Below, piece by piece: positions 1 through 64,000 of a DNA stretch of 64,000 nucleotides. Made by a program: the position numbers and the translations under genes. Source of the DNA: Branchiostoma lanceolatum (taxonomy: Eukaryota; Chordata; Leptocardii; Amphioxiformes; Branchiostomatidae). The first letter of the stretch is position 1. Each line of letters starts with the position of its first letter. The notes beneath the pieces are model-generated. The model had not been told where the DNA came from. It worked only from the letters and a program-made list of their open reading frames with translations, and searched no databases. The DNA lies in assembly GCF_035083965.1 (NCBI RefSeq), contig NC_089722.1, positions 19,771,142-19,835,141 on the forward strand. Reading direction: 5' to 3'.

Positions 1-7
1 ATTTCAG

Positions 8-275
8 AATCTGGAAAAACTCGCAGTTCAAACTCCACCGCCCTTCCACGGGTGCCCACATGTACGCGCTGGCTGCTACGATATGTGACAGAATACACAT
101 GTACGGGTTCTACCCCTTCAGCACAGACCCCTTCGGAACGAACCTCAGGTACCACTACTACGAGAAGAGAAAGATGGTCAAAGTTGGCACTCACAACATG
201 CCCGAGGAGTTCAGGGCGTTGCAGATGCTCCACCAGCGGGGCGCACTGGTACTGCATACAGAACCCTGCCAGTGA
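8..275 (+). CDS. ST8SIA-like: ST8Sia-like alpha-2,8-sialyltransferase, last exon only (partial gene)
   Basis: This is the C-terminal exon of a Golgi type II sialyltransferase (CAZy GT29) that transfers sialic acid from CMP-sialic acid to glycans. The exon follows an AG acceptor at 6-7 and opens in the same phase as the matching exon of the downstream paralogue at 17413. Visible motifs are IWKNS, RPSTGAHMYALAATICD and IHMYGFYPF (sialylmotif S), LRYHYYE (motif III) and THNMPEEF (motif VS, His-x4-Glu), then the end LHTEPCQ and a TGA at 273-275. All catalytic C-terminal motifs are intact, so this copy looks functional, unlike its neighbour. The upstream exons lie before the window. The gene is in tandem and in the same direction as the ST8Sia-like gene starting at 8666. 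Family assignment is firm; the subtype within ST8Sia is not resolved. Confidence 0.9.
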
Positions 276-280
276 CTCAT

Positions 281-486
281 GTACTTTTATAGTCTCTACC
301 AGACTAAACCGCTCCGGCTATAGGGAGAACATTCGCCGGGGGACTTTGGCCATGGAGGGTTTCATTCTAGGGTTGCATATTTGACCCTCTCTCCGCAGCC
401 GACTCCCTTCATACAATTGACTCTATTTGGACAATTTCTACTATTTTCCCAGGGACCCGCGAAGGCTGGTACAGCCTAGTACTTTT
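281..486. mobile_element. hAT-like MITE in the 3' end of the upstream sialyltransferase
   Basis: A 190-bp element (289-478) is flanked by perfect 8-bp direct repeats GTACTTTT (281-288 and 479-486). The ends are imperfect inverted repeats (ATAGTCTCTACCAG at the left; the right end reads TAGGCTGTACCAG on the complement). The 8-bp duplication and TAG-type termini suggest a non-autonomous hAT-like element. It starts 13 bp after the stop codon, so it probably lies in the 3' UTR. Related ends recur at 2576-2791, 18467-18735 and 29926-30159. Confidence 0.75.
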
Positions 487-2520
487 CCATGAATGTTGAA
501 AAATGTTAACTTCAAAACCGCACTTTCAAGCTAAATAGGAAGACAAGTGCTACTTGAAATGTGGCACTACTTTACTTGAAGCACGAGCTAGGGACACTTA
601 TGTGATATGCTGGACCACTAAAATGTAAATTATTTTCAATGCGTTATTTCGGTTTCGAGATAGCGAAACCTATGTTACACTCGTTCTCATCAACGGGCGC
701 CGCAATCTTGGGATTCTGAAACCTTCCGGCAGCCATCTTGTTTCCGGTCTAGTTTTATCATCCTTCCCCGGGGAACGCGTATCTCCGTACCACGGATTCT
801 TACGGGTTTGGGTTTAATGATTCTAAGATATCCACATAGTGGAGAGTATCTGTCCCGTTTACATACCCTGTTTATTTACAGGAGTGAATAAACCAATAAT
901 AGTCACAAAAGTGTCAATATATGTGCAATATCAATTGACATTGTAATCTACAAGACGTGCTTATATCATCGAATAGAAGAGCTCAAAGAATCACGGAGAA
1001 GGCGTGTGCTGAAAATGCATATGTCGATGCAATTTTACCAATGGAAAATACATTTTTGAACTACAGTCTACCGGTCGGTGTTACGGTTATATATAATTAA
1101 CATGGCTGAAAATGTGCGATGCATATCAATACATTTATGTTGAATTTGTGAGTAACTGCGTCATGTACAAATCAAATGCTTACACCAGAATAACTACAAA
1201 TCCTTGTAATCTCCAACAGTCACGCGGTACCTAAGGAATGGTGTAATTGCATAGGTGGTATGAGCATCTCACAAAAACAACCCTCTCTCTATATATATAT
1301 ATAGCTAGATCATGTTTCAGGGTAACGTAAGCAAGTGAGTTTTTAAAGGAGACCCAAGCAATAGTAGGGCCCGAAATCGGATTTTCAGAATCAATTTATG
1401 TAGTCATTTTTATACATGATTAGTTCAAACAACACTATCACAATGTATAGCGACGTCTACATTGTTTGTATAATGCAAAAATACGACGCCGTTGTGATGG
1501 GAGAACTCACCGAAAATCGTCGCCAGGGTTTTTGTTGGCTCACGGAAGGAATCATCGTACGGCACGTTTTTGCGTGGTTTTAAAATGCTCAAATTAGTAC
1601 GCAAATGTGCTAAATATAACATTTCGGCATCTTTTTATTTGCATATTTTGGGCCCTGATATTGTTTTGGTTGCCTTTGATATGCAGGAAGATCCGATTTT
1701 TTTACTTCAGACTTTTCTTTATTTTTGCTGATACAAAAACAAATTGATGCACAGACAAGAGCAGACGGCACACACAGAGCCCTCGCCCACACTTGAAATT
1801 AAGTTGCTCTCCATTGAATGCTTTGAATGCAATTAAGGACTACGATAAAAGAAAATTGTATTTTCTAGTACTATGCCATCTTAAAGTCTTTCCCATGGGA
1901 ACGATGCGGATAAAATTGAGTTTTTTTGTGCTGTAATCTAAATGAATTATTGATGATATATGATTCTCTTTAGTTGGAAACTGAAAAGGCATCCCAAAGT
2001 CCAATTTTACTGAGCGGAAGTTCTAACACCCCCTCCCTAATTTGCATGATTAATGAGGGAAAGCACCGAAGAACCATTCCCGCCAAACGTTTTATCAAAA
2101 CACTTAATGGATGAATCGATGCCATTCCCTTTTGTCCGTCAAGGTCTTACAAGCTTTTCCGTCATAGGCAGCAGAATCGAATGTCGCCACATGCTTGAAA
2201 ATGAGGCGGTCGTCCTGGGCAGGGATAAGGCCCTGTGCGGTCCCAATTCGCGCCAGTCGTGTTGGGCAGGGGGCGCATTGGGAAGGCCGCTTAATGCTTG
2301 TACCTATTGGGAAAATTTTCAGGACCGAGGAAAAAGAAGTCGGAATGACCGGATGGTCGCCTTGAGAAGGTGGTCGCCTAGGCAGGTTTCACTGTATCAT
2401 GCATATCTGTGTCATGTAGCCCTGGAGGATTAGCCCCCTAGAGGGGCTAAAGGGCATCTCAGTAAACTCAAACTCAACTCAATGTATATGAAGATCAGAT
2501 AGCTGCTCAAATTAATTATA
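487..2520. other. Intergenic, no gene recognised
   Basis: AT-rich intergenic DNA. It includes a short (TA)n run near 1291-1303 and, at about 2396-2485, a segment ending in degenerate CTCAAA-type short repeats that resembles a LINE or SINE 3' tail. Open frames here are short, lack family features and show no splice logic. Confidence 0.5.
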
Positions 2521-2909
2521 GCGCGGTCACATTTGACGTAGGCCGTCGCACGATTGTGATGTAGTAGCAGGCTATTAGCCTCTACCAGGCTCCGCGGGAT
2601 GGCTGGAAAAATAGTAGAAATTGGGCTAATAGAGTAAATAGTGTGCCAAGGGAGTTAGCTACGGAGAGAGGGTCCAATCTGCCATCCACGGAATGGAACC
2701 TTACTGTATAGCGGACCTACCCTGGATAGCGAAGTACCGCGGCTGATTTCTACTATTTTCCCAGCGATAGGACGGAGCCTGGTAGAGGCTAGCAGCCTAT
2801 GGTAGAATCATAACAAGACAGCTGAATTCTGTACGACACATGTACGAACATCCTAAGAATGCTTTCAGTTTGCGATCGTACGATGTTCGCACGACGAATG
2901 TGACCGTGC
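2521..2909. mobile_element. Inverted-repeat element with a hAT-like MITE nested inside
   Basis: The outer element has related ends: GCGCGGTCACATTTGACG at the left and, on the complement of the right end, GCACGGTCACATTCGTCG. I could not find an outer target duplication. Nested inside, 2576-2791 has perfect 18-bp terminal inverted repeats TAGCCTCTACCAGGCTCC and a near-perfect 8-bp duplication (GCAGGCTA at 2567-2574, GCAGCCTA at 2792-2799). Inner homology extends to the TTTCTACTATTTTCCC block also seen at 435-450. Confidence 0.65.
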
Positions 2910-3642
2910 CCTCACTCTCGAACTTTAATGAACAAATGAAGGGTCGAATGACTGGACATGAGTGAATTCAATTTGTCTTCTGAAAAGGCAGAGCCTTATT
3001 CTCCCGCGGAAATAAAACAGATTGGAGTCTTGAAAAGAATTTGATTTATAGTTGCACAGTAATCTTTAAACGACTAACACGTTATCGTAAGATCTATTCA
3101 AATTGTTGTGACGCCATCGCTACTTACGGGTCACACTCAATTTTCGACAACAGTTTCTAGCTTAATGAATTGTTTTAAAAGTGAAAACTTTTGATGATAC
3201 ACAGAAAACAAGATAGAGGCCGGTATGATGTGCAAACATGTTTAACTTATTCCCACGTATCCCATAACGTTTCTCACACTTGTTTACCTGCAGCTGGTCA
3301 GATTATCGATCAGGCGAAAGAAAACGGCACATAGATACGCATAACAAACGTGTCTTTGCGTGATTTTTAATGATACAGCACAATTATAATTATAAGTTGG
3401 TTCATTTTCAAGATTCCAAGGAGAATCCTTGAGGTTTCCAAGTAAGTAGAGAATCTGAGCAGTCGTGTTTCTTACATGTATTTTCACCTAACGTAAACAT
3501 ATACGTTAGCTTTACAGTAGAGGAAAATTCAAGAAAGATAACTTTTTCGGAGCCTTTCTTCAAATCTCCCATCTGCTATAGGAGAGACTGATACTTTCAA
3601 CAAACTACTGTGGCATCATGATGTGTATTCTGTTTTGGATTA

Positions 3643-3914
3643 TGCTACTGTCACATTCGCGCCGGTGCCCGTAGGGGGTGTAGCCCCGACCGGGCCCCGA
3701 CTCGCGCCACAAATTTGTCCCGTTGGAATGTCGGATACCAGGGAGGCGTTCTCACGATTTGATTCCGTCGTTTTACCGGGTGCCGGGTTTATTTTAACTC
3801 CGATATCCCGGGGCCCGGCCTAGCCCGGTAACCGCAGGGTGCCCCACGGATCAAAAGTGAAAAAAGACCAGTAAACTACCCGGCGGGGCCCCTCTTTCAA
3901 ATGTGACCGTAGCA
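3643..3914. mobile_element. MITE with 3-bp TTA target duplication (PIF/Harbinger-like)
   Basis: A 272-bp GC-rich element has inverted ends TGCTACTGTCACATTC and, on the complement of the right end, TGCTACGGTCACATTT. It is flanked by TTA at 3640-3642 and 3915-3917. A 3-bp TWA/TTA duplication is typical of PIF/Harbinger elements; the superfamily is inferred from that alone. A diverged, inverted relative lies at 5285-5590. Confidence 0.7.
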
Positions 3915-4177
3915 TTATCCCGATACGCATGGCAGGTTGTTGTTTTGGTTCCAAGTGTCCCACGCCCGTTGGATGTACTCAGGAGTACGGCAGATACCGA
4001 AGGCGGGGTAGACTCCCTCTGTCCCCGCCCAACACCCCAGCCCGGACTCGCAGTTACACGGAGAAGAGTCGTACGCCAGGGTGCACATCTCACCGTCCTG
4101 TATGTGGAGGAAGAATTTGTGATTATAATCAGATTACATTTAATTGACCAATCAGAAGGAGAGATTCATATCACCCA

Positions 4178-4852
4178 GTAGAGTAGAGTAGAGTAGAGTG
4201 GAGTGGAGTGGTGTGGAGTGGAGTGGAGTGGAGTGAAGTGGAGTGGAGTGGAGTAGAGTAGAGTAAAGTAGTGTAGTGTGGTGTGGAGTGGAGTGGAATA
4301 GCGTAGGGTAGGGTTGGGTAGGGTAGGGTTGGGTAGGGTGGGGTAGGGTAGCGTAGGGATTAGGTTAGGGTAGGGTAGGGTAGGGTTGGGTAGGGTTGGG
4401 TAGGGTAGGGTAGGGTAGGGTAGGGTAGGGTAGGGTAGGGTAGGGTAGGGTAGGGTAGGGTAGGGTAGGGTAGGGTAGGGTAGGGTAGGGTAGGGTGGAG
4501 TGGAGTGGAGTGGTGTGGAGTGGAGTGGAGTGGAGTAGAGTACAGTGGAGTGGAGTGGAGTGGAGTGGAGTAGAGTACAGTGGAGTGGAGTGGAGTGGAG
4601 TGGAGTGGAGTGGAGTGGAGTGGAGTGGAGTGGAGTAGAGTAGAGTAGAGTAAAGTGGTGGAGTGTGGTGTGGAGTGGAGTGGAATAGCGTAGGGTATGG
4701 TAGGGTAGGGTAGGGTAGGGTAGGGTAGGGTAGGGTAGGGTAGGGTAGGGTAGGGTAGGGTAGGGTAGGGTAGGGTAGGGTAGGATAGGGTAGGGTAGGG
4801 TAGGGTAGGGTAGGGTAGGTAGGGTAGGGTAGGTAGGGTAGGGTAGAGTTGA
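4178..4852. repeat. Pentanucleotide satellite (TAGAG / TGGAG / TAGGG)n
   Basis: About 680 bp of 5-bp repeats are arranged in blocks: TAGAG and TGGAG variants at 4178-4300, TAGGG at 4310-4495, TGGAG/TAGAG again at 4496-4690, and TAGGG at 4692-4848. The blocks alternate twice, which suggests a higher-order duplication of a TGGAG-plus-TAGGG unit. Long open frames on the minus strand are products of the 15-bp periodic code and are not genes. Confidence 0.97.
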
Positions 4853-5102
4853 AAAAGATTTAACATGCCAAGCTTAAGATTGCAATGTTACGAAATATTG
4901 AAATTTTGGTTTACAATGAAATCTGTTATCTTCTTATGTACCAAAAGCACAAATGTAAGTTTTCAAACGCGCTTCTCAAAACTTGGACAAATGTATTTAC
5001 ATGTGTACTATTAAAGGATCTATACGTCATGCATGGATTGTGATCTCTTATATGAGTTAGTTTGGAAAGGCTAGTGACCTACCTATATTCCTCGGTGTAT
5101 AT

Positions 5103-5222
5103 GGTGTCATAAGGCCTAGTCATTTGCTCTAAACACCTCATAAAATTTCATCGTTCGCTTCAAACACTTGGAAATTTTATTTGGTGCTCATATATAGCAA
5201 GTGACCAGGCCTTATGATACAA
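5103..5222. mobile_element. Short hairpin MITE-like element
   Basis: The left arm GTGTCATAAGGCCTAGTCAT recurs inverted at the right end (complement reads GTATCATAAGGCCTGGTCAC). It is 120 bp with no coding potential. Confidence 0.5.
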
Positions 5223-5284
5223 TTTAAACCTCGGGGCGGGTCATTAACCCTTTATTGATGCATGTTTTGTGTAATGCTTAGGCC

Positions 5285-5590
5285 CCAAATGAAAAAAGGG
5301 GCCCCGCCGGTACGTAGTTCACGTCTTTTTTCACTTTCTGGCGTGACCACAACGTGGCCCCGTGAGACAACCCGCGGCTGTCGGGCTATTCTTTTGCCCG
5401 GCCGGGACCCCGAAAATTTTTAACTAGGACCTAAAGTCAACGCGGGACCCCATAACACAGAGACCCCGTAAGCTAATCGTGCGAGCATCGGGAGGTACCC
5501 TCCGATACCCGGCAGTCCACCGGAAAAAATGTGTGGCTTCGGGGCCCGGCCGGGACTACGTACAACCCCGACGGACACCGGTGCAATTGA
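5285..5590. repeat. Inverted, diverged relative of the 3643-3914 element
   Basis: Read on the minus strand this GC-rich block follows the order of 3643-3914: CCGGTGTCCGTCGGGG, GGCCGGGCCCCGA, GTGAAAAAAGACGTG and CCGGCGGGGCCCC all have counterparts there. The terminal TGCTAC repeats were not found, so it is probably truncated. Confidence 0.5.
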
Positions 5591-5617
5591 GACCTGAGCA
5601 TTAGACGTTACCTGAGC

Positions 5618-5767
5618 CTAGCCTCCGTTGCAGACTCCTTCCGGCTGTTTTCATTTTCTAAGTTTCAGTTTTACTATTACTTTTTTTTCTTGTTGTAATG
5701 TAATAGTATAAAAAAACAATAACTTGAAAAAGAAAACAGCCGGGAGGAGTCTGCATCGGAGGCTAAC
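5618..5767. mobile_element. 150-bp hairpin MITE
   Basis: Arms of about 35 bp: 5619-5656 (TAGCCTCCGTTGCAGACTCC...) is repeated inverted at 5732-5766 with only a few mismatches. The loop is AT-rich. No coding content. Confidence 0.6.
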
Positions 5768-5903
5768 CTGAGCCGGCGGTCCACAGTACCCAACAGTAGC
5801 ATCAGGGTTGGCAGAGCTAGAGATGAAGAACAGCGGTTCGACCATGGGACGAGCACTGTTCCACCAGCGGCAACACTCCGTTGACAGGCAGTCTTCGTTA
5901 GAG

Positions 5904-6240
5904 TTACAACCCGTGGTCTGGGCCTGGGAGGAGCAAAGCGAAACGTTTTATGTAGGAGCGTAGACGCAAGTCAAAGTCAAAGTTCCTTCCCGCACCGATG
6001 GTGCATAGGTCGGCGGCCATCTCTATTTTAGTAGCCCTTGGGCCACACAACTTTCCGCTGGTTGTGATGTGTGTGTTTAACTTCCATACTCTTTCCCAAA
6101 TGCCGAGTGCTAAGCAGAGAAAGCAGTATGTACCATTTTTAAAGTCTTTGGTATGACGTCGACCCGGCCGGGGATCGAACTCACGACCTACCGTATGCAA
6201 GGCGAACACTTTACCCCCACTAGGCCATTGCACCGGTAGC
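5904..6240 (-). mobile_element. tRNA-derived SINE
   Basis: The head on the minus strand reads like a tRNA with internal RNA polymerase III promoter boxes: a box A-like ATGGCCTAGTGGGGGTAAAG near 6230 and a box B-like GAGTTCGATCCCC near 6170. It is followed by a body running down to about 5904. A 109-codon open frame covers it but reads through the promoter boxes and is not a gene. A related head is at 7741 on the plus strand. Confidence 0.65.
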
Positions 6241-7740
6241 GTAGACTATGGCCCATATCAAAACTCAAAACAGACAAGCAAAAAGAAATGTATATACGGC
6301 ACAGGGATATATTGATAAAGTGACATATAAAAGCATGGATGACAGAGTTCTATTGATGTTCATATTCATATCTGTTGAGCTATTCATGTTATCGTACTGT
6401 CCTTATCTGTACATTACCAAAATGTCAACAATAGTTTCTGTATGTGATCATTTTCTCAGTTCAGACTTTGCGCAGGAATAGACGCTTTTTATGTCTTAAG
6501 TACCACAGTTATCAACCTAGGATTGATTGTTCAAATTTTCGTATTTTCCGAGAACGATAGTAAAATGGAACTTGTTGTCATCAAATACAGTAGTTGTCAC
6601 CATCCTCGACAGGTAGCTTTAAAGAACGCTTGCGGTCAGATGTGCAAAGACTAGGTGTGACAGGCCGTTCAGTGTAATATAACCAGTTTCTACCGCGCCG
6701 CGTGCCTGCGAAGCTGGTGTGTTACACCGAAAGGCGGTTAAACTTACCAGCTATATACTGAAACAGAACGAACGTACCTTGATCGACAAGACTTGGACAA
6801 AGAAAAAGACAGCAACTGCTAACATCTTGAAGCGTTTCTACAACGTTCTCTGGAATTAGGGCATAGAAAATTAAACTTGCTGTTTCTTCTGCTATTGGCC
6901 ATTAGATAATTTTCTGGTGATAAGTTGATTTGTTGGTACATAATATTGTACAGTATTTCTTTGGGGTCGGCAACGTTTCTTCAATTACAAAATGCCAATT
7001 GACGGTTTCATTGTTGTAAGTTTATCCTTTATCAATTATTGATATTGATTTATTCCATATCGCATGGCTTGGTATAGATGATATACAAACAACGATTTGT
7101 CTTGGTCCAGTCTATTTCCGTCTGCCAGAGGGCGTGTCTTCCTGTCCGCAATGTCCGGTAAATTTGTCATTCGAAGGCGAGATACTGTGGAGAGGTCACC
7201 TTGGCACCTTTATGAAGGTCACACATCTAGGTAATAAGATACGCCAGGTGTCTTCACCTCATTAACATATCAATTCAGTTTTGGTTGAAACCCTTGTTAT
7301 TCCCAGTTATTCCCTTTAGTCACTGACCAAAAAACAGCAGATGCTGTCGGAAACGTCTGACTGTTTCAATTCTTATCCCGTTGCTTGAGTAATTGTCATT
7401 TGGCGGGTCACCTTGGTCTTTTCGTAGCGACATCTGGCGAATGATTTGGATATAACAAGTCCCGGCGACACTTCTTGGCCTATCCCTAACAAACTAGTAT
7501 TCTGTCGCAATATGACATGACGTGTCAACGTTTCATCAAACTCCTAAATAACAAGCAACGATAAGGTGTTTTTTTTTCAAATTCAAAAGTTCTTCAAAAG
7601 TTAATCACCTGCCAACCGCGCCGAACATCAGCCGACCAAGCCCCCGAACCACTCCCAACCATGCTCGGGGGAAGGTCAGGAGGCTTATGTTCGGCCATTT
7701 GTTAAACCAAGGAGGTTAAATTTAACAAACGTGCTAGCCT

Positions 7741-7900
7741 AGGGCTGCGTGCGGCTATGGGTTAGAGTAATGTCCTTGCATTCGGAAGGTAGTAAGGGGT
7801 TCAAAGCCCGGCCGGGTCATACCAAAAACACTGAAAGTGCCTGCATATACATGAGAAATGCGGTTGAACCTCTTCGTTTCTACGGACCAGGTTGCTAAGG
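7741..7900 (+). mobile_element. tRNA-derived SINE (plus strand, diverged)
   Basis: A box A-like GGCTATGGGTTAGAGTAATG and a box B-like GGGTTCAAAGCCCGG are followed by GGGTCATACCAAAAACACTG, the same junction seen on the minus strand in the 5904-6240 element. Probably an older copy of the same family. Confidence 0.55.
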
Positions 7901-8665
7901 TATGACACGGAACGTTAATTAATCACAAAACTGTTAAACAGAAGACAAACGCCATTTGCTTGTAGGCTTAACTATACACGAAGGGTGATGAACATTTTCT
8001 CAGCCACACACAGAAATAAGACATTTTTCTTAACAATTGTGCCCCGAATTTTTAGTTTTGCGGATAATTTCTTGCTGAGGCTGCGAAATTATTGATCACC
8101 CTTCGTAAGTGCGTAATCCTTATAATCTCACAATCCTGCAGGCCCGCAATCCCTAAGGGGTTTTGCCGTTAATCAACTGCAAAAGGGCGCTTTTATCATC
8201 GCAAGAAACCATTCGTTTTAAGGGCTAGTCCGGTTTTAAGGGAGCTTTCAAGCTATTCCAAGCAAGGATGCTATTTTTAAAACGTTATCCTGGGAACGAA
8301 AGGGAGGGTACGGAATTTCGCGCATGATACCGTGTGAAATGTATAATTTATGCCAAAGTTCTGTGTGCAGAAAGCAAACAATGGTGATCAGGTAGTTCAG
8401 TCATGTGTCACGTACATGGTTGTCAATGGTGTGTAAGTAAATGAACAGGTTACTGATTGTGCTCACCGTCTGGAATGGTGTTCGGTTACGCGCTGGGCTT
8501 GCCAGACACCAAACAGAATAAACACGCGGGAGTTAGTGAATGACGCATGAATGTTAAGGCGCGCCTTTCCGAATCCAAACGGTGAACAAAGAACGTTATG
8601 CACATGGCCCGATCGGGTCATATTTTAACACCCATTTATGCGGAGAAAAACAGCTAAATTTCATC

Positions 8666-11600
8666 ATGCCTTTAAGGAAGAGGTGTCACCTACCGAGAAT
8701 CTTCCGGGGAGGAATGGTCCTTCTGTTTGTGTTGAACGTGGCTATGTTGTACATGGTTTGGCGCGAACGGTCCACGTATGCAGAACTACGCTTTCACCTG
8801 ATGAAGTCAACCAGTGACGTCCACGAAACGCCTCAATGGTATGTTGTTGCTATCTAATCTCTGAGCTCCAAGCAGATCTCTCGGTGGCAAGGCAGGAGTG
8901 TGGCCTCCACAAGGCCCTCCTACGGGCGTATGGATCGTAGAATTCGGCAAAAAAAGGAAAGATTAGCCAGTAGAGTCAGTCCACGGTGAAGATCACGTTT
9001 TGGTACAGGTTGGCCCTTTTGATACTGCCTCGCCGCCGATAGATCTGTTGGAGATTAGCTGCTATCGTATAATGTTAATGAACTCTTCAACGTTGTGTTC
9101 CCTTTTTGTCTGAAGCAAAATGTATCGTTTCCTTCTTTCTATAAGGGCTTGCAAGCTGTCTTACACGAGGAAATAAAACGTCTTCAAGTGATAAATACTT
9201 ATTATTATTACATTTTTTTTAATACTTTTATTTTACCATCACTAAAATAACCACCCATTCTCTTACAGCGTCGAGAAGCAGACAGCGAAAAAAGTAATCG
9301 AAGAATTCGTGGCAGTCACAACTGCAAGACAGCCCAGTAAAATACCGAGACTCAAAGTCGATTTAACAAATCAGACTTTTGGGAAAAACAATACAGTTGA
9401 ACAATTGGTACCTAGGATTGCTGTGCCAAAGAATGTGAGTAAAGGGCCTGTACCCCCATCGAAGAAGAAGCGGAAAGTTATCAAAGTTATTAAGCGAGTC
9501 GTGAAGCGTAAGAAACCTACCAATCAAGAGAAAGCCAACTTGACTGAAACAAAAACAACGGACAGCTGTGCTTTGCGAAATGCATCGGAGCAGCGTTGGA
9601 GTTTCAACAGAACAGAGGTTTTGAAAATGAGGTAAGTTACTACTCAAACTATCTCAATTAACAAATTAGTAATTATTCCGACATTAGACCTATCTCAATA
9701 GAACACAAGACAATAGTGGATCGTTTGTAATCTCAAAGCAGATGTGGGAAGGCAAAATCGTAATGCTTTCTAGCCCTCCGTTTTGGGGGATTTTCGCCAA
9801 GAGGGAAAATAAAGAAAATAATGCTTTCCGACCCTTCCCTTTAAATTCTCGAAAAAACTGGGTAGCTTGCAAGCGTTGTGATCTTGCCTTCCGACATCTG
9901 CTTGGAAGTTAGATTGTTTGGGAGGGTGTGAACATTTAGAATAAAACACAAGAAACAGACTAATGATACAAAATGACAAATTTAAAACGTAATTAGGTAA
10001 TTTCTTAATTTGCTAATATCTTAGTTAATGAAAACCTTTACTTAACATTTCCAGAAGTTATTGGTATATACGCAAAAAAAAGCTACTCAAGCAACTGGAT
10101 AAAGTTTCAAAATTTAATCCAGTTGCTTGAGTAATTGCTTTTTGACGTATCTTATAACCTGTATGTCTAACCCTCATCAACGTTATTAGTACATATTATC
10201 ATAGTTTTCTTAATAAACGTCCTGCTGTTTGTCTTGAGTTTTGAAACTCGCTGAATACAATCATTTCTACTTTCAGGAAACATATACTCAAGTTTTACAA
10301 CCCGAAAACAAATCTGACGCTAACGCAGTCCAGTTTAAAACTTGGGCAACTTTTAAGATATGAACTTCATACCAAATATAATATGAACGTGACCGAAGAT
10401 TTGTTAAAGTTGATCCCAAGGAAATCGCCTCTGATGGACCAACATTTTAACACGTGTGCAGTCGTAGGTAACTCTGGAATAGTGCTGAACAGTAACTGTG
10501 GTCAAGAAATCGACTCTATGGACTTCGTCATACGGTGCAACCTACCTCAAATAGAAGGCTACGAGAAAGATGTCGGCTCCAAGGCGAACTTAACCACAAT
10601 GAACCCATCGGTGATCCCACAGAATTTCAAAAAATGGAACAAAACGAAGAAAGATCACGATCGCCTCATACGACATCTCAGACACGTTGGCGACCAGATC
10701 GTGTACGTACCTGCTTTCACGTCTGCGTCGGGAGAGCAGTATGTGAGGGCTTTCGTACAGATTGTTCTCCAACACAAACTGCAGCTGAGGATCCGGACTG
10801 CTTTTCCACCGGCGGGACTAAACAATCTCATGCAATCGTAAGTTTAACCTTTTGGTCGCGATTTACACACAAGTTTTCGGGTCGACTCGGGGCTGTGTGT
10901 GAGGAGCTTTGGGCTACTAAAGTGGAATTTTCTACTAGAAAACGCTGCTTGAGTGGCCTAGGGTTCTCCTTGCACAGCCCTCAGTCGATTTTAAAAAGAC
11001 TAGAAAACGCGTGTGTAAATCGGGCCTTAGTTAGTAGATGGAGATGTCATCTCAATCCTATTTTCATTACCTGTGTGTACGGAGGTGCATTGTTTTTTTA
11101 TCTGTCGTTTCTGCAGTTATATCCATATGTTACACGTATACATAGGCACGCTTTACCAGTGACAGGAAGTAAAGGGCAAAAGCTCAGAGTTGCCAGTGAC
11201 AGGAAGTAAAATTCAGGATTGGTAGAATGAGTCATTGATCAACCCAGACAGACATTCCAGGTCATGGGGTCAATGGCAGAGGCTACTAATTCTTGGGGAG
11301 GTATTGTTTCTGTCTGCCTGTCTCAGTTTTTGCGGTAAATGTTTGCCATATATTAGTCATGTTCACCATAAACACTAAGTGACAGAAAGTGATCAATGGA
11401 AATGTGATGCTAATCAAAACCATATCTGCAAAATCAATACAATTAAGCAAAACACGTATGAAACTATTTCATGGAGGTACAAATGTATGAGACCTGCATT
11501 GTTGTTCTATCGAAATCATCACTGCGCGAAAGGGGTCCATTTCCGGACAAATCCGATATTGACACATCACTGGGCATGTTACATATTCGGACCGTTTCCA

Positions 11601-14600
11601 AGTACTCAAATCGATACCTAACATATTCGGAAATATTTTGATTCAAGAAATATTTCCTAGCAAATTCGGATAAATACAACTTTTTATTTTTCCGGATACT
11701 GTTCAGGGTCGTATCGTAACTCCGGATACGTGTTTCTTTATGTATACGGAGATATCTGTTGTTAAGATACTTCGGCAATCCATGTTGTATTCTGACTCTG
11801 CCGTGACAGGTAAGATATCCGGGAATGTATTGACTCCGAAAATGTTGCTATTCATTTCCGGACAAATCCAAAATTTGACACATCACTGGGCATGTCAAAT
11901 ATACGGACTATTTTCAAGTACTTATTTTGACACCTGAAATATCCGGAAATATTGTGATGCAATGAATTATTCCTAGCAAATCCGGATAAATATAGTTTTT
12001 TTTAATTTACCGGATTCTTTACGAGTTCGTATCATAACTCCGGATACGTATTTCGTTATGTATACAGAGACATCTGTTGTCAAGCGCGAAAGCGGTCTAT
12101 TTCTGGACAAAATCCGAAATTTGACACATAACTGGACATGCCAAGTATTCTGAACGTTTTCGGACATTTTGTCAATACACAAAATATACGGAAATATATT
12201 GAATCAGGAATTGTTTCGTTGCAGATCAAGCAAAATATGACTTAGGATACTTGCGGATACCGTACATGGGAGTTTCATTACTCCAAATGCGTGTTTCTTC
12301 ACATACACGAAGATATCTGTTGACTTTGTCATGACACATATCCGATAATATTTCGAATCCAAAACAGTTGCTATCTTTATTAATGCAAAGCAAGTACTGC
12401 CGATTATGTGCCATTTTAGTTTCTGTAGTCCAGGTTAAGGTATGCGTTTTACTGTACTTTCCCACATATCCGGGAATACATATGATGGCCCGCATCGCCA
12501 ACCGATGAACGCGGCGACTATTATGATGATGATGACGTTCCGTTTATGCAATATATTTCGTTCTCTGTGATAAAATAAAAAAAAATTCCAGGCAAATCTG
12601 AATGTTGAACGTGCCGCGTATTCGGACAGTTTCCAAACAGGAATTTCGACACAGCATATCGGGAAATATTCCGATTCCGGAAATGTTCATTTTTTTGTCC
12701 AGGAAATATTTTGGTTTATCTTTTGTCCGTATACGAAGCATGTTTTCTGAAGGCGTTCCGGACTCCGAAAATGACCAGAATCAAAACAGTTGTCCGGAAA
12801 TAAGTCCGGAAATGACAATCCATAGCAGAAGGGCATTGTGGGACACTTAGATTTCCGGACGTATTTGCGCGTATCATGACCAAGATACGGTCGGTACAAT
12901 AATATATGTTGCCTCTAGGAGGAGCTTTTGTCTCCGTGCTTGAAACTATCAAATCGATCAGCAAATACACAACTTCGGGTTTCTGGTAGTTCTTGAAATC
13001 TAAAAAAGAGATTAAGCCAAACAGTGACACACTTTGTGATCTTGTGCCAATCAAAGCAACTTAATTTAGATTTCCATAACCGATTTATACATGCATGTGC
13101 AAAATTGAAATACCTGCATCAATCTATTGCTAAAGCATGATATGAAGACAAGCGTGTGGCCTGCCATGGATATATATTCATATGTATATATGGGCACCCT
13201 TCCAAAACCGTACTGGCTTGGTTGTCTTCTCAGTTGGGACATTGGTATGTGCACAATTACGATAAGATCTGGCCACCAGATGGTTTGGAAAATATGCCTG
13301 ATTTCTGATTGGTCCGTTCATCTATGACGCATTCCTGGAATGTTAGCGCCAAACTTAACGGTTCCGGCAGAGTTGGAGAAAGAGCCGGGGTGAGCTGTTT
13401 CAGCGTGTGCCGGAGGTATCTGCCGGAGCCCGAGTCTCTTAACATCATATTCTCAATACGATCTGACGGAATACACCGCGAGATTCGTCTTTTCTGAACC
13501 AACTTGCAAAGACGAGGAATGACCTGCATGTACTCGGGAGTCGGGACCGAAGTGGATGGTACGAGGACAACGGGGTGCAGTGACCTCAGCGGAGCATCGA
13601 CAAGCCGAGAACACGGTAACTGAACTTCCAATATCTACAATTGGAGACGAATTAAACTAATACATACATCAGAAATTAGTAATTTCTTACTCTAGTGTGT
13701 CAATTTGCAGCTAGGAGAGTTTCACAGAAATTGTTTTCAAGCAGCTCTTCCGTGAAGCACAACAGGCCACCCACATGTATCATAATAGAAAACATGTGTG
13801 TATACGGAATATCTGTAATCAACATTTTCCCGGATACTGTTAATGGTCATTTCTTTACTCCGAATACGTGTTTCCCTCTGTGTACGGAGATATCAGGGGT
13901 TGGAATACTACAGAAATCCATGCTGTAACATGACTACAGAGAAGAGTCAATATACCTGACAAATATTAGAACTTTTCTGAATATACCTACGCCGAATATA
14001 TTAAGTTCAAGCAAAAACAACAATCCTCAGTGGTGTCGTATCGTGAAATATCAGTTCTCAGTAAATACTACGTGTTTGGTGACCTGATACTCATCATATT
14101 GAGGACTGTGACCTGGCAATGTCAGGATAATAAACATTATTTTGCTGCTGTCCTGTCGAGTTTAGTAACAAAAGGAATGTTGTGTTTCTAGCCACATCAT
14201 TTGATAAGGGTTTTTATTTTTCAATTCTTTTTAGATTTTCAGTTCGACCTTAGGATCTGTTTTAACTTAACATATCATACAGGAATGGTATTATAATCTG
14301 TTCAGTCTGTTGACATTATCTTTGACAGTACCTTGAAATAATTTAGAAATTATTCTTATGCGATCCGAAAGAAAACAGTCTTTTTTTCGTGATATTGTTT
14401 TGTTTTTGTTTTGGATACTGTACAGGGGCGTTTCGTAAGACCGAATACGCGTTGTTGATATATTACAACAACCCATGTTTCAGTTTTCTGACTATACATA
14501 GATATGATAAATATATTGACTAAGAAACTGTTGCTACCCTATGCCCAGGCAAAAGCAGTACTCCTGTTTCTTCCGTATACGTGCCACGTGCGTTTAAGTG

Positions 14601-17600
14601 GTTCAGATATGTGTTTTTCTCTATTTGCCCTTATATCCGGGAATACCAGTTTTCCGTATACAGTGTATGTAACATATTTCCTTCCTTATACGAGAAGGGT
14701 AGATTTCTAGGCAAATCTGAAGGTTACACCAAGGAGGTTAAAATAGGATATTTTTAACCTCCTTGGTTACACATGTCGCGTATATCTGGACATTTCCAAA
14801 CAAGAATTTCCACACAGCATTTTCGGAAATATTTCGACACAGGAATTGTCCATTTGCGTGTCCGGTTAATATCTTAGAATATTTGTTGTCCGTATATGTT
14901 ACATATTTCCTCATGGTATTCCGGAATCTGCGTTCCTATCTCCCACACGTGTTGCTATGTAAAAAGTCTCTCCAGCAACGCGTATTGCACCTGTACTGTC
15001 TGCCAATAAGTCCGATGCCTTTCCGTTTTCCTAATTTGTGTTTCATCCATAATGTTTCAGTGTTTCTATTACTCAACTGATCGCAAAGTTCATTGACTTG
15101 GTTTGGGTTTGTCACGAGAAGTCTACAAAGATAATGTTTCAGTTGGGCAGTATTTCAACATTGTTGGAAACATAATTTACATTTCTTTATTGAGCCGACT
15201 TTGTTCACTTTACCTTTTGCTATCGTTATTTGACCATATGCATGATCCGACTGGAATTAGACAAGGCTAAACTTTAAGTAAACAGGTATCCGGTCACTGC
15301 TGTCTTTAGTGTTGTAGACCATATTGTATTTGATTCGATCGTTGTTTCGTTGTGTCATATCACTGGAGAGGGAGGGTGCGCATGTAGTAGGTATCTCCAC
15401 ATTTAATTTATTCTAGCCACGTTTTTTTTCAGCATCTTCCGCTGAGTATATCAGGGGGTTATAAAGACAGTTCCAGTGCAGCAACATCTTTGCAGCAAAC
15501 CAACCTGTGTGACTTCCGCACGCCTATCTTGGAATAATGATATGTCTGTTAACACCTATACGTTTAAGAAGCAGTACTATTTGTATCAGAACATTCCTTT
15601 ATGTGACACGGATAACATGTTAGACCTGGTGCCTAACAAAGTTAATCAATCCGTACCGTAATTGCCGTTGCGGGTGTGCCGTAAAACGCCCAGAATGAGT
15701 AGAATCATGTGAGAACACATTGTAAATGTTCATAAGCAAACTACAACTTGAATATCCCTATGCAAAATTTGTATGATTCATACTCTGATGTATTTATAGA
15801 GGTTACAGAAGAAGCTCTAAATGTTATGATATAACTTCTGCATACATTCTATATTCATTGATTTACCGAGTAAGAGATTTGTATCATTGGTTTTCAATTA
15901 CCCTCATTCAGAATATTGACGTTATATCACGTATAGTCTCTATTGATCTTATTTCTACTTTTAATTACTTATACCTTGATTTCCAGGACTTATAACAGCA
16001 ATGTTTTGTACATATATTACCACAATTTAGACTGTTCAAGATTGTTCACTGTGTAGTAAGTTATATACCTATTTCCGCTGTTGTCGAACATCTACCGATA
16101 ACCAAATCTATATGCCTAACTTGAATCTGAATCATCAGTAAGCGTTACCATGAAACTGTTCAGATATAGGACTTAAACAATGACAGAGTGATTTAAAGTA
16201 TTCTTGCTTTTCGTATTTTCTTTGCCATGTATCTAGTATGTTTAATCTCAGATATATAATTTCAGAACCAAAAACACTCCGTATACATTGCGGACTTAGT
16301 GTTACGGATATACGTTTCCGACTATATATATTCATCGGTAAGTTGCTGGATGTCCGTTGCAGAAAGACTCCGAATACGCTGCAAAAAAGTTGGACTATCC
16401 GGGTGATATCCGGAAACAAAACTGCAGCATATCCGGATCCGGGTATGCGACGATGAAAAATGTTCCCGTTTCCAGCTCCAGATATTAATCCGTATTCGCG
16501 GTCTCTCCGTTGATAAAAAACCCGCATACGTTACCGGAAAGTCAGAATATTCGGGTGATATCCGGAAACAAAACGGTAGCATATCCGGATCCGGATATGC
16601 ACCAATGAAACATGTTCTCGTTTCCGGCTCCAGATACTAATCCGTATTCGCGGTCTCTCCGTTGATAAAAAAATCCGCATACGTTATTGGAAAGTCGGAA
16701 TATTCGGCTGATATCCGGAAACGAAACTTTAACATATTCGGATCCGGATATGTTGTGATTAAATGTGTTCCCGTTTCCGGCTTTAGATATTTATCCGTAT
16801 TCGCGGTCTCTCCGTTGTAAAAAAATCCGCATACGTTACTGGAAAGTCGGAATATTCGGCTGATATCCGGAAACAAAACTTTAACATATTCGGATCCGGA
16901 TATGTTGCGATTAAATGTGTTCCCGTTTCCGGCTTTAGATATTTATCCGTATTCGCGGTCTCTCCGTTGAAAAAAAAAATCCGCATACGTTACTGGAAAG
17001 TCGGAATATTCGGCTAATATCCGGAAACAAAACTTCAACATTTTCGGATCCGGATATGTTGCGATTAAATGTGTTCCCGTTTCCGGCTTTAGATATTTAT
17101 CCGTATTCGCGGTCTCTCCGTTGAAAAAAAATCCGCATACGTTACTGGAAAGTCGGAATATTCGGCTGATATCCGGAAATAAAACTTTAACATATTCGGA
17201 TCCGGATATATTGCGATTAAATGTGTTCCCGTTTCCGGCTCCAGATATTAATCCGTAAACTTAGGATATCGAGATCAAGAAACGTCTGAATATCGTCGGA
17301 AACGTAATATTGTCGGAAATATCCTATCATTGAAACGTCCGGAAATCGACCCTTTTCGCACAGTGCATTTTACTAAATATAATGATGAGAATCTAAACTA
17401 AATGTATTACAGAATATGGACGAATTCTGGGTTTGAAATCCTACGTCCGTCAACGGGTGTTCACATGTACACCCTGGCTGCCACCATCTGCGATCAGATC
17501 CATATGTACGGCTTCTATCCGTTCACTGAGGACTCGAATGGCAGGGCACTGCGCTACCACTACTACGACAGGAAGAAGATGATCAGCAACAGGACTCATA

Positions 17601-17665
17601 GTGGTACTGCATACAGAACCGTGTCATTGATTTTTTTAGAGCAGATGTATAAATTTGCTTTTTGA
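8666..17665 (+). CDS. ST8SIA-like: ST8Sia-like alpha-2,8-sialyltransferase, 4 exons, damaged 3' end
   Basis: Golgi type II GT29 enzyme. Exons read by eye: 8666-8838, 9269-9631, 10277-10837, 17413-17665, phases 2, 2, 2. The ATG at 8666 gives MPLRKRCHLPRIF, then a membrane anchor (GGMVLLFVLNVAMLYMVW), a Lys/Arg-rich stem with N-glycosylation sites in exon 2, and sialylmotif L in exon 3 (CAVVGNSGIVLNSNCGQEID, then FVIRCNLP). Exon 4 has motif S (RPSTGVHMYTLAATICD, IHMYGFYPF) and motif III (LRYHYYD). The frame then breaks from the family: after ISNRTH it reads SGTAYRTVS and stops at 17665, losing the VS glutamate and normal C-terminus. Those residues exist at 17791-17886, about 125 bp downstream. 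The last intron is 6.6 kb and carries a 5.85-kb transposon ending 47 bp before exon 4. Either a pseudogene in the making, an assembly artefact, or rescued by splicing. Confidence 0.85.
10073..10150. repeat. Short palindromic repeat (CTCAAGCAACTGGAT family)
   Basis: TACTCAAGCAACTGGAT and its inverse ATCCAGTTGCTTGAGTA face each other across a short spacer. The same palindrome is at 25180-25230 and 63480-63570, and a half copy is near 7380. In three places it sits near GGTAATAAGATACGCC-like sequence, suggesting one dispersed family. Confidence 0.6.
10855..11028. mobile_element. MITE with CGATTTACACACAAG ends
   Basis: The ends are inverted (left CGATTTACACACAAG; right complement CCGATTTACACACGCG). 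The body includes CTCGGGGCTGTGTGTGAGG. A second copy at 61069-61243 has the same order of blocks. It begins about 18 bp after the exon 3 donor of the ST8Sia-like gene. Confidence 0.65.
14723..14771. repeat. 37-bp palindromic micro-insertion with 6-bp target duplication
   Basis: The element 14729-14765 begins CCAAGGAGGTTAAAAT and ends TTTTTAACCTCCTTG. It is flanked on both sides by GTTACA (14723-14728, 14766-14771). Shorter members with different 6-bp duplications are at 31595-31625 and 47942-47981. Confidence 0.75.
16358..17262. repeat. Tandem array, about six copies of a ~153-bp unit
   Basis: The anchor CCGTTGATAAAAAA/CCGTTGAAAAAAA recurs at about 16508, 16660, 16812, 16964 and 17119, so the period is 152-155 bp. 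Each unit has CCGCATACGTTA, TCGGAATATTCGGCTGATA, CCGGATCCGGATATG and TCCGTATTCGCGGTCTCTCC. It forms the right subterminal region of the CACTG element. Overlapping short minus-strand frames are repeat artefacts. Confidence 0.93.
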
Positions 17666-17790
17666 TTAATAATTTTATTTGCAAGTTCTTGCCCGAAGGC
17701 AACATGAAACAATGCGCAGCAAGGGTATACTGTACAGATAGTGCGAGTTAACAATGTTTTGTTATAAACCATGATCTTAAACCTTTATTA

Positions 17791-17886
17791 GCAATGGGAC
17801 TCACAACATGCCAGAGGAATTCAGGGTGTTTCAGCAGCTCCACCTGCAGGGTGCAGTGGTACTGCATACAGGACCGTGTCATTGAT
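17791..17886 (+). pseudogene. Detached C-terminal segment of the ST8Sia-like gene (motif VS copy)
   Basis: Reads SNGTHNMPEEFRVFQQLHLQ, then ends LHTGPCH and TGA, matching the C-terminus of the intact paralogue at 180-275. It restores the His-x4-Glu of sialylmotif VS. The DNA at 17584-17650 is a partial copy of the same stretch (AGCAACAGGACTCA, then AGTGGTACTGCATACAG and CGTGTCATTGATTTTT) with about 75 bp missing internally. An AG acceptor precedes it (TTATTAG, 17788-17794). Joining it in frame would need a weak donor such as GTCATT near 17624; I cannot tell whether that is used. Confidence 0.7.
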
Positions 17887-18457
17887 TTTTGTTAGCAAAT
17901 GCGTAAATGTGCTTTTTCATTATCATGACTAGACTATTAGGTATCTACATCATCGTGCACAGTACAGTAATGTATAACTGAATTGTGAATGACTGAAATG
18001 TTGAGTACTTTTGCATAGTTATGTTTCGCCAACGAAACATATTGTTTTTGTCAGGTTTCTTCTCCTTCTTCTCCTTCTTCTCCTGTCAAATCTTCAAATC
18101 GCTTCTTCTCGGTCGTCCGTCGACCAAATAAGCTGAAATTTGGTATGCAGGTAGAGTACGTGTATACCCCTAGACCCTTTTAAAAATTTTTTCATATAAG
18201 TTTTTAAAATGATTTTATGGAGGATTTTTGGTCATTTTCAGACAAAAGTCGCACATGATGGCCTCCCGTGCCGTGGTGTTGAAAGCTGAGGACCTGAAAT
18301 TTGGTTTAGTTGTGCATTGGATATTTACCCAAAGGACCCCATTATTTTTTTTGCCATACACTACTTCAAAATGATTTATTTTGCAATTTTTTGATGCAAT
18401 ATTTGGTTATTTTCTGTCGGGGCCAGCCAGAACTAGGTCATACTGTAACATAAGCCC
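17887..18457. other. Intergenic, dispersed-repeat-like, no gene
   Basis: Contains ACGAAACATATTGTTTTTGTC followed by a (TTCTCC)n-like tract near 18058-18085, and text (TGAAATTTGGTATGCAGGTAGA) of a kind that looks repetitive. A related but weaker stretch may lie near 57170-57240. No coding signal seen. Confidence 0.35.
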
Positions 18458-18744
18458 TCCTACACTTAGCCTGGAATCCATACCCTCGGTGCCTCCCCGA
18501 TATCTCTACGGCACTGTGAGTGACCCTCACCCGCCCAGACAGCTTAGCCCGCTCGGGGTGTTGTTTACGGCCTTGGATTAATTAGTTCGGCACCGACGGG
18601 GCGGCGGAAAAGTAGGAAGGCAGCGGAGTAGGGTGTAGCGGAAGTAGGATGGCAGCCAGAGGTAGAAAGGCCATCAGAAACTGACTGGCCCGGTAAACCA
18701 CCACTAAGCCGACCCTAGAGACTGGGACCAGGCTATCCTACACT
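18458..18744. mobile_element. hAT-like MITE with perfect target duplication
   Basis: The element 18467-18735 has ends TAGCCTGG and CCAGGCTA and is flanked by TCCTACACT on both sides (18458-18466 and 18736-18744). Eight of the nine bases would be the usual hAT duplication. The GC-rich body has no ORF. Same end type as 289-478 and 29926-30159. Confidence 0.75.
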
Positions 18745-18895
18745 TCCCCTGATCTGGGACTTAAAACCAAGCAGATGTCAGGGGGTACCTCTACTAATGG
18801 TATTACAGAAAGTTATATGTACCTTATGTTACATGGTCATCGGCATTAGCTCGTGGCCGAGCATTGTATCCGTGTCAAATAGACAGCTGCCTCAA

Positions 18896-21800
18896 CTAGG
18901 TTAACACTGTTCTTGGGTGAAAGTGTCTGGTGTGGCTGCCCAAGCCCAGGGCAGTGTGGAAGAGTCGAGGGCATTTTGTACAGCGCAGGGTGGGTGGAGA
19001 GCGAGGCTGGAGGAGCCGCTCTTTACGTCTCTGTCGCTTGGTTTCTTCTTTGTATCTGCGCTGGTTTTCCATGTATTCTGTCCCCAGTGTGATGCTACGC
19101 CTCCACTTAGTGCGGTCTTCGGCCAGAGTCTCCCAGTTGGCATGATCAATGTCACAGTGGAGGAGAGTGGCCTTAAGTTGGTCGCGGAAACGACGCTTGG
19201 GAGCTCCTCGCGATCTTGTGCCATGTTCAAGTTGTGAAAACAGGATCTGGCGGGGGAGTCGAGTTGCGGGCATTCTCCTGACGTGTCCCGCCCAGCGGAG
19301 GCGATGTCGTGCCATCGTAGTCTCGATGCTGGGGAGGTTTGCTCGAAGAAGGACAGCTTCATTTGTCACGAGATCTTGCCATTTGACCTTCAAGATCGCA
19401 CGGAGTTTCTGCTGTTGGAAGCGCTCCAGCTTTTTGATGTCACTCCTGTACAGGACCCACACCTCAGAGCCATAGAGGAGGGTCGAGAGGACGATGGCTC
19501 GGAACACCATGATTTTTGTATTAAGGTTGAGGTCGTGGTTAAGGAAGACACGTTTTGAAAGCCTCCCAAAAGCTGCGTGTGCAGCACGAATCCTGTTGTC
19601 AATGTCTTTCTGCGCAGTGCAGTCGTTGGAAAGGTAGCTTCCAAGGTACGGGAATGCTTCCACAGTCTCAAGGGCTTGGCCCCGGAGACATACATTGCTT
19701 GTGTCAGGAGGGGGCTGGCCCGGGGCTCCCTGTGCAAGGATCTTGGTCTTCCCAACGTTGGAGGTGAGACCAAAGCGGGAGTACGCACCATCAAAGGCAC
19801 TAACAGTAGTATGGAGGGCATCAACTGTGTCCACAGGGGTTGCGTTGTCATCGGCATACTGTAGCTCCCGTACATTGAACATGGTGGAGAGTCGGCGGGC
19901 ACGAAGGCGTCCTGTGTTGAAGAGGCCTCCATCCATTCGGCAGCGAAGTTGGATGCCGGAGGCCGTGTCAGGGAGCTCGTGGATCATAGCCCCAAGGTAG
20001 AGGGAGAAGAGGGTGGGGGCAAGAACGCAGCCCTGCTTCAGACCAGTGGTAATGGAGAAGGGGTCAGAGATTGTGTTTTTCGTCACGACGCGGCCAGTCA
20101 TCCCATCGTGAAGGGCCTGTACCAGTTCGGTGAAATGGTTGGAACAGCCATAGCGTCTCAGGGTTGCCCACATAGCTGGTCTTGGGACGCTGTCGAAAGC
20201 CTTCTCCAGGTCCCAGAAGACGAAGAATAGCGGTCGTCGTTGCTCACGGGACTTTTCCTGGAGAAGGCGAGCACAGAAGATCATGTCGGTTGTGCCACGA
20301 GAGGGTCGGAAACCGCACTGTGACTCTGGTAGGACTTCCTCAGCGACAGTCAAGAGCCTGTCTAGCAGGACACGTGCAAAGATCTTCCCGGCGATGCTGA
20401 GGAGGGAGATGCCACGGTAGTTTCCGCAGACAGAGCGATCCCCCTTCTTGAAGATGGTTATGATGGTGGCATCCTTCAGGTCTGCAGGCACAGTTTTCGT
20501 CTCCCACATACGCAGGATTATCATGAAGAGCCTGGTCTCCACAACTTCCCCCCCATGAGCGATGAGTTCAAGCGGGATGTTGTCGGGACCTGGGGCCTTC
20601 CATGCTTTCATGCGTTTCAGCGCCTTCTGGAACTCTGCGTAGGAGGGAGGGAGTGACATCCAATGCCTGACCGGGTGTTGGGGTACCTTACGGAGCAAGT
20701 CGTCAGCCGCGGTAGATGGGCGATTCAGGAGCACCTGAAAGTGTTCTTTCCACCTTTTAAGGATGGCTTGGTCTTCTGTAAGGGTGGTTATTCCGTCGGC
20801 AGACAGAAGGGTGTTGGTACCTCCACGTCGAGGACCAAAAATTTCCTTGGTTGCAGCGTAGAAACGCCGGAGGTCTCTACTGTCAGCGTAAGACTGGATT
20901 TCTTTTGCTTTATCTTGCCACCAGAGATTCTGCAGCTCTCGGAGCCTTCGCTGGCACTCCTGCTTTGCCTTCTTGAAGCGTCGCAGGCAGGCGCGGGTGG
21001 GGCGATTTTCCCATGCGAGGCGGGCAGATCTCTTCTGGTTGATCAGCTCTTGGATACTGGCGTCATTTTGGTCAAACCAGCCTTGATGGGACCGCCTGCA
21101 GTACCCGACTGCGTCTTCTGCAGCCTTGCTGATGTTGTCGCGGAACACAGACCAGTCCGCTTCTACAGAGTCTGGCTGTTGCGCCGGGGGTGGAGTCTCA
21201 CCCAGGAGCTCTGTAAGACGATTGGCGTAGTCTTCCCTAACTTCAGGAATCTTCAGCCTTGCGACGTCGAAGCGACGTGCCCTCTTTGCCGGTCTGTTGT
21301 GGCGGGGAAGGTTACGCAGTCGGAGTCTGAGGCGACTTATGAGGAGTCTGTGATCTGTCCAGCAGTCATCTGCACCGGGCATGCTGCGGGTCACAAGGAC
21401 ATCGCTCCGGTCACGTGATCGGGTAAGGATGTAGTCAAGGATGGTCCAGTGCTTTGACCGTGGGTGTTTCCAAGTCGTCTTATGACGATTTGGGAGCCGG
21501 AATAGGGTATTAGTGATAACAAGTTCATTTTCAGCACATAGGCCAAGGAGGAGAAGCCCGTTGGAGTTGCAGGACCCAAGGCCCTGGTTACCAAGGATTC
21601 CCTCCCAGAGTCTGTAGTCGCGACCGACTCTGGCGTTGAAGTCTCCAAGCACAAGGAGCTTATCTCTGCTGGGGACAGCTTGGATGATACTGTTCAGGGT
21701 AGCGTAGAAAGACTCCTTAACATCATCCTCAGAGTCAAGTGTTGGTGCGTAGACAGAGATTAGAGTCAGGTGGTTGTTGTCAGGGAGTGGCACGCGTAGG

Positions 21801-22024
21801 GTCATGAGGCGTTCGTTTATGGCGGTTGGGACCAGGTTATAGCGATTCACTATCGACGTCCTTACCGCAAAACCAACACCATGGATCCGCCGCTCTTTAG
21901 CATCCCTCCCTTTCCAGAAAAAAGTGTAGTTGGTTCCAACTTCGGAGAGACTTCCCTCTCCGGCCAGTCTTGTTTCAGAGAGGGCAGCAATGTCTATGTT
22001 AAAACGATCGAGCTCCCGACTCAT
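18896..22024 (-). CDS. RTE-like LINE ORF: endonuclease plus reverse transcriptase, 1042 codons, intact
   Basis: The protein has an N-terminal APE-type endonuclease (LSETRLAG, then VYAPT, LVLGDFNARVG and TDHRLLI, residues 1-240), a central reverse transcriptase (GNYRGISLLS, CGFRPSRGTTD, FWDLEKAFDSVPR, GLKQGCVLAPTLFSLYL, LQYADDNA), and a C-terminal region (SRGAPKRRFRDQL, NWETLAEDR) ending in a CxxC-x12-HxxxxH finger (CTKCPRLFH...HTRHFH). There is no frameshift or stop. The ATG is preceded in frame by NIRT, which resembles the WNVRT motif that normally opens such endonucleases, so the true N-terminus may start upstream inside the monomer array or be lost. Similarity of the APE and post-RT text to RTE/BovB-type elements is from memory; clade is tentative. 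Long plus-strand frames across it are shadows. Confidence 0.9.
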   Translation of the reverse strand: MSRELDRFNIDIAALSETRLAGEGSLSEVGTNYTFFWKGRDAKERRIHGVGFAVRTSIVNRYNLVPTAINERLMTLRVPLPDNNHLTLISVYAPTLDSEDDVKESFYATLNSIIQAVPSRDKLLVLGDFNARVGRDYRLWEGILGNQGLGSCNSNGLLLLGLCAENELVITNTLFRLPNRHKTTWKHPRSKHWTILDYILTRSRDRSDVLVTRSMPGADDCWTDHRLLISRLRLRLRNLPRHNRPAKRARRFDVARLKIPEVREDYANRLTELLGETPPPAQQPDSVEADWSVFRDNISKAAEDAVGYCRRSHQGWFDQNDASIQELINQKRSARLAWENRPTRACLRRFKKAKQECQRRLRELQNLWWQDKAKEIQSYADSRDLRRFYAATKEIFGPRRGGTNTLLSADGITTLTEDQAILKRWKEHFQVLLNRPSTAADDLLRKVPQHPVRHWMSLPPSYAEFQKALKRMKAWKAPGPDNIPLELIAHGGEVVETRLFMIILRMWETKTVPADLKDATIITIFKKGDRSVCGNYRGISLLSIAGKIFARVLLDRLLTVAEEVLPESQCGFRPSRGTTDMIFCARLLQEKSREQRRPLFFVFWDLEKAFDSVPRPAMWATLRRYGCSNHFTELVQALHDGMTGRVVTKNTISDPFSITTGLKQGCVLAPTLFSLYLGAMIHELPDTASGIQLRCRMDGGLFNTGRLRARRLSTMFNVRELQYADDNATPVDTVDALHTTVSAFDGAYSRFGLTSNVGKTKILAQGAPGQPPPDTSNVCLRGQALETVEAFPYLGSYLSNDCTAQKDIDNRIRAAHAAFGRLSKRVFLNHDLNLNTKIMVFRAIVLSTLLYGSEVWVLYRSDIKKLERFQQQKLRAILKVKWQDLVTNEAVLLRANLPSIETTMARHRLRWAGHVRRMPATRLPRQILFSQLEHGTRSRGAPKRRFRDQLKATLLHCDIDHANWETLAEDRTKWRRSITLGTEYMENQRRYKEETKRQRRKERLLQPRSPPTLRCTKCPRLFHTALGLGSHTRHFHPRTVLT

Positions 22025-22760
22025 GGTACGGATGTTATATTTGAGATGTAGGTACCTATAGGAAAGGTGATTACACCTGACAATTACTTATGCTAATGAG
22101 GACCTAATTCGCATAATGTATGCATAAAGTTGTATGTCCCTTACCGTAAATGCTGCGGATGTCATCTTTGAGATGTAGGTACCTTTAAGAAAGGCGAACA
22201 CACCAGGCCATAAATTATGCTAATGAGGACCTAATTTGCATAATCGATGCATGAAGTTGTATGTCCCTTACCGTAAAAGCTGCGGATGTCATCTTTGAGA
22301 TGTAGGTACCGTTAGCAAAGGTGATCACACCTGGCCATTAATTATGCTAATGAGGAACTCATTTGCATAATGCATGGATAAACTTGTATTTCCCTTACCG
22401 TGACAGCTGCGGATGTCATCTTTAAGATGTAGGTACCATTAGGAAAGGTGAATGCACCTAGCCAAAAATTATGCTAATGAGGACCTCAAACTTGTATTTC
22501 CCTTACCGTACAAGCTGCAGATGTCATATTTGAGATGTAGGTAGCTTTAGGAAAGGTGCACACGCCTGGCCATGACATATGCTAATGAGGACCTCACTTG
22601 CATAATTTATGCATGATGTTGTATTCTTCTTACTGTAAAAGCTGCGGATGTCATCTTGAACATGTAGGTACATGTAGGAAAGGTGAAAGCACCTGGACAT
22701 AATTTATGCTCATGAGGACCTCATTTGCATAAATTATGCAGAAACTTGGATTTGCCCAGG
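22025..22760 (-). repeat. Tandem 5' monomers of the LINE (about six, ~126 bp)
   Basis: GGATGTCATCTTTGAGATGT recurs near 22030, 22157, 22283, 22409, 22518 and 22645 (spacings about 126, 126, 126, 109, 127). The copy nearest the ORF runs into the start codon. Most units contain ATGCTAATGAGGACC followed by ATTTGCAT, the complement of the POU octamer ATGCAAAT, and on the minus strand CGGTAAGGG. Tandem promoter monomers are known at the 5' ends of some LINEs; the function here is inferred. Confidence 0.85.
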
Positions 22761-23472
22761 AGTTATTTTGGGACAGCCCACTTCTTGCATGAGGAGTATG
22801 GGAGAAACATCCTGAATTTGCTCTTAAAGCAAATGACGGCCAGTCTAGTTGTCACTTAGATTTGTATCATTCAGTGCTGCGTACCTACATGTAAACACCT
22901 GACCTGAACTGGCAAAAATGTTTAGGTTCAAGTCCAAAAAAACTAAACCTATGGAAACAAGTACTTAAGTCCGGAAAATATCTCTAGCTTACATTCTCCT
23001 TTTGTTTTAAACCATGATCTTAAACCTTCCTTAGATCCTGAAATTTGCACTGAAAAAAATATGAAAACATTGCTGCTTTTGTGTTTATTACTGAACTTAA
23101 AATTTGTGTTTACTACTAACTGTATGTAATTTTGCATGACTGTATAGTTTTTAAATTGCATGTAAAATTTATGCCAATATGCAATTTTAGATGTAGCCAA
23201 AAAATATTATTTGTAGCACACAGATGATATTGGTTCAGGTCCTGACTTATAAGTCCAGACCTGAACTTCTGGACCTGAATCGAAACCTGAATTTACAGCA
23301 ATACAGGAATGAGACCATAACATAACTTCAAACAAATGTTTCTTAGGAACAACATCTGATAGAAAATTTAATATTTACAATTTGTCAGACTGATACAAAG
23401 ATTAACTCAACTCAAGATCAATGAGATATCATTACAAAAAATGAAAAAAAAAAATGACCAAAATCAATCATT
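22761..23472. other. Intergenic between LINE 5' end and RAD51C 3' end
   Basis: AT-rich, with short inverted pieces around AGGTTCAAGTCC/GGTCCTGACTTATAAGTCC (about 22920-23280), possibly an old MITE. It probably includes the RAD51C 3' UTR next to 23473. No gene seen. Confidence 0.4.
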
Positions 23473-26400
23473 TTAAGACACCCTTGGCCTTTTTCTTTGA
23501 CTGTGTTCACCAAGACTATCTCCTTCTTCCTTTGTTGCTGTTGATAGGTCCTGCATGTTGTTTGGAATACATACATCTCGTATACCAGCCACCTGTTTAA
23601 AAAGACATAATCCATAGTTAAAGGTCTGAGTGTAAAAAGATCTATGTTTCTTTATGTGCATGGGCATGTTCTCACAGTATGCAGACTTTATACCCCAACT
23701 GCACTGTTAACCCTAAGCCAGGTATTGAAATTTTCTACTCAGGAACTGAACATATGTTATCATAACCAAGGTATTACTTTCATATATCAGTCATACATCT
23801 GTTGACTTTTTTTCATTTAGAATTTCACAGAAAGCTTTGATGTTGCTGTTCTAATCAAATTTTGTCCTCTTTTCAATACAAATTACCATGTGTTACTCTA
23901 TTGTTATTACTAGTATACATGTAACTTTAATATGTAGCTTTTAACTTATATCAGCAAAAGGTACACTTACTGTCACTTGATATGGTACTGTTGCTTCTTC
24001 TCGACTTGGGGACTTGTACAACCTTGCATACCTTAGAAAGCAAAAGTGATCTTGATTCAGCTCACTGAAGAGCTAAATCTTCAACTGGTCATGACAGATA
24101 ATACAGACGCTATGCACAGCATTTACAGGTTCATTGTACTAGCAAAATAAGAAGAACTTCTATTTCTATGGGCATATTTACACTGGCATATTGTGTCAAT
24201 AAATTTTCTTTGAAAAGTGTTGTATTTCCACCCTTGAAAAGTAGACTCAAAGGTTAATGTAAATATAAAAACTTGGCAAGTTAAACCTCATAAGATCCAA
24301 ACTTAAAACACAACAAAAAAACACCTCTCCTCTTCTATTGCAAAATCAAGTACCCACAAAAATAAATGAATTTATAGAAGTTACATGAAATATCTTATAA
24401 ATGTATAAGATTCACTCCACTTAACATACCTGCAACCAGCTTCCCAGAAGAGGAGCACTCGTATGGTGCTGGCATGTCCCCAGCTTTCTCCTTTAAACAG
24501 ATAGATACTGAATGTGATCAGGGAGCAAAAGTTATAATAATGAACTGGGCAAAGGTATATAAACAATGAAAAGTCAGGCTTTCATAAAAGTGACTTAGAA
24601 ACTCAGTTATGTTCAGTATTCAAAATGTAATATTTATAATATATATGTACAATTAGTTTCGTGTATAAGTTGCAAAGCAATGTGCAGATCATAAGATGTA
24701 ACTGACATGTAGAGGCAATGAAGTACATAGACTGTGTCATGTAGATGATAAATATAGATCATACAAATTAGTCTTGCTTGAAGTCTATCCAGACCTCGCT
24801 CAGTACTCTGACCATAATCTTACATTAGCGAAGTTGGAACGAGACAATAAGCCTGTTCACTGTTTGAAGTGGGCATGTGCAGTGCAACGTATTGTAGGTT
24901 ATGTCAAAGGTCAAGGCCCCTGGGCAATACATACAGAATGGCCGGGGGCCTTCAACTTTGATACATCACCCACAAGGCATCATAGTTGCGTACTTGAAAC
25001 TGTGAACCGGCTTATAGTCACTGACCTAACGCAGGAACGAGGTGAGCCTGCCCGTCACCAGAATGTCCCATCTTGGTGGTCATCTGGTTCACAAGCACAA
25101 CCTACAGACAAGTAAATTGAACATGTACAATGTGTTGATGAAGGTTAGAGATCCAGGTAATAATTAAGATACGCCACAAAACAGTTACTCAAGCAACAGT
25201 TTTATCCAGTTGCTTGAGTAACTGTTTGTTGGTGTAACATGTACAATATGTACTTCAGGAACAGCAAAAGCTTCCATCAATGCTAAATTCAGGAAGGAAG
25301 TAGCTACGTGCTAGGTTGACTTGTCCAGGCTCGCTTCGTATTTCGCTAAGTTCAGATGCCAATATATAGCACTTTATGTAGAATGCACCTACACCTATTA
25401 GTATTATGCTGTACGATAAACTTGAAGGGTCTGGCTAGGAATTGCTTGGAATTGATTGAAACAGCTGATTATGCTCTAACTAACTTCAAACTTTTATCAA
25501 AATCAACATAGCACTGCACTTCAAACTTTTATTAAGATCAACATAGCAGCACATTGTACGCAATGTAGCTAGACAGTACTGAATTGTGTTGATATTTTAC
25601 AGAGTAGATTAAAAGAAAAACAATGAACAAAAGTGACCAAGACTTAAATTTTACTACATGAGCAGCCTTTAAAAAGATTCTCAGAGTGTTGGTAATAACA
25701 TGTTCAATAGCATTGATCTATAGATAGAATTTTAAGACCTCTAACCGCTCTCAGGACCAATGAGTTTTTGTGCCTGTTAGCCCGACTCAACGTGAAAGGG
25801 CATGCAGGCTGCAACTAAAAAGTGACATCGATCATTTTCGAAGAAGTTGGAAGACAGGAATGACATTCTGCCTTTACTTACAGCTGCTTTGTGACTGTCA
25901 GCTAGCCTGATGCAGTTTTGTGCCAAGCCATTCAGCAGCCTGGTTCGGAGAGACAAGTCTTCAAAGTCATGTCTGAACGGGAAGGCAATGCTGTCTATCA
26001 CTACAAGGCGTACCTGAAAATAAAATAAAAACGAAAAGAAAAAGCTTACCTATAGCTAGTACATTGTCAATCAAAATTTCACTACAGCAATAACAACTGT
26101 ATGTAATTATACATCTATATAAAATTCCATGTTTTTATGCAGCAAGTAGAAACCCAAGGGACTCCTGGCTCCCGGGAATAGAATCCGGGCCTGCCAGTCC
26201 ACAGGCTAGGCTAAAAGGTCTAGACCAGTTAGACTGATCAGTTGGAGGCGCTTGAACTCCACTATTACACTAGAAAAAAAAGGTTTCAAACCTTGGGATG
26301 TTGCTGTAAAAACTCTGGTAGAATGTTGACAAGTGCCACTAGTTCTACCCAGTCGTGAACCCTGTAGAAATGGATTCTTGATAAAATGTGCTCCACTGTG

Positions 26401-29400
26401 AAATTTGCCATTGCCTCCAACTGTTCTGTATCAAATACAAAATACATCATTTATCAAATACATCAAATGAATACACGAGGACCTGTGTTTGAGAGGAGCC
26501 ACATTCTGAGTACATTAAAGATCCAACTGCACTTTAATATTGAAAAGAGGTAAGTGTCCATCTTGGTGTGTTTGTGAATAAAACCTTAAAGTAGAAGTTC
26601 TTAATATGCATTTACTGTACAAAACTGGTGTATTATGCCTAAACACAATTTACCAGTTATGAGAGACAAACAAAAATAATTTACCTCTATTGTTCTCCAC
26701 CGTAGCTATGTGTCTACAATGCTCCATCGCTGCCTTAGCCATGTCTTCTAGTCTTTGAACCATGAAGCTTCCTTCTGTGTCTATGTACACTGCCTCGCCA
26801 CCTAAACCACCAAATGCAGAGGGGATTTGCACATCTATTGCCAGCTGCATCCTGCAGTAAAATGGGGAAAGCTCAGATATTTATTTTTTACATATCATTT
26901 TTTGCCACTTAACTCAGGAATAATAATTATCATCATTACAAAGTAAAGGGTTGCTTGATAATCAAAATGTCTTACTGTGTATTCTTTTATCTTTGCTTCT
27001 CCTAATGGGTCAGTGAAGTCAATACTTGTCTTGAGCATTGATATTTCTGACCTAGGGTGAAGAAATGCTGCTACAGTAACAATTGAGCCGCCTTTCTTCG
27101 TAAATCGATGGCAACATCAGGCTCTTACAAATTGATTTCAAAAAAAAGGGCTTAATTTCATGGTAGAGGGGGCAATGAGGTTTTCAGTATTTTAAGGTTG
27201 CAGGGAAACAATTCTGATGTATTGAACTTATTTGTTTTTTGCAAATTCAGTGTCATGAATTCACGGTGGAGAGGTCACTGCAGAAAAATGCTTCAAGATT
27301 TACATTAATCATCAAAACATAATCCAGTTCTCAATACACTGTATGAAATAACGAATTTGCGGGGTGGAAACCGTGTTCCACGTGCCTGCAAATTCGAGTT
27401 TTCCGTGACTCTCCAGGTCGTGTCGACCTGCTCAGCTATTCTGCACGGGACCCGCGCAGTCCTGGGATTTACCGCGAATGCACCACTTAGGCTGCGCAGG
27501 AAGTGTCCGCGCCCTGTTAATTCTCGTGCAGCTATAGGGAAACTCATACACATGTCCTGCCCAGTGAACGCTTTTGCTGCCGGTATCTGCATAATTTAGC
27601 GACAATTATCACCTAATTATCATTTAATTACCCGTGCAGCTATAGGGAAATTTATACACACGTCCTGTCCAGTGAACATGATTGCCGCCGGTAGCTGCAT
27701 AATTTAGCGACAATTATCACCTAATTAGCATTTAATTACCATCCAAGGTTTGACCAGGCCTGGTCTGTGGCCAAAATGCCCCCCCCCCCCCCCCAAAAAA
27801 AATCCCTTATGCGCTTTCCACTTTCCCGGCCCAAAACCCTGTAAAACATGCTTTTATTGGTTCAAAATGGTGATTAAACTTTCATTGTTGTTTCTCCGTT
27901 ATCCACGAATGCCACTATTTGCACTTTGCGGTTAAGAATCGGCTATAAAAGTTCCAAAGAGTGTGTTCCTTTCTTGATCTTGACGACTCCGCCGGCCACA
28001 GTCGCTCAGGTCAAGTGAAATTCAGTTCTCAGTGCGGGTCTCCGTGATGCTGTCATTCCTGCACCTTTCCTTCCATATGCTTCAGATAAAAGCGCAGATA
28101 CTCCAAGTCAGATTAGCCCGCTTGGTCTCGCATCAGGTGAAAGAGTGTCGTCCACAGTTAGTCTTGCAACAAGTTCTAATTGGGTCCTTGAAAATCCTTG
28201 AACTAGTAGACTGTTGCCTCGCTGACGATCCAGGTCGCGAGATTTACGAATGTTGATGTAGGAACACGACCAAAGCTTCTCAGTGTTCCCAGCGCCGTGG
28301 CTGCCTATACCTGGCAAAGAGGACAGGGAGTGGAGAGCATATATTCACACATAGCCTGTTTACCAGTCTCTCCCGAACGGTTGAGTCTGCTATGCACCGA
28401 TCCGTTTCTGTCAGTTATGCCTCTCCGTAGACCGAGGTAATTGATCCAAGTCCGTACAATTACCCCATGCGCGGTATTCTCACATGGCGGGCAGGTAACA
28501 CTCCCTGCGCCGTAGAGATAACGCGGAACGCCCGATGGTTTCCAGGCTAGCCCACACACTAAGTCAGTTACTAGTAGTCCTCATTTGGGATACGTGTGCC
28601 AACTAAGAGATTCGAAAATAGCGACACGGGCGTTGATTGGCTGTTCTTTTCAAACCATATACTATGTAAATTGCAATTGGCTGACAGTCATGTTTTACAG
28701 AGCCCTGCACAAATAAAGACACAGTGAGTTGTGAAATACCACGTGCCCGCTGGTCAAGTCTTTGTTGTGTAATTATTCAGTGGTTTATTTGAGATGCACG
28801 CTTGTACAACAATAAACTTCTGTGTTTACAGGTTAATAGTACGTAGAAATTACTTGTTCGACTCAAATAAGTTCGTTTCATTTCAACACAGACCATTGCA
28901 ACATAGACCATTGCAATTGATTTGCCCCCTTCCCGGTACATTTGAAAGCTTAGTTCACTATGACCATGTCTATGCACCAAAACAACCGGTCATCTTTGTG
29001 TATAATGTCATTGATAATGTCCTTGATAATGTGTAGCACTAATACAGTCTTAGACTTGCTCTTGAGTATTTCAAATAACGCCAAATGCCTTATTTATTCA
29101 GCATGAATTGCAAGCTTGGAGAATAATTGCAAGCCACACTCACAAGTTTTATCACATGAGGCCATTACATAGGTTACATAAATGAATACATAAAAATAGA
29201 TATAGGTTACATCGTCATTGGCGATCGGAGTAGTTCTATCCGTATGAATATTCATTCCGATCCATTTTTTTGAGTGTGAACGGGGTTTAAATAAATTAAT
29301 TCTCAGGTGTAGCATATGGTGACGCGACGCCATTTTCATGTTTCCTTTGTTTCACGGCTCCTTCTTTTTACCATGCATGCACAAGTACATTACTCTAGAC

Positions 29401-31815
29401 AGGACTATAGGAACAAAACCACGTAACACAAGTACTAGTATTCTGAGTATTTTCAACTCCTTCTTTTTACAGGAAAAATGTACAAAAACAGAAAATCAAT
29501 ATGGACGCCACAAAGACATTCCAATACACATCTTACAACATTATGCACAGCTTGTATCTTACAGACGACTCGTGTTTACTTTTTAAATACAATAATTCAA
29601 ATCATGTCAAATGATCATTTCCCATACGCCGATTGGAAACCATATCATCGGGACCTTCCCGGCGTCTCTGCGGCGTTGGGAGTGGTACCCGCCACCCAGA
29701 CAGATTGGCCCGCTCGCTATAGTTTGCTCCCGCTACGATGGCGGCGAAACTAAAGCTAAGAAGACGAGCTATCAGAACGGTTCAATATAGCACACTGGGT
29801 ACAGTAAAACACACCTAAGCCGAGGAGTAGAGACAAGATACCAGGCAAACCTCCTTGGTACACCATATATGTTATCACAAGAATATCCTTGGTTATCCAT
29901 GCAACTTTTAGAGTACTCTGAAACCTATAGCTAGCCAGGGTGCCAGACCACCGCGCTCCTGGCGCTAATCCTTCGGCCGGGGAAGCAACTCGCGCCGCCG
30001 CCACAGATAGCACACGGCCCACTAATTATCGCCAGCACGATAGAAATCAGGGTTCGGCTGCCAAGCGCTCCCAGGTGCCAACTCTATCCCTACTACTAGG
30101 TCTTCCCCGCCCAGAAGGGCTTATCATCGCATCGCGCGAAAGGTCTGGTATCCAGGCTATCTGAAACCCATACTATTGCCATGGCCTACACGTACGTACA
30201 AAACAGCTTGTCTGGTGCGCCCCTAACTCTCTTACCCTGGAGAAACCCGACTAGGGACCGGGCTGCTAGCGAGTCTCTTCGGCGGTCCTAGACTGTCAGC
30301 CCGCCGGATCTAAATTAACACTACGGAGATTTGTAGCCCGGGGAGTGGACCGTGCCTTTTACCCGCAAGGACCGGTCAACTCTCGGGATTTTTTAGAACT
30401 CCCCCGGTGCGGTAATACAATTTCTATCGGCGGGCTTAGAGCTCTGGGCCGCCGACTGAAAGGGCGCGATAACAGTCTGGATCCCAGCGATCTAAACCGT
30501 CATAGTATCATTCGCATTCGGTAATATTATTTTCGATCCTACTACTACCCAACAGAAATTTGTTTAGTCCTTTACAATCCTAAATTTATTAATGATTTTT
30601 GTTAAGTGACGAACACAAAGTCACAGCAAATAAAGATCATTTGCCTATCACAGTTCCGTGTAGTTCACACACCGTGGCTTATAATGCGTGAGCTAAAGCT
30701 TATTGTTATCTACCCGGCAGGGTCACACGCGAGTGTGCAACGCCCTGGGAATCAACGCACAGCTAACTGTGCATGAAAACGCAGAATTTTCCCGGTAGGC
30801 ACACGCCGGACCCGGAAAACTCTTCACACTTCCTGCCCGCCTAGGTTTTAACGGACGTGCGCAGACTCGGAAAGAACCGGAAATCTGAGCTTTCACGCAG
30901 TGATAGAACACCAACAAGAAGCTGATCATGAAGTGAAGAAAAGATTTACAGCTTTGTTTTAAGAACTGCTGGGACTACTTGTCTTACCCCATTTGCGTCT
31001 TCCCAACTCCCGGTGCACCACAGAACTCTGTGATCTTGGTGAGAGGCACCCCTCCCCCTAGGAGCTCATCCAGAGCTGAACAGAATGTGATGATACAGCC
31101 CTGCTCTCTTTCCTCCTGTAACATGTCCAGGGCCGTTTTCACTCCATCGTCAGGGCTCGATGCGGAGGAGGGATCCTTCTGTTCTCCTTGGACAACTCTC
31201 AAAACTTCAAGAGCTTCTTCTGGAGATATCTTGAGTTCTAGTGACAAAATCATACCATAATATGATTATTATGATTTGCTGAGTGTTGTTATATACAGAA
31301 AATGAAATAACTTGAAAAAGGGCGCAAATTTTCCTTGTTGTGTTTTTTTCGTGATACCATGTACATGTATGTGTTTGTGTATGTATAACTATAGTCGACT
31401 TGTAGATTTGAGTATGCATGTGCAGTGTCAAAGGTGACAGTCCCTGAGACAACAAAACCTGTCGAATAATAAGCACTCTACGCAAGTGCAGTGTCAAAGG
31501 TGAAGGCCCCTGGCTTGTAAACAAATTATTTTTGACCAAAACATGTACTATGTATTATGACAAATTGGCAAAGTGGTCTGTGTAAAATCTTTCACTGCAA
31601 CCAAGGTCAAACCTCCTTGCTGCAACCATCGATTAAATCTGGACTCCATTTATCAAGAATCGAATTTACCGCCAAAAGAAGAAGTCACCCTCCCCACCTT
31701 TGCTCAACTCGACTGGCTTCACATCCTCTAAGTCTTCCACTGTGGAAAATCCCCCGGCTAGAAGTTTGCTCTTCAGGTAGGGAGGAAGGGGATACGAGCC
31801 GATATGGCGCGACAT
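23473..31815 (-). CDS. RAD51C: RAD51C, homologous-recombination RAD51 paralogue, 9 exons, 333 aa
   Basis: Nuclear RecA-fold ATPase of the BCDX2 and CX3 complexes, acting in double-strand-break and crosslink repair. Exons (high to low): 31815-31698, 31237-30988, 26851-26685, 26425-26292, 26013-25882, 25101-25026, 24490-24430, 24031-23971, 23592-23473. All have GT-AG ends, phases join, and the sum is 1002 nt. Start [14 protein letters not shown]; an HhH-like N-terminus ([13 protein letters not shown]...VELSK); Walker A GAPGVGKT (exon 2); [12 protein letters not shown] (exon 3); Walker [15 protein letters not shown] (exon 5); NQMTTK and [16 protein letters not shown] (exons 6-7); [16 protein letters not shown] (exon 8). 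The C-terminus has KRPRV, a basic nuclear-localisation-like end. The nine exons match the vertebrate gene's count. Intron 2 (4.1 kb) is MITE-rich. Head-to-head with the SEZ6-like gene. A frame extending upstream of MSRH uses no ATG and was not chosen. Confidence 0.96.
24847..25015. mobile_element. MITE (ATAAGCC...GGCTTAT) beside RAD51C exon 6
   Basis: The ends ATAAGCCTGTTCACTGTTTG and (complement) ATAAGCCGGTTCACAGTTTC are inverted. Inner arms are GTCAAAGGTCAAGGCCCC and GGGGGCCTTCAACTTTGA. The element ends 8 bp from the exon 6 donor (forward 25024-25025). Related copies or fragments: 31415-31520, 41313-41398, 49022-49216. Confidence 0.7.
25150..25235. repeat. Short palindromic repeat (CTCAAGCAACTGGAT family)
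   Basis: AAGATACGCCACAAAACAG, then TTACTCAAGCAAC and its inverse GTTGCTTGAGTAACTGTTTG. Same family as 10073-10150, here in RAD51C intron 5. Confidence 0.6.
26145..26260 (-). mobile_element. Possible tRNA-derived SINE remnant in RAD51C intron 3/4
   Basis: On the minus strand ACTGGTCTAGACCTTTTAGC and GGATTCTATTCCCGGGAG resemble box A and box B of a tRNA-type promoter with spacing of a tRNA head. Diverged; no poly-A or tail confirmed. It lies between RAD51C exons 4 and 5. Confidence 0.35.
27522..27740. repeat. Direct tandem duplication, two ~108-bp copies
   Basis: CGTGCAGCTATAGGGAAA, then GTCCTG, CCAGTGAAC and GCATAATTTAGCGACAATTA each occur twice in the same order. In RAD51C intron 2. A C15/A8 homopolymer run follows at about 27780. 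Confidence 0.85.
28345..28560. mobile_element. hAT-like MITE, degenerate, in RAD51C intron 2
   Basis: Ends TAGCCTGTTTACCAG and (complement) TAGCCTGGAAACC are inverted. Flanks (TTCACACA / CCCACACA) only weakly match. GC-rich body without ORF. Confidence 0.5.
29917..30168. mobile_element. hAT-like MITE with 9-bp flanking duplication
   Basis: TCTGAAACC flanks both sides (29917-29925, 30160-30168). Inner ends TAGCCAGGGTGCCAGACC and (complement) TAGCCTGGATACCAGACC. More GC-rich, MITE-like DNA lies on either side (29632-29850 and 30185-30500), so much of RAD51C intron 2 is transposon-derived. Confidence 0.65.
31595..31625. repeat. 19-bp micro-insertion with 6-bp target duplication
   Basis: CCAAGGTCAAACCTCCTTG (31601-31619) lies between two copies of CTGCAA (31595-31600 and 31620-31625). 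It has the same ends as the palindromes at 14729 and 47948. It is in RAD51C intron 1. Confidence 0.65.
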
Positions 31816-32305
31816 TTGGCTTAAAACGGGACACAAACGTGAAATATACTTTTCAAAAGTTTGCAAGTTCCTGTCGTCTGAAATCTTTCTGTTTCCGGTT
31901 TCTCCGGCTTTTCCGGAAGTGCGTCGTTTTAGATCACGAGACCTGAAGTGTCTCTTTCCATTACTACTGAGGGGTGTATAAAAATCAACAACTTTATCTC
32001 TATTTCAAATATGATACGATAAATACCCTATTATCAACGAAAAATATTGTATCTATATTATATCTTCGTATTACTGTTCACTTTGATAGTTTACGCTCAT
32101 TACTTAGGTAATACTCTTTCAAAATGTAAATATCTGTCTCCTAGTACAATAGTGGTATCGCCTAGTCTTACCTGTTGAGAACATGCCTTGCGCGGTCGGA
32201 CAGGTAGAGTATTGTGTGTACTGATAAAAACGTCAAAACGTTGACCTAACCTCGTTTTACTTGACGATCGTCCCGTGTACACACGTGGGGAGGGTGTAAA
32301 GTCCG
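31816..32305. promoter_or_regulatory. Shared divergent promoter region, RAD51C (-) / SEZ6-like (+)
   Basis: About 490 bp separate the two start codons, so both core promoters and 5' UTRs should lie here unless upstream untranslated exons exist. No TATA box is obvious next to either gene. The region is not strongly CpG-rich except near 32180-32300. The role is inferred from geometry alone. Confidence 0.45.
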
Positions 32306-35300
32306 ATGAGGATGCGGGGAGTGCAGTTTTTGGCGGGAATTTTGTGTGCTGCCGTGTTTCTTGCGGCCGGGCAGACACCTGTGACACCGCCCGCTGAGTC
32401 ACACACAGGTGAGAAAAATGTAACGCTAATGCTACACGATCCAGCTAACGTTACATGTTATTGTACATATTTACCTTTCCTTCTAATTCTTAAGTTACCA
32501 TTTAATTAGTCCAGCATGTTGCCTTGGTTCAACATGTATTTACTTGTAGCAACGGATTTAGGAGATCAAATGTGTTCAGCTTTCGTTTTCCGTTTTCTTT
32601 TGTGGGCCATGGAATCCGGTATGATGACATCATACTAGAGCGATCGGCGCACCTCTCGAGATTTGACAATACAAATATTTTCTCAAGTTTTCCCATCTAT
32701 TAATACCTCAAACGTAACCAGAGTCAAAGAAACAACAGTCGATCCGTTGATATAGTTATATCAAGAACAGATTTCCACAAGTTCTAGCTATGACAATTTG
32801 TCCTTTAAAAAAAATAGAAGGCTTCAGTTGTCTTAATTACTTAAGGCATATCCGGTTCTGAGGCCTGGATTGGGTGTCAAGTATCCGTGAAGATAACTTG
32901 TTTTGAAGCCAAAAAGAAATAAGTAATGTCAAATCATCAAATGTCCAAGAAAAATTTATCAACAGATACAAATTTGAAAAAAAGAGAAGATTTTTATTGA
33001 ATTTTCAATGATGTGCTTGCAGTATTATACAGTAAGTTCTATGATATAAATATAGTCTTGATAGGAATCCAAGATATTAAAAAGATTTATCTTATTTTTT
33101 TTGGTACTATTGCCCGAATAGCCCGAGAGTGTGTGAAAAACTACTCCCAAAACACAAGATTGTTTTCTCATGAAGGCATAAGCGTTCCCAAGGGATGCAT
33201 GAATGAAAACTGCTATTGCCAGACAAATCAATTTTCCCAGGCTGAATATGTTGTCTATTAATAAGGTGGGCATAACAACCACACACAAGAAGTAACAAAA
33301 ACAAAACCAGTGTGCACTTGTAGTCCAAAATTTTCCATTCAAATTGAAAAATGCTAGTAAATTAATTGTTATGTTAAAGAAATCATTTGTAATTGCATTT
33401 TTATGGGCAGTGATTTTTGTCCATACATTGTAGTCAGATTTAGTGTAAATGCAAGTCCAGTGATTGCAATCCATAGTTGATGGCAGCAGTGAATAGCTTT
33501 GTCTTTCATGTACTGCATATACTTATTAATACAGCATGAGCATGTGAAGTTGTTCAGCAGGACTCGAGACTAGTTTGATTTTTTTAGGGGGAAAAGATAA
33601 TATAGAAATTCAGGTTCACATGAGAAAATTTGGGTACAAAGTACAAAATATAAAATGAAGTAGAATGTTAGCAAAGCCAAATGCACACATTTACAGCGAC
33701 AGTGTTGCTGTTTCTCTTCAAGGCTTGAATCTGAAATTATATAGCTAACTTCAGTATTTCAAACAGGTCATGCGACACAGGTTTTCTCATTTTTCAACTT
33801 TTCAGACACTTGAATGTCAATAATGCCTATGCTGTATACACACGTTACTAGTAGACAACAGAACCTTTATGTATACGCAAATATTTAGGTGTACCGGTGC
33901 ACCCACAGTCAATATTAGCTCCAACTTTGGGTGCACATTAGATTTGGAGCCCAGGTGAGTGTTCAGAATCTGGATACCGTAGCTAAGGAATGTCACGTCA
34001 ACACTCCTGAATAATAGATGCCTTATTAAACTGCCTATGTCATTTCCTTTTCATGTCCCTATGCAGACTGTGGAGGGAACTTCACCGGCTCTTCTGGCGA
34101 GCTCCTATCCCCTCAGTGGCCACAAGACTACGACAACAACGCTAGTTGTGTCTACCATATCGCTGCGCAACCCAGATATTTCCTAACCCTCAGCGTCAAC
34201 GCCTTCTCGACCGCGGATGCCGAAGACGTTCTAACCATCTACAACGGCATGTCCGCCGGCCCCCCTGACACGATTATCGGCTCTTACAGCGGTCACATGT
34301 TGGGGGCAGGTGATGTCATTAACAGCACAGGCAATCAGCTGTACCTGACCTTCACATCCGATGCTGTTAATGGCACAGGAGGTTTTAACATTACTTACAG
34401 AGGTGAGCGCTGCTGTGATGAAGGTTAAAGTCATGAGGGGATCAGGCTTTTAGCCAGAATTCATCCAAAGGGCATCCAAAAATTGGAGGAGGGTCTCAGG
34501 GACCAGACTGTTCCCTAATGGGCACCTTGCTTTTTGGATTAATAATTACCTGGTAGATTTGTATGTCAATTGATTTGTATGCTGTTTCCGTGTCCAGGTA
34601 TGAGGATAAAACAACGGGGGGATACATGTGTATGTACATGTAATTACAAGTGAAACAGGGTGTTCTCTGGGCGTCCCCTGTAAATGAGGGCATCTAGTTT
34701 CTTTGTTTTCTTTAATTTCTCCCTGCTGCCTAAGTCTGTATTGCATTTCCTAAGGGAATTGGGTGCCAAACGGCTACTTCAGACTCAGAGTGCTAAAGGA
34801 CACCCTGACGCCCTGCTAGCTAACAGCCTCTCAGTCTGAGGGATGGACATGATGGGATGATGTCAGTATTCAAAAATAGCTTGAGCTGATGGATTGTAAT
34901 TATGGGTGTGAGGAGTGCACGTCCTTGTTGCATTAAATCATTACAGTTCAGTAATGTATTGTGGCAAGACTGGGCTTGTTACAGGCAATCAAGAGTGATC
35001 AGTGCTGAATGGCTGATCTACAATGTAATAGGTAACAAAAAAGATAGGAAAGGGAAAATTACCCTGGGAGTCCAGGCACCGTAATCGGATCCCCGCACGC
35101 GCGCCCAAGCTTTCACGGCCCACCCTCCCGCTGCCCCCCGAAGACTGACCCAGCCCCACTCTCCGCTCAGACCCAAACTCCGCTATCCGATTACTCCGCT
35201 ATCCGTGTATGGCTAGCAGACCTTGGGTTTACAGCGGAGAGTGGGGCGGGGTCGGTCTTCGGGGGACAGCGGGAGGGTGGGCCGGGAAAGCTGGGGCGCG

Positions 35301-38300
35301 CGCGCGTTGCTTGGTGGCTAGCCGATATACGGTGCCTGGCCCCCAGGGTAAGGGAAAATAGGCCAAGGAAAGTTTTAATGTGTATAGGCTTGTTTGACAA
35401 GCCATAGACATACCAAATCAATGCACAAAAACGTGGCTACTCATCTATAAGTTCACCTTTACTCGGGGCTGTCTCCAGCTTTGAATTTTTTCTGTCCCAC
35501 TCATTGGTAGAGATCCAATGTTTTACTTTTTGTTGTTAAGTCATTTTCATCGAATTTATGTCATGAAGTTCCCATTTTTGGGACGGACGGGGTGAGTTTT
35601 TTTCCGTCCCGACAAGCAAATTTCTGTCCTGGGATGGAGAAACGGGTCCTGGAGACAACGCTGCCTTTACTGTAATATTTGTTCACAGCACTGGGTTGTC
35701 TGCCGGACCCGTCCCCAGGACGGAAATCTGCTTGTTGAGACCACGGAGGCTTATTCTAACCTCCTTAAGCTTGTTCAGACATACAAAAATTACACCCTGT
35801 CTGTCCAAAATATCTTAGCTGCATGACATGAAAGTTAAAAGATACTTTCCTAAGTTTAAAAAGATGACAACAAAAATCAACAACATGTCAGCTCTCAACA
35901 ATGAGTGGAAGGGAAGCAAGATACAACCCTGATGTGCAGCAGGGCTCGAAATACTGGGTGCATGTGCACCTGTGTGCACCCAAAATTGGAGCTGTGCACC
36001 TGATTTTAACTGTGGGTGCACCAGTGCACCTAGATATTTTTGTAGGCTATAGAGTAAAGGTACTATTGTACACTAGTATACAGAATATTATTGAAATGTA
36101 AGTATCAGAAATAGGAATATGTAACCTTTTGTTGTACTTTATTTGATATATTACTTGTTTGAAATTTTTAAGGTTAGCTATAGAACTACAGATTGAAGTT
36201 CTTAAGAGCGTTAAACTTTATTCTATGTGGAGCACCCCAAATTCTTTCTGTGCACCTAATTTTTTGGGTTGGGTGCACCAGTGCACCTATTTCCAAAAAT
36301 GAATTTCGAGTCCTGTACTGTGACAGATATTTTTGATGTTGACTTGGTCCACACAGCCCAGCCCGTCCCAGCTGTGGCCTGCCCTGACCCAGGAAGCCCA
36401 GATTACGGCAGTCGCGTTGGTGGTGACTTCCGCCCAGGTTCCACCGTACAGTTCTCCTGTGACGACGGATACACCTTGTACGGTAACGCCTCGCTGACCT
36501 GTACCGATGGATCCTGGGATGCTCGCTTGCCTACCTGTAAAGGTAAGACGAAGTGATTTACACCTTTTTGATTACTGTAAATCTTGAAATATTTGCAGTG
36601 GTTTTAGTTTCACGCAATCTGAAAACTTGAACCACAGCGAAAACGTCCCCTTCTCTCATACTGCAAAATTGAATCCCTGCAAAAATAGATTGTTGTATAT
36701 TTTATGAGATGTTATGCGCCCAAATTTTTTCTGTGCAAGGTAGTATTTTTAGGTTAGGTGCTTCACTGCACCTGTTCCCAAAAATGACTTAAGAGGACTG
36801 TTTAGAAATTGAACTTTGTTATAGAATTTCTGGCATCCCCTCTAATTCAATCAATGTCCAGCTTTGATTAACTGCACGTAATATTATGTGTAGTCCTGTA
36901 AATCTTGAAAGGTTTGCCATGGTTTTCTCAATGACCTCTCCACTAATCTTTGAGAAACTACCAATATGCCTTTCCAATGTACTACATGTACTACTGAACT
37001 ACAGAATCGTTTCAACAGCGAACTCAAAACAACGTAAAAATCTCTTTTTCCCCTCTACTTGAATTTACTCACGAAAGTGTTTACCTTACCTTTCTACAGC
37101 GGAGTGTGGAGGAAACATCACCAATGCCACCTCAGGTGTGATCCTCTCACCTGGCTATCCCGACAGGTACACAGCTAACCTGTCCTGCACCTGGAGTCTA
37201 TCTGCACCTGAGGGCACGTTACTCCAACTCATGTTCAACAACTTCTCGCTGGAAGATGGAAAGGACTTCCTCTGTAAGTTGAACGTAGTAATGTATTACT
37301 TTTTTGTAGTAATTGTTTAAACCTGGAACTTAAAAGCATGAACTTAAAACAAGACCACAGTATGTCTAGGACCAAAGATACAAAAATGGAAGTTCTGCTG
37401 CAGTACCATGGTCAACCACCAGGAGGCCTAATATCGACTTTGGCAGTCGGGTCCACAACACCTACATGTACCCACGAACCAAATATCATTACAATCCATC
37501 CAGAGGTTCTTGAGTTATTGTGCCAGACATGCACACACACACACACACACAAAGACACAAAGACATGCATGCATGCATGCATTTTTCATGGAGGTAATTA
37601 TTTAGTCCATGCAAAAATGAATGGATTAACAGTTACGGTAGCTAATTATTTCTGTTGCCCACAGATGCGAATGATGAGAACAGGCCAGATGACCAGCCAG
37701 AGACAACCCTGACCGGTAGTACAGTACCAGCCAACTGGCTAAGCTGGACAAACAACGTGGTGTTACAACTGGTCACTGGTGCAGATGCAGGCATGGGAGG
37801 CTTCTCACTCGCATATGAAAGTAGGTGTCCAATATGAACCCACATTGTCCTATAGCCAGCATCACACAGTCGACTAGCTTCTGCCATACTAGTTGACTTA
37901 ACACTGTAAAGACCTCTTTCTCCGAAGTTCCTTCTGCGAAATTAAGTTCCTCAACAGTAAATGAATTGACTGCCTATTTTTCTTATGATAACAGGCATTC
38001 CAAAAACCTTCTGTCGTGACCCTGGCCCAATTCTCCACGGAGTTAGCACTTCCGCCGAAGTCCTCTACTCCGCGGGACAGTCTGTATCGTACAGCTGTGA
38101 CGCTGGGTACCAGTTGCTAGGCAACACGACCCTCACCTGCCTGCAGGGCAGACAGCGTATCTGGGATGCAGCTCCCCCTGTCTGCTATGGTGAGGAACTG
38201 CAGCATTATTTTGACTCTTGGTGAAGTGCTGCATGTATCCCAGGTTTTTTTCTAGAAAAGTTAAACAATAGGGAGCACACACAGGCGAGGGAGCAAATTC

Positions 38301-41300
38301 TATGTATTTTATGGAAGAATCAATCACCGAGGGAAGTCTGTATGCTGGGGATTAAGCTAAAATCTGAATTCGATAAGAGGGCACTGGGTTGAAACAAGAG
38401 GGCGCAGCGCCCCTATTTCCTGATTTAGATGAACCCCTGTATCCTGTCATAAATATGCAAATAAGATAGTCACAACTATGCAGATATTTACATGTATATG
38501 CTAATCAGATATTCATAAACATGGAATCTCTGCTATCTTTTCTAGAGTTATACTTTTAGCCAGTACTGATTCAGTTAACTGATAAATGTCTGAAAAAGCA
38601 ATAGTGTGCTTGTAACGAAATTTTGCGTCACTTTTACAGCTCCGTGTGGTGGCAACTTGACCTCTGCCTACGGTACGATCGTGTCTCCAACCCATGACCC
38701 GGACAACGCTGTCAGCAGGGACTGTTACTGGCAGGTACATGTGGACGACAGCTCAAGTGTGATCATCATGTTCAACAGGTGATACAGAGCTGTTGTGACT
38801 GTTGTATAAAGTGAAGGCCTCTCAGTACTGTTGTTAAGTGAAGGTGTTCAGCACCAAGGACACGAACAGCTTGTCAATGGAAAGCTTTCAATGTGTTTGT
38901 TATTTTCCATTCATTCTGTTTAACACCATGTTCTATTCATCAAAGTGTATTGAAATGCTTGCACCAATATGTTACACTTTACTTATAGATTTTTTATTGC
39001 ATATCTATGGCATATACTTCCAAAAATATGTCTTACAACCATAAGAATTAATTTTTGACTACTTCATTCACAAAATATCATCTTCATCAGATCTATTGTC
39101 TTAATCTTACACATAAAAATTACCATTATTAATTGTAAGACAATATTGATATCTAAGTGCTGTTAGACAGTTTGATGCCAAACATACATATACCAATATT
39201 AAAACCTTTACATTTTTCTAATACAGCTTTCAGCTCCGAGAGAGTGATGCATACCTGACCATCTTTGATGGTGGAGACATTGCTGCAGCTCCCCTTGCAA
39301 ACTTCAGCAGTACTGCTGCCTCGGCAGATGTGTACAGTACAGATAGCCAAGTTCTCTTCCTTTTCCACCATGGAGCCACAGACAGCTATGGCAACTTCAG
39401 TCTCACTTATTTTGGTGAGATGATTATGGCAAAATTTCTACTATGCTCTAAAGTCATTGATTTTTACCGTAGAGGGAAAAAAGAGGTTTTTGCTGGGTTT
39501 TGAATTTGAGGTCAAATTTTTGTAGTGCTATCATAGTGATACATCGGAAACGATATTCGTGGTGTCCTGAATTTACGTTCACCGTGAAGACTGAAAAAGA
39601 AACCACCACAAACATTTCAAGATTGACAGTAACTATGTCAAAAGGGCCACATTGTGCACAAATGCAGTTACATGTATGCCTATTAGTCATCACTTCAGCT
39701 TTGAAGTGTCACACACTTTTCTGACTATCCATGGAACACATAGTATCTCTAACCTCCAAGAAAAACCACAAAAATAAGCCTTGTCAAAGGTATGCAAAAT
39801 ATGATAACGAATGATAGGAGCACATGCTTATAGTGTACTAATGCAGTATGTCTGTTCAAGATATCATGATACCATGACTTTTATGTGAGTCTCCAACTAT
39901 CAAGCATATCTACATATCTACACAGCACAGAAGAAGCATTGCCCAGACCCAGGCACTGTGAACAACAGCCAGAGATCTGGGGATGACTTCAGCGTTCGCT
40001 CCTCTGTCAACTACACCTGTGACGAAGGCTACGATCTCGAGGGCCAAGGGACAATTGTGTGCAAGCCTGGGAACCCACCCACATGGGACTACCCAAAACC
40101 CAGATGTGTGCTAGGTGGGTCATTGGTCACGTTACAAAAGGGGATACTGTAGATATGATAATTTTTGCAGTAGAAAGAGACAGAAGGTTTTCATTTTTGT
40201 TAGTTCGTGATTGAAACAATTCAGTAGTAATAACCTGTACTAGGCGTGTAGTAATCCAGTAATACATGTAATTGGAAACACTTATTTGGGATGTCTCAAA
40301 TTCTGCAAAAATAAAACTACCACAAACATTTACAGAATCATTTTGAAAGGAAAGAAACGATAACAATCATGGAATATGATTGACCAACTAAAGTTTCCAA
40401 ACTTTTTGTGTAGAAGTTAGAATTATTCAAGAATTTATCAGAAAAAAAATCTACTTTTCACAGAGAAGTCATGTACCATCATTTGCTAGTGTATTTAACA
40501 CATCAGCTTTTTTTTGTTCTACCCCAGTTAAAGAGTGTGATGACCCAGGCACACCGGAGAACGGACAGCGGGACTCGGATGACTTCAGTGTGGGGGCCTC
40601 CGTGTCGTACAGCTGTCCCCAGGGGTACCAGCTAACCGGGGAGACAACTCTGACCTGCAGGCGTAGCCCAGGATCCAGGCCGAAGTGGGACTACCAGAGA
40701 CCAGTGTGTGAAGGTCAGTTTGTTTATTTGTTTGTCTGTTTGTTTGTTTTGTACAAGCTGCGTAACGCCAGACTGTAAGGTTTGATTCACTCATACTGGA
40801 ATGGACCCCTACTCTTTGTGATAAGTGCGGTAGGATCTATATAACGAGCTCGAGGGGTGGACCTTCTCAAACGTTGAATGGTTTGAATTATGCTGTTGGC
40901 AGGCTTTCCCTATAAATACATAGAGGCGATTTAAGTTTGGCACAGGCTCTCTTGCAGCATTAGTTCAAACTGCAGAGAAATCTATACTGTTTTGATGATA
41001 CATCTGTACTTCACACTCCCTGATTTTGTGTCCTGTATTATTGTAAAAGATGATGAAGTGAAAGCATTTCAGTACTGTTGTTAAGTGACGGCATTCAGCA
41101 CCAAGGACAAGAACTTCTTGTGAATGGAAAGGCTAGCAACAGTTTGGTCATTTCAATTTATTCTCTACAGTGTGAGAATGTTGGCATGTATTAATCATTG
41201 ACAATTGTAGCTGTGGTCTTCCTAATATTCCACATTTTCCTGACAGAGGCTCCCATTCAGCTATGCATTCCTCCACTGTGGAACGTACACCCCTAGAACC

Positions 41301-44300
41301 CACCACTACTTTATTACCAGGGGCCTTCAACTTTGACACCCAAAGTGTATCACACTGCACATGTGCACTTCAAGCTGTGGAGTAGCTTATTGTTGAAGTA
41401 ATTTTGATCATTCTGTATATTTTCTCCACAGAGGTTCCAATCCAGCTGTGCCATGACCCTGCGTTCCTCCACTATGGAACGTACACCCCTAGAACCCACC
41501 ACTACTTTGTGGGCTCTGTTGTGACCTTCTCCTGTGACTCAGGCTACATGCTGAAGGGTAACACGACCCTGGTTTGTATCATGGGCGACTCACGTCTCGC
41601 CAAGCCACGCTGGAGTAACGCGTACCCAACGTGTGAAAGTAAGTGCAGCAGTAATTACGATTTCACATGCATGATTCACGTCTATTTAATTTTTCGGTTC
41701 TCGGACATCTTTTGCATTCCAATACCTGTTGTATTTTTACTGTTTTGTTTTTGGTTGGTAATCAACAATCAATTCATATTGAATTTCATATTCCGCTACA
41801 TACGGAAAAGAAATCAACCCCAACTATAACTGTTGTAGATTATAAATAGCACTAGTTGAAGACTTTCATTTCACTTTATGTTGATTTCATTATTGTATAC
41901 TATACCCTACTATCATAATTATCTCCTTTCCGTTCATGCTTGCAATTAGCCTTCAGGCATGGATTTGCAATAAAGTAATGAATATTAATGATTAACTATC
42001 GATGTAGGCAGCAAATGTTCTGTAACAATGTATAACTATAAGTCACATTGTGTAATACTCCTTGAGTATGTGTAATATGTGACATTTTGATTGAAACCAC
42101 AATTCTGTCTAACTATGGCTGCAACTGACAGCAACAAGACTAACAACAACCATGAACATCACTGCTTATACACCGCTAAATCACTGCACGGTTGTGTCTG
42201 TGAAGCCCCTGTCACATTTAGAACCATCCCACGACTTTGCTCCTGACCATTCTCCTTAACCAAAGCTGGCGCTGGGTTGGGAGTAGCATGGAATATGTGC
42301 TATCAGTATCATAGCTCCAGTTCACTCCTCTGATTGCATCCAACCACTATATGAATTTTCAGCCTTTGATTTGTCAAAATTCATAATTGGCTGCAGCGGA
42401 TGACTTTTAAAGACTGACAGAAGGCAACCACAGGTGACCATGCTCACAACTAACTCCCAATCATAGTCTAGAGAAGATTGGGAGGCCATGGCCTATGTGT
42501 GACAGGGGCTTAATACAGAACCCATTGTTCATATAATGCATGGAATATGTTCCATTTTTTTTGCATTTTCCTTCGTAGAGCCAAGCTGCAGCCTATACAG
42601 TATACTCTGGTGAGGCTCTGCTGAACCGGGCTGAGGTTTCCAAATTTCGTGTGCATGGCCATGAACCATCTGCCAGCCAATTAGAGAATCGGGGCTTTAC
42701 CTAAAGAAAACATCTTATATAGCTATAGGTGAATCTCTGATTGGCTGACAGTTGGTAACTGGCACACCTACAAAAGTGGAAACCTCAGCCCAGTTTAGCT
42801 GAGCCAAGGTATATTCTATAGGTAGAGAGCGAGGCTCTGTGCAGGAAAATGCATCTTTCCCTACTAAGACCCCGTTCACACTCATTTTTTTTCAATCGCG
42901 ATTGAAGTATAATCGCGATTGTTCGATCCGATCGCGATTGAACGCAAAGAAACTTTTGCGTTCACACTGCTTTTCGCCAAGTGGATTAAAGTACGCCGTG
43001 ATCCAATCGCGATTGATTATTTATGCCCGTTCAAACCCGTGATCCGCCATGCCATCGGCGATCATCTGGTAAATGTCCCTCTTTCGGTGACATTTCCCCA
43101 GTTTGGTCTGCACCTCCTCTCTCCCCCAGATTGCGATGAGGACCCTGGTCTCCTCATCGCGCCACCTGCCACCAGCTTAAGTTGCTGACGGAGTTTTATC
43201 CTTCTTCTTGGGCATTGTTGACGATGAAAAAATTGTTGTTGTTGTAAGAGAGCGATCTGACGTGTTTGGCTTGGGTTTGTTTTCCCGCGCGATGCGAACT
43301 ATGACCCCACGTACCCGAATGTATGACCTCCCACCCCCGGAACCAGCCGAAATCCCCGCCGATCGCGATGGAGTGAATCGTAGTTGTGTTCACACTCAAA
43401 ATTTGATAGGATTGGATTGGATCCGATCGCGATTAATCCTCTCAAACTACCTCCGGAGGTAGTTACAATCCAATCGCGATTGGATCGTTTTGGATCGTTC
43501 CAATCGCGATTGGGAGCGTTCACACTGAAAAAATCAATCGCGATCGGATCGATTCAATCGCGATTATACTTCAATCGCGATTGAAAAAAACGAGTGTGAA
43601 CGGGGTCTAATACTTCCCCACCCATCCATCCTTCCCCTCATAGAAGCCCAGGTGAAGACCAGCAGTGCCAGCTCTGGCGGCAATGCGGCCCTGGGTGTTA
43701 GCCTGTTTGTGGTGCTAGCGTTACTGGGAGTTGGTGGTGTGGTTGCTTACAAATGGAGGTGAGGAAAACAAAACTAACAAACAAACAAACAACTAACTTC
43801 ACAAGCTGCATCTTCAACAGACACTCTTTGGCCATTACTGTATCTACTGTAAATGCAGAAATGTTTGCGGTGGTTTTATGTTCGTGGTTTTCGTGGTGAA
43901 CTCTTTCGTTGCCACAAACTTAAAACAATCCCGAAAAATCGTTCCATTGTTTGACTGTAGCGCTACTATTGTTTCAAACTCAAAACTACTACGAACACTC
44001 CATGTTCTCATTACCGCAAAATTAAATCCCCGCAAACATTTATGCATTAACAGTAATTCAATTCTAAGAATCCAGGTTGTTTACTTACTCCACAGTTCTC
44101 GCTCACTCTGGGTATGTAAATGAAGGTATCCGTGCAGTGAGTGTCACGGTAATCTTTGTAGTGGCTCTGGGAGGTCTCTGCATTGGTTACAAGAAGGTCC
44201 TAAGGTAAGAAAGCTGTCTTAAAGGAAACCAAAAGATAAGGTTCAAAAGTCTACATTTTATTTGTTAAATGTACCCCCAAACTCTGAAGTTCCTACCGGT

Positions 44301-45693
44301 CATAATTTACGACTTTCATAGCCGTTTGAAAATTACGCTGAAGCGGCCGCCTGGGTTGACCATATGACGTCACGTGATGAAATGTCCCAGGCTTACGACA
44401 CAATTTTCAAACAGCTACAGGAATTGTAATTCATGACAGTCCGATGTGATATGGGTGAGAACTTGGTTTTGGGGTATATTTAGTATACTATCACATGTAC
44501 TAGGCTTTTGAACCTTACCTTTAAGTTTCCTTTAACTTTACATCTTGCCATCTAACATTGGAGATCACTTCATACCCTTGTCTTTGGATGTTCAGCGGTT
44601 AACCTGTGTACAGGTAAGTTCGTCTGGTTAAGTTAAAAGCTAAGATAGTAGTTTGTTGAATCTTGCTGATTGGTTTCTCTTTTTGTTTTGTTTTTGAGCT
44701 TTTTTTCCTTGTAGCTGAGACTACTTGAAAGTCAACTTTGATGATGATGTAACACAGGTATAACTGTCCCAAATACAAATTTTTTGTCTTAAACTGCTTA
44801 AAGTTTGATCAAAACAAAAGTTTGTCAACTTTGTTCTGAAATCTGAAAATTTGAGAGGAAGACTCAGCAAGTATCAACATGCTCAGCTGTATTCTGTAAG
44901 AAGCTCTGAGGGTTCTTTAGCAAACTGTCCACCTGTTTACAGAAAAAACCTTCAATGGGAAAGAGTTAGGCATAGCCCTTGAGTCAGCTGGCATTGCAGT
45001 AGCCAATATTTGTATCGGTATCTATCACTGTTTCTGTCTACCAGCACAGGTTGGTGCTTACATATTTATCTCTACTAATCATGCTACTTTTGATGCATCA
45101 TCAAGGAAACTTGATAATTTTTTATATTTTTGCATACTTCGTTATGTTTAAGTTCACCATGTTAACCATGTTATGGCACTGAGCCTGAGTACTAGTGTGA
45201 ATTATGAATTTCAATTGTCAATTGCCTACTAATGTGCTTTATCTAACCACCAATCTTTGTCTAGTTGTATTGGATCTTACCAAGTAGTAGTGATTGCTAT
45301 TATACAGTTTCTAAAACTTTGCCAAGTGCATGTGTACATGTTACATGTCAAACAAAAGTAACTTTTACATAGATATACATTATATTGTTAATATTAGCTA
45401 TTTGTTTTTAATGATGTCGCTTTAAGTTTGTTGGTGTCTTTGATTACCTCAGTGATTTTAAGGACAAAGTTTGTTTGCTACATATGACCAAGAAAGATTT
45501 TTAGAATTGGAAATGGTTGTGCTTTTGTTAGCCACATTTTCTATTCTAATCATTAAATATTTATTGTCTTTACTTCCAATGTTACTTCAGACACAAGATC
45601 TTAGAGCTGCTGCAGAAGACGAAGACCAACAACACGCCTCCCTCGTTTGACAATCCCATGTATGAGGTGCCTGCTAATAATGTCAGTATTTAG
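32306..45693 (+). CDS. SEZ6-like: SEZ6-like CUB/Sushi type I membrane protein, 13 exons, 758 aa
   Basis: Exons: 32306-32408, 34067-34402, 36357-36542, 37100-37273, 37665-37820, 37995-38189, 38640-38778, 39227-39414, 39926-40114, 40528-40713, 41432-41638, 43644-43758, 45591-45693; the phases join and the total is 2277 nt. Signal peptide (GVQFLAGILCAAVFLAAG), CUB1 (DCGGNFTGSSGELLSP), CCP1 (CPDPGSPDYGS), CUB2 on two exons (ECGGNITNATSGVILSPGYP), CCP2 (CRDPGPILHG), CUB3 on two exons (PCGGNLTSAYGTIVSP), CCP3-5 (CPDPGTVNN, CDDPGTPENG, CHDPAFLHYG), TM helix (ALGVSLFVVLALLGVGGVVAY), then a tail with FDNPMYEVP and C-terminal VSI. Each CUB keeps only one Cys pair. CUB-CCP-CUB-CCP-CUB-CCP-CCP-CCP-TM with an NPxY tail is the SEZ6 family plan (vertebrate neuronal proteins with roles in dendrites, synapses and complement control). 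The amphioxus role is inferred. CSMD proteins have far more repeats. Confidence 0.9.
35050..35361. mobile_element. GC-rich long-inverted-repeat element in SEZ6-like intron 2
   Basis: Arms of about 120 bp: GGGAAAATTACCCTGGGAG to GGCCCACCCTCCCGCTG and GACTGACCC is matched inverted by GGGGTCGGTCTTCGGGGG to TGGCCCCCAGGGTAAGGG. The loop is about 45 bp. No target duplication was recognised. Confidence 0.6.
35942..36314. mobile_element. Inverted-repeat element rich in GTGCACC motifs
   Basis: Ends AGGGCTCGAAAT and ATTTCGAGTCCT are inverted. Inner arms carry GGGTGCAnnnGTGCACC at both sides. It lies 43 bp upstream of SEZ6-like exon 3. A fragment with the same motif is at about 33890-33950. Confidence 0.55.
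36570..36692. mobile_element. MITE fragment, ACTGTAAAT...GCAGTGGTTTTA family
   Basis: TTACTGTAAATCTTGAAATA then TTTGCAGTGGTTTTAG, with a counter-oriented TGCAAAATTGAATCCCTGCA. Another partial copy starts at about 36896. Same dispersed family as 43846-44055. Confidence 0.45.
41247..41312 (+). pseudogene. Fossil duplicate of SEZ6-like exon 11 (CCP5) start
   Basis: After an AG at 41245-41246 the sequence GAGGCTCCCATTCAGCTATG, then TTCCTCCACT, GGAACGTACACCCCTAGAAC and CCACCACTACTTT repeats the first ~80 bases of exon 11 (41432-41638), with the CATGACCCTG block lost. It breaks off into an ATAAGCC-family MITE (41313-41398). It is too short and lacks the CCP cysteines to be a working exon. Confidence 0.8.
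42203..42511. mobile_element. MITE, AAGCCCCTGTCACA ends, SEZ6-like intron 11
   Basis: AAGCCCCTGTCACATTTAG at the left; the right end complement reads AAGCCCCTGTCACACATAG. Internal arms (CTTTGGTTAAGG side) are weaker. No ORF. Confidence 0.65.
42598..42825. mobile_element. MITE with about 50-bp inverted arms, SEZ6-like intron 11
   Basis: CAGTATACTCTGGTGAGGCT and GGGCTGAGGTTTCCAAATTT at the left are mirrored by TGGAAACCTCAGCCCAG and AAGGTATATTCTAT at the right. No ORF. Confidence 0.6.
42867..43609. mobile_element. 740-bp TIR element carrying repeated CAATCGCGATTG palindromes
   Basis: Terminal arms of about 55 bp: AAGACCCCGTTCACACTC, then TCAATCGCGATTGAAGTATA, inverted at the right end (complement TAGACCCCGTTCACACTCG, then the same palindromes). 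The core AATCGCGATT or a one-base variant occurs about eleven times, mostly in the terminal 150 bp on each side. Short frames inside have no family features. It lies 34 bp upstream of the TM exon (43644). Confidence 0.8.
43846..44055. mobile_element. MITE, ACTGTAAATGCAGAAATG family
   Basis: ACTGTAAATGCAGAAATG then TTTGCGGTGGTTTTATG at the left; at the right CCGCAAACATTTATGCAT then TAACAGTA. It lies between the two candidate TM exons. Other copies: 48019-48204, 52751-52909, 60352-60535, 62490-62715. Confidence 0.75.
44126..44204 (+). CDS. Candidate alternative transmembrane exon of the SEZ6-like gene
   Basis: An open segment with an AG before it (44124-44125; another possible AG at 44136-44137) and a GTAAGA donor after 44204 encodes SIRAVSVTVIFVVALGGL, then CIGYKKVLR: a hydrophobic helix followed by basic residues, like the exon at 43644-43758. 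It accepts phase 1 from exon 11 and leaves phase 2 for exon 13, exactly as that exon does, so the two can replace each other but cannot be joined together in frame. Upstream of 44126 the frame has a stop. Confidence 0.55.
44218..44536. mobile_element. Inverted-repeat element in SEZ6-like intron 12
   Basis: CTTAAAGGAAACCAAAAGAT then AAGGTTCAAAAG at the left is mirrored by CTTTTGAACCTTACCTTTAA then GTTTCCTTTAA at the right. A central GACGTCACGTGATG block lies in the loop. Confidence 0.6.
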
Positions 45694-45760
45694 ATCGTCC
45701 TTGTCTCTTTTAATTTATACCTTATCAAAATTATAGCACCTTAATCACCAAGCAGACGAG

Positions 45761-45959
45761 TGACAAATGCATCTAAGTTGCTATTACTCTCCAAGCAGAG
45801 GAGTGGTTCCGGCTGGTTTTTGACGTGTTTTTAGACGTTTTTGTCGGGCTTTATACATTGTCATGTTTTTTGTCTCACCAAACCACTAAAAACACTTCAA
45901 AAACCAGCCGGAACCACTCCTCTGCTTGGAGAGTAATAGCAACTAAGATGCATTTGTCA
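45761..45959. repeat. Near-perfect 199-bp hairpin (2 x 73 bp) just after the SEZ6-like stop codon
   Basis: The left arm from TGACAAATGCATCTAAGTTG to GACGTGTTTTTA is repeated inverted to TGACAAATG's complement at 45951-45959. I count two mismatches over 73 bp; the spacer is about 53 bp. It starts 68 bp after the stop codon at 45691-45693, so it should be in the 3' UTR. Probably a young MITE. Confidence 0.85.
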
Positions 45960-46795
45960 TTTACTATCCCTTTTTTGTTATGTAAGGGCTATTAAATATG
46001 AATATCAGCAAAACACACAGAGGTGCACATGGTACCTTATTGCAACAGTTAGTTGCTAATCAATTGCAAAACCCATTTATATCATTTCATACTAGTAACC
46101 AAATGACTTTTGTTTTCGACTTGTACATAATTTGTACAGTCATTGAAGTTGCATTTTATCATCCAAAAACAGCCCTTACATAACATGATAAGTAATAAGT
46201 GTGTTGATTTTGCCATAGATGTAGCAATTTTATGTGACATCTTTTGAGATGTCAGTCTGAGTCTATATAATTTTCCAAGTTGTGGAAACCAAAACAAAGA
46301 GCAAATTTTTGCATCATATGTTGGTTTAAAGCAATTGGTATGTTGCTTGGTTTTGAATATTTTGAGATGAGAATTTTTAGGGTGAAACATGAGATTTGTT
46401 CCCTTTTAGTTCTTTGCAGCTTTTTGATATTTCAAAGCATATAACTTTCTTATTAATGACATAAAACATATTTTTTGTGTTGCTCTTTAGCCTGATGATG
46501 GCCCAAGTGTAGAGCAAAGTGCCGAAGCGTAGAAGAAAGTGCAGAAGCGTAGAGAAGACGCCTTCATCGTGAGAAGAAAGATGACAATCACGTCTGGGCT
46601 TTGTTGACATGCTGCTACCCAAAACATTTCAGTGTCATGACTAGCCTGGATGTATGATTTAATAACCCTGGACTCCATCTCTCTCCAGTTTGCTCCAACG
46701 ATCGCTTCTAAGCAGAATAGTCTGTCTCTATTTAAATGTTTGGTCCTTACGTAATTTTTTGGGGAATTTAATATTTTTTAGAAGTAGAGTAACAG

Positions 46796-46862
46796 GGATC
46801 GAACCTCCAAATTCAAGCCTGTTATCACACGGTTAGAAGCACAAATGTGACTCAGAGCCAGT
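46796..46862 (-). mobile_element. tRNA-derived SINE head remnant
   Basis: On the minus strand it contains a consensus-like box B, GGTTCGATCCCTG, and a weak box A (GTGCTTCTAACCGTGTG side). No body seen. Confidence 0.4.
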
Positions 46863-46924
46863 CAGAACTCTTGCCTACATTTTAGGCGAATATTGGAGAT
46901 GCCAGTTGTTTCTGTATTAGCGGG

Positions 46925-47215
46925 TGGTGCTGTGTTGGCGTAGTCAGTTAGGGTGTTTGGCCCAGAACCCAGAATTCCTGAGTTTAAATCCACTGACATG
47001 CCACCAATGTTGTGCCCTTGGGAAAAAGGCACTTAACACGACTTTCCTCACTCCACCCTGGTGTAAAAATGGGTACCTGACTTGGTTGTGGAGGTAAAAG
47101 GCGATGGAAGGAGAGGGATGGGCTCCGCCTTCCAATACCGTGCCCTAGACACAGTGGATAACAACCCACTTCCCCTGTGGCCTCAAAAAGGCTACGGGAG
47201 TACCTTTTAACGTGT
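46925..47215 (+). mobile_element. tRNA-derived SINE, nearly full length
   Basis: Box A-like TTGGCGTAGTCAGTTAGGGT, box B-like GAGTTTAAATCCACTG, then a body with CCACCCTGGTGTAAAAATGG and GTACCTGACTTGGTTGTGG and ending CTACGGGAGTACCTTTTA. The order (tRNA head, conserved body, short tail) is that of a deuterostome tRNA-SINE; the named family was not determined. Confidence 0.7.
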
Positions 47216-47941
47216 ACAAGACTATTCTTCAGGGAAGTGATTAAAGGAGCAAACAGACCTGGAATAGAATGGATACCAGGCTATAATTCAAACTCCAGCT
47301 GAAGGCAATGTAGTGTTTATAAAAGTTTACAATAATAGTTTCTGTGAATATTTGCTGATTGAAGTGATCCAGTGGTGGGCTTTCTCTTGTAATGTGGAAT
47401 TTCAGCATATATTATGTCCACAATTAGTTGAGGCAGGCCTTCAATACAGACTAAAGGAGAATTCTATTGCTTTAACAAAAGATTTTGTCAGGAAAAACAA
47501 ATCAAGAAAAGATGAGAATGGCATGCTTTTCTTTTCTTTGCTTGATGATGTCAGTGACATTTTCCTTAAAAGTCATGTTTGTGGTAAAAAGACAAATATC
47601 ACTTCCAAAAAGTGTCTTCATAATGGTGAAGTGCTATAAATGCTAAATGTGTCACACATGAAATAGAGTGCTATTTTTGGGGTGACATTTGAAAAAAAAA
47701 AATCAAAGTGGCACGAAAGTTAAAGATTTGTGCAAATTCATACAAGAAATGACAATTGCATGCATCAAAGAAAACTTTTAAAAGTGAGAAATGAGAATTA
47801 TTTTGAAAGGTTACCAAATTCACAATTTCCAAAATTTCAAAGTTTTAGATTAGTCAAATTGAAGCTGTCGCTTTCAGGAAAAAATGAAGACTGAGGTCTA
47901 ATCCTATTTTGGACTCATAGAAAATTAAAACTTGCCCTGAA

Positions 47942-47981
47942 TCTATACCAAGGAGGTCCTATTTTAACCTCCTTGTCTATA
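47942..47981. repeat. 28-bp palindromic micro-insertion with 6-bp target duplication
   Basis: The element 47948-47975 begins CCAAGGAGGTCCTATT and ends TTAACCTCCTTG, between two copies of TCTATA (47942-47947, 47976-47981). Read on the other strand it matches the 37-bp copy at 14729 with 9 bases deleted. Confidence 0.75.
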
Positions 47982-48018
47982 CATTAAAATGCTTAATGTT
48001 GTTGAGCCTAGTATACAC

Positions 48019-48204
48019 ACTGTCAATCTTGAAAATTTGCAGTGGTTTTATTTTCGCAGTGACTTCACCACAATTTCATGACACGGTGAATACCGGTATG
48101 CATTTTCATGTACCACAGAATTGTCTTAACAGTGAATAAAACACAGCCAAAAACTCCTTTTACTGCAAAATAAAATCACCAAAAAGGTCAATCAGTTTAC
48201 AGTA
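48019..48204. mobile_element. MITE, ACTGTAAAT...GCAGTGGTTTTA family
   Basis: ACTGTCAATCTTGAAAATTT then GCAGTGGTTTTATTTTCGCA at the left; right end AGTTTACAGTA. Counter arms (TGCAAAATAAAATCACC) match. Diverged copy. Confidence 0.55.
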
Positions 48205-49021
48205 TGCAATGCAAGTGGCTGTCATTTCAATTCAAAAGTAAGAATTCTGTGCAAGATTTTGAGCTAATCTTTTAATCAGAAAAACCATTCAGAAACTAAG
48301 ATTACCTTTTATTATGCTAATAGGATAGTGAACAAGATGCAAAGAGATTTTATTATCATACAAAGCTAATAACATGTGGATTTTATGCAAGTTTGTGGTG
48401 GTGGCAATAGGTGAAGGGATGTTGTATTTGTATATGTTGGTGTATCGTAGCAAAGAACCTAATATCTTTATACCCATTAGATTCTATATACCTGAGAAGC
48501 CTGGATGTTTATATGATGTTCACAAGAAGAGAGTATATTTTTAGTATATGGTCGAAGTATTTATTGTTTATTGAAAGATATTGAAGTGACTTGATGTTTC
48601 CCCATGATAAATAAAAAATAAGGCTAAAAGGGACCAAAGACCATGTATGATATCAAGTACAAGCACAAAGAAATATTGATTTTATGTCATATTTGAACAA
48701 AATATGGAAGCCAAAGGATCATTCTGAAACTGTACTACAAACTGTTGTATTATATTATTATTATTAATTCCTATAAATAACATAATGACATATTAAGTTA
48801 TAATATTATGTCAAGTAAGTATTGACTTGTACAGTACTGTTGTTTTGTCTTTTAAAGCCTGCTGTAGTAACTTAATTGGTTGTTGTGTGATTTTAGACCA
48901 TGAAACAGAAATAATTACTAAAAGCCAGTATTTCATGCACGTGAAAACATTACCGGTGGTGGGAACGTCATACGTACTGTAAGAATTGTTAGTCTATGAC
49001 ATGACATGGCTTTCAGTTATG

Positions 49022-49216
49022 ATAAGCCAGTTCAAGGTTTGAATTGCACATACACAAATGTGAAGGTCCCTTACTTGTAAACAGTTCATGTCTAGACCTA
49101 ATAATGCTTGGTTTGCCATACATGTTTTGTTTATGATCAGAGGCCTTCACCTTTGACATATTACCCACAATGCCTCACCCTGGTCATGTGCATTGCAAAC
49201 TGTGAACTAGCTTATT
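49022..49216. mobile_element. MITE, ATAAGCC/GGCCTTCACCTTTGAC family
   Basis: ATAAGCCAGTTCAAGGTTTG at the left; right end TTTGCACT-type arms to CAAACTGTGAACTAGCTTAT. Inner arms GAAGGTCCCTTACTTGTAAA and GGCCTTCACCTTTGACA. Same family as 24847-25015. Confidence 0.6.
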
Positions 49217-49687
49217 GCCTAAAATAATACTAGTATTTATCGTGTGGCATGAACTTATGAAAGAAAGTCCTAAAAATTGAAAGAGAAAACTATGTTATGG
49301 CCTAAGATGTGTACGAGTTACACGGAACTCGCCCTATGGCACAATGCTGCAATTATGGATGCCTTAACCTACTCCATACTAAGGGTGCATTGAACAACAT
49401 CAACTTTAAGTACAACTTAGCAAGAAATGGGTTAACTAATTGTGTTTGATATGAAACACTGTGGCAAAGTTAAAAGCTGTTGTGGATGTATTTGTACCTG
49501 TCTGGAAAGGGCATATTGAAAGTACATTATGTACACTTTCTGCAATATGTCTATTAAAGTTGCCGTTGCACATAAAAAATGTGAATCTCAGTCTCTTTTC
49601 TGTTGTTTTAGGCCTCACTGACTCAACTCTGGGGATAACATCCTCTGAACACCCCAAAATTAATAAAGCCTGTGGCCAGGAAGACAG

Positions 49688-50055
49688 TGTAACAGGCAAC
49701 ATATTAGCGTAAGGACCGCCCGGGGGTCACGTGGTGGGAGCACGTGACACGGGCGCGTCCTGGCGTCAGCCTGACCACGCCCCGTCGCGCTCGCGAAGCC
49801 CCGCCTTCCGGAAAGGGTATAAAGACCGTTGCACGACGTCTGTAAGTAAGCATTAGAGCAGAGATCGTCCCGCTGTCGCCTGTATCACCTTCGGTTAGAG
49901 TAGTACCATTTGTCGTCCTCCACTTCTGTTCAGGTATTTGTATCCTCTTAGTAACCTACATTCCGTTACTTAGTTCCTTGCATTCATTGTATGATCGACA
50001 GCAGTATCTTGAATAAAATATCACATCAAGCTGTAAACCGAACCCGAGTCTTGGC
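49688..50055 (+). mobile_element. Possible LTR or promoter-like element
   Basis: A sharp change to CpG-rich DNA includes two facing E-box palindromes (GTCACGTG and CACGTGAC, about 49726-49749), a TATA-like GGGTATAAAG near 49818, an AATAAA near 50013, and after CTTGGCA a TTTGGTGAGAGC that could be a TGG-type primer-binding site. TGTAAC...GGCA ends are LTR-like, but there is no target duplication and no gag/pol follows. It could equally be a CpG promoter of an unrecognised transcript. Confidence 0.35.
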
Positions 50056-50357
50056 AATATTTGGTGAGAGCTTCGTGTGGTGAGAGCACATAGTATAGTA
50101 ATATACACGTCTTAGTGTGGTGAGAGCACATCGTAACGTAAGAGTAATAGACCAGATCCTAACCAAAAGACCATCTGTCACAACAGCACCTAGATACAAA
50201 ATACACGCGTATCGGCAATCAACATGATTTTCAAAAGAGACCACGTCTCTTTTTCAGCGTGTCTGACTTCATGTTTCTCCATGTTTGAATTTGAAGTAAG
50301 ACGGATTGTCCTTCGAGACCTATTACCTAAACACTAGTCGATTAGTCCGTGACCGAC

Positions 50358-50557
50358 ACGTCCTGATCTGGGTCGGGGTCGAAACGTCCTAATCTGGCCC
50401 GAAAACGTCCTAATCTGGGTCCAAGACGTCCTGATCTGGGGCCGATACGTCCTGATCCGGGGCCGATACGTCCTGATCCGGGGCCGAAACGTCCTGATCC
50501 GGGGCCGAAACGTCCTGATCCGGGGCCGAAACGTCCTGATCCGGGGCCGAAACGTCC
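50358..50557. repeat. 21-bp minisatellite, about nine units
   Basis: Unit GTCCTGATCCGGGGCCGAAAC with variants to the left (GTCCTAATCTGG...). The 7-residue periodic frame on the minus strand (GRFGPGS) is a product of the period being a multiple of three. Confidence 0.93.
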
Positions 50558-50968
50558 GACAGTTCTATGCTTGAGTAAAACAATTTTGGAAAATAAGAGG
50601 AGGGACAATTCTACATTTGCTGAAGTGAATTTGGACATCTTAAGCACTTGCATCTTCAGTACTGTTCGTTGTGCCAAATTCGCTGAGGTTAAAGACAACA
50701 TTAGACAGAGACAGCCCGAAAACAAGACCTTAGACTTGGGCCTGATGGCCGTTTGATATGTATATTGACCCCGCTTAAACATTAACTGACTCGGACTGAA
50801 TCGCGCCCCTTCAACACATATTGACAGCTACAGTTTGCCTGCGCCACACAGAAAACGTCGCACAACAAAACTGCCGTGTGATACACACGAGATAACATAC
50901 GGGTGACCACAGCCCATACAGACCGATTGCAGGGAAGATAGACAACCAGCAACCTAGTCGAGTTCATC

Positions 50969-53900
50969 ATGAGGGGATTCCACGCACTGACAGCATGGGT
51001 AAGTCTGCATTGCTACTTGAAAATACTTCGTGTCCATGTGATCCTGGGCACTCGATCCAACTTAAACGGGAAATCATTGGCGTGAAACCTCTGATTTCTA
51101 TACACTAATTTAGTAAAACGTGCCGAACAGACATGAGAGAGTTAGAATAGAGCCAAGTAAGGCTTAAGTAGCATATGAGATAGTACATAAAACATGTGAA
51201 ACGCATATCTGATTCGATGTAAACCGTTTTGAGCGTGGGGTGGACCGTGCAAGATTGCATTATGGACGCAAAATACAAACCGTTTCCGAGTTCGGATTAT
51301 ATCCAAATCGAATCATCCAATTTTTTTTTTTTTCCCCATGTGGCCAGGTATCACGACAATAAATTCTGATGCCATGTCACCTACTCTTGACGTGAACTAG
51401 CGGTAACAGCTTACTAAGTTTCCGACCAGGCTACCAACAGTTCAGGGTAGCGAGTGTAGGAGCCCCGGTAGTGAATCGATCGGATAGCACCCAGGCTGGC
51501 AGGTGAGCCCGCATTGGACCACTAGTGGGTCAATATTGGACAACAAGTGGGTCAATATTGGACCACTAGTGGGTCAATATTGGACCACTAGTGGGTCAAT
51601 ATCGGACCACTTTGATATTGTTCGGCGAAGATATCAGGTCGTGGAACTCTAGTTTGCTATGGTCTTGATTTTTTCGTGGCGGATAGCTTGTGATTTAAGG
51701 AAGAAGGGGTCAAGGTTTGGGCCCCCTAGCAGCTTGTTCAGACTGGAACAATGGCAACTTTGTAAGACCCGACTTCAGTAAATGCGTGCCTGTAATCAAC
51801 ACCTACAGAAACTACTCGAGCTATTGACAAAAGCTATTGCTGGATATGTTCTACCTTTGCTTGCTGTAGGTCATCTGCAGTTGCATGCACTACTCGCTAG
51901 GGGTCCTTCCAGGAAACCCACGGATTGTCGACTTGACCCACACCTTGGTGAATGGCCTGGTGTACTGGCCAGGAGAGGTCCACTATCAGTGGAACATGGG
52001 ATTCAGGTGTGCGGTGTACATTAGCCACTTAGGTCCAAACATACTGCTCTATGATAATTGCTGTGCCAGGTTGAGTGTACTCACCCTTTTCTGATTTAAC
52101 ATATTTGTTTTCCATCAAACGCTTGCGAAAAGTTGCATAAAAACAACCGACCCAAAATGCTCACATATTGGATCATAGCCTGATCGATCAATAGCTTACT
52201 TAACCAATTCATTCGTCCTTCTAGTTATTAACATTCATTCCTTCATTTCTCCTTCATCCATTCATTTTGTAATGCAGCCATTAATGCATTGATTAATCAA
52301 ATAAATTCATTCATTCGCTAACGACCGACACAATTTCAGGGGTATGACCCCGGGCGGGTTCTACCTGGAGAATAACGACTTTCAGTCATCTGAGCACAGC
52401 GGGACCCACGTGGACGCGCCTGCGCACATGGCGGAGGGTAAATGGAAAGGTAGGTCCAAACAAGACCGCAACAACACGCTCATCACATTCCACGTCAAAA
52501 TGAACACGCCATAACTCAATATAGGTTTTGCTATCGCAAACCTGTAATGACGTTACCACTTCCCATCATACACCACTCACATTATGGGATACAAAATGGC
52601 GGCGCCCAAGAACAAAATCCAACGAAAGCAATACAGGTTTCGCTATCGCAAACCTGTAGATATCGCCTCTCCCTCGAGTCATCTCGATCTCTCCTCCTTT
52701 CCATTTTCCCTCCTTTCCTGCGCGTATGTATGTGTCTTGCACTATATACTACTGTAAATGCAGATATGTTCGCGGTGGTTTTATTTTCGCGGTGGACTCT
52801 TCACCGTGAACTTAAAACCACCGCGAACAGGCGTTACATTGTGTGAGATTGTAGACTATTGTTTCAAACGCAAACTCAAAACCACCGCGAACATTTCTCA
52901 TTTACAGTAATTGAACTTTCCATATGAGCTAGAACTGAGTTTGAAATTTTGCCTGCTCTTTTGAGTGAACTATAAACACGCTTGTTTCTTCATTTACTTA
53001 TTTTTCCATCTATTGAATGAATGAATGAATGAATGAATAAACAAAAAGTTGAGTAACGAAGGAAAGAAAGAATGAATTATTCTTTCTTTCCTTCGTTACT
53101 CAACTTTTTGTTTATTCATTCATTCATTCATTCATTCATTCATTCATTCCTTTCCATCCTTTATTCCTCCATACTTTGAGAGCCACATAAAATAAAATAC
53201 ACGAGAACACATACAAATATAAGACGTTAAAAGATAAAATAACTTTTCGAATATAAACAAGGGATTCGATAAAAGAAGATATTGGATAACGTTAATCGTT
53301 GGGTTTTTTCATTCATCCATTCATTCGTTCATTTGTTTATTCATTCTTTGAAACTTTTAAACTTTTTAAACGTTTAATCTTAATTCTTAACTTCGTAGAC
53401 ACTAACGTTATGTCTGAATTATGTTGACTTTTACAGTGGTTTTGATACATTTATAAATTGATAATGACATGTGCTTCTTAAAATCGTAAAGTTGAAATTT
53501 TAACGGGAGATTAAAACTGGAATATACAGGATAAACAACAGTTGGTATAATATAATCCTATACTAGTGATTCCGTAGCGACAATGCGTCTTATAAATACA
53601 GTACTTTTCTTGGAACTTGATATCACTAAATGTCCTGGAGGAATGTTTCATTTCCATTTCAGCGGACCAGATCCAGCTGGAGCGGCTGACGGGCCCAGGT
53701 GTTGTGGTGGACCTGTGGGAGAAAAACGTGACGTCAGACTACCTGGTGTCCCAGCAGGACTTCCAGGACTGGGAGGAGAAACACGGGAGGATCCCGGATG
53801 GCTGCATTCTCATGAGTCAGTTCAATGTCATCACACTCTGACGATGCATTCATCTGCTATAGATATTTCTAAGTGATGCACGCCAAAATGTAGATACACT

Positions 53901-56641
53901 CTTTTTCGTTTATGCCATAGACATATCCATGCAGAATTTCAGGTCTTTTGGTATTGCTCCAGGGTGCAGGAGCCAAAATATACATCTTGGGTCTGAAAAT
54001 GGCAAACAATCCCAAAATGAGTAATTTCTAGTGATGTATTCCAAAAATGTGAATAGAGTCCTGTAGGCACAATTCATACTCACCCCTATAACAAATTTTA
54101 GGTCAATTTGTTACAATACCAGGGCACAGGAGCCCAAAATATACATTTTTGGTCTGAAAATGGTCAACAATATTAATGTCATACAATTGATTCAGGGCAG
54201 AATTTGAGATGCCTCCATATCTATACTTGTTTGAATTATATTCAGGTACATGTGTGCCAAATTTTATGCTTTTAGACAAATTTGCACAATTTTTCAGCTA
54301 GCAGATGTACGAATTCGGCCGGTTTGCACATGTTTTATAGTTCAGTGTGACGTTATGTCCTCTATGCTTGTCTTCTTCATGTTGGACATATACCCCGTGT
54401 TTATTTCTAGTTCACACAGGTTTTATAGAGTTCAGTGTGACGTTATGTAAAGAGGGGTACCACAAGGAAGTATCCTGGGTCCATTCTAATTATTTCCTCT
54501 ATGCATATGTTCTCTACTTCATATTGGACATTCCCTGGTGTTTATTTCTAGTCCACACAGGTTTTCATGATCGAGTTAAGTGTGACATTATGTCCTCTAT
54601 GTGTTCTCTTCTTCATGTTGGACATTCCCTGTGTTTATTTCTAGTCCACACAGGTTTCCATGATAGAGTTAAGTGTGACATTATGTCCTCTATGTGTTCT
54701 CTTCTTCATGTTGGACATTCCCTGGTGTCTATTTCTAGTCCACACAGGTTTTCATGATCGAGTTAAGTGTGACATTATGTCCTCTATGTGTTCTCTTCTT
54801 CATGTTGGACATTCCCTGTGTTTATTTCTAGTCCACACAGGTTTCCATGATAGAGTTAAGTGTGACATTATGTCCTCTATGTGTTCTCTTCTTCATGTTG
54901 GACATTCCCTGTGTTTATTTCTAGTCAACACAGGTTTCCATGATAGAGTTAAGTGTGACGTTATGTCCTCTATGTGTTCTCTTCTTCATATTGGACATTC
55001 CCTGTGTTCATTTCTAGTCCACACGGGCTGGGCTAAGCGGTACTGGGACGGCGGTCAGCTGGCCTACATGGGGTCGACGAACGAGTCCGGTCTGAGCTTC
55101 CCTGGTCTGGACCCGGCGGCCGCGCGCTGGCTCGCCGACAACCGCGGCATGCACGCCGTGGGGATAGACACTTGTTCTGTGGACTCCGCTAAAACAGAGG
55201 TGAGGTCACTGTTTCCACTTCTGTTAACCCTTAAAGGACGGGATAAAATTTCACGTGCATACAGGAATCGTAACTAAAAGTTTCGGGTCTCAGATGCTCC
55301 CAGCTAGGAACTACTATTGTTTCGGGGTTGTTAGGTGCTTAATATTAATGCTAGATAGGTAAAACTATACATTTTTTCGAAAGCTGAGAACCTGCAGAAT
55401 ATGAAATAACAAGAAAAATACTGTATCTGGTTTGTAAGTAGTGATACTGCACAAAAAGTACAGAAAAAATTTCTTCGTGAGGTCTCGAAAAATATTTGAA
55501 ATATATATGACATCACCCACAAAGTCTAGAATCACTTTAAGCCCCCCTCTCACTGGACCGGCGGCACTCAACAAATTTCATCGACAAAAAAATTATTTCT
55601 TTAAAAACATTTTGTTGTCTTTTTGGTCATACTTGTACGTTTTGAATGATATTACCATTATAAAGTCAAGGGTACCGGTAATACAAATCCAGTTTAGGAC
55701 GCAGCGACGCCGCCAGCATGCCGCGGGTCCAGTGAGAGGGGGCCTTTAGGAGCAAAGATTGCACAGAATGGATCTGAACTGCACAGAAGGTCGTGTCTCA
55801 GCGTCTAGAACAAAACATTGGTCTTTGCAAGCAATCTTTTACAATGTTTTATTTTGCTTCCGATGTCAATGTCGGTGCGATACTGTAAACTTCTATAACA
55901 CTCTTTGATTGATAGCAATGCAGTGTGCTTCTGTGCAAACGTAATTAAGTCCAGCGACATAGCTAAAAAATTGTGCAAATTTGTCTAAAAGCGCCAAAAT
56001 TGGCACACATACTACTACTGAATGTATTCTAAAGAAGTATAGATATGGAGGCAGCTCAAATTCTGTCCAATTTTATGACATTTTGGGCCATCTGAAACTT
56101 ATGCCAGCAGAACTGTAAGCACGTATTGGCATACATCACGTAGAAATTACTCATTTTGGGATTTTTGCCATTTGCAGACCAAAAATGTATATTTTAACTC
56201 CTGTACCTGCCTGGTATAATACCAAATGACCTGAAATCTGGCATGGATATGTCTATGACATCAACAAACAACAATATATTTCCATTTTTGGCACACATCA
56301 CTTAAAAGATATCTAGTTTGGGATTTTTTGGTGCTTTTTCCATACCAAAATTTCTGTATCATTGTCTACTTGTTTTGATCAAGGCCAAGGGGAGTCACAC
56401 AACCCTGTTTGCTTTGAACATCCCCTTCCTGGAGAACGTCGCAAACCTGGACCAGCTTCCCGCCACCGGCTCCACCATCTTCGCCCTCCCCATCAAGATC
56501 GGCGGCGGGAGCGGAGCCCCGGCCAGGATCATCGCCATCATTAATGGGGACACCAGCGCAGCCGCATCAGGACCTAGGCAGGGGCTTATTGGGATTGGCG
56601 TTCTAGCTTTGGTGGCAATTTTAGCTTTTAACGTCATTTAA
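50969..56641 (+). CDS. Secreted/GPI-anchored cyclase-family (kynurenine formamidase-like) metal hydrolase, 6 exons, 289 aa
   Basis: Exons 50969-50998, 51870-52006, 52340-52449, 53663-53815, 55018-55199, 56384-56641; 870 nt, phases 0, 2, 1, 1, 0. Start MRGFHALTAW joins VICSCMHYSLG, giving a short signal-peptide-like N-terminus. IVDLTHTL opens the cyclase fold (Pfam PF04199). HSGTHVDAPAHM carries the family metal site HxGTHxDxPxH. Later come VVVDLWEK, TGWAKRYW, GLDPAAARWLADN, VGIDTCSVDSAKT, HTTLFALNIPFLENVANLDQ and LPIKIGGGSGAPARIIAI. The end is a small-residue site (GDTSAAASGP) plus a hydrophobic tail (LIGIGVLALVAILAFNVI), as in GPI-anchor signals, so the product is probably on the outer cell surface. 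Relatives hydrolyse N-formylkynurenine or isatin; the substrate here is not known. Exon 5 is flanked by long inverted repeats and preceded by a seven-fold repeated splice acceptor. Confidence 0.9.
51516..51610. repeat. 22-bp tandem repeat, four units plus a partial
   Basis: Unit GGACCACTAGTGGGTCAATATT, written here as GGACCACTAGTGGG plus TCAATATT. It contains the palindrome CCACTAGTGG, which is lost in unit 2 (ACAACAAGTGG). In intron 1 of the cyclase gene. Confidence 0.93.
52751..52909. mobile_element. MITE, ACTGTAAATGCAG family, in cyclase intron 3
   Basis: ACTGTAAATGCAGATATG then TTCGCGGTGGTTTTATTTTC at the left; CCACCGCGAACATTTCTC then ATTTACAGTA at the right, with a second internal pair. 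The best preserved copy of this family in the window. Confidence 0.8.
53015..53149. repeat. Perfect 59-bp inverted repeat with 5-bp loop
   Basis: GAATGAATGAATGAATGAAT, continuing through ACAAAAAGTTGAGTAACG to AAGAAAGAAT (53015-53073), loop GAATT, then the exact complement from 53079, extended by further ATTC repeats to 53149. In cyclase intron 3. Confidence 0.9.
53861..54303. repeat. Left arm of an inverted repeat flanking cyclase exon 5
   Basis: The arm in intron 4 runs from AGATATTTCTAAGTGATG through ACATATCCATGCAGAATTTC, CCCAAAATGAGTAATTTCT and GCCTCCATATCTATACTT to GACAAATTTGCACAATTTTT. It is the inverse of 55963-56312. It contains an extra internal near-duplicate unit (the AAAATATACAT...GGTCTGAAAATGG block occurs twice). 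Confidence 0.85.
54401..55017 (+). repeat. Seven-fold repeated 3' splice site before cyclase exon 5
   Basis: TTTATTTCTAG followed by TCCACACAGG (or a one-base variant) recurs with AG ending at 54410, 54551, 54644, 54738, 54831, 54924 and 55017. The last six are 93-94 bp apart; the last one is the acceptor of exon 5. Each unit also carries TGTGACATTATGTCCTCTAT and TCTTCTTCATGTTGGACATT. Confidence 0.93.
54451..54489 (+). pseudogene. Reverse-transcriptase motif fragment inside the intron 4 repeat
   Basis: In the frame beginning at 54451 the DNA reads RGVPQGSILGPF and then a stop. GVPQGSILGP is the strongly conserved motif of non-LTR reverse transcriptases. Only this short piece is recognisable; it sits inside the longer first unit of the splice-acceptor array. 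Confidence 0.6.
55963..56312. repeat. Right arm of the inverted repeat flanking cyclase exon 5
   Basis: Located in intron 5, ending about 70 bp before exon 6. Its complement follows 53861-54303 block by block (AAGTGATG, ATAGACATATCCATGCC, CCCAAAATGAGTAATTTCTA, GAGCTGCCTCCATATCTATA, AGACAAATTTGCACAATTTT), with one internal segment missing. Confidence 0.85.
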
Positions 56642-57608
56642 AAGCTAATTGTGGTAAAAGCATGAAACTTAGCATAAATGTTCTATACAACAATAGAAAC
56701 AATTCAAGGGGTGGAGCCGTTAGAAACCAGCTGTTACATGGCAACTTTTGCCAGGCAACTTTTTTGCTTGGCAACGAGTGCTTTAGAGAGCCAGCGTCTG
56801 CATTGTTGCCTTATTAAGACTCCAGGACCAAATGACACAGAATCGTTGTTATTTTTGTAACCAAGACTTATCTCTTAAGACGTGAGAATTATAAATCTGT
56901 TTTATTCCTTTTTTCTGCAATTGTCTTATAAAGAATGTACATTTGCTGTTTTTGTACCATGACGGTAGTCCATGTGATTGTATGAGTACTTTAAGTGTTT
57001 TCTAGTGTACTATCGGTGGCAACTCTAGTTTTCTTCGAATTCGTCGGCTGAAACGTGTTTTGGGGCAATTTTGTTGTGAACTCACCGAGCTATATATAAC
57101 AGGTACTTAGCTTTCTGCAGACAATACTTTACGTTTCAAACATATGTGGTCGTGAATGTTGGAGAGTTCGCCGAACAACATGTTTGCTCTTTTGCTTCAA
57201 TCTTCAGATCGCTTCTGCCTTCATCGGTTTGTCAGCCAGGCATTTATTTGTTACTTTGTTTAACACTTAGCCGAGTAACATTTACAGCATCGATTAGAGT
57301 AAAAAAAATAAATAAATAAATAAATAAATACAGGCAAATGACTTTGTTTGGATGCGCTTTATTTGTCCTCGATGAATATGGTCATGACCGGTACCCTAAG
57401 TGGTCGACAACAGGTGATGCACGATTTTAGATAAAGCCTTTATACAAAACAATGAAATAGGTGTGCATCCAGCGACACAACAGAATAAACTCGTGAAGAC
57501 GTAGTAACAAGTTAACGTTACATGGAAGCATCATGCACATGACGTATTTCATATGTAGTTCGACACTGCGCATTTCTCTTTTTTTTCTAAATCGCACGAT
57601 AGCTAGTA

Positions 57609-58701
57609 ACGTTGGGTAACATAAATTCGGGATTTTTCCGATAATGGTTGACTGAAGTCAATCTAGCAGAACAATAAACCATCCTTTTTTTCTATTATTC
57701 TGTCACTATCATGGACTATCTTTGCACTATTCATATATATGGTAGATTTTGTCTCTAGTCGTGCTGACACCATAATATTTCAACTTGAAACTACCGTCCG
57801 CCGCACGCACAATGACGGTGCTGTCGGCCAGGGGTGAACATTAATTCGGGAGAGAAGATTCGTCTTGAATATCTTACAGCTAATTACATTTCATACAGCA
57901 GCTATTCGTTCCATCCTTGGCTTGAGGAGAGTGCTATGGATATAGACGTGTCCAAGTAAAAAAAATACACGAAAAAACGGCCGTACCGCACACATCAGGC
58001 CTCCGGGAACAACCCGTGTGTTGAGTCGGTATAGAACGCTACTCAAAGTTCACCCCCACCGTCATAGAAATTCGTACATTATTCATCGGGGCGTTAGCTG
58101 GATGCCGTAGAAATGGAAATACTACTATGTCCATGTGTTTCTGCTTGTGCTAAGAGCAAATTTTGAGGAAAATATCGCCATCAGTCCACTATCACACACA
58201 ACATTTGGACAAAAAAGTGTTCCTCGCAAACGTTTGTCGTATGCCGAATAGCAGGATTCTGGGTAACGAATATGGCGGCGGGAAAATTCACCGTAGTGCC
58301 GTAGCCATTGGTTGTAGCAACAAAGAGGCGTTTTGATGATTAATCACACTTAGAGTCCAGTTGTAGGTTAGCAAAAGAGATTCTGATAAGTTGTCTTGTA
58401 AATAATTGTGTTGAGCAGGAAGCGAATGTGACATTTGTCTTATAAACCAGCGAACAACTATGTGGTATAGTTCTCCCACGAAGCCCTCAGACTGTGACAA
58501 TAAGGGACGGAGAGTTTTTGACGTAGCCAACTTCTAATGCATGGTTATCGAAGCTTTTCAGACAGTGTTCTGAATACGTTAGTCTGTCAAGTTTGCATTT
58601 CTAGCGGTATTTCTGATGTTGCATCTAGCACATATCCCTAAATGCCCCGTTTTCGAAAAATCCCGAATTTAAGTACCCCGCGAATTTATGTTACCCAACG
58701 T
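57609..58701. mobile_element. 1.1-kb element bounded by inverted ACGTTGGGTAACATAAATTC ends
   Basis: Left end ACGTTGGGTAACATAAATTC then GGGATTTTT; the right end, complemented, reads ACGTTGGGTAACATAAATTC then GCGGGG, and further in AATTCGGGATTTTT. No ORF with recognisable domains; no clear target duplication (flanks GTA / CAC). Confidence 0.6.
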
Positions 58702-60351
58702 CACATACATCTTTTAAATTTAAAGCTGTAACTTAGGTCAAATATTTATGGTTATACATGTGTATACACTATCGATGGTGATTTGAGGTTTGAAACTCTC
58801 ACAAATCCAAACCCCTTTGCGAGCATTTCACTATTTCCCAATCCCGAAAAAAAACGGAATTTGGCAATTTGACCACGTGATTTTGTAACAGAAGAAAAGA
58901 CGTCGAAGTTTGGTCGAACCCTTTGAGTGACGATCAATTTACAATGGCCATTCCAGACTGCTGTGGACAACAGTCAAATATGACACAGATTTATAAGCTG
59001 CTTGTTCGTAATAAATACATTGAAAGACATAAAACTTCTGCTGCTGCTCTCAACTGGTACTTCTTAAACTGTTTGATTAGCGGTATCTTAGGGCTTCTGT
59101 CCACGCAAAAGTGTGAAACGATGACATCTATTGGTAATATGGGAAGAGTCCCGAATACATTGTCATAACTCTGACGGTATTGAAGCGCCGCCTAGTAACA
59201 GGAGATGGCTAAGCAACAGCTTACGAACAAGAAACCACACACCGTATTGAAGCGAACCCTAGTGATGAGTCATGGAACCTCAGTCAAGCAACGTCTGATG
59301 TAGAGCAATCGACTAGATTTGATACGGAGTGTATATAGAATGTAATGCAATCGACGATAGAGATCATATCTCTTGGATGGGTCTATTCATATTATTCATC
59401 AAAGAACGGACTGATATCATGTTACATTTATGTTATAGTATTTGTTGTCGTTCATCTTACATCCGTTGTGGGGCGCTATTTACAGAACAATATGAAATTC
59501 AATGTCGTAACCAATTACAGATTCTACTGTATGTAGTTTTGTGTGTACACAGTATTTGGAGTTCCAATCTTGCTCTCTAGTGACAGCCTTTGGGTAGCAC
59601 TCTTAAGCAAGGTCTTTTCTATCATTTAACTTGGTATATTACTAGACGTAATAATCTCTTCAATATTTTGCTAAATCAGATATATAGGGTTTAACTCTGT
59701 TGGGTAAGTACCAAAAAATGATATATAAAATACCTGTTACTTTTATGCTCCAAAGAGAATAATGGAACGAGGCATTCTTTATTCCTTGCAACATATCAGC
59801 ATTTTTATTTTAACAGCCAACAAATGAACAGATATGTTCACAATACATTAAACACACTGTGTGTCTATTGTCTAATATACAAAGGCTTAAGCTCCTTCGA
59901 CAGTCTTCACTGTCAAGGAAAATAAATATGTTCACAACAAAGTCATGGCAAGTCTATTTGTACTGAATGGCGTCATAGCAGTATTGTTACTTTTTTTTCC
60001 ACAGATATTTTGTAAATCGTTTAACTTTTCCACACAGTGTTTCATGATTGTACTAGCCTGAAATACAAATCTATAACAAAATAATATTCACTTCAAGGAT
60101 TTACAGCCAAGCTGGTTTGCAATTGATACTTACCCTTTCCAATCAATTATAGATCTATATATAGTGCAATTTCACAATTTCTAGCAAAATGGTAATTCAG
60201 ATACACCTTACTTGGTCCACTATGAAGTGGACAATCAGGAACAGCATTCTTTTTTAACCTTCGTTAGTAATCTTAATTCCTAAATTCGTCAGTCTGAATC
60301 ATTCCTAGGAGACTATTACAATGTATGCACCTCAGGCATAGTCAGTAACTT
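58702..60351. other. Intergenic, no gene recognised
   Basis: AT-rich sequence. Two loosely related GTATTGAAGCG...CCTAGTnA blocks at about 59178 and 59243 suggest a small duplication. Open frames at 58923-59168 and 59329-59580 are short and unsupported. Confidence 0.4.
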
Positions 60352-60535
60352 ACTGTAAATGCAGAAATGTTCACGGAGGTTTTATGTTCGCGGTTAAAAC
60401 CACCGCAAAAAGCCGTTCCATTGTGTGACTGTAGCGCTCAACTATTGTTTCAAACGCGTAATCAAAACCACTGCGAACACTTCATTCTCTCCTTTCTGCG
60501 AACTTAAATCCCCGCGAACATTTCTACATTTACAG
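60352..60535. mobile_element. MITE, ACTGTAAATGCAGAAATG family
   Basis: ACTGTAAATGCAGAAATG then TTCACGGAGGTTTTATGTTC; right end CCCCGCGAACATTTCTAC then ATTTACAG. Full-length copy. Confidence 0.75.
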
Positions 60536-61068
60536 AAGTTCTCTCATAGAATTTCAAGTGGGAAAACAAGCAAAATGTTAATCCTTGCAATGCTATCAAA
60601 GTAGGACTGGTGTATCCAGCACCAGGCACTTTCTGTCCAAATGCAACTGGTTTGAGGAAGAAATTTTCTTTATTCTCTTGAGTTTTCCACATTTTTCAGA
60701 TTTCAGCTTCATTTCAAAACATACCATCATTTTGTCTCTTAATTTTATGTCAACTCTCGTATTTCTACCCGAAGACTGCCACATTTATAAGATAAAACAT
60801 GAATTTGAAGAGATCTACTTATTTAGTATCAGTAATGCGAGAGGTATGCACACTTCAGATATCCAGGTGTTCAAGACATCCTTGTGAAGCCCTCGACAAC
60901 ACCGTTTTCTAATGTGGCAGTCTTAGAGTACCCGGAAGGATTATGTCAGAGCTATTTTAACTGTTACAACTTTTTTTCTTAATCATCTGCAAGCACTGGC
61001 TATAATCTTGTTGTTCACACTTTGATAATCCATCTTGAAATATTTCTACAAACATTGCTAAGTATGGC

Positions 61069-61243
61069 CCGATTTACACACAAGTTTCCGGAGTCAACTC
61101 GGGGCTGTGTGTGAGGAGCTTTGGGCTGCTCAAGTGGAGTTTTCCTACCAGAATACGCTACTTGAGAGACCTAGGGTTCTCTTTGCACAGTCCTGAGTCA
61201 ACTCCAAGTTGACTCAAAAATGTGTGAGTAAACCCAGCCTATA
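61069..61243. mobile_element. MITE, CGATTTACACACAAG family (second copy)
   Basis: Same block order as 10855-11028: CCCGATTTACACACAAGTTT, CTCGGGGCTGTGTGTGAGGA, CTAGGGTTCTCTTTGCACAG, and a counter-oriented TGTGTGAGTAAACCCAGCC at the right. Confidence 0.7.
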
Positions 61244-61294
61244 TTGCACAAACAAAGCAAGCAGCCTCACTCAAAGGTGGTCTCGCCACCAAGG

Positions 61295-61557
61295 AATTTA
61301 GCCTCCTTTGCAGATTTCCTGGAACGGCGGTGTATATATTGGGGGGGGGGGGGGGGGGGGTAGGGGGGGGGATGGTGACGTGAATTCTTACACGGGCCAA
61401 GGTTCTCTAATGCCAGCTCTGGGACTTTCGCCTAGAGGGAGTTATGTCGCCGAGGGACATTCACCTTTCCATACGTATGTGTAAGAAATCGCGTATCCCC
61501 CTTCCCAATATATGCGCCACCATTCCAGGAAGTCTGCAAACGAGGCTACAAGGAATT
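61295..61557. mobile_element. MITE with ~55-bp arms and a long poly-G run
   Basis: AAGGAATTTAGCCTCCTTTG, CAGATTTCCTGGAACGGCGG and TATATATTGGG at the left are mirrored by CCCAATATATGCGCCACCAT, TCCAGGAAGTCTGCAAACGA and GGCTACAAGGAATTC at the right. A run of about 20 G, then TA and nine more G, sits at 61341-61370. Confidence 0.7.
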
Positions 61558-62489
61558 CACAAATCCTTGAATAAGTACAAGACATAGTACTAGTAATACT
61601 GTTAGACTGAGGGTGCTAACTAAGCTTCACAACATACACTGGCAATCTGGAATCATATTCAATACTATACTGAGTCACAAATATCCATAACAATTTTGTT
61701 TTATATGCAGGGAATGATCTAAAATCTTCCATAAGAATTCAAGAAACTCCAAAAAAAACATTTCTATGAAGGAAATGTACAGCACAAACATGTACCATTG
61801 TACAATAAATAAAACATCAAAATATTTATAGGGCCAAATACCACTAAGCATGAGAAGTACTATCAAACATTAACAACAAAATTTAACAAAATTTTTACTT
61901 GAGATATTTTCATGAGGTAACTCTGAGTAAGAAGTTAAGCCTGTATACCTGAAAATATCCTCTTAACAAGACATTTTACAAAAAGTCGTAATTTTGGCAA
62001 CAACTCCCACAATTCTGATGGAAATATGATATTAGAATGACTGTTTATTATGCTTTATGGTGTCAACAAACCAACATTTGTAACGATTTTTAGTGGTCAA
62101 TAAGGGAGAAGTATCCTACCTTAAGACGTAGGCTTAATCATTTGAAATTTGTATGTTTTCATTGAGCAACATTTGTTTGTTGAAGAATGAATTTTCCAAG
62201 TACTTCATAAGAGTAAGTTTCCAAAAGCTCAAACACAAGTAAGTTAATCATTTCAGTTTGACAAGGTTTGATTCAGTTCAGTAAGTTAACCTCTCACCAC
62301 ACCTGCCTTCTGCCTCTCTCATTACTCTGTTGACCAATCAGATGTGAGTACAGCTTAACAAGGTCTACTTTACATCCCAGTGAGCAAGACATGTGAGAGG
62401 TTTGGGCTCAGCGGGCCAATTAGCAATGAAAGCTTTTTGCTGACTTGACTTTCTGGGCGCCTGAGTATGATGACATTTAACTGTAAAAT

Positions 62490-62715
62490 ACTGTAAATTC
62501 ATTTACTTTTGCAGGGACTTAATTTTGCAGTAGAAGGGGAAAGGAGGTTTCCGCAGTGTTTTAAGTTTGCAGTGATGTTTTATGTTTCAATTGTTTGTGG
62601 TTGAAACAATTCTGCAGTATACAGTTAGTAGTAGATTAGAAATTATTCGCGGTGTCGTGAATCTGTGGCAGGGAGGTTACCGCAAAAATAAAACCACCGC
62701 AAATATTTCAAGATG
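62490..62715. mobile_element. MITE, ACTGTAAAT family, diverged
   Basis: ACTGTAAATTCATTTACTTT and TTTGCAGGGACTTAATTTTG; counter arms CCGCAAAAATAAAACCACCG and CAAATATTTCAAGATG. Confidence 0.5.
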
Positions 62716-63419
62716 AACATGTACTCATGCTGCCATGCACGTTATGCAACTCGCACTGTTTGGGGGTCAAACCTGTAGCGCACTGAAGTAGTCGTTTGGC
62801 ACCCAAATCCCTATTGGTTACAGAGTTAGGCAGCAGGGAGAAGGTTAAGGAAAAGTACATTATGAAGCCAAATTCTTCTGAAACGAACATTTAAGTGGCA
62901 AACAGCATTATCTGCAAGATTGTCTTTCAATAGTGAGTGAATTCGATTCCATCCAACCAGTCATTTTGATTCGTAACATTTTAGCAGCTTTTCATTTCAT
63001 CAAAATGAGAACTGTGTTTCAACAAGTCTTGCTGAAGATTTTTGAACGTAAACCTAAGTTGACATTTTGATGAATCGGATGGAATTCACCTAACAAGACA
63101 CCTGTGTTCTTGCTCACACACAAATACTAATTGCTTACATAAGATGTTTTTTCCACGTTAAATTGCCTCTGTTGGTCAAAGGTCAGACCAATTAAGCTAC
63201 GGTGTGCCCTCAAGGGTTTTGTAAAACCGCATGATGTAAATAAATATGACTGTTCCCTTGAAGGTTACTATTGAATGAAAAACATGCTGGTTTTCTAAGC
63301 TGTGAAAGTTGTATACATGTAAGGAGGTTGAAAAGCTCAGTCTAATAGGCACAGCAGAAGTCCAGGAAATAAAAGACGGACGCCTAAGACAGACGGAAAA
63401 TGACAAGAAAAAAGTCTTA

Positions 63420-63570
63420 CATCGGATGAAGTTAGACATCCGGTCTCCAGGTAATAAGATACAGATTCTGAAAGTATAACAGTTACTCAAGCAACTGGAT
63501 AGATTTTGGAAACAGTTAACTGAACCTTAAAGTTTCCAGAATCTATCCAGTTGCTTCATGCAGTAACTGT
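63420..63570. repeat. Short palindromic repeat (CTCAAGCAACTGGAT family), longest copy
   Basis: CAGGTAATAAGATACAGATTC, then ACAGTTACTCAAGCAACTGG and AGATTTTGGAAAC, mirrored by GTTTCCAGAATCTATCCAGT and TGCTTCATGCAGTAACTGT. Same family as 10073 and 25150. Confidence 0.6.
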
Positions 63571-64000
63571 CACATTGCGAGTATTACATTCACTATTCAC
63601 ATCCATAATTTGCACTTCTCGAAATCTGGAAAGATCAGACATTCTGCCAAACATTTAGAGACTATGGAACGAAGTCTTGAATACTAACTAGTATAGCCAG
63701 TACATCTCGGATCAGGAGCATCTGTCATCTGATAAACGTTGATTTAGACTTCAAATAATACATGCAACAAAAGTCTGGGGACCACAAAGGGCTGTCTCCA
63801 GTTTTCAGTTATTATCCGTCCCATTCGTTGTATGGGGAAAGGCTATCGTAGGCCTTGCAAGGTATTAACAATGTCATTAATAGTTGGGGCGTTGCAAAGG
63901 AAAAATTTGACTCAATTGGAGTTTGGTCAATGTTCATGTTCGTTGTTGAATCTGTCTGTTGATGATACTTCGAAAATATGTCATTCATGACTTTTTTTGT
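63571..64000. other. Intergenic, no gene recognised
   Basis: Contains GGGCTGTCTCCAG and CCGTCCCATTCGTT near 63790-63820, which also occur near 35468-35500 (GGGCTGTCTCCAGCTTTGAA, GTCCCACTCATTGG), so a further dispersed repeat is present. Nothing coding seen. Confidence 0.4.

What the first reader, a model, noticed from the sequence alone, without database searches (positions are those of the whole stretch)
14723..14771. Ultra-short palindromic insertions (19-37 bp) with perfect 6-bp target duplications: a possible micro-transposon family
Three loci share the ends CCAAGG...CCTCCTTG and each is flanked by a different, perfect 6-bp direct repeat: GTTACA here, CTGCAA at 31595-31625, TCTATA at 47942-47981. 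Copies are 37, 19 and 28 bp and differ only by central deletions; the third is in the opposite orientation. Three independent perfect 6-bp duplications are very unlikely by chance. Such small units would be almost nothing but end sequence, so they may be minimal substrates of a transposase, or scars of a larger element that lost its inside. Half-copies (7708-7722, 29846-29856, 35738-35760) hint at more.
Basis: partly seen in the sequence, partly recalled or inferred. Interest (0 to 1): 0.78.

Follow-up and report, generated by a model that had tools for sequence, protein, structure and literature searches.

The report
Scars left by a departed transposon
Three tiny palindromes, each between two copies of a 7-letter word, look like repair scars left where a P-element-like transposon jumped out of an animal chromosome, rather than mobile units themselves.

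Summary
The flanking duplications are 7 bp, not 6: GTTACAC, CTGCAAC and TCTATAC. The inserts are then CAAGG...CCTTG of 36, 18 and 27 bp. Of 5,356 inverted 5-mer pairs 10-60 bp apart in the window, 4 have perfect 7-bp flanks, and 3 of those 4 are CAAGG pairs. Palindromes with the same ends in prokaryote and viral contigs lack such flanks (0 of 33).

Best reading: excision scars of a P-superfamily-like transposon. A 7-bp duplication with GT...AC target bias is the published habit of Galileo, a P-superfamily member. The sites fit its motif better than random sites (P about 1e-4). P transposase cuts 17 bp inside the element, so end-joining leaves stubs of both ends between the duplications. The inserts resolve as stubs of 19+17, 19+8 and 10+5 with 3 filler bases.

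An 18-bp unit looks too small for a P-type transposase to move, so 'micro-transposon' is less likely but not excluded. No transposase, parent element or empty allele was seen. No whole genome is held for this window, and the species is unverified.

The parts
14723..14729 (+). target-site duplication, left copy, GTTACAC (scar 1)
14730..14765 (+). scar 1, 36 bp: 19-nt stub of end A joined to 17-nt stub of end B, no filler (B is read from this scar itself)
   Evidence: single-strand fold z -7.8
14766..14772 (+). target-site duplication, right copy, GTTACAC
31595..31601 (+). target-site duplication, left copy, CTGCAAC (scar 2)
31602..31619 (.). scar 2, 18 bp: stubs of 5 and 10 nt with 3 filler bases; which stub is A or B is arbitrary
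31620..31626 (+). target-site duplication, right copy, CTGCAAC
47942..47948 (+). target-site duplication, left copy, TCTATAC (scar 3)
47949..47975 (-). scar 3, 27 bp: on the minus strand, 19-nt stub of end A plus 8-nt stub of end B, no filler
47976..47982 (+). target-site duplication, right copy, TCTATAC
35742..35767 (-). probable decayed relative of scar 3: A18 + B8 with 4 mismatches of 26; flanked by GCTTGTTGAGAC / GCTTGTTCAGAC (starting 35730 and 35769) rather than a clean 7-bp duplication
7701..7726 (+). possible broken relative: GTTAAAC then 13 nt of the end and TTTAAC; the right end is missing
29848..29864 (-). possible single end (10 nt) followed by GTACACC; no matching left side
3410..3438 (.). 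weak candidate: AAGATTC-CAAGGAGAATCCTTG-AGGTTTC (2 of 7 flank mismatches), within chance
29871..29898 (.). weak candidate: GTTATCA-CAAGAATATCCTTG-GTTATCC (1 of 7 flank mismatches), within chance

Best explanation
The three inserts are excision footprints of one family of P-superfamily-like cut-and-paste DNA transposon. A longer element with ends CAAGGAGGTTAAAA... inserted into GT...AC-like sites and duplicated 7 bp. The transposase later excised it, cutting the 3' strand exactly at the end but the 5' strand about 17-19 nt inside. Each flank therefore kept a single-stranded stub of the terminal repeat. The cell filled in or trimmed the two stubs and joined them. Because both stubs are the same sequence facing each other, the joint is a short palindrome between the two target duplications. 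Shown: the duplications, the shared ends, the target-motif fit and the stub lengths. Inferred: the superfamily, the enzyme, the excision step, and the parent element, which has not been seen.
For: Three loci have perfect 7-bp duplications, and 3 of the only 4 such cases among 5,356 inverted 5-mer pairs share these ends. Galileo (P superfamily) makes 7-bp duplications with consensus GTANTAC/GTATTAC and motif AANGT...ACNTT (PMC4168063, passages). The three inferred empty sites score 16 of 24 against that motif (P 1e-4 from random triples of window sites); the P/1360 motif gives 14 of 24 (P 0.0012), and GT...AC within the duplication gives 9 of 12 (P 0.0004). The ends are CA...TG, as in zebrafish Pdre2 CATACCTGTCAAC (PMC10983969, passages). 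P transposase cuts 17 bp inside the inverted repeat (PMC7776569, passages). [quoted passage not shown] Stubs are A19+B17, A19+B8 and A10+3+B5. Longer elements (61-20,000 bp) with these ends, up to 3 mismatches, and flanks with at most 1 mismatch do not exceed chance in the window: 15 found, 14.2 expected, of 10,563 pairs.
Against: Only three clean loci. No parent element or transposase was seen. Pfam was run on 8 of the 20 long ORFs listed, 4 of which had a hit and none a P-type transposase; the rest of the window was not searched for THAP or P domains. Stub A is 19 nt, 2 more than the Drosophila cut. B17 is defined from scar 1 itself, so its match to 17 is not independent. I chose the superfamily after seeing the length 7, and tried three related motifs. 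Sites 2 and 3 fit the left half of the motif poorly (1 of 4 each, counted by hand on the sites). The exact end at 21543 has CATAGGC beside it, 0 of 3 on the test used for the half-copies; adding it gives 7 of 12. Scar 3 and the relic at 35742 share nearly the same joint (A19+B8, A18+B8), which could mean descent from one mobile 27-bp unit. Three scars and no element in 64 kb is a high ratio.
Confidence: 0.58

Rival explanations
1. A true family of micro-transposons: 18-36-bp units that a transposase supplied in trans cuts and pastes as whole units.
For: Perfect duplications at all three loci; scar 3 equals scar 1 with a clean 9-bp central deletion; scar 3 and the relic at 35742 share almost the same joint. 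Mosquito P-MITEs show that the needed ends can be well below the Drosophila minimum: less than 100 bp, how much less was not seen (PMC1562414, passages).
Against: Drosophila P needs at least 138 and 216 bp of its ends (same paper); the units here are 18-36 bp in all. A 17-nt-deep cut from both ends of an 18-bp unit would overlap and destroy it (inference). Scar 2 has filler bases, as end joining can add (recalled).
Confidence: 0.17
2. Internal-deletion remnants: longer elements shortened by aborted gap repair after excision, not by direct end joining.
For: Gives both ends plus duplications as well. Homology-dependent repair after P excision is described in PMC3878927 (passages); that it aborts to leave internal deletions is recalled.
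Against: Aborted synthesis should leave ends of widely varying length (inference); here no stub exceeds 19 nt at the three clean loci and the relic at 35742.
Confidence: 0.12
3. Footprints or tiny derivatives of another superfamily with duplications of about 7 bp (for example Dada, or an unnamed group).
For: Duplication length alone does not fix the superfamily; that Dada makes 6-7-bp duplications is recalled, not tested here.
Against: The target motif and CA...TG ends fit P. Tc1/mariner leaves 2-3-bp overhangs and piggyBac none; hAT leaves a 'random footprint' at hairpinned flanks (PMC3878927, passages), which would not be expected to keep 5-19-nt stubs of both ends.
Confidence: 0.1
4. Chance palindromes, or stem-loops kept for a function such as protein binding, next to coincidental repeats.
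For: Palindromes with these same 10-nt ends do occur elsewhere (33 stretches in prokaryote and viral collections). CA...TG inserts of 10-45 bp with exact 7- or 8-bp flanks but without inverted arms also occur in the window (5 of the 7 listed).
Against: None of those 33 palindromes has the flanking repeat (at least 4 of 7 mismatches each; some are near-duplicates of each other); here it is 3 of 6 CAAGG pairs.
Confidence: 0.03

Closest known systems
P-element excision footprints (Drosophila)
   Same: Target duplications kept and overhang sequence from the 17-nt staggered cut retained between them, joined by NHEJ; filler bases and partial stubs are recalled.
   Different: Duplication of 7 rather than 8 bp; stub A reaches 19 nt; the parent element and its transposase are unseen.
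Galileo (P superfamily, Drosophila)
   Same: 7-bp duplication with GTANTAC-like preference and palindromic AANGT...ACNTT target motif.
   Different: Galileo has long, internally repetitive inverted repeats (abstract); its letters were not compared with CAAGGAGG.
Zebrafish Pdre2/THAP9 elements
   Same: P superfamily in a chordate; short inverted repeats starting CA.
   Different: 8-bp duplication; different end sequence CATACCTGTCAAC.
P-MITEs of Anopheles gambiae
   Same: Non-autonomous units with P-type ends and duplications.
   Different: [quoted passage not shown] the units here are 18-36 bp in all.
Amphioxus LanceleTn MITEs
   Same: Short amphioxus elements with inverted repeats (recalled; one mention of 'LanceletTn-2' seen in PMC5802833).

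Membership tests
P superfamily (excision products) | 7- or 8-bp target-site duplication | tested here: met
   7 bp, perfect, at the 3 clean loci
P superfamily (excision products) | Target-site preference GT...AC / AANGT...ACNTT | tested here: met
   16 of 24 positions, P 1e-4; carried mostly by the right half-site and by scar 1; half-copies 7 of 9, P 0.0017, or 7 of 12 with the unlisted end at 21543
P superfamily (excision products) | Terminal inverted repeats beginning CA | tested here: met
   CAAGG...CCTTG at all three; compared with one published P-type end, Pdre2
P superfamily (excision products) | Stubs limited to the depth of a ~17-nt staggered cut | tested here: inconclusive
   Longest stubs 19 and 17 nt; consistent but few loci, and B is defined from scar 1
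P superfamily (excision products) | Parent element with THAP/P transposase | not testable with these tools
   No whole genome held; no longer element in the window above chance
MITE / micro-transposon | Multiple loci carrying the same internal sequence as one unit | tested here: inconclusive
   Three different joints at three clean loci; one relic shares the joint of scar 3 within 1 nt, with 4 of 26 mismatches
MITE / micro-transposon | Enough end sequence for transposase binding and synapsis | tested here: inconclusive
   18-36 bp in all, against 138 and 216 bp for Drosophila P and less than 100 bp per end in mosquito P-MITEs; no binding data for this family
Tc1-mariner / piggyBac footprints | Footprint of a few bases or none | tested here: not met
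   5-19-nt stubs of both ends retained (footprint types)

The most novel reading that the evidence does not exclude
The 27-bp A19+B8 unit (scar 3 and the relic at 35742) is itself mobile: a transposition unit made only of two recognition ends, one of them 8 bp, that a P-type transposase can still move. It would be the smallest transposing DNA known to me (recalled comparison, not searched).
Probability: 0.11. Interest if true: 0.82.

Novelty: new member of a known kind. Interest (0 to 1): 0.42.

Why it matters
If the reading holds, scars can outnumber their transposon, and a vanished or rare P-type element can be read from its footprints alone: end sequence, duplication length, target preference and cut depth. 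Such scars could easily be passed over as small indels. The three duplications are identical between their two copies (21 of 21 positions), and amphioxus heterozygosity is 3.2-4.2% (abstracts in a search listing). If the window is from amphioxus, the sites may still segregate as empty, filled and scarred alleles, which would allow the cut depth of a new P-type transposase to be read from natural variation.

Tried and rejected
Six-bp duplication: rejected, because 7 bp is shared by all three loci.

A longer element in the window with the same ends and 7-bp flanks: none of up to 8,000 bp with exact 5-mer ends and flanks of 6-9 bp, and nothing above chance with degenerate ends (15 pairs against 14.2 expected). 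The apparent 7708-14765 pair (GTTAAAC/GTTACAC) is put down to both sites matching the same target motif.

Other inverted-repeat classes: the scan of 61-1,500 bp with arms of 8 or more recovers, among a few others, three ordinary MITE-like elements with 9-bp duplications (147, 269 and 291 bp), so it can see normal elements; it lists no 7-bp case.

Single-end scars: extra CAAGG ends whose 7-mer recurs nearby (most with one mismatch) were dropped as background. The control rate is inflated by tandem arrays (1,963 of 42,563), so that test is uninformative. A scan for CA...TG inserts of 10-45 bp with exact 7- or 8-bp flanks listed 7, of which 2 are scars 2 and 3 and 5 have no inverted arms; scar 1 was left out by that script's rule against extendable flanks. 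Weak candidates at 3417 and 29878 were not counted, because 20 order-3 Markov sequences gave 0-4 hits of that quality each.

The first micro-element scan listed only 6-bp duplications in fixed register and so missed the loci; its counts at 7 already showed 4. It was replaced.

Literature, all from listings unless said: the end sequence with 'transpos' gave 4 papers, none on such an element by title or start of abstract. One search asked for either of two terms, matched 2.3 million papers and is uninformative. Searches around amphioxus MITEs (20 listed of 461), 7-bp duplications (25 of 777), P elements in lancelets (10 of 10), amphioxus transposon superfamilies (11 of 11) and scars or solo repeats (25 of 59) showed no description of this family. 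Passages, not whole papers, were read of PMC5802833, PMC1562414, PMC7776569, PMC10983969, PMC4168063, PMC3573991, PMC8230255 and PMC3878927. Repbase is not searchable here, so 'not described' is not claimed.

That rival went from 0.15 to 0.17, the best explanation from 0.60 to 0.58 and the novel case from 0.10 to 0.11, and the matching membership row became inconclusive.

Full report
What is there. The three inserts exist as described, but the flanking repeats are 7 bp. Read that way the structure is symmetric: GTTACAC-[CAAGGAGGTTAAAATAGGATATTTTTAACCTCCTTG]-GTTACAC at 14723-14772, CTGCAAC-[CAAGGTCAAACCTCCTTG]-CTGCAAC at 31595-31626, and TCTATAC-[CAAGGAGGTCCTATTTTAACCTCCTTG]-TCTATAC at 47942-47982. 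All three 7-mers end in AC. At the first locus one more base could be counted in the repeat (8 bp); at the other two it could not.

More than chance. In the window 6 pairs CAAGG...CCTTG lie 10-60 bp apart; 3 have perfect 7-bp flanks and the other 3 have 2, 6 and 6 mismatches. Over every 5-mer and its reverse complement there are 5,356 such pairs, of which 4 have perfect 7-bp flanks; no other 5-mer has more than one. In third-order Markov sequences a duplication of 7 with arms of 5 or more (12-60 bp) occurs 0.25 times on average (maximum 1 in 20 runs), against 4 observed. The same scan also shows an excess at 4 bp (17 against 8.6) and 5 bp (9 against 3.15), so Markov sequences understate the background. 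As an outside control, exact palindromes CAAGGAGGTT...AACCTCCTTG were taken from prokaryote contigs (30 stretches) and viral contigs (3). None of the 33 has a flanking 7-bp repeat: each has 4 or more of 7 mismatches, and no perfect repeat of 6, 8 or 9 bp either. Some of the 33 are near-duplicates, so they are fewer than 33 independent cases. A narrower viral scan found nothing.

What made it. A perfect duplication of fixed length beside fixed ends is the mark of a DNA transposon that cuts its target with a 7-bp stagger. Galileo of the P superfamily makes 7-bp duplications with consensus GTANTAC or GTATTAC, inside a palindromic motif AANGT...ACNTT; P and 1360 show ANAGT...ACTNT (PMC4168063, passages read). 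I scored the three inferred empty sites against these motifs, taken from that paper and not fitted here. Galileo's gives 7, 4 and 5 of 8 (sum 16, P 1e-4 against random triples of window sites). P/1360 gives 5, 5 and 4 (P 0.0012). GT...AC inside the duplication alone gives 4, 3 and 2 of 4 (P 0.0004). Three related motifs were tried, and I chose the superfamily after seeing the length 7, so these are not fully independent tests. The right half-sites carry most of the signal; the left halves of sites 2 and 3 fit 1 of 4 each (counted by hand on the sites printed). The ends read CA...TG, as in the zebrafish P-type element Pdre2 (PMC10983969, passages).

Why so short. P transposase cuts the 3' end exactly and the 5' strand 17 bp inside the inverted repeat (PMC7776569, passages). 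NHEJ then leaves the overhang sequence between target duplications (PMC3878927, passages). So a P-type scar should be two stubs of the same end, each at most about 17 nt, back to back: a short palindrome. That is what is seen; insert 1 is a 19-nt stub (A) joined directly to a 17-nt stub (B); insert 3, on the minus strand, is the same A19 joined directly to B8; insert 2 is 10 + 3 filler bases + 5. B17 is read from insert 1 itself, so its length equalling 17 is suggestive only. A19 is shared by two loci and is 2 nt longer than the Drosophila cut; either this enzyme cuts deeper or the two extra bases were added by repair at both sites. A decayed relative at 35742-35767 is A18+B8 with 4 of 26 mismatches. 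It is flanked by an imperfect longer repeat (GCTTGTTGAGAC/GCTTGTTCAGAC), which I cannot explain fully. One search counts 90 pairs of that quality in the window outside tandem arrays, overlapping registers and this one included, so this flank is only suggestive.

Against moving micro-units. Drosophila P needs at least 138 and 216 bp of its ends; the P-derived ends of mosquito P-MITEs are less than 100 bp (PMC1562414, passages; how much less was not seen). An 18-bp insert cut 17 nt deep from both sides would be destroyed (inference). The shared joint of insert 3 and the 35742 relic is the main fact that favours a mobile 27-bp unit, and I keep it as the novel case.

Density. Three clean scars and no element in 64 kb is striking. 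P elements prefer nearby targets, about 50-150 kb away (PMC7776569), so serial local hops of one element could leave a cluster (inference). The alternative, thousands of scars genome-wide, cannot be tested here. All 21 duplicated positions agree, so the events are probably young, and other haplotypes may still hold empty or filled alleles.

Context and limits. The window looks like animal DNA: sialyltransferase, CUB and Sushi domains and a LINE-type reverse transcriptase (4 of the 8 ORFs given had a Pfam hit, of 20 ORFs listed). No whole genome is held. No Repbase copy was available.

Noticed in passing
5610-5774, 18458-18744, 35051-35359: Three MITE-like elements of 147, 269 and 291 bp with perfect 9-bp duplications (ACCTGAGCC, TCCTACACT, AGGGAAAAT) and ends TAGCCT/TAGCCTGG/TACCCTGG: possibly one family.
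   Followed up: no
42886-43590: Element-like stretch with perfect 36-nt inverted ends containing TCGCGAT motifs, 633 nt between the arms.
   Followed up: no
53014-53138: Perfect 60-nt inverted repeat with a 5-nt centre, containing TGAA/ATTC runs.
   Followed up: no
45761-45959: Inverted repeat with 80-nt arms, 95% complementary, 39 nt apart.
   Followed up: no
18896-22087: Open frame of 1063 codons with endonuclease and reverse transcriptase domains, a long LINE-type ORF without a stop.
   Followed up: no
16386-17257, 22029-22740, 54508-55024: Satellite-like tandem arrays with units of 152, 127 and 93 bp.
   Followed up: no
35730-35780: The decayed scar-like unit is flanked by a 12-nt repeat with one mismatch, longer than the 7-bp duplication of the other loci; unexplained.
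   Followed up: partly
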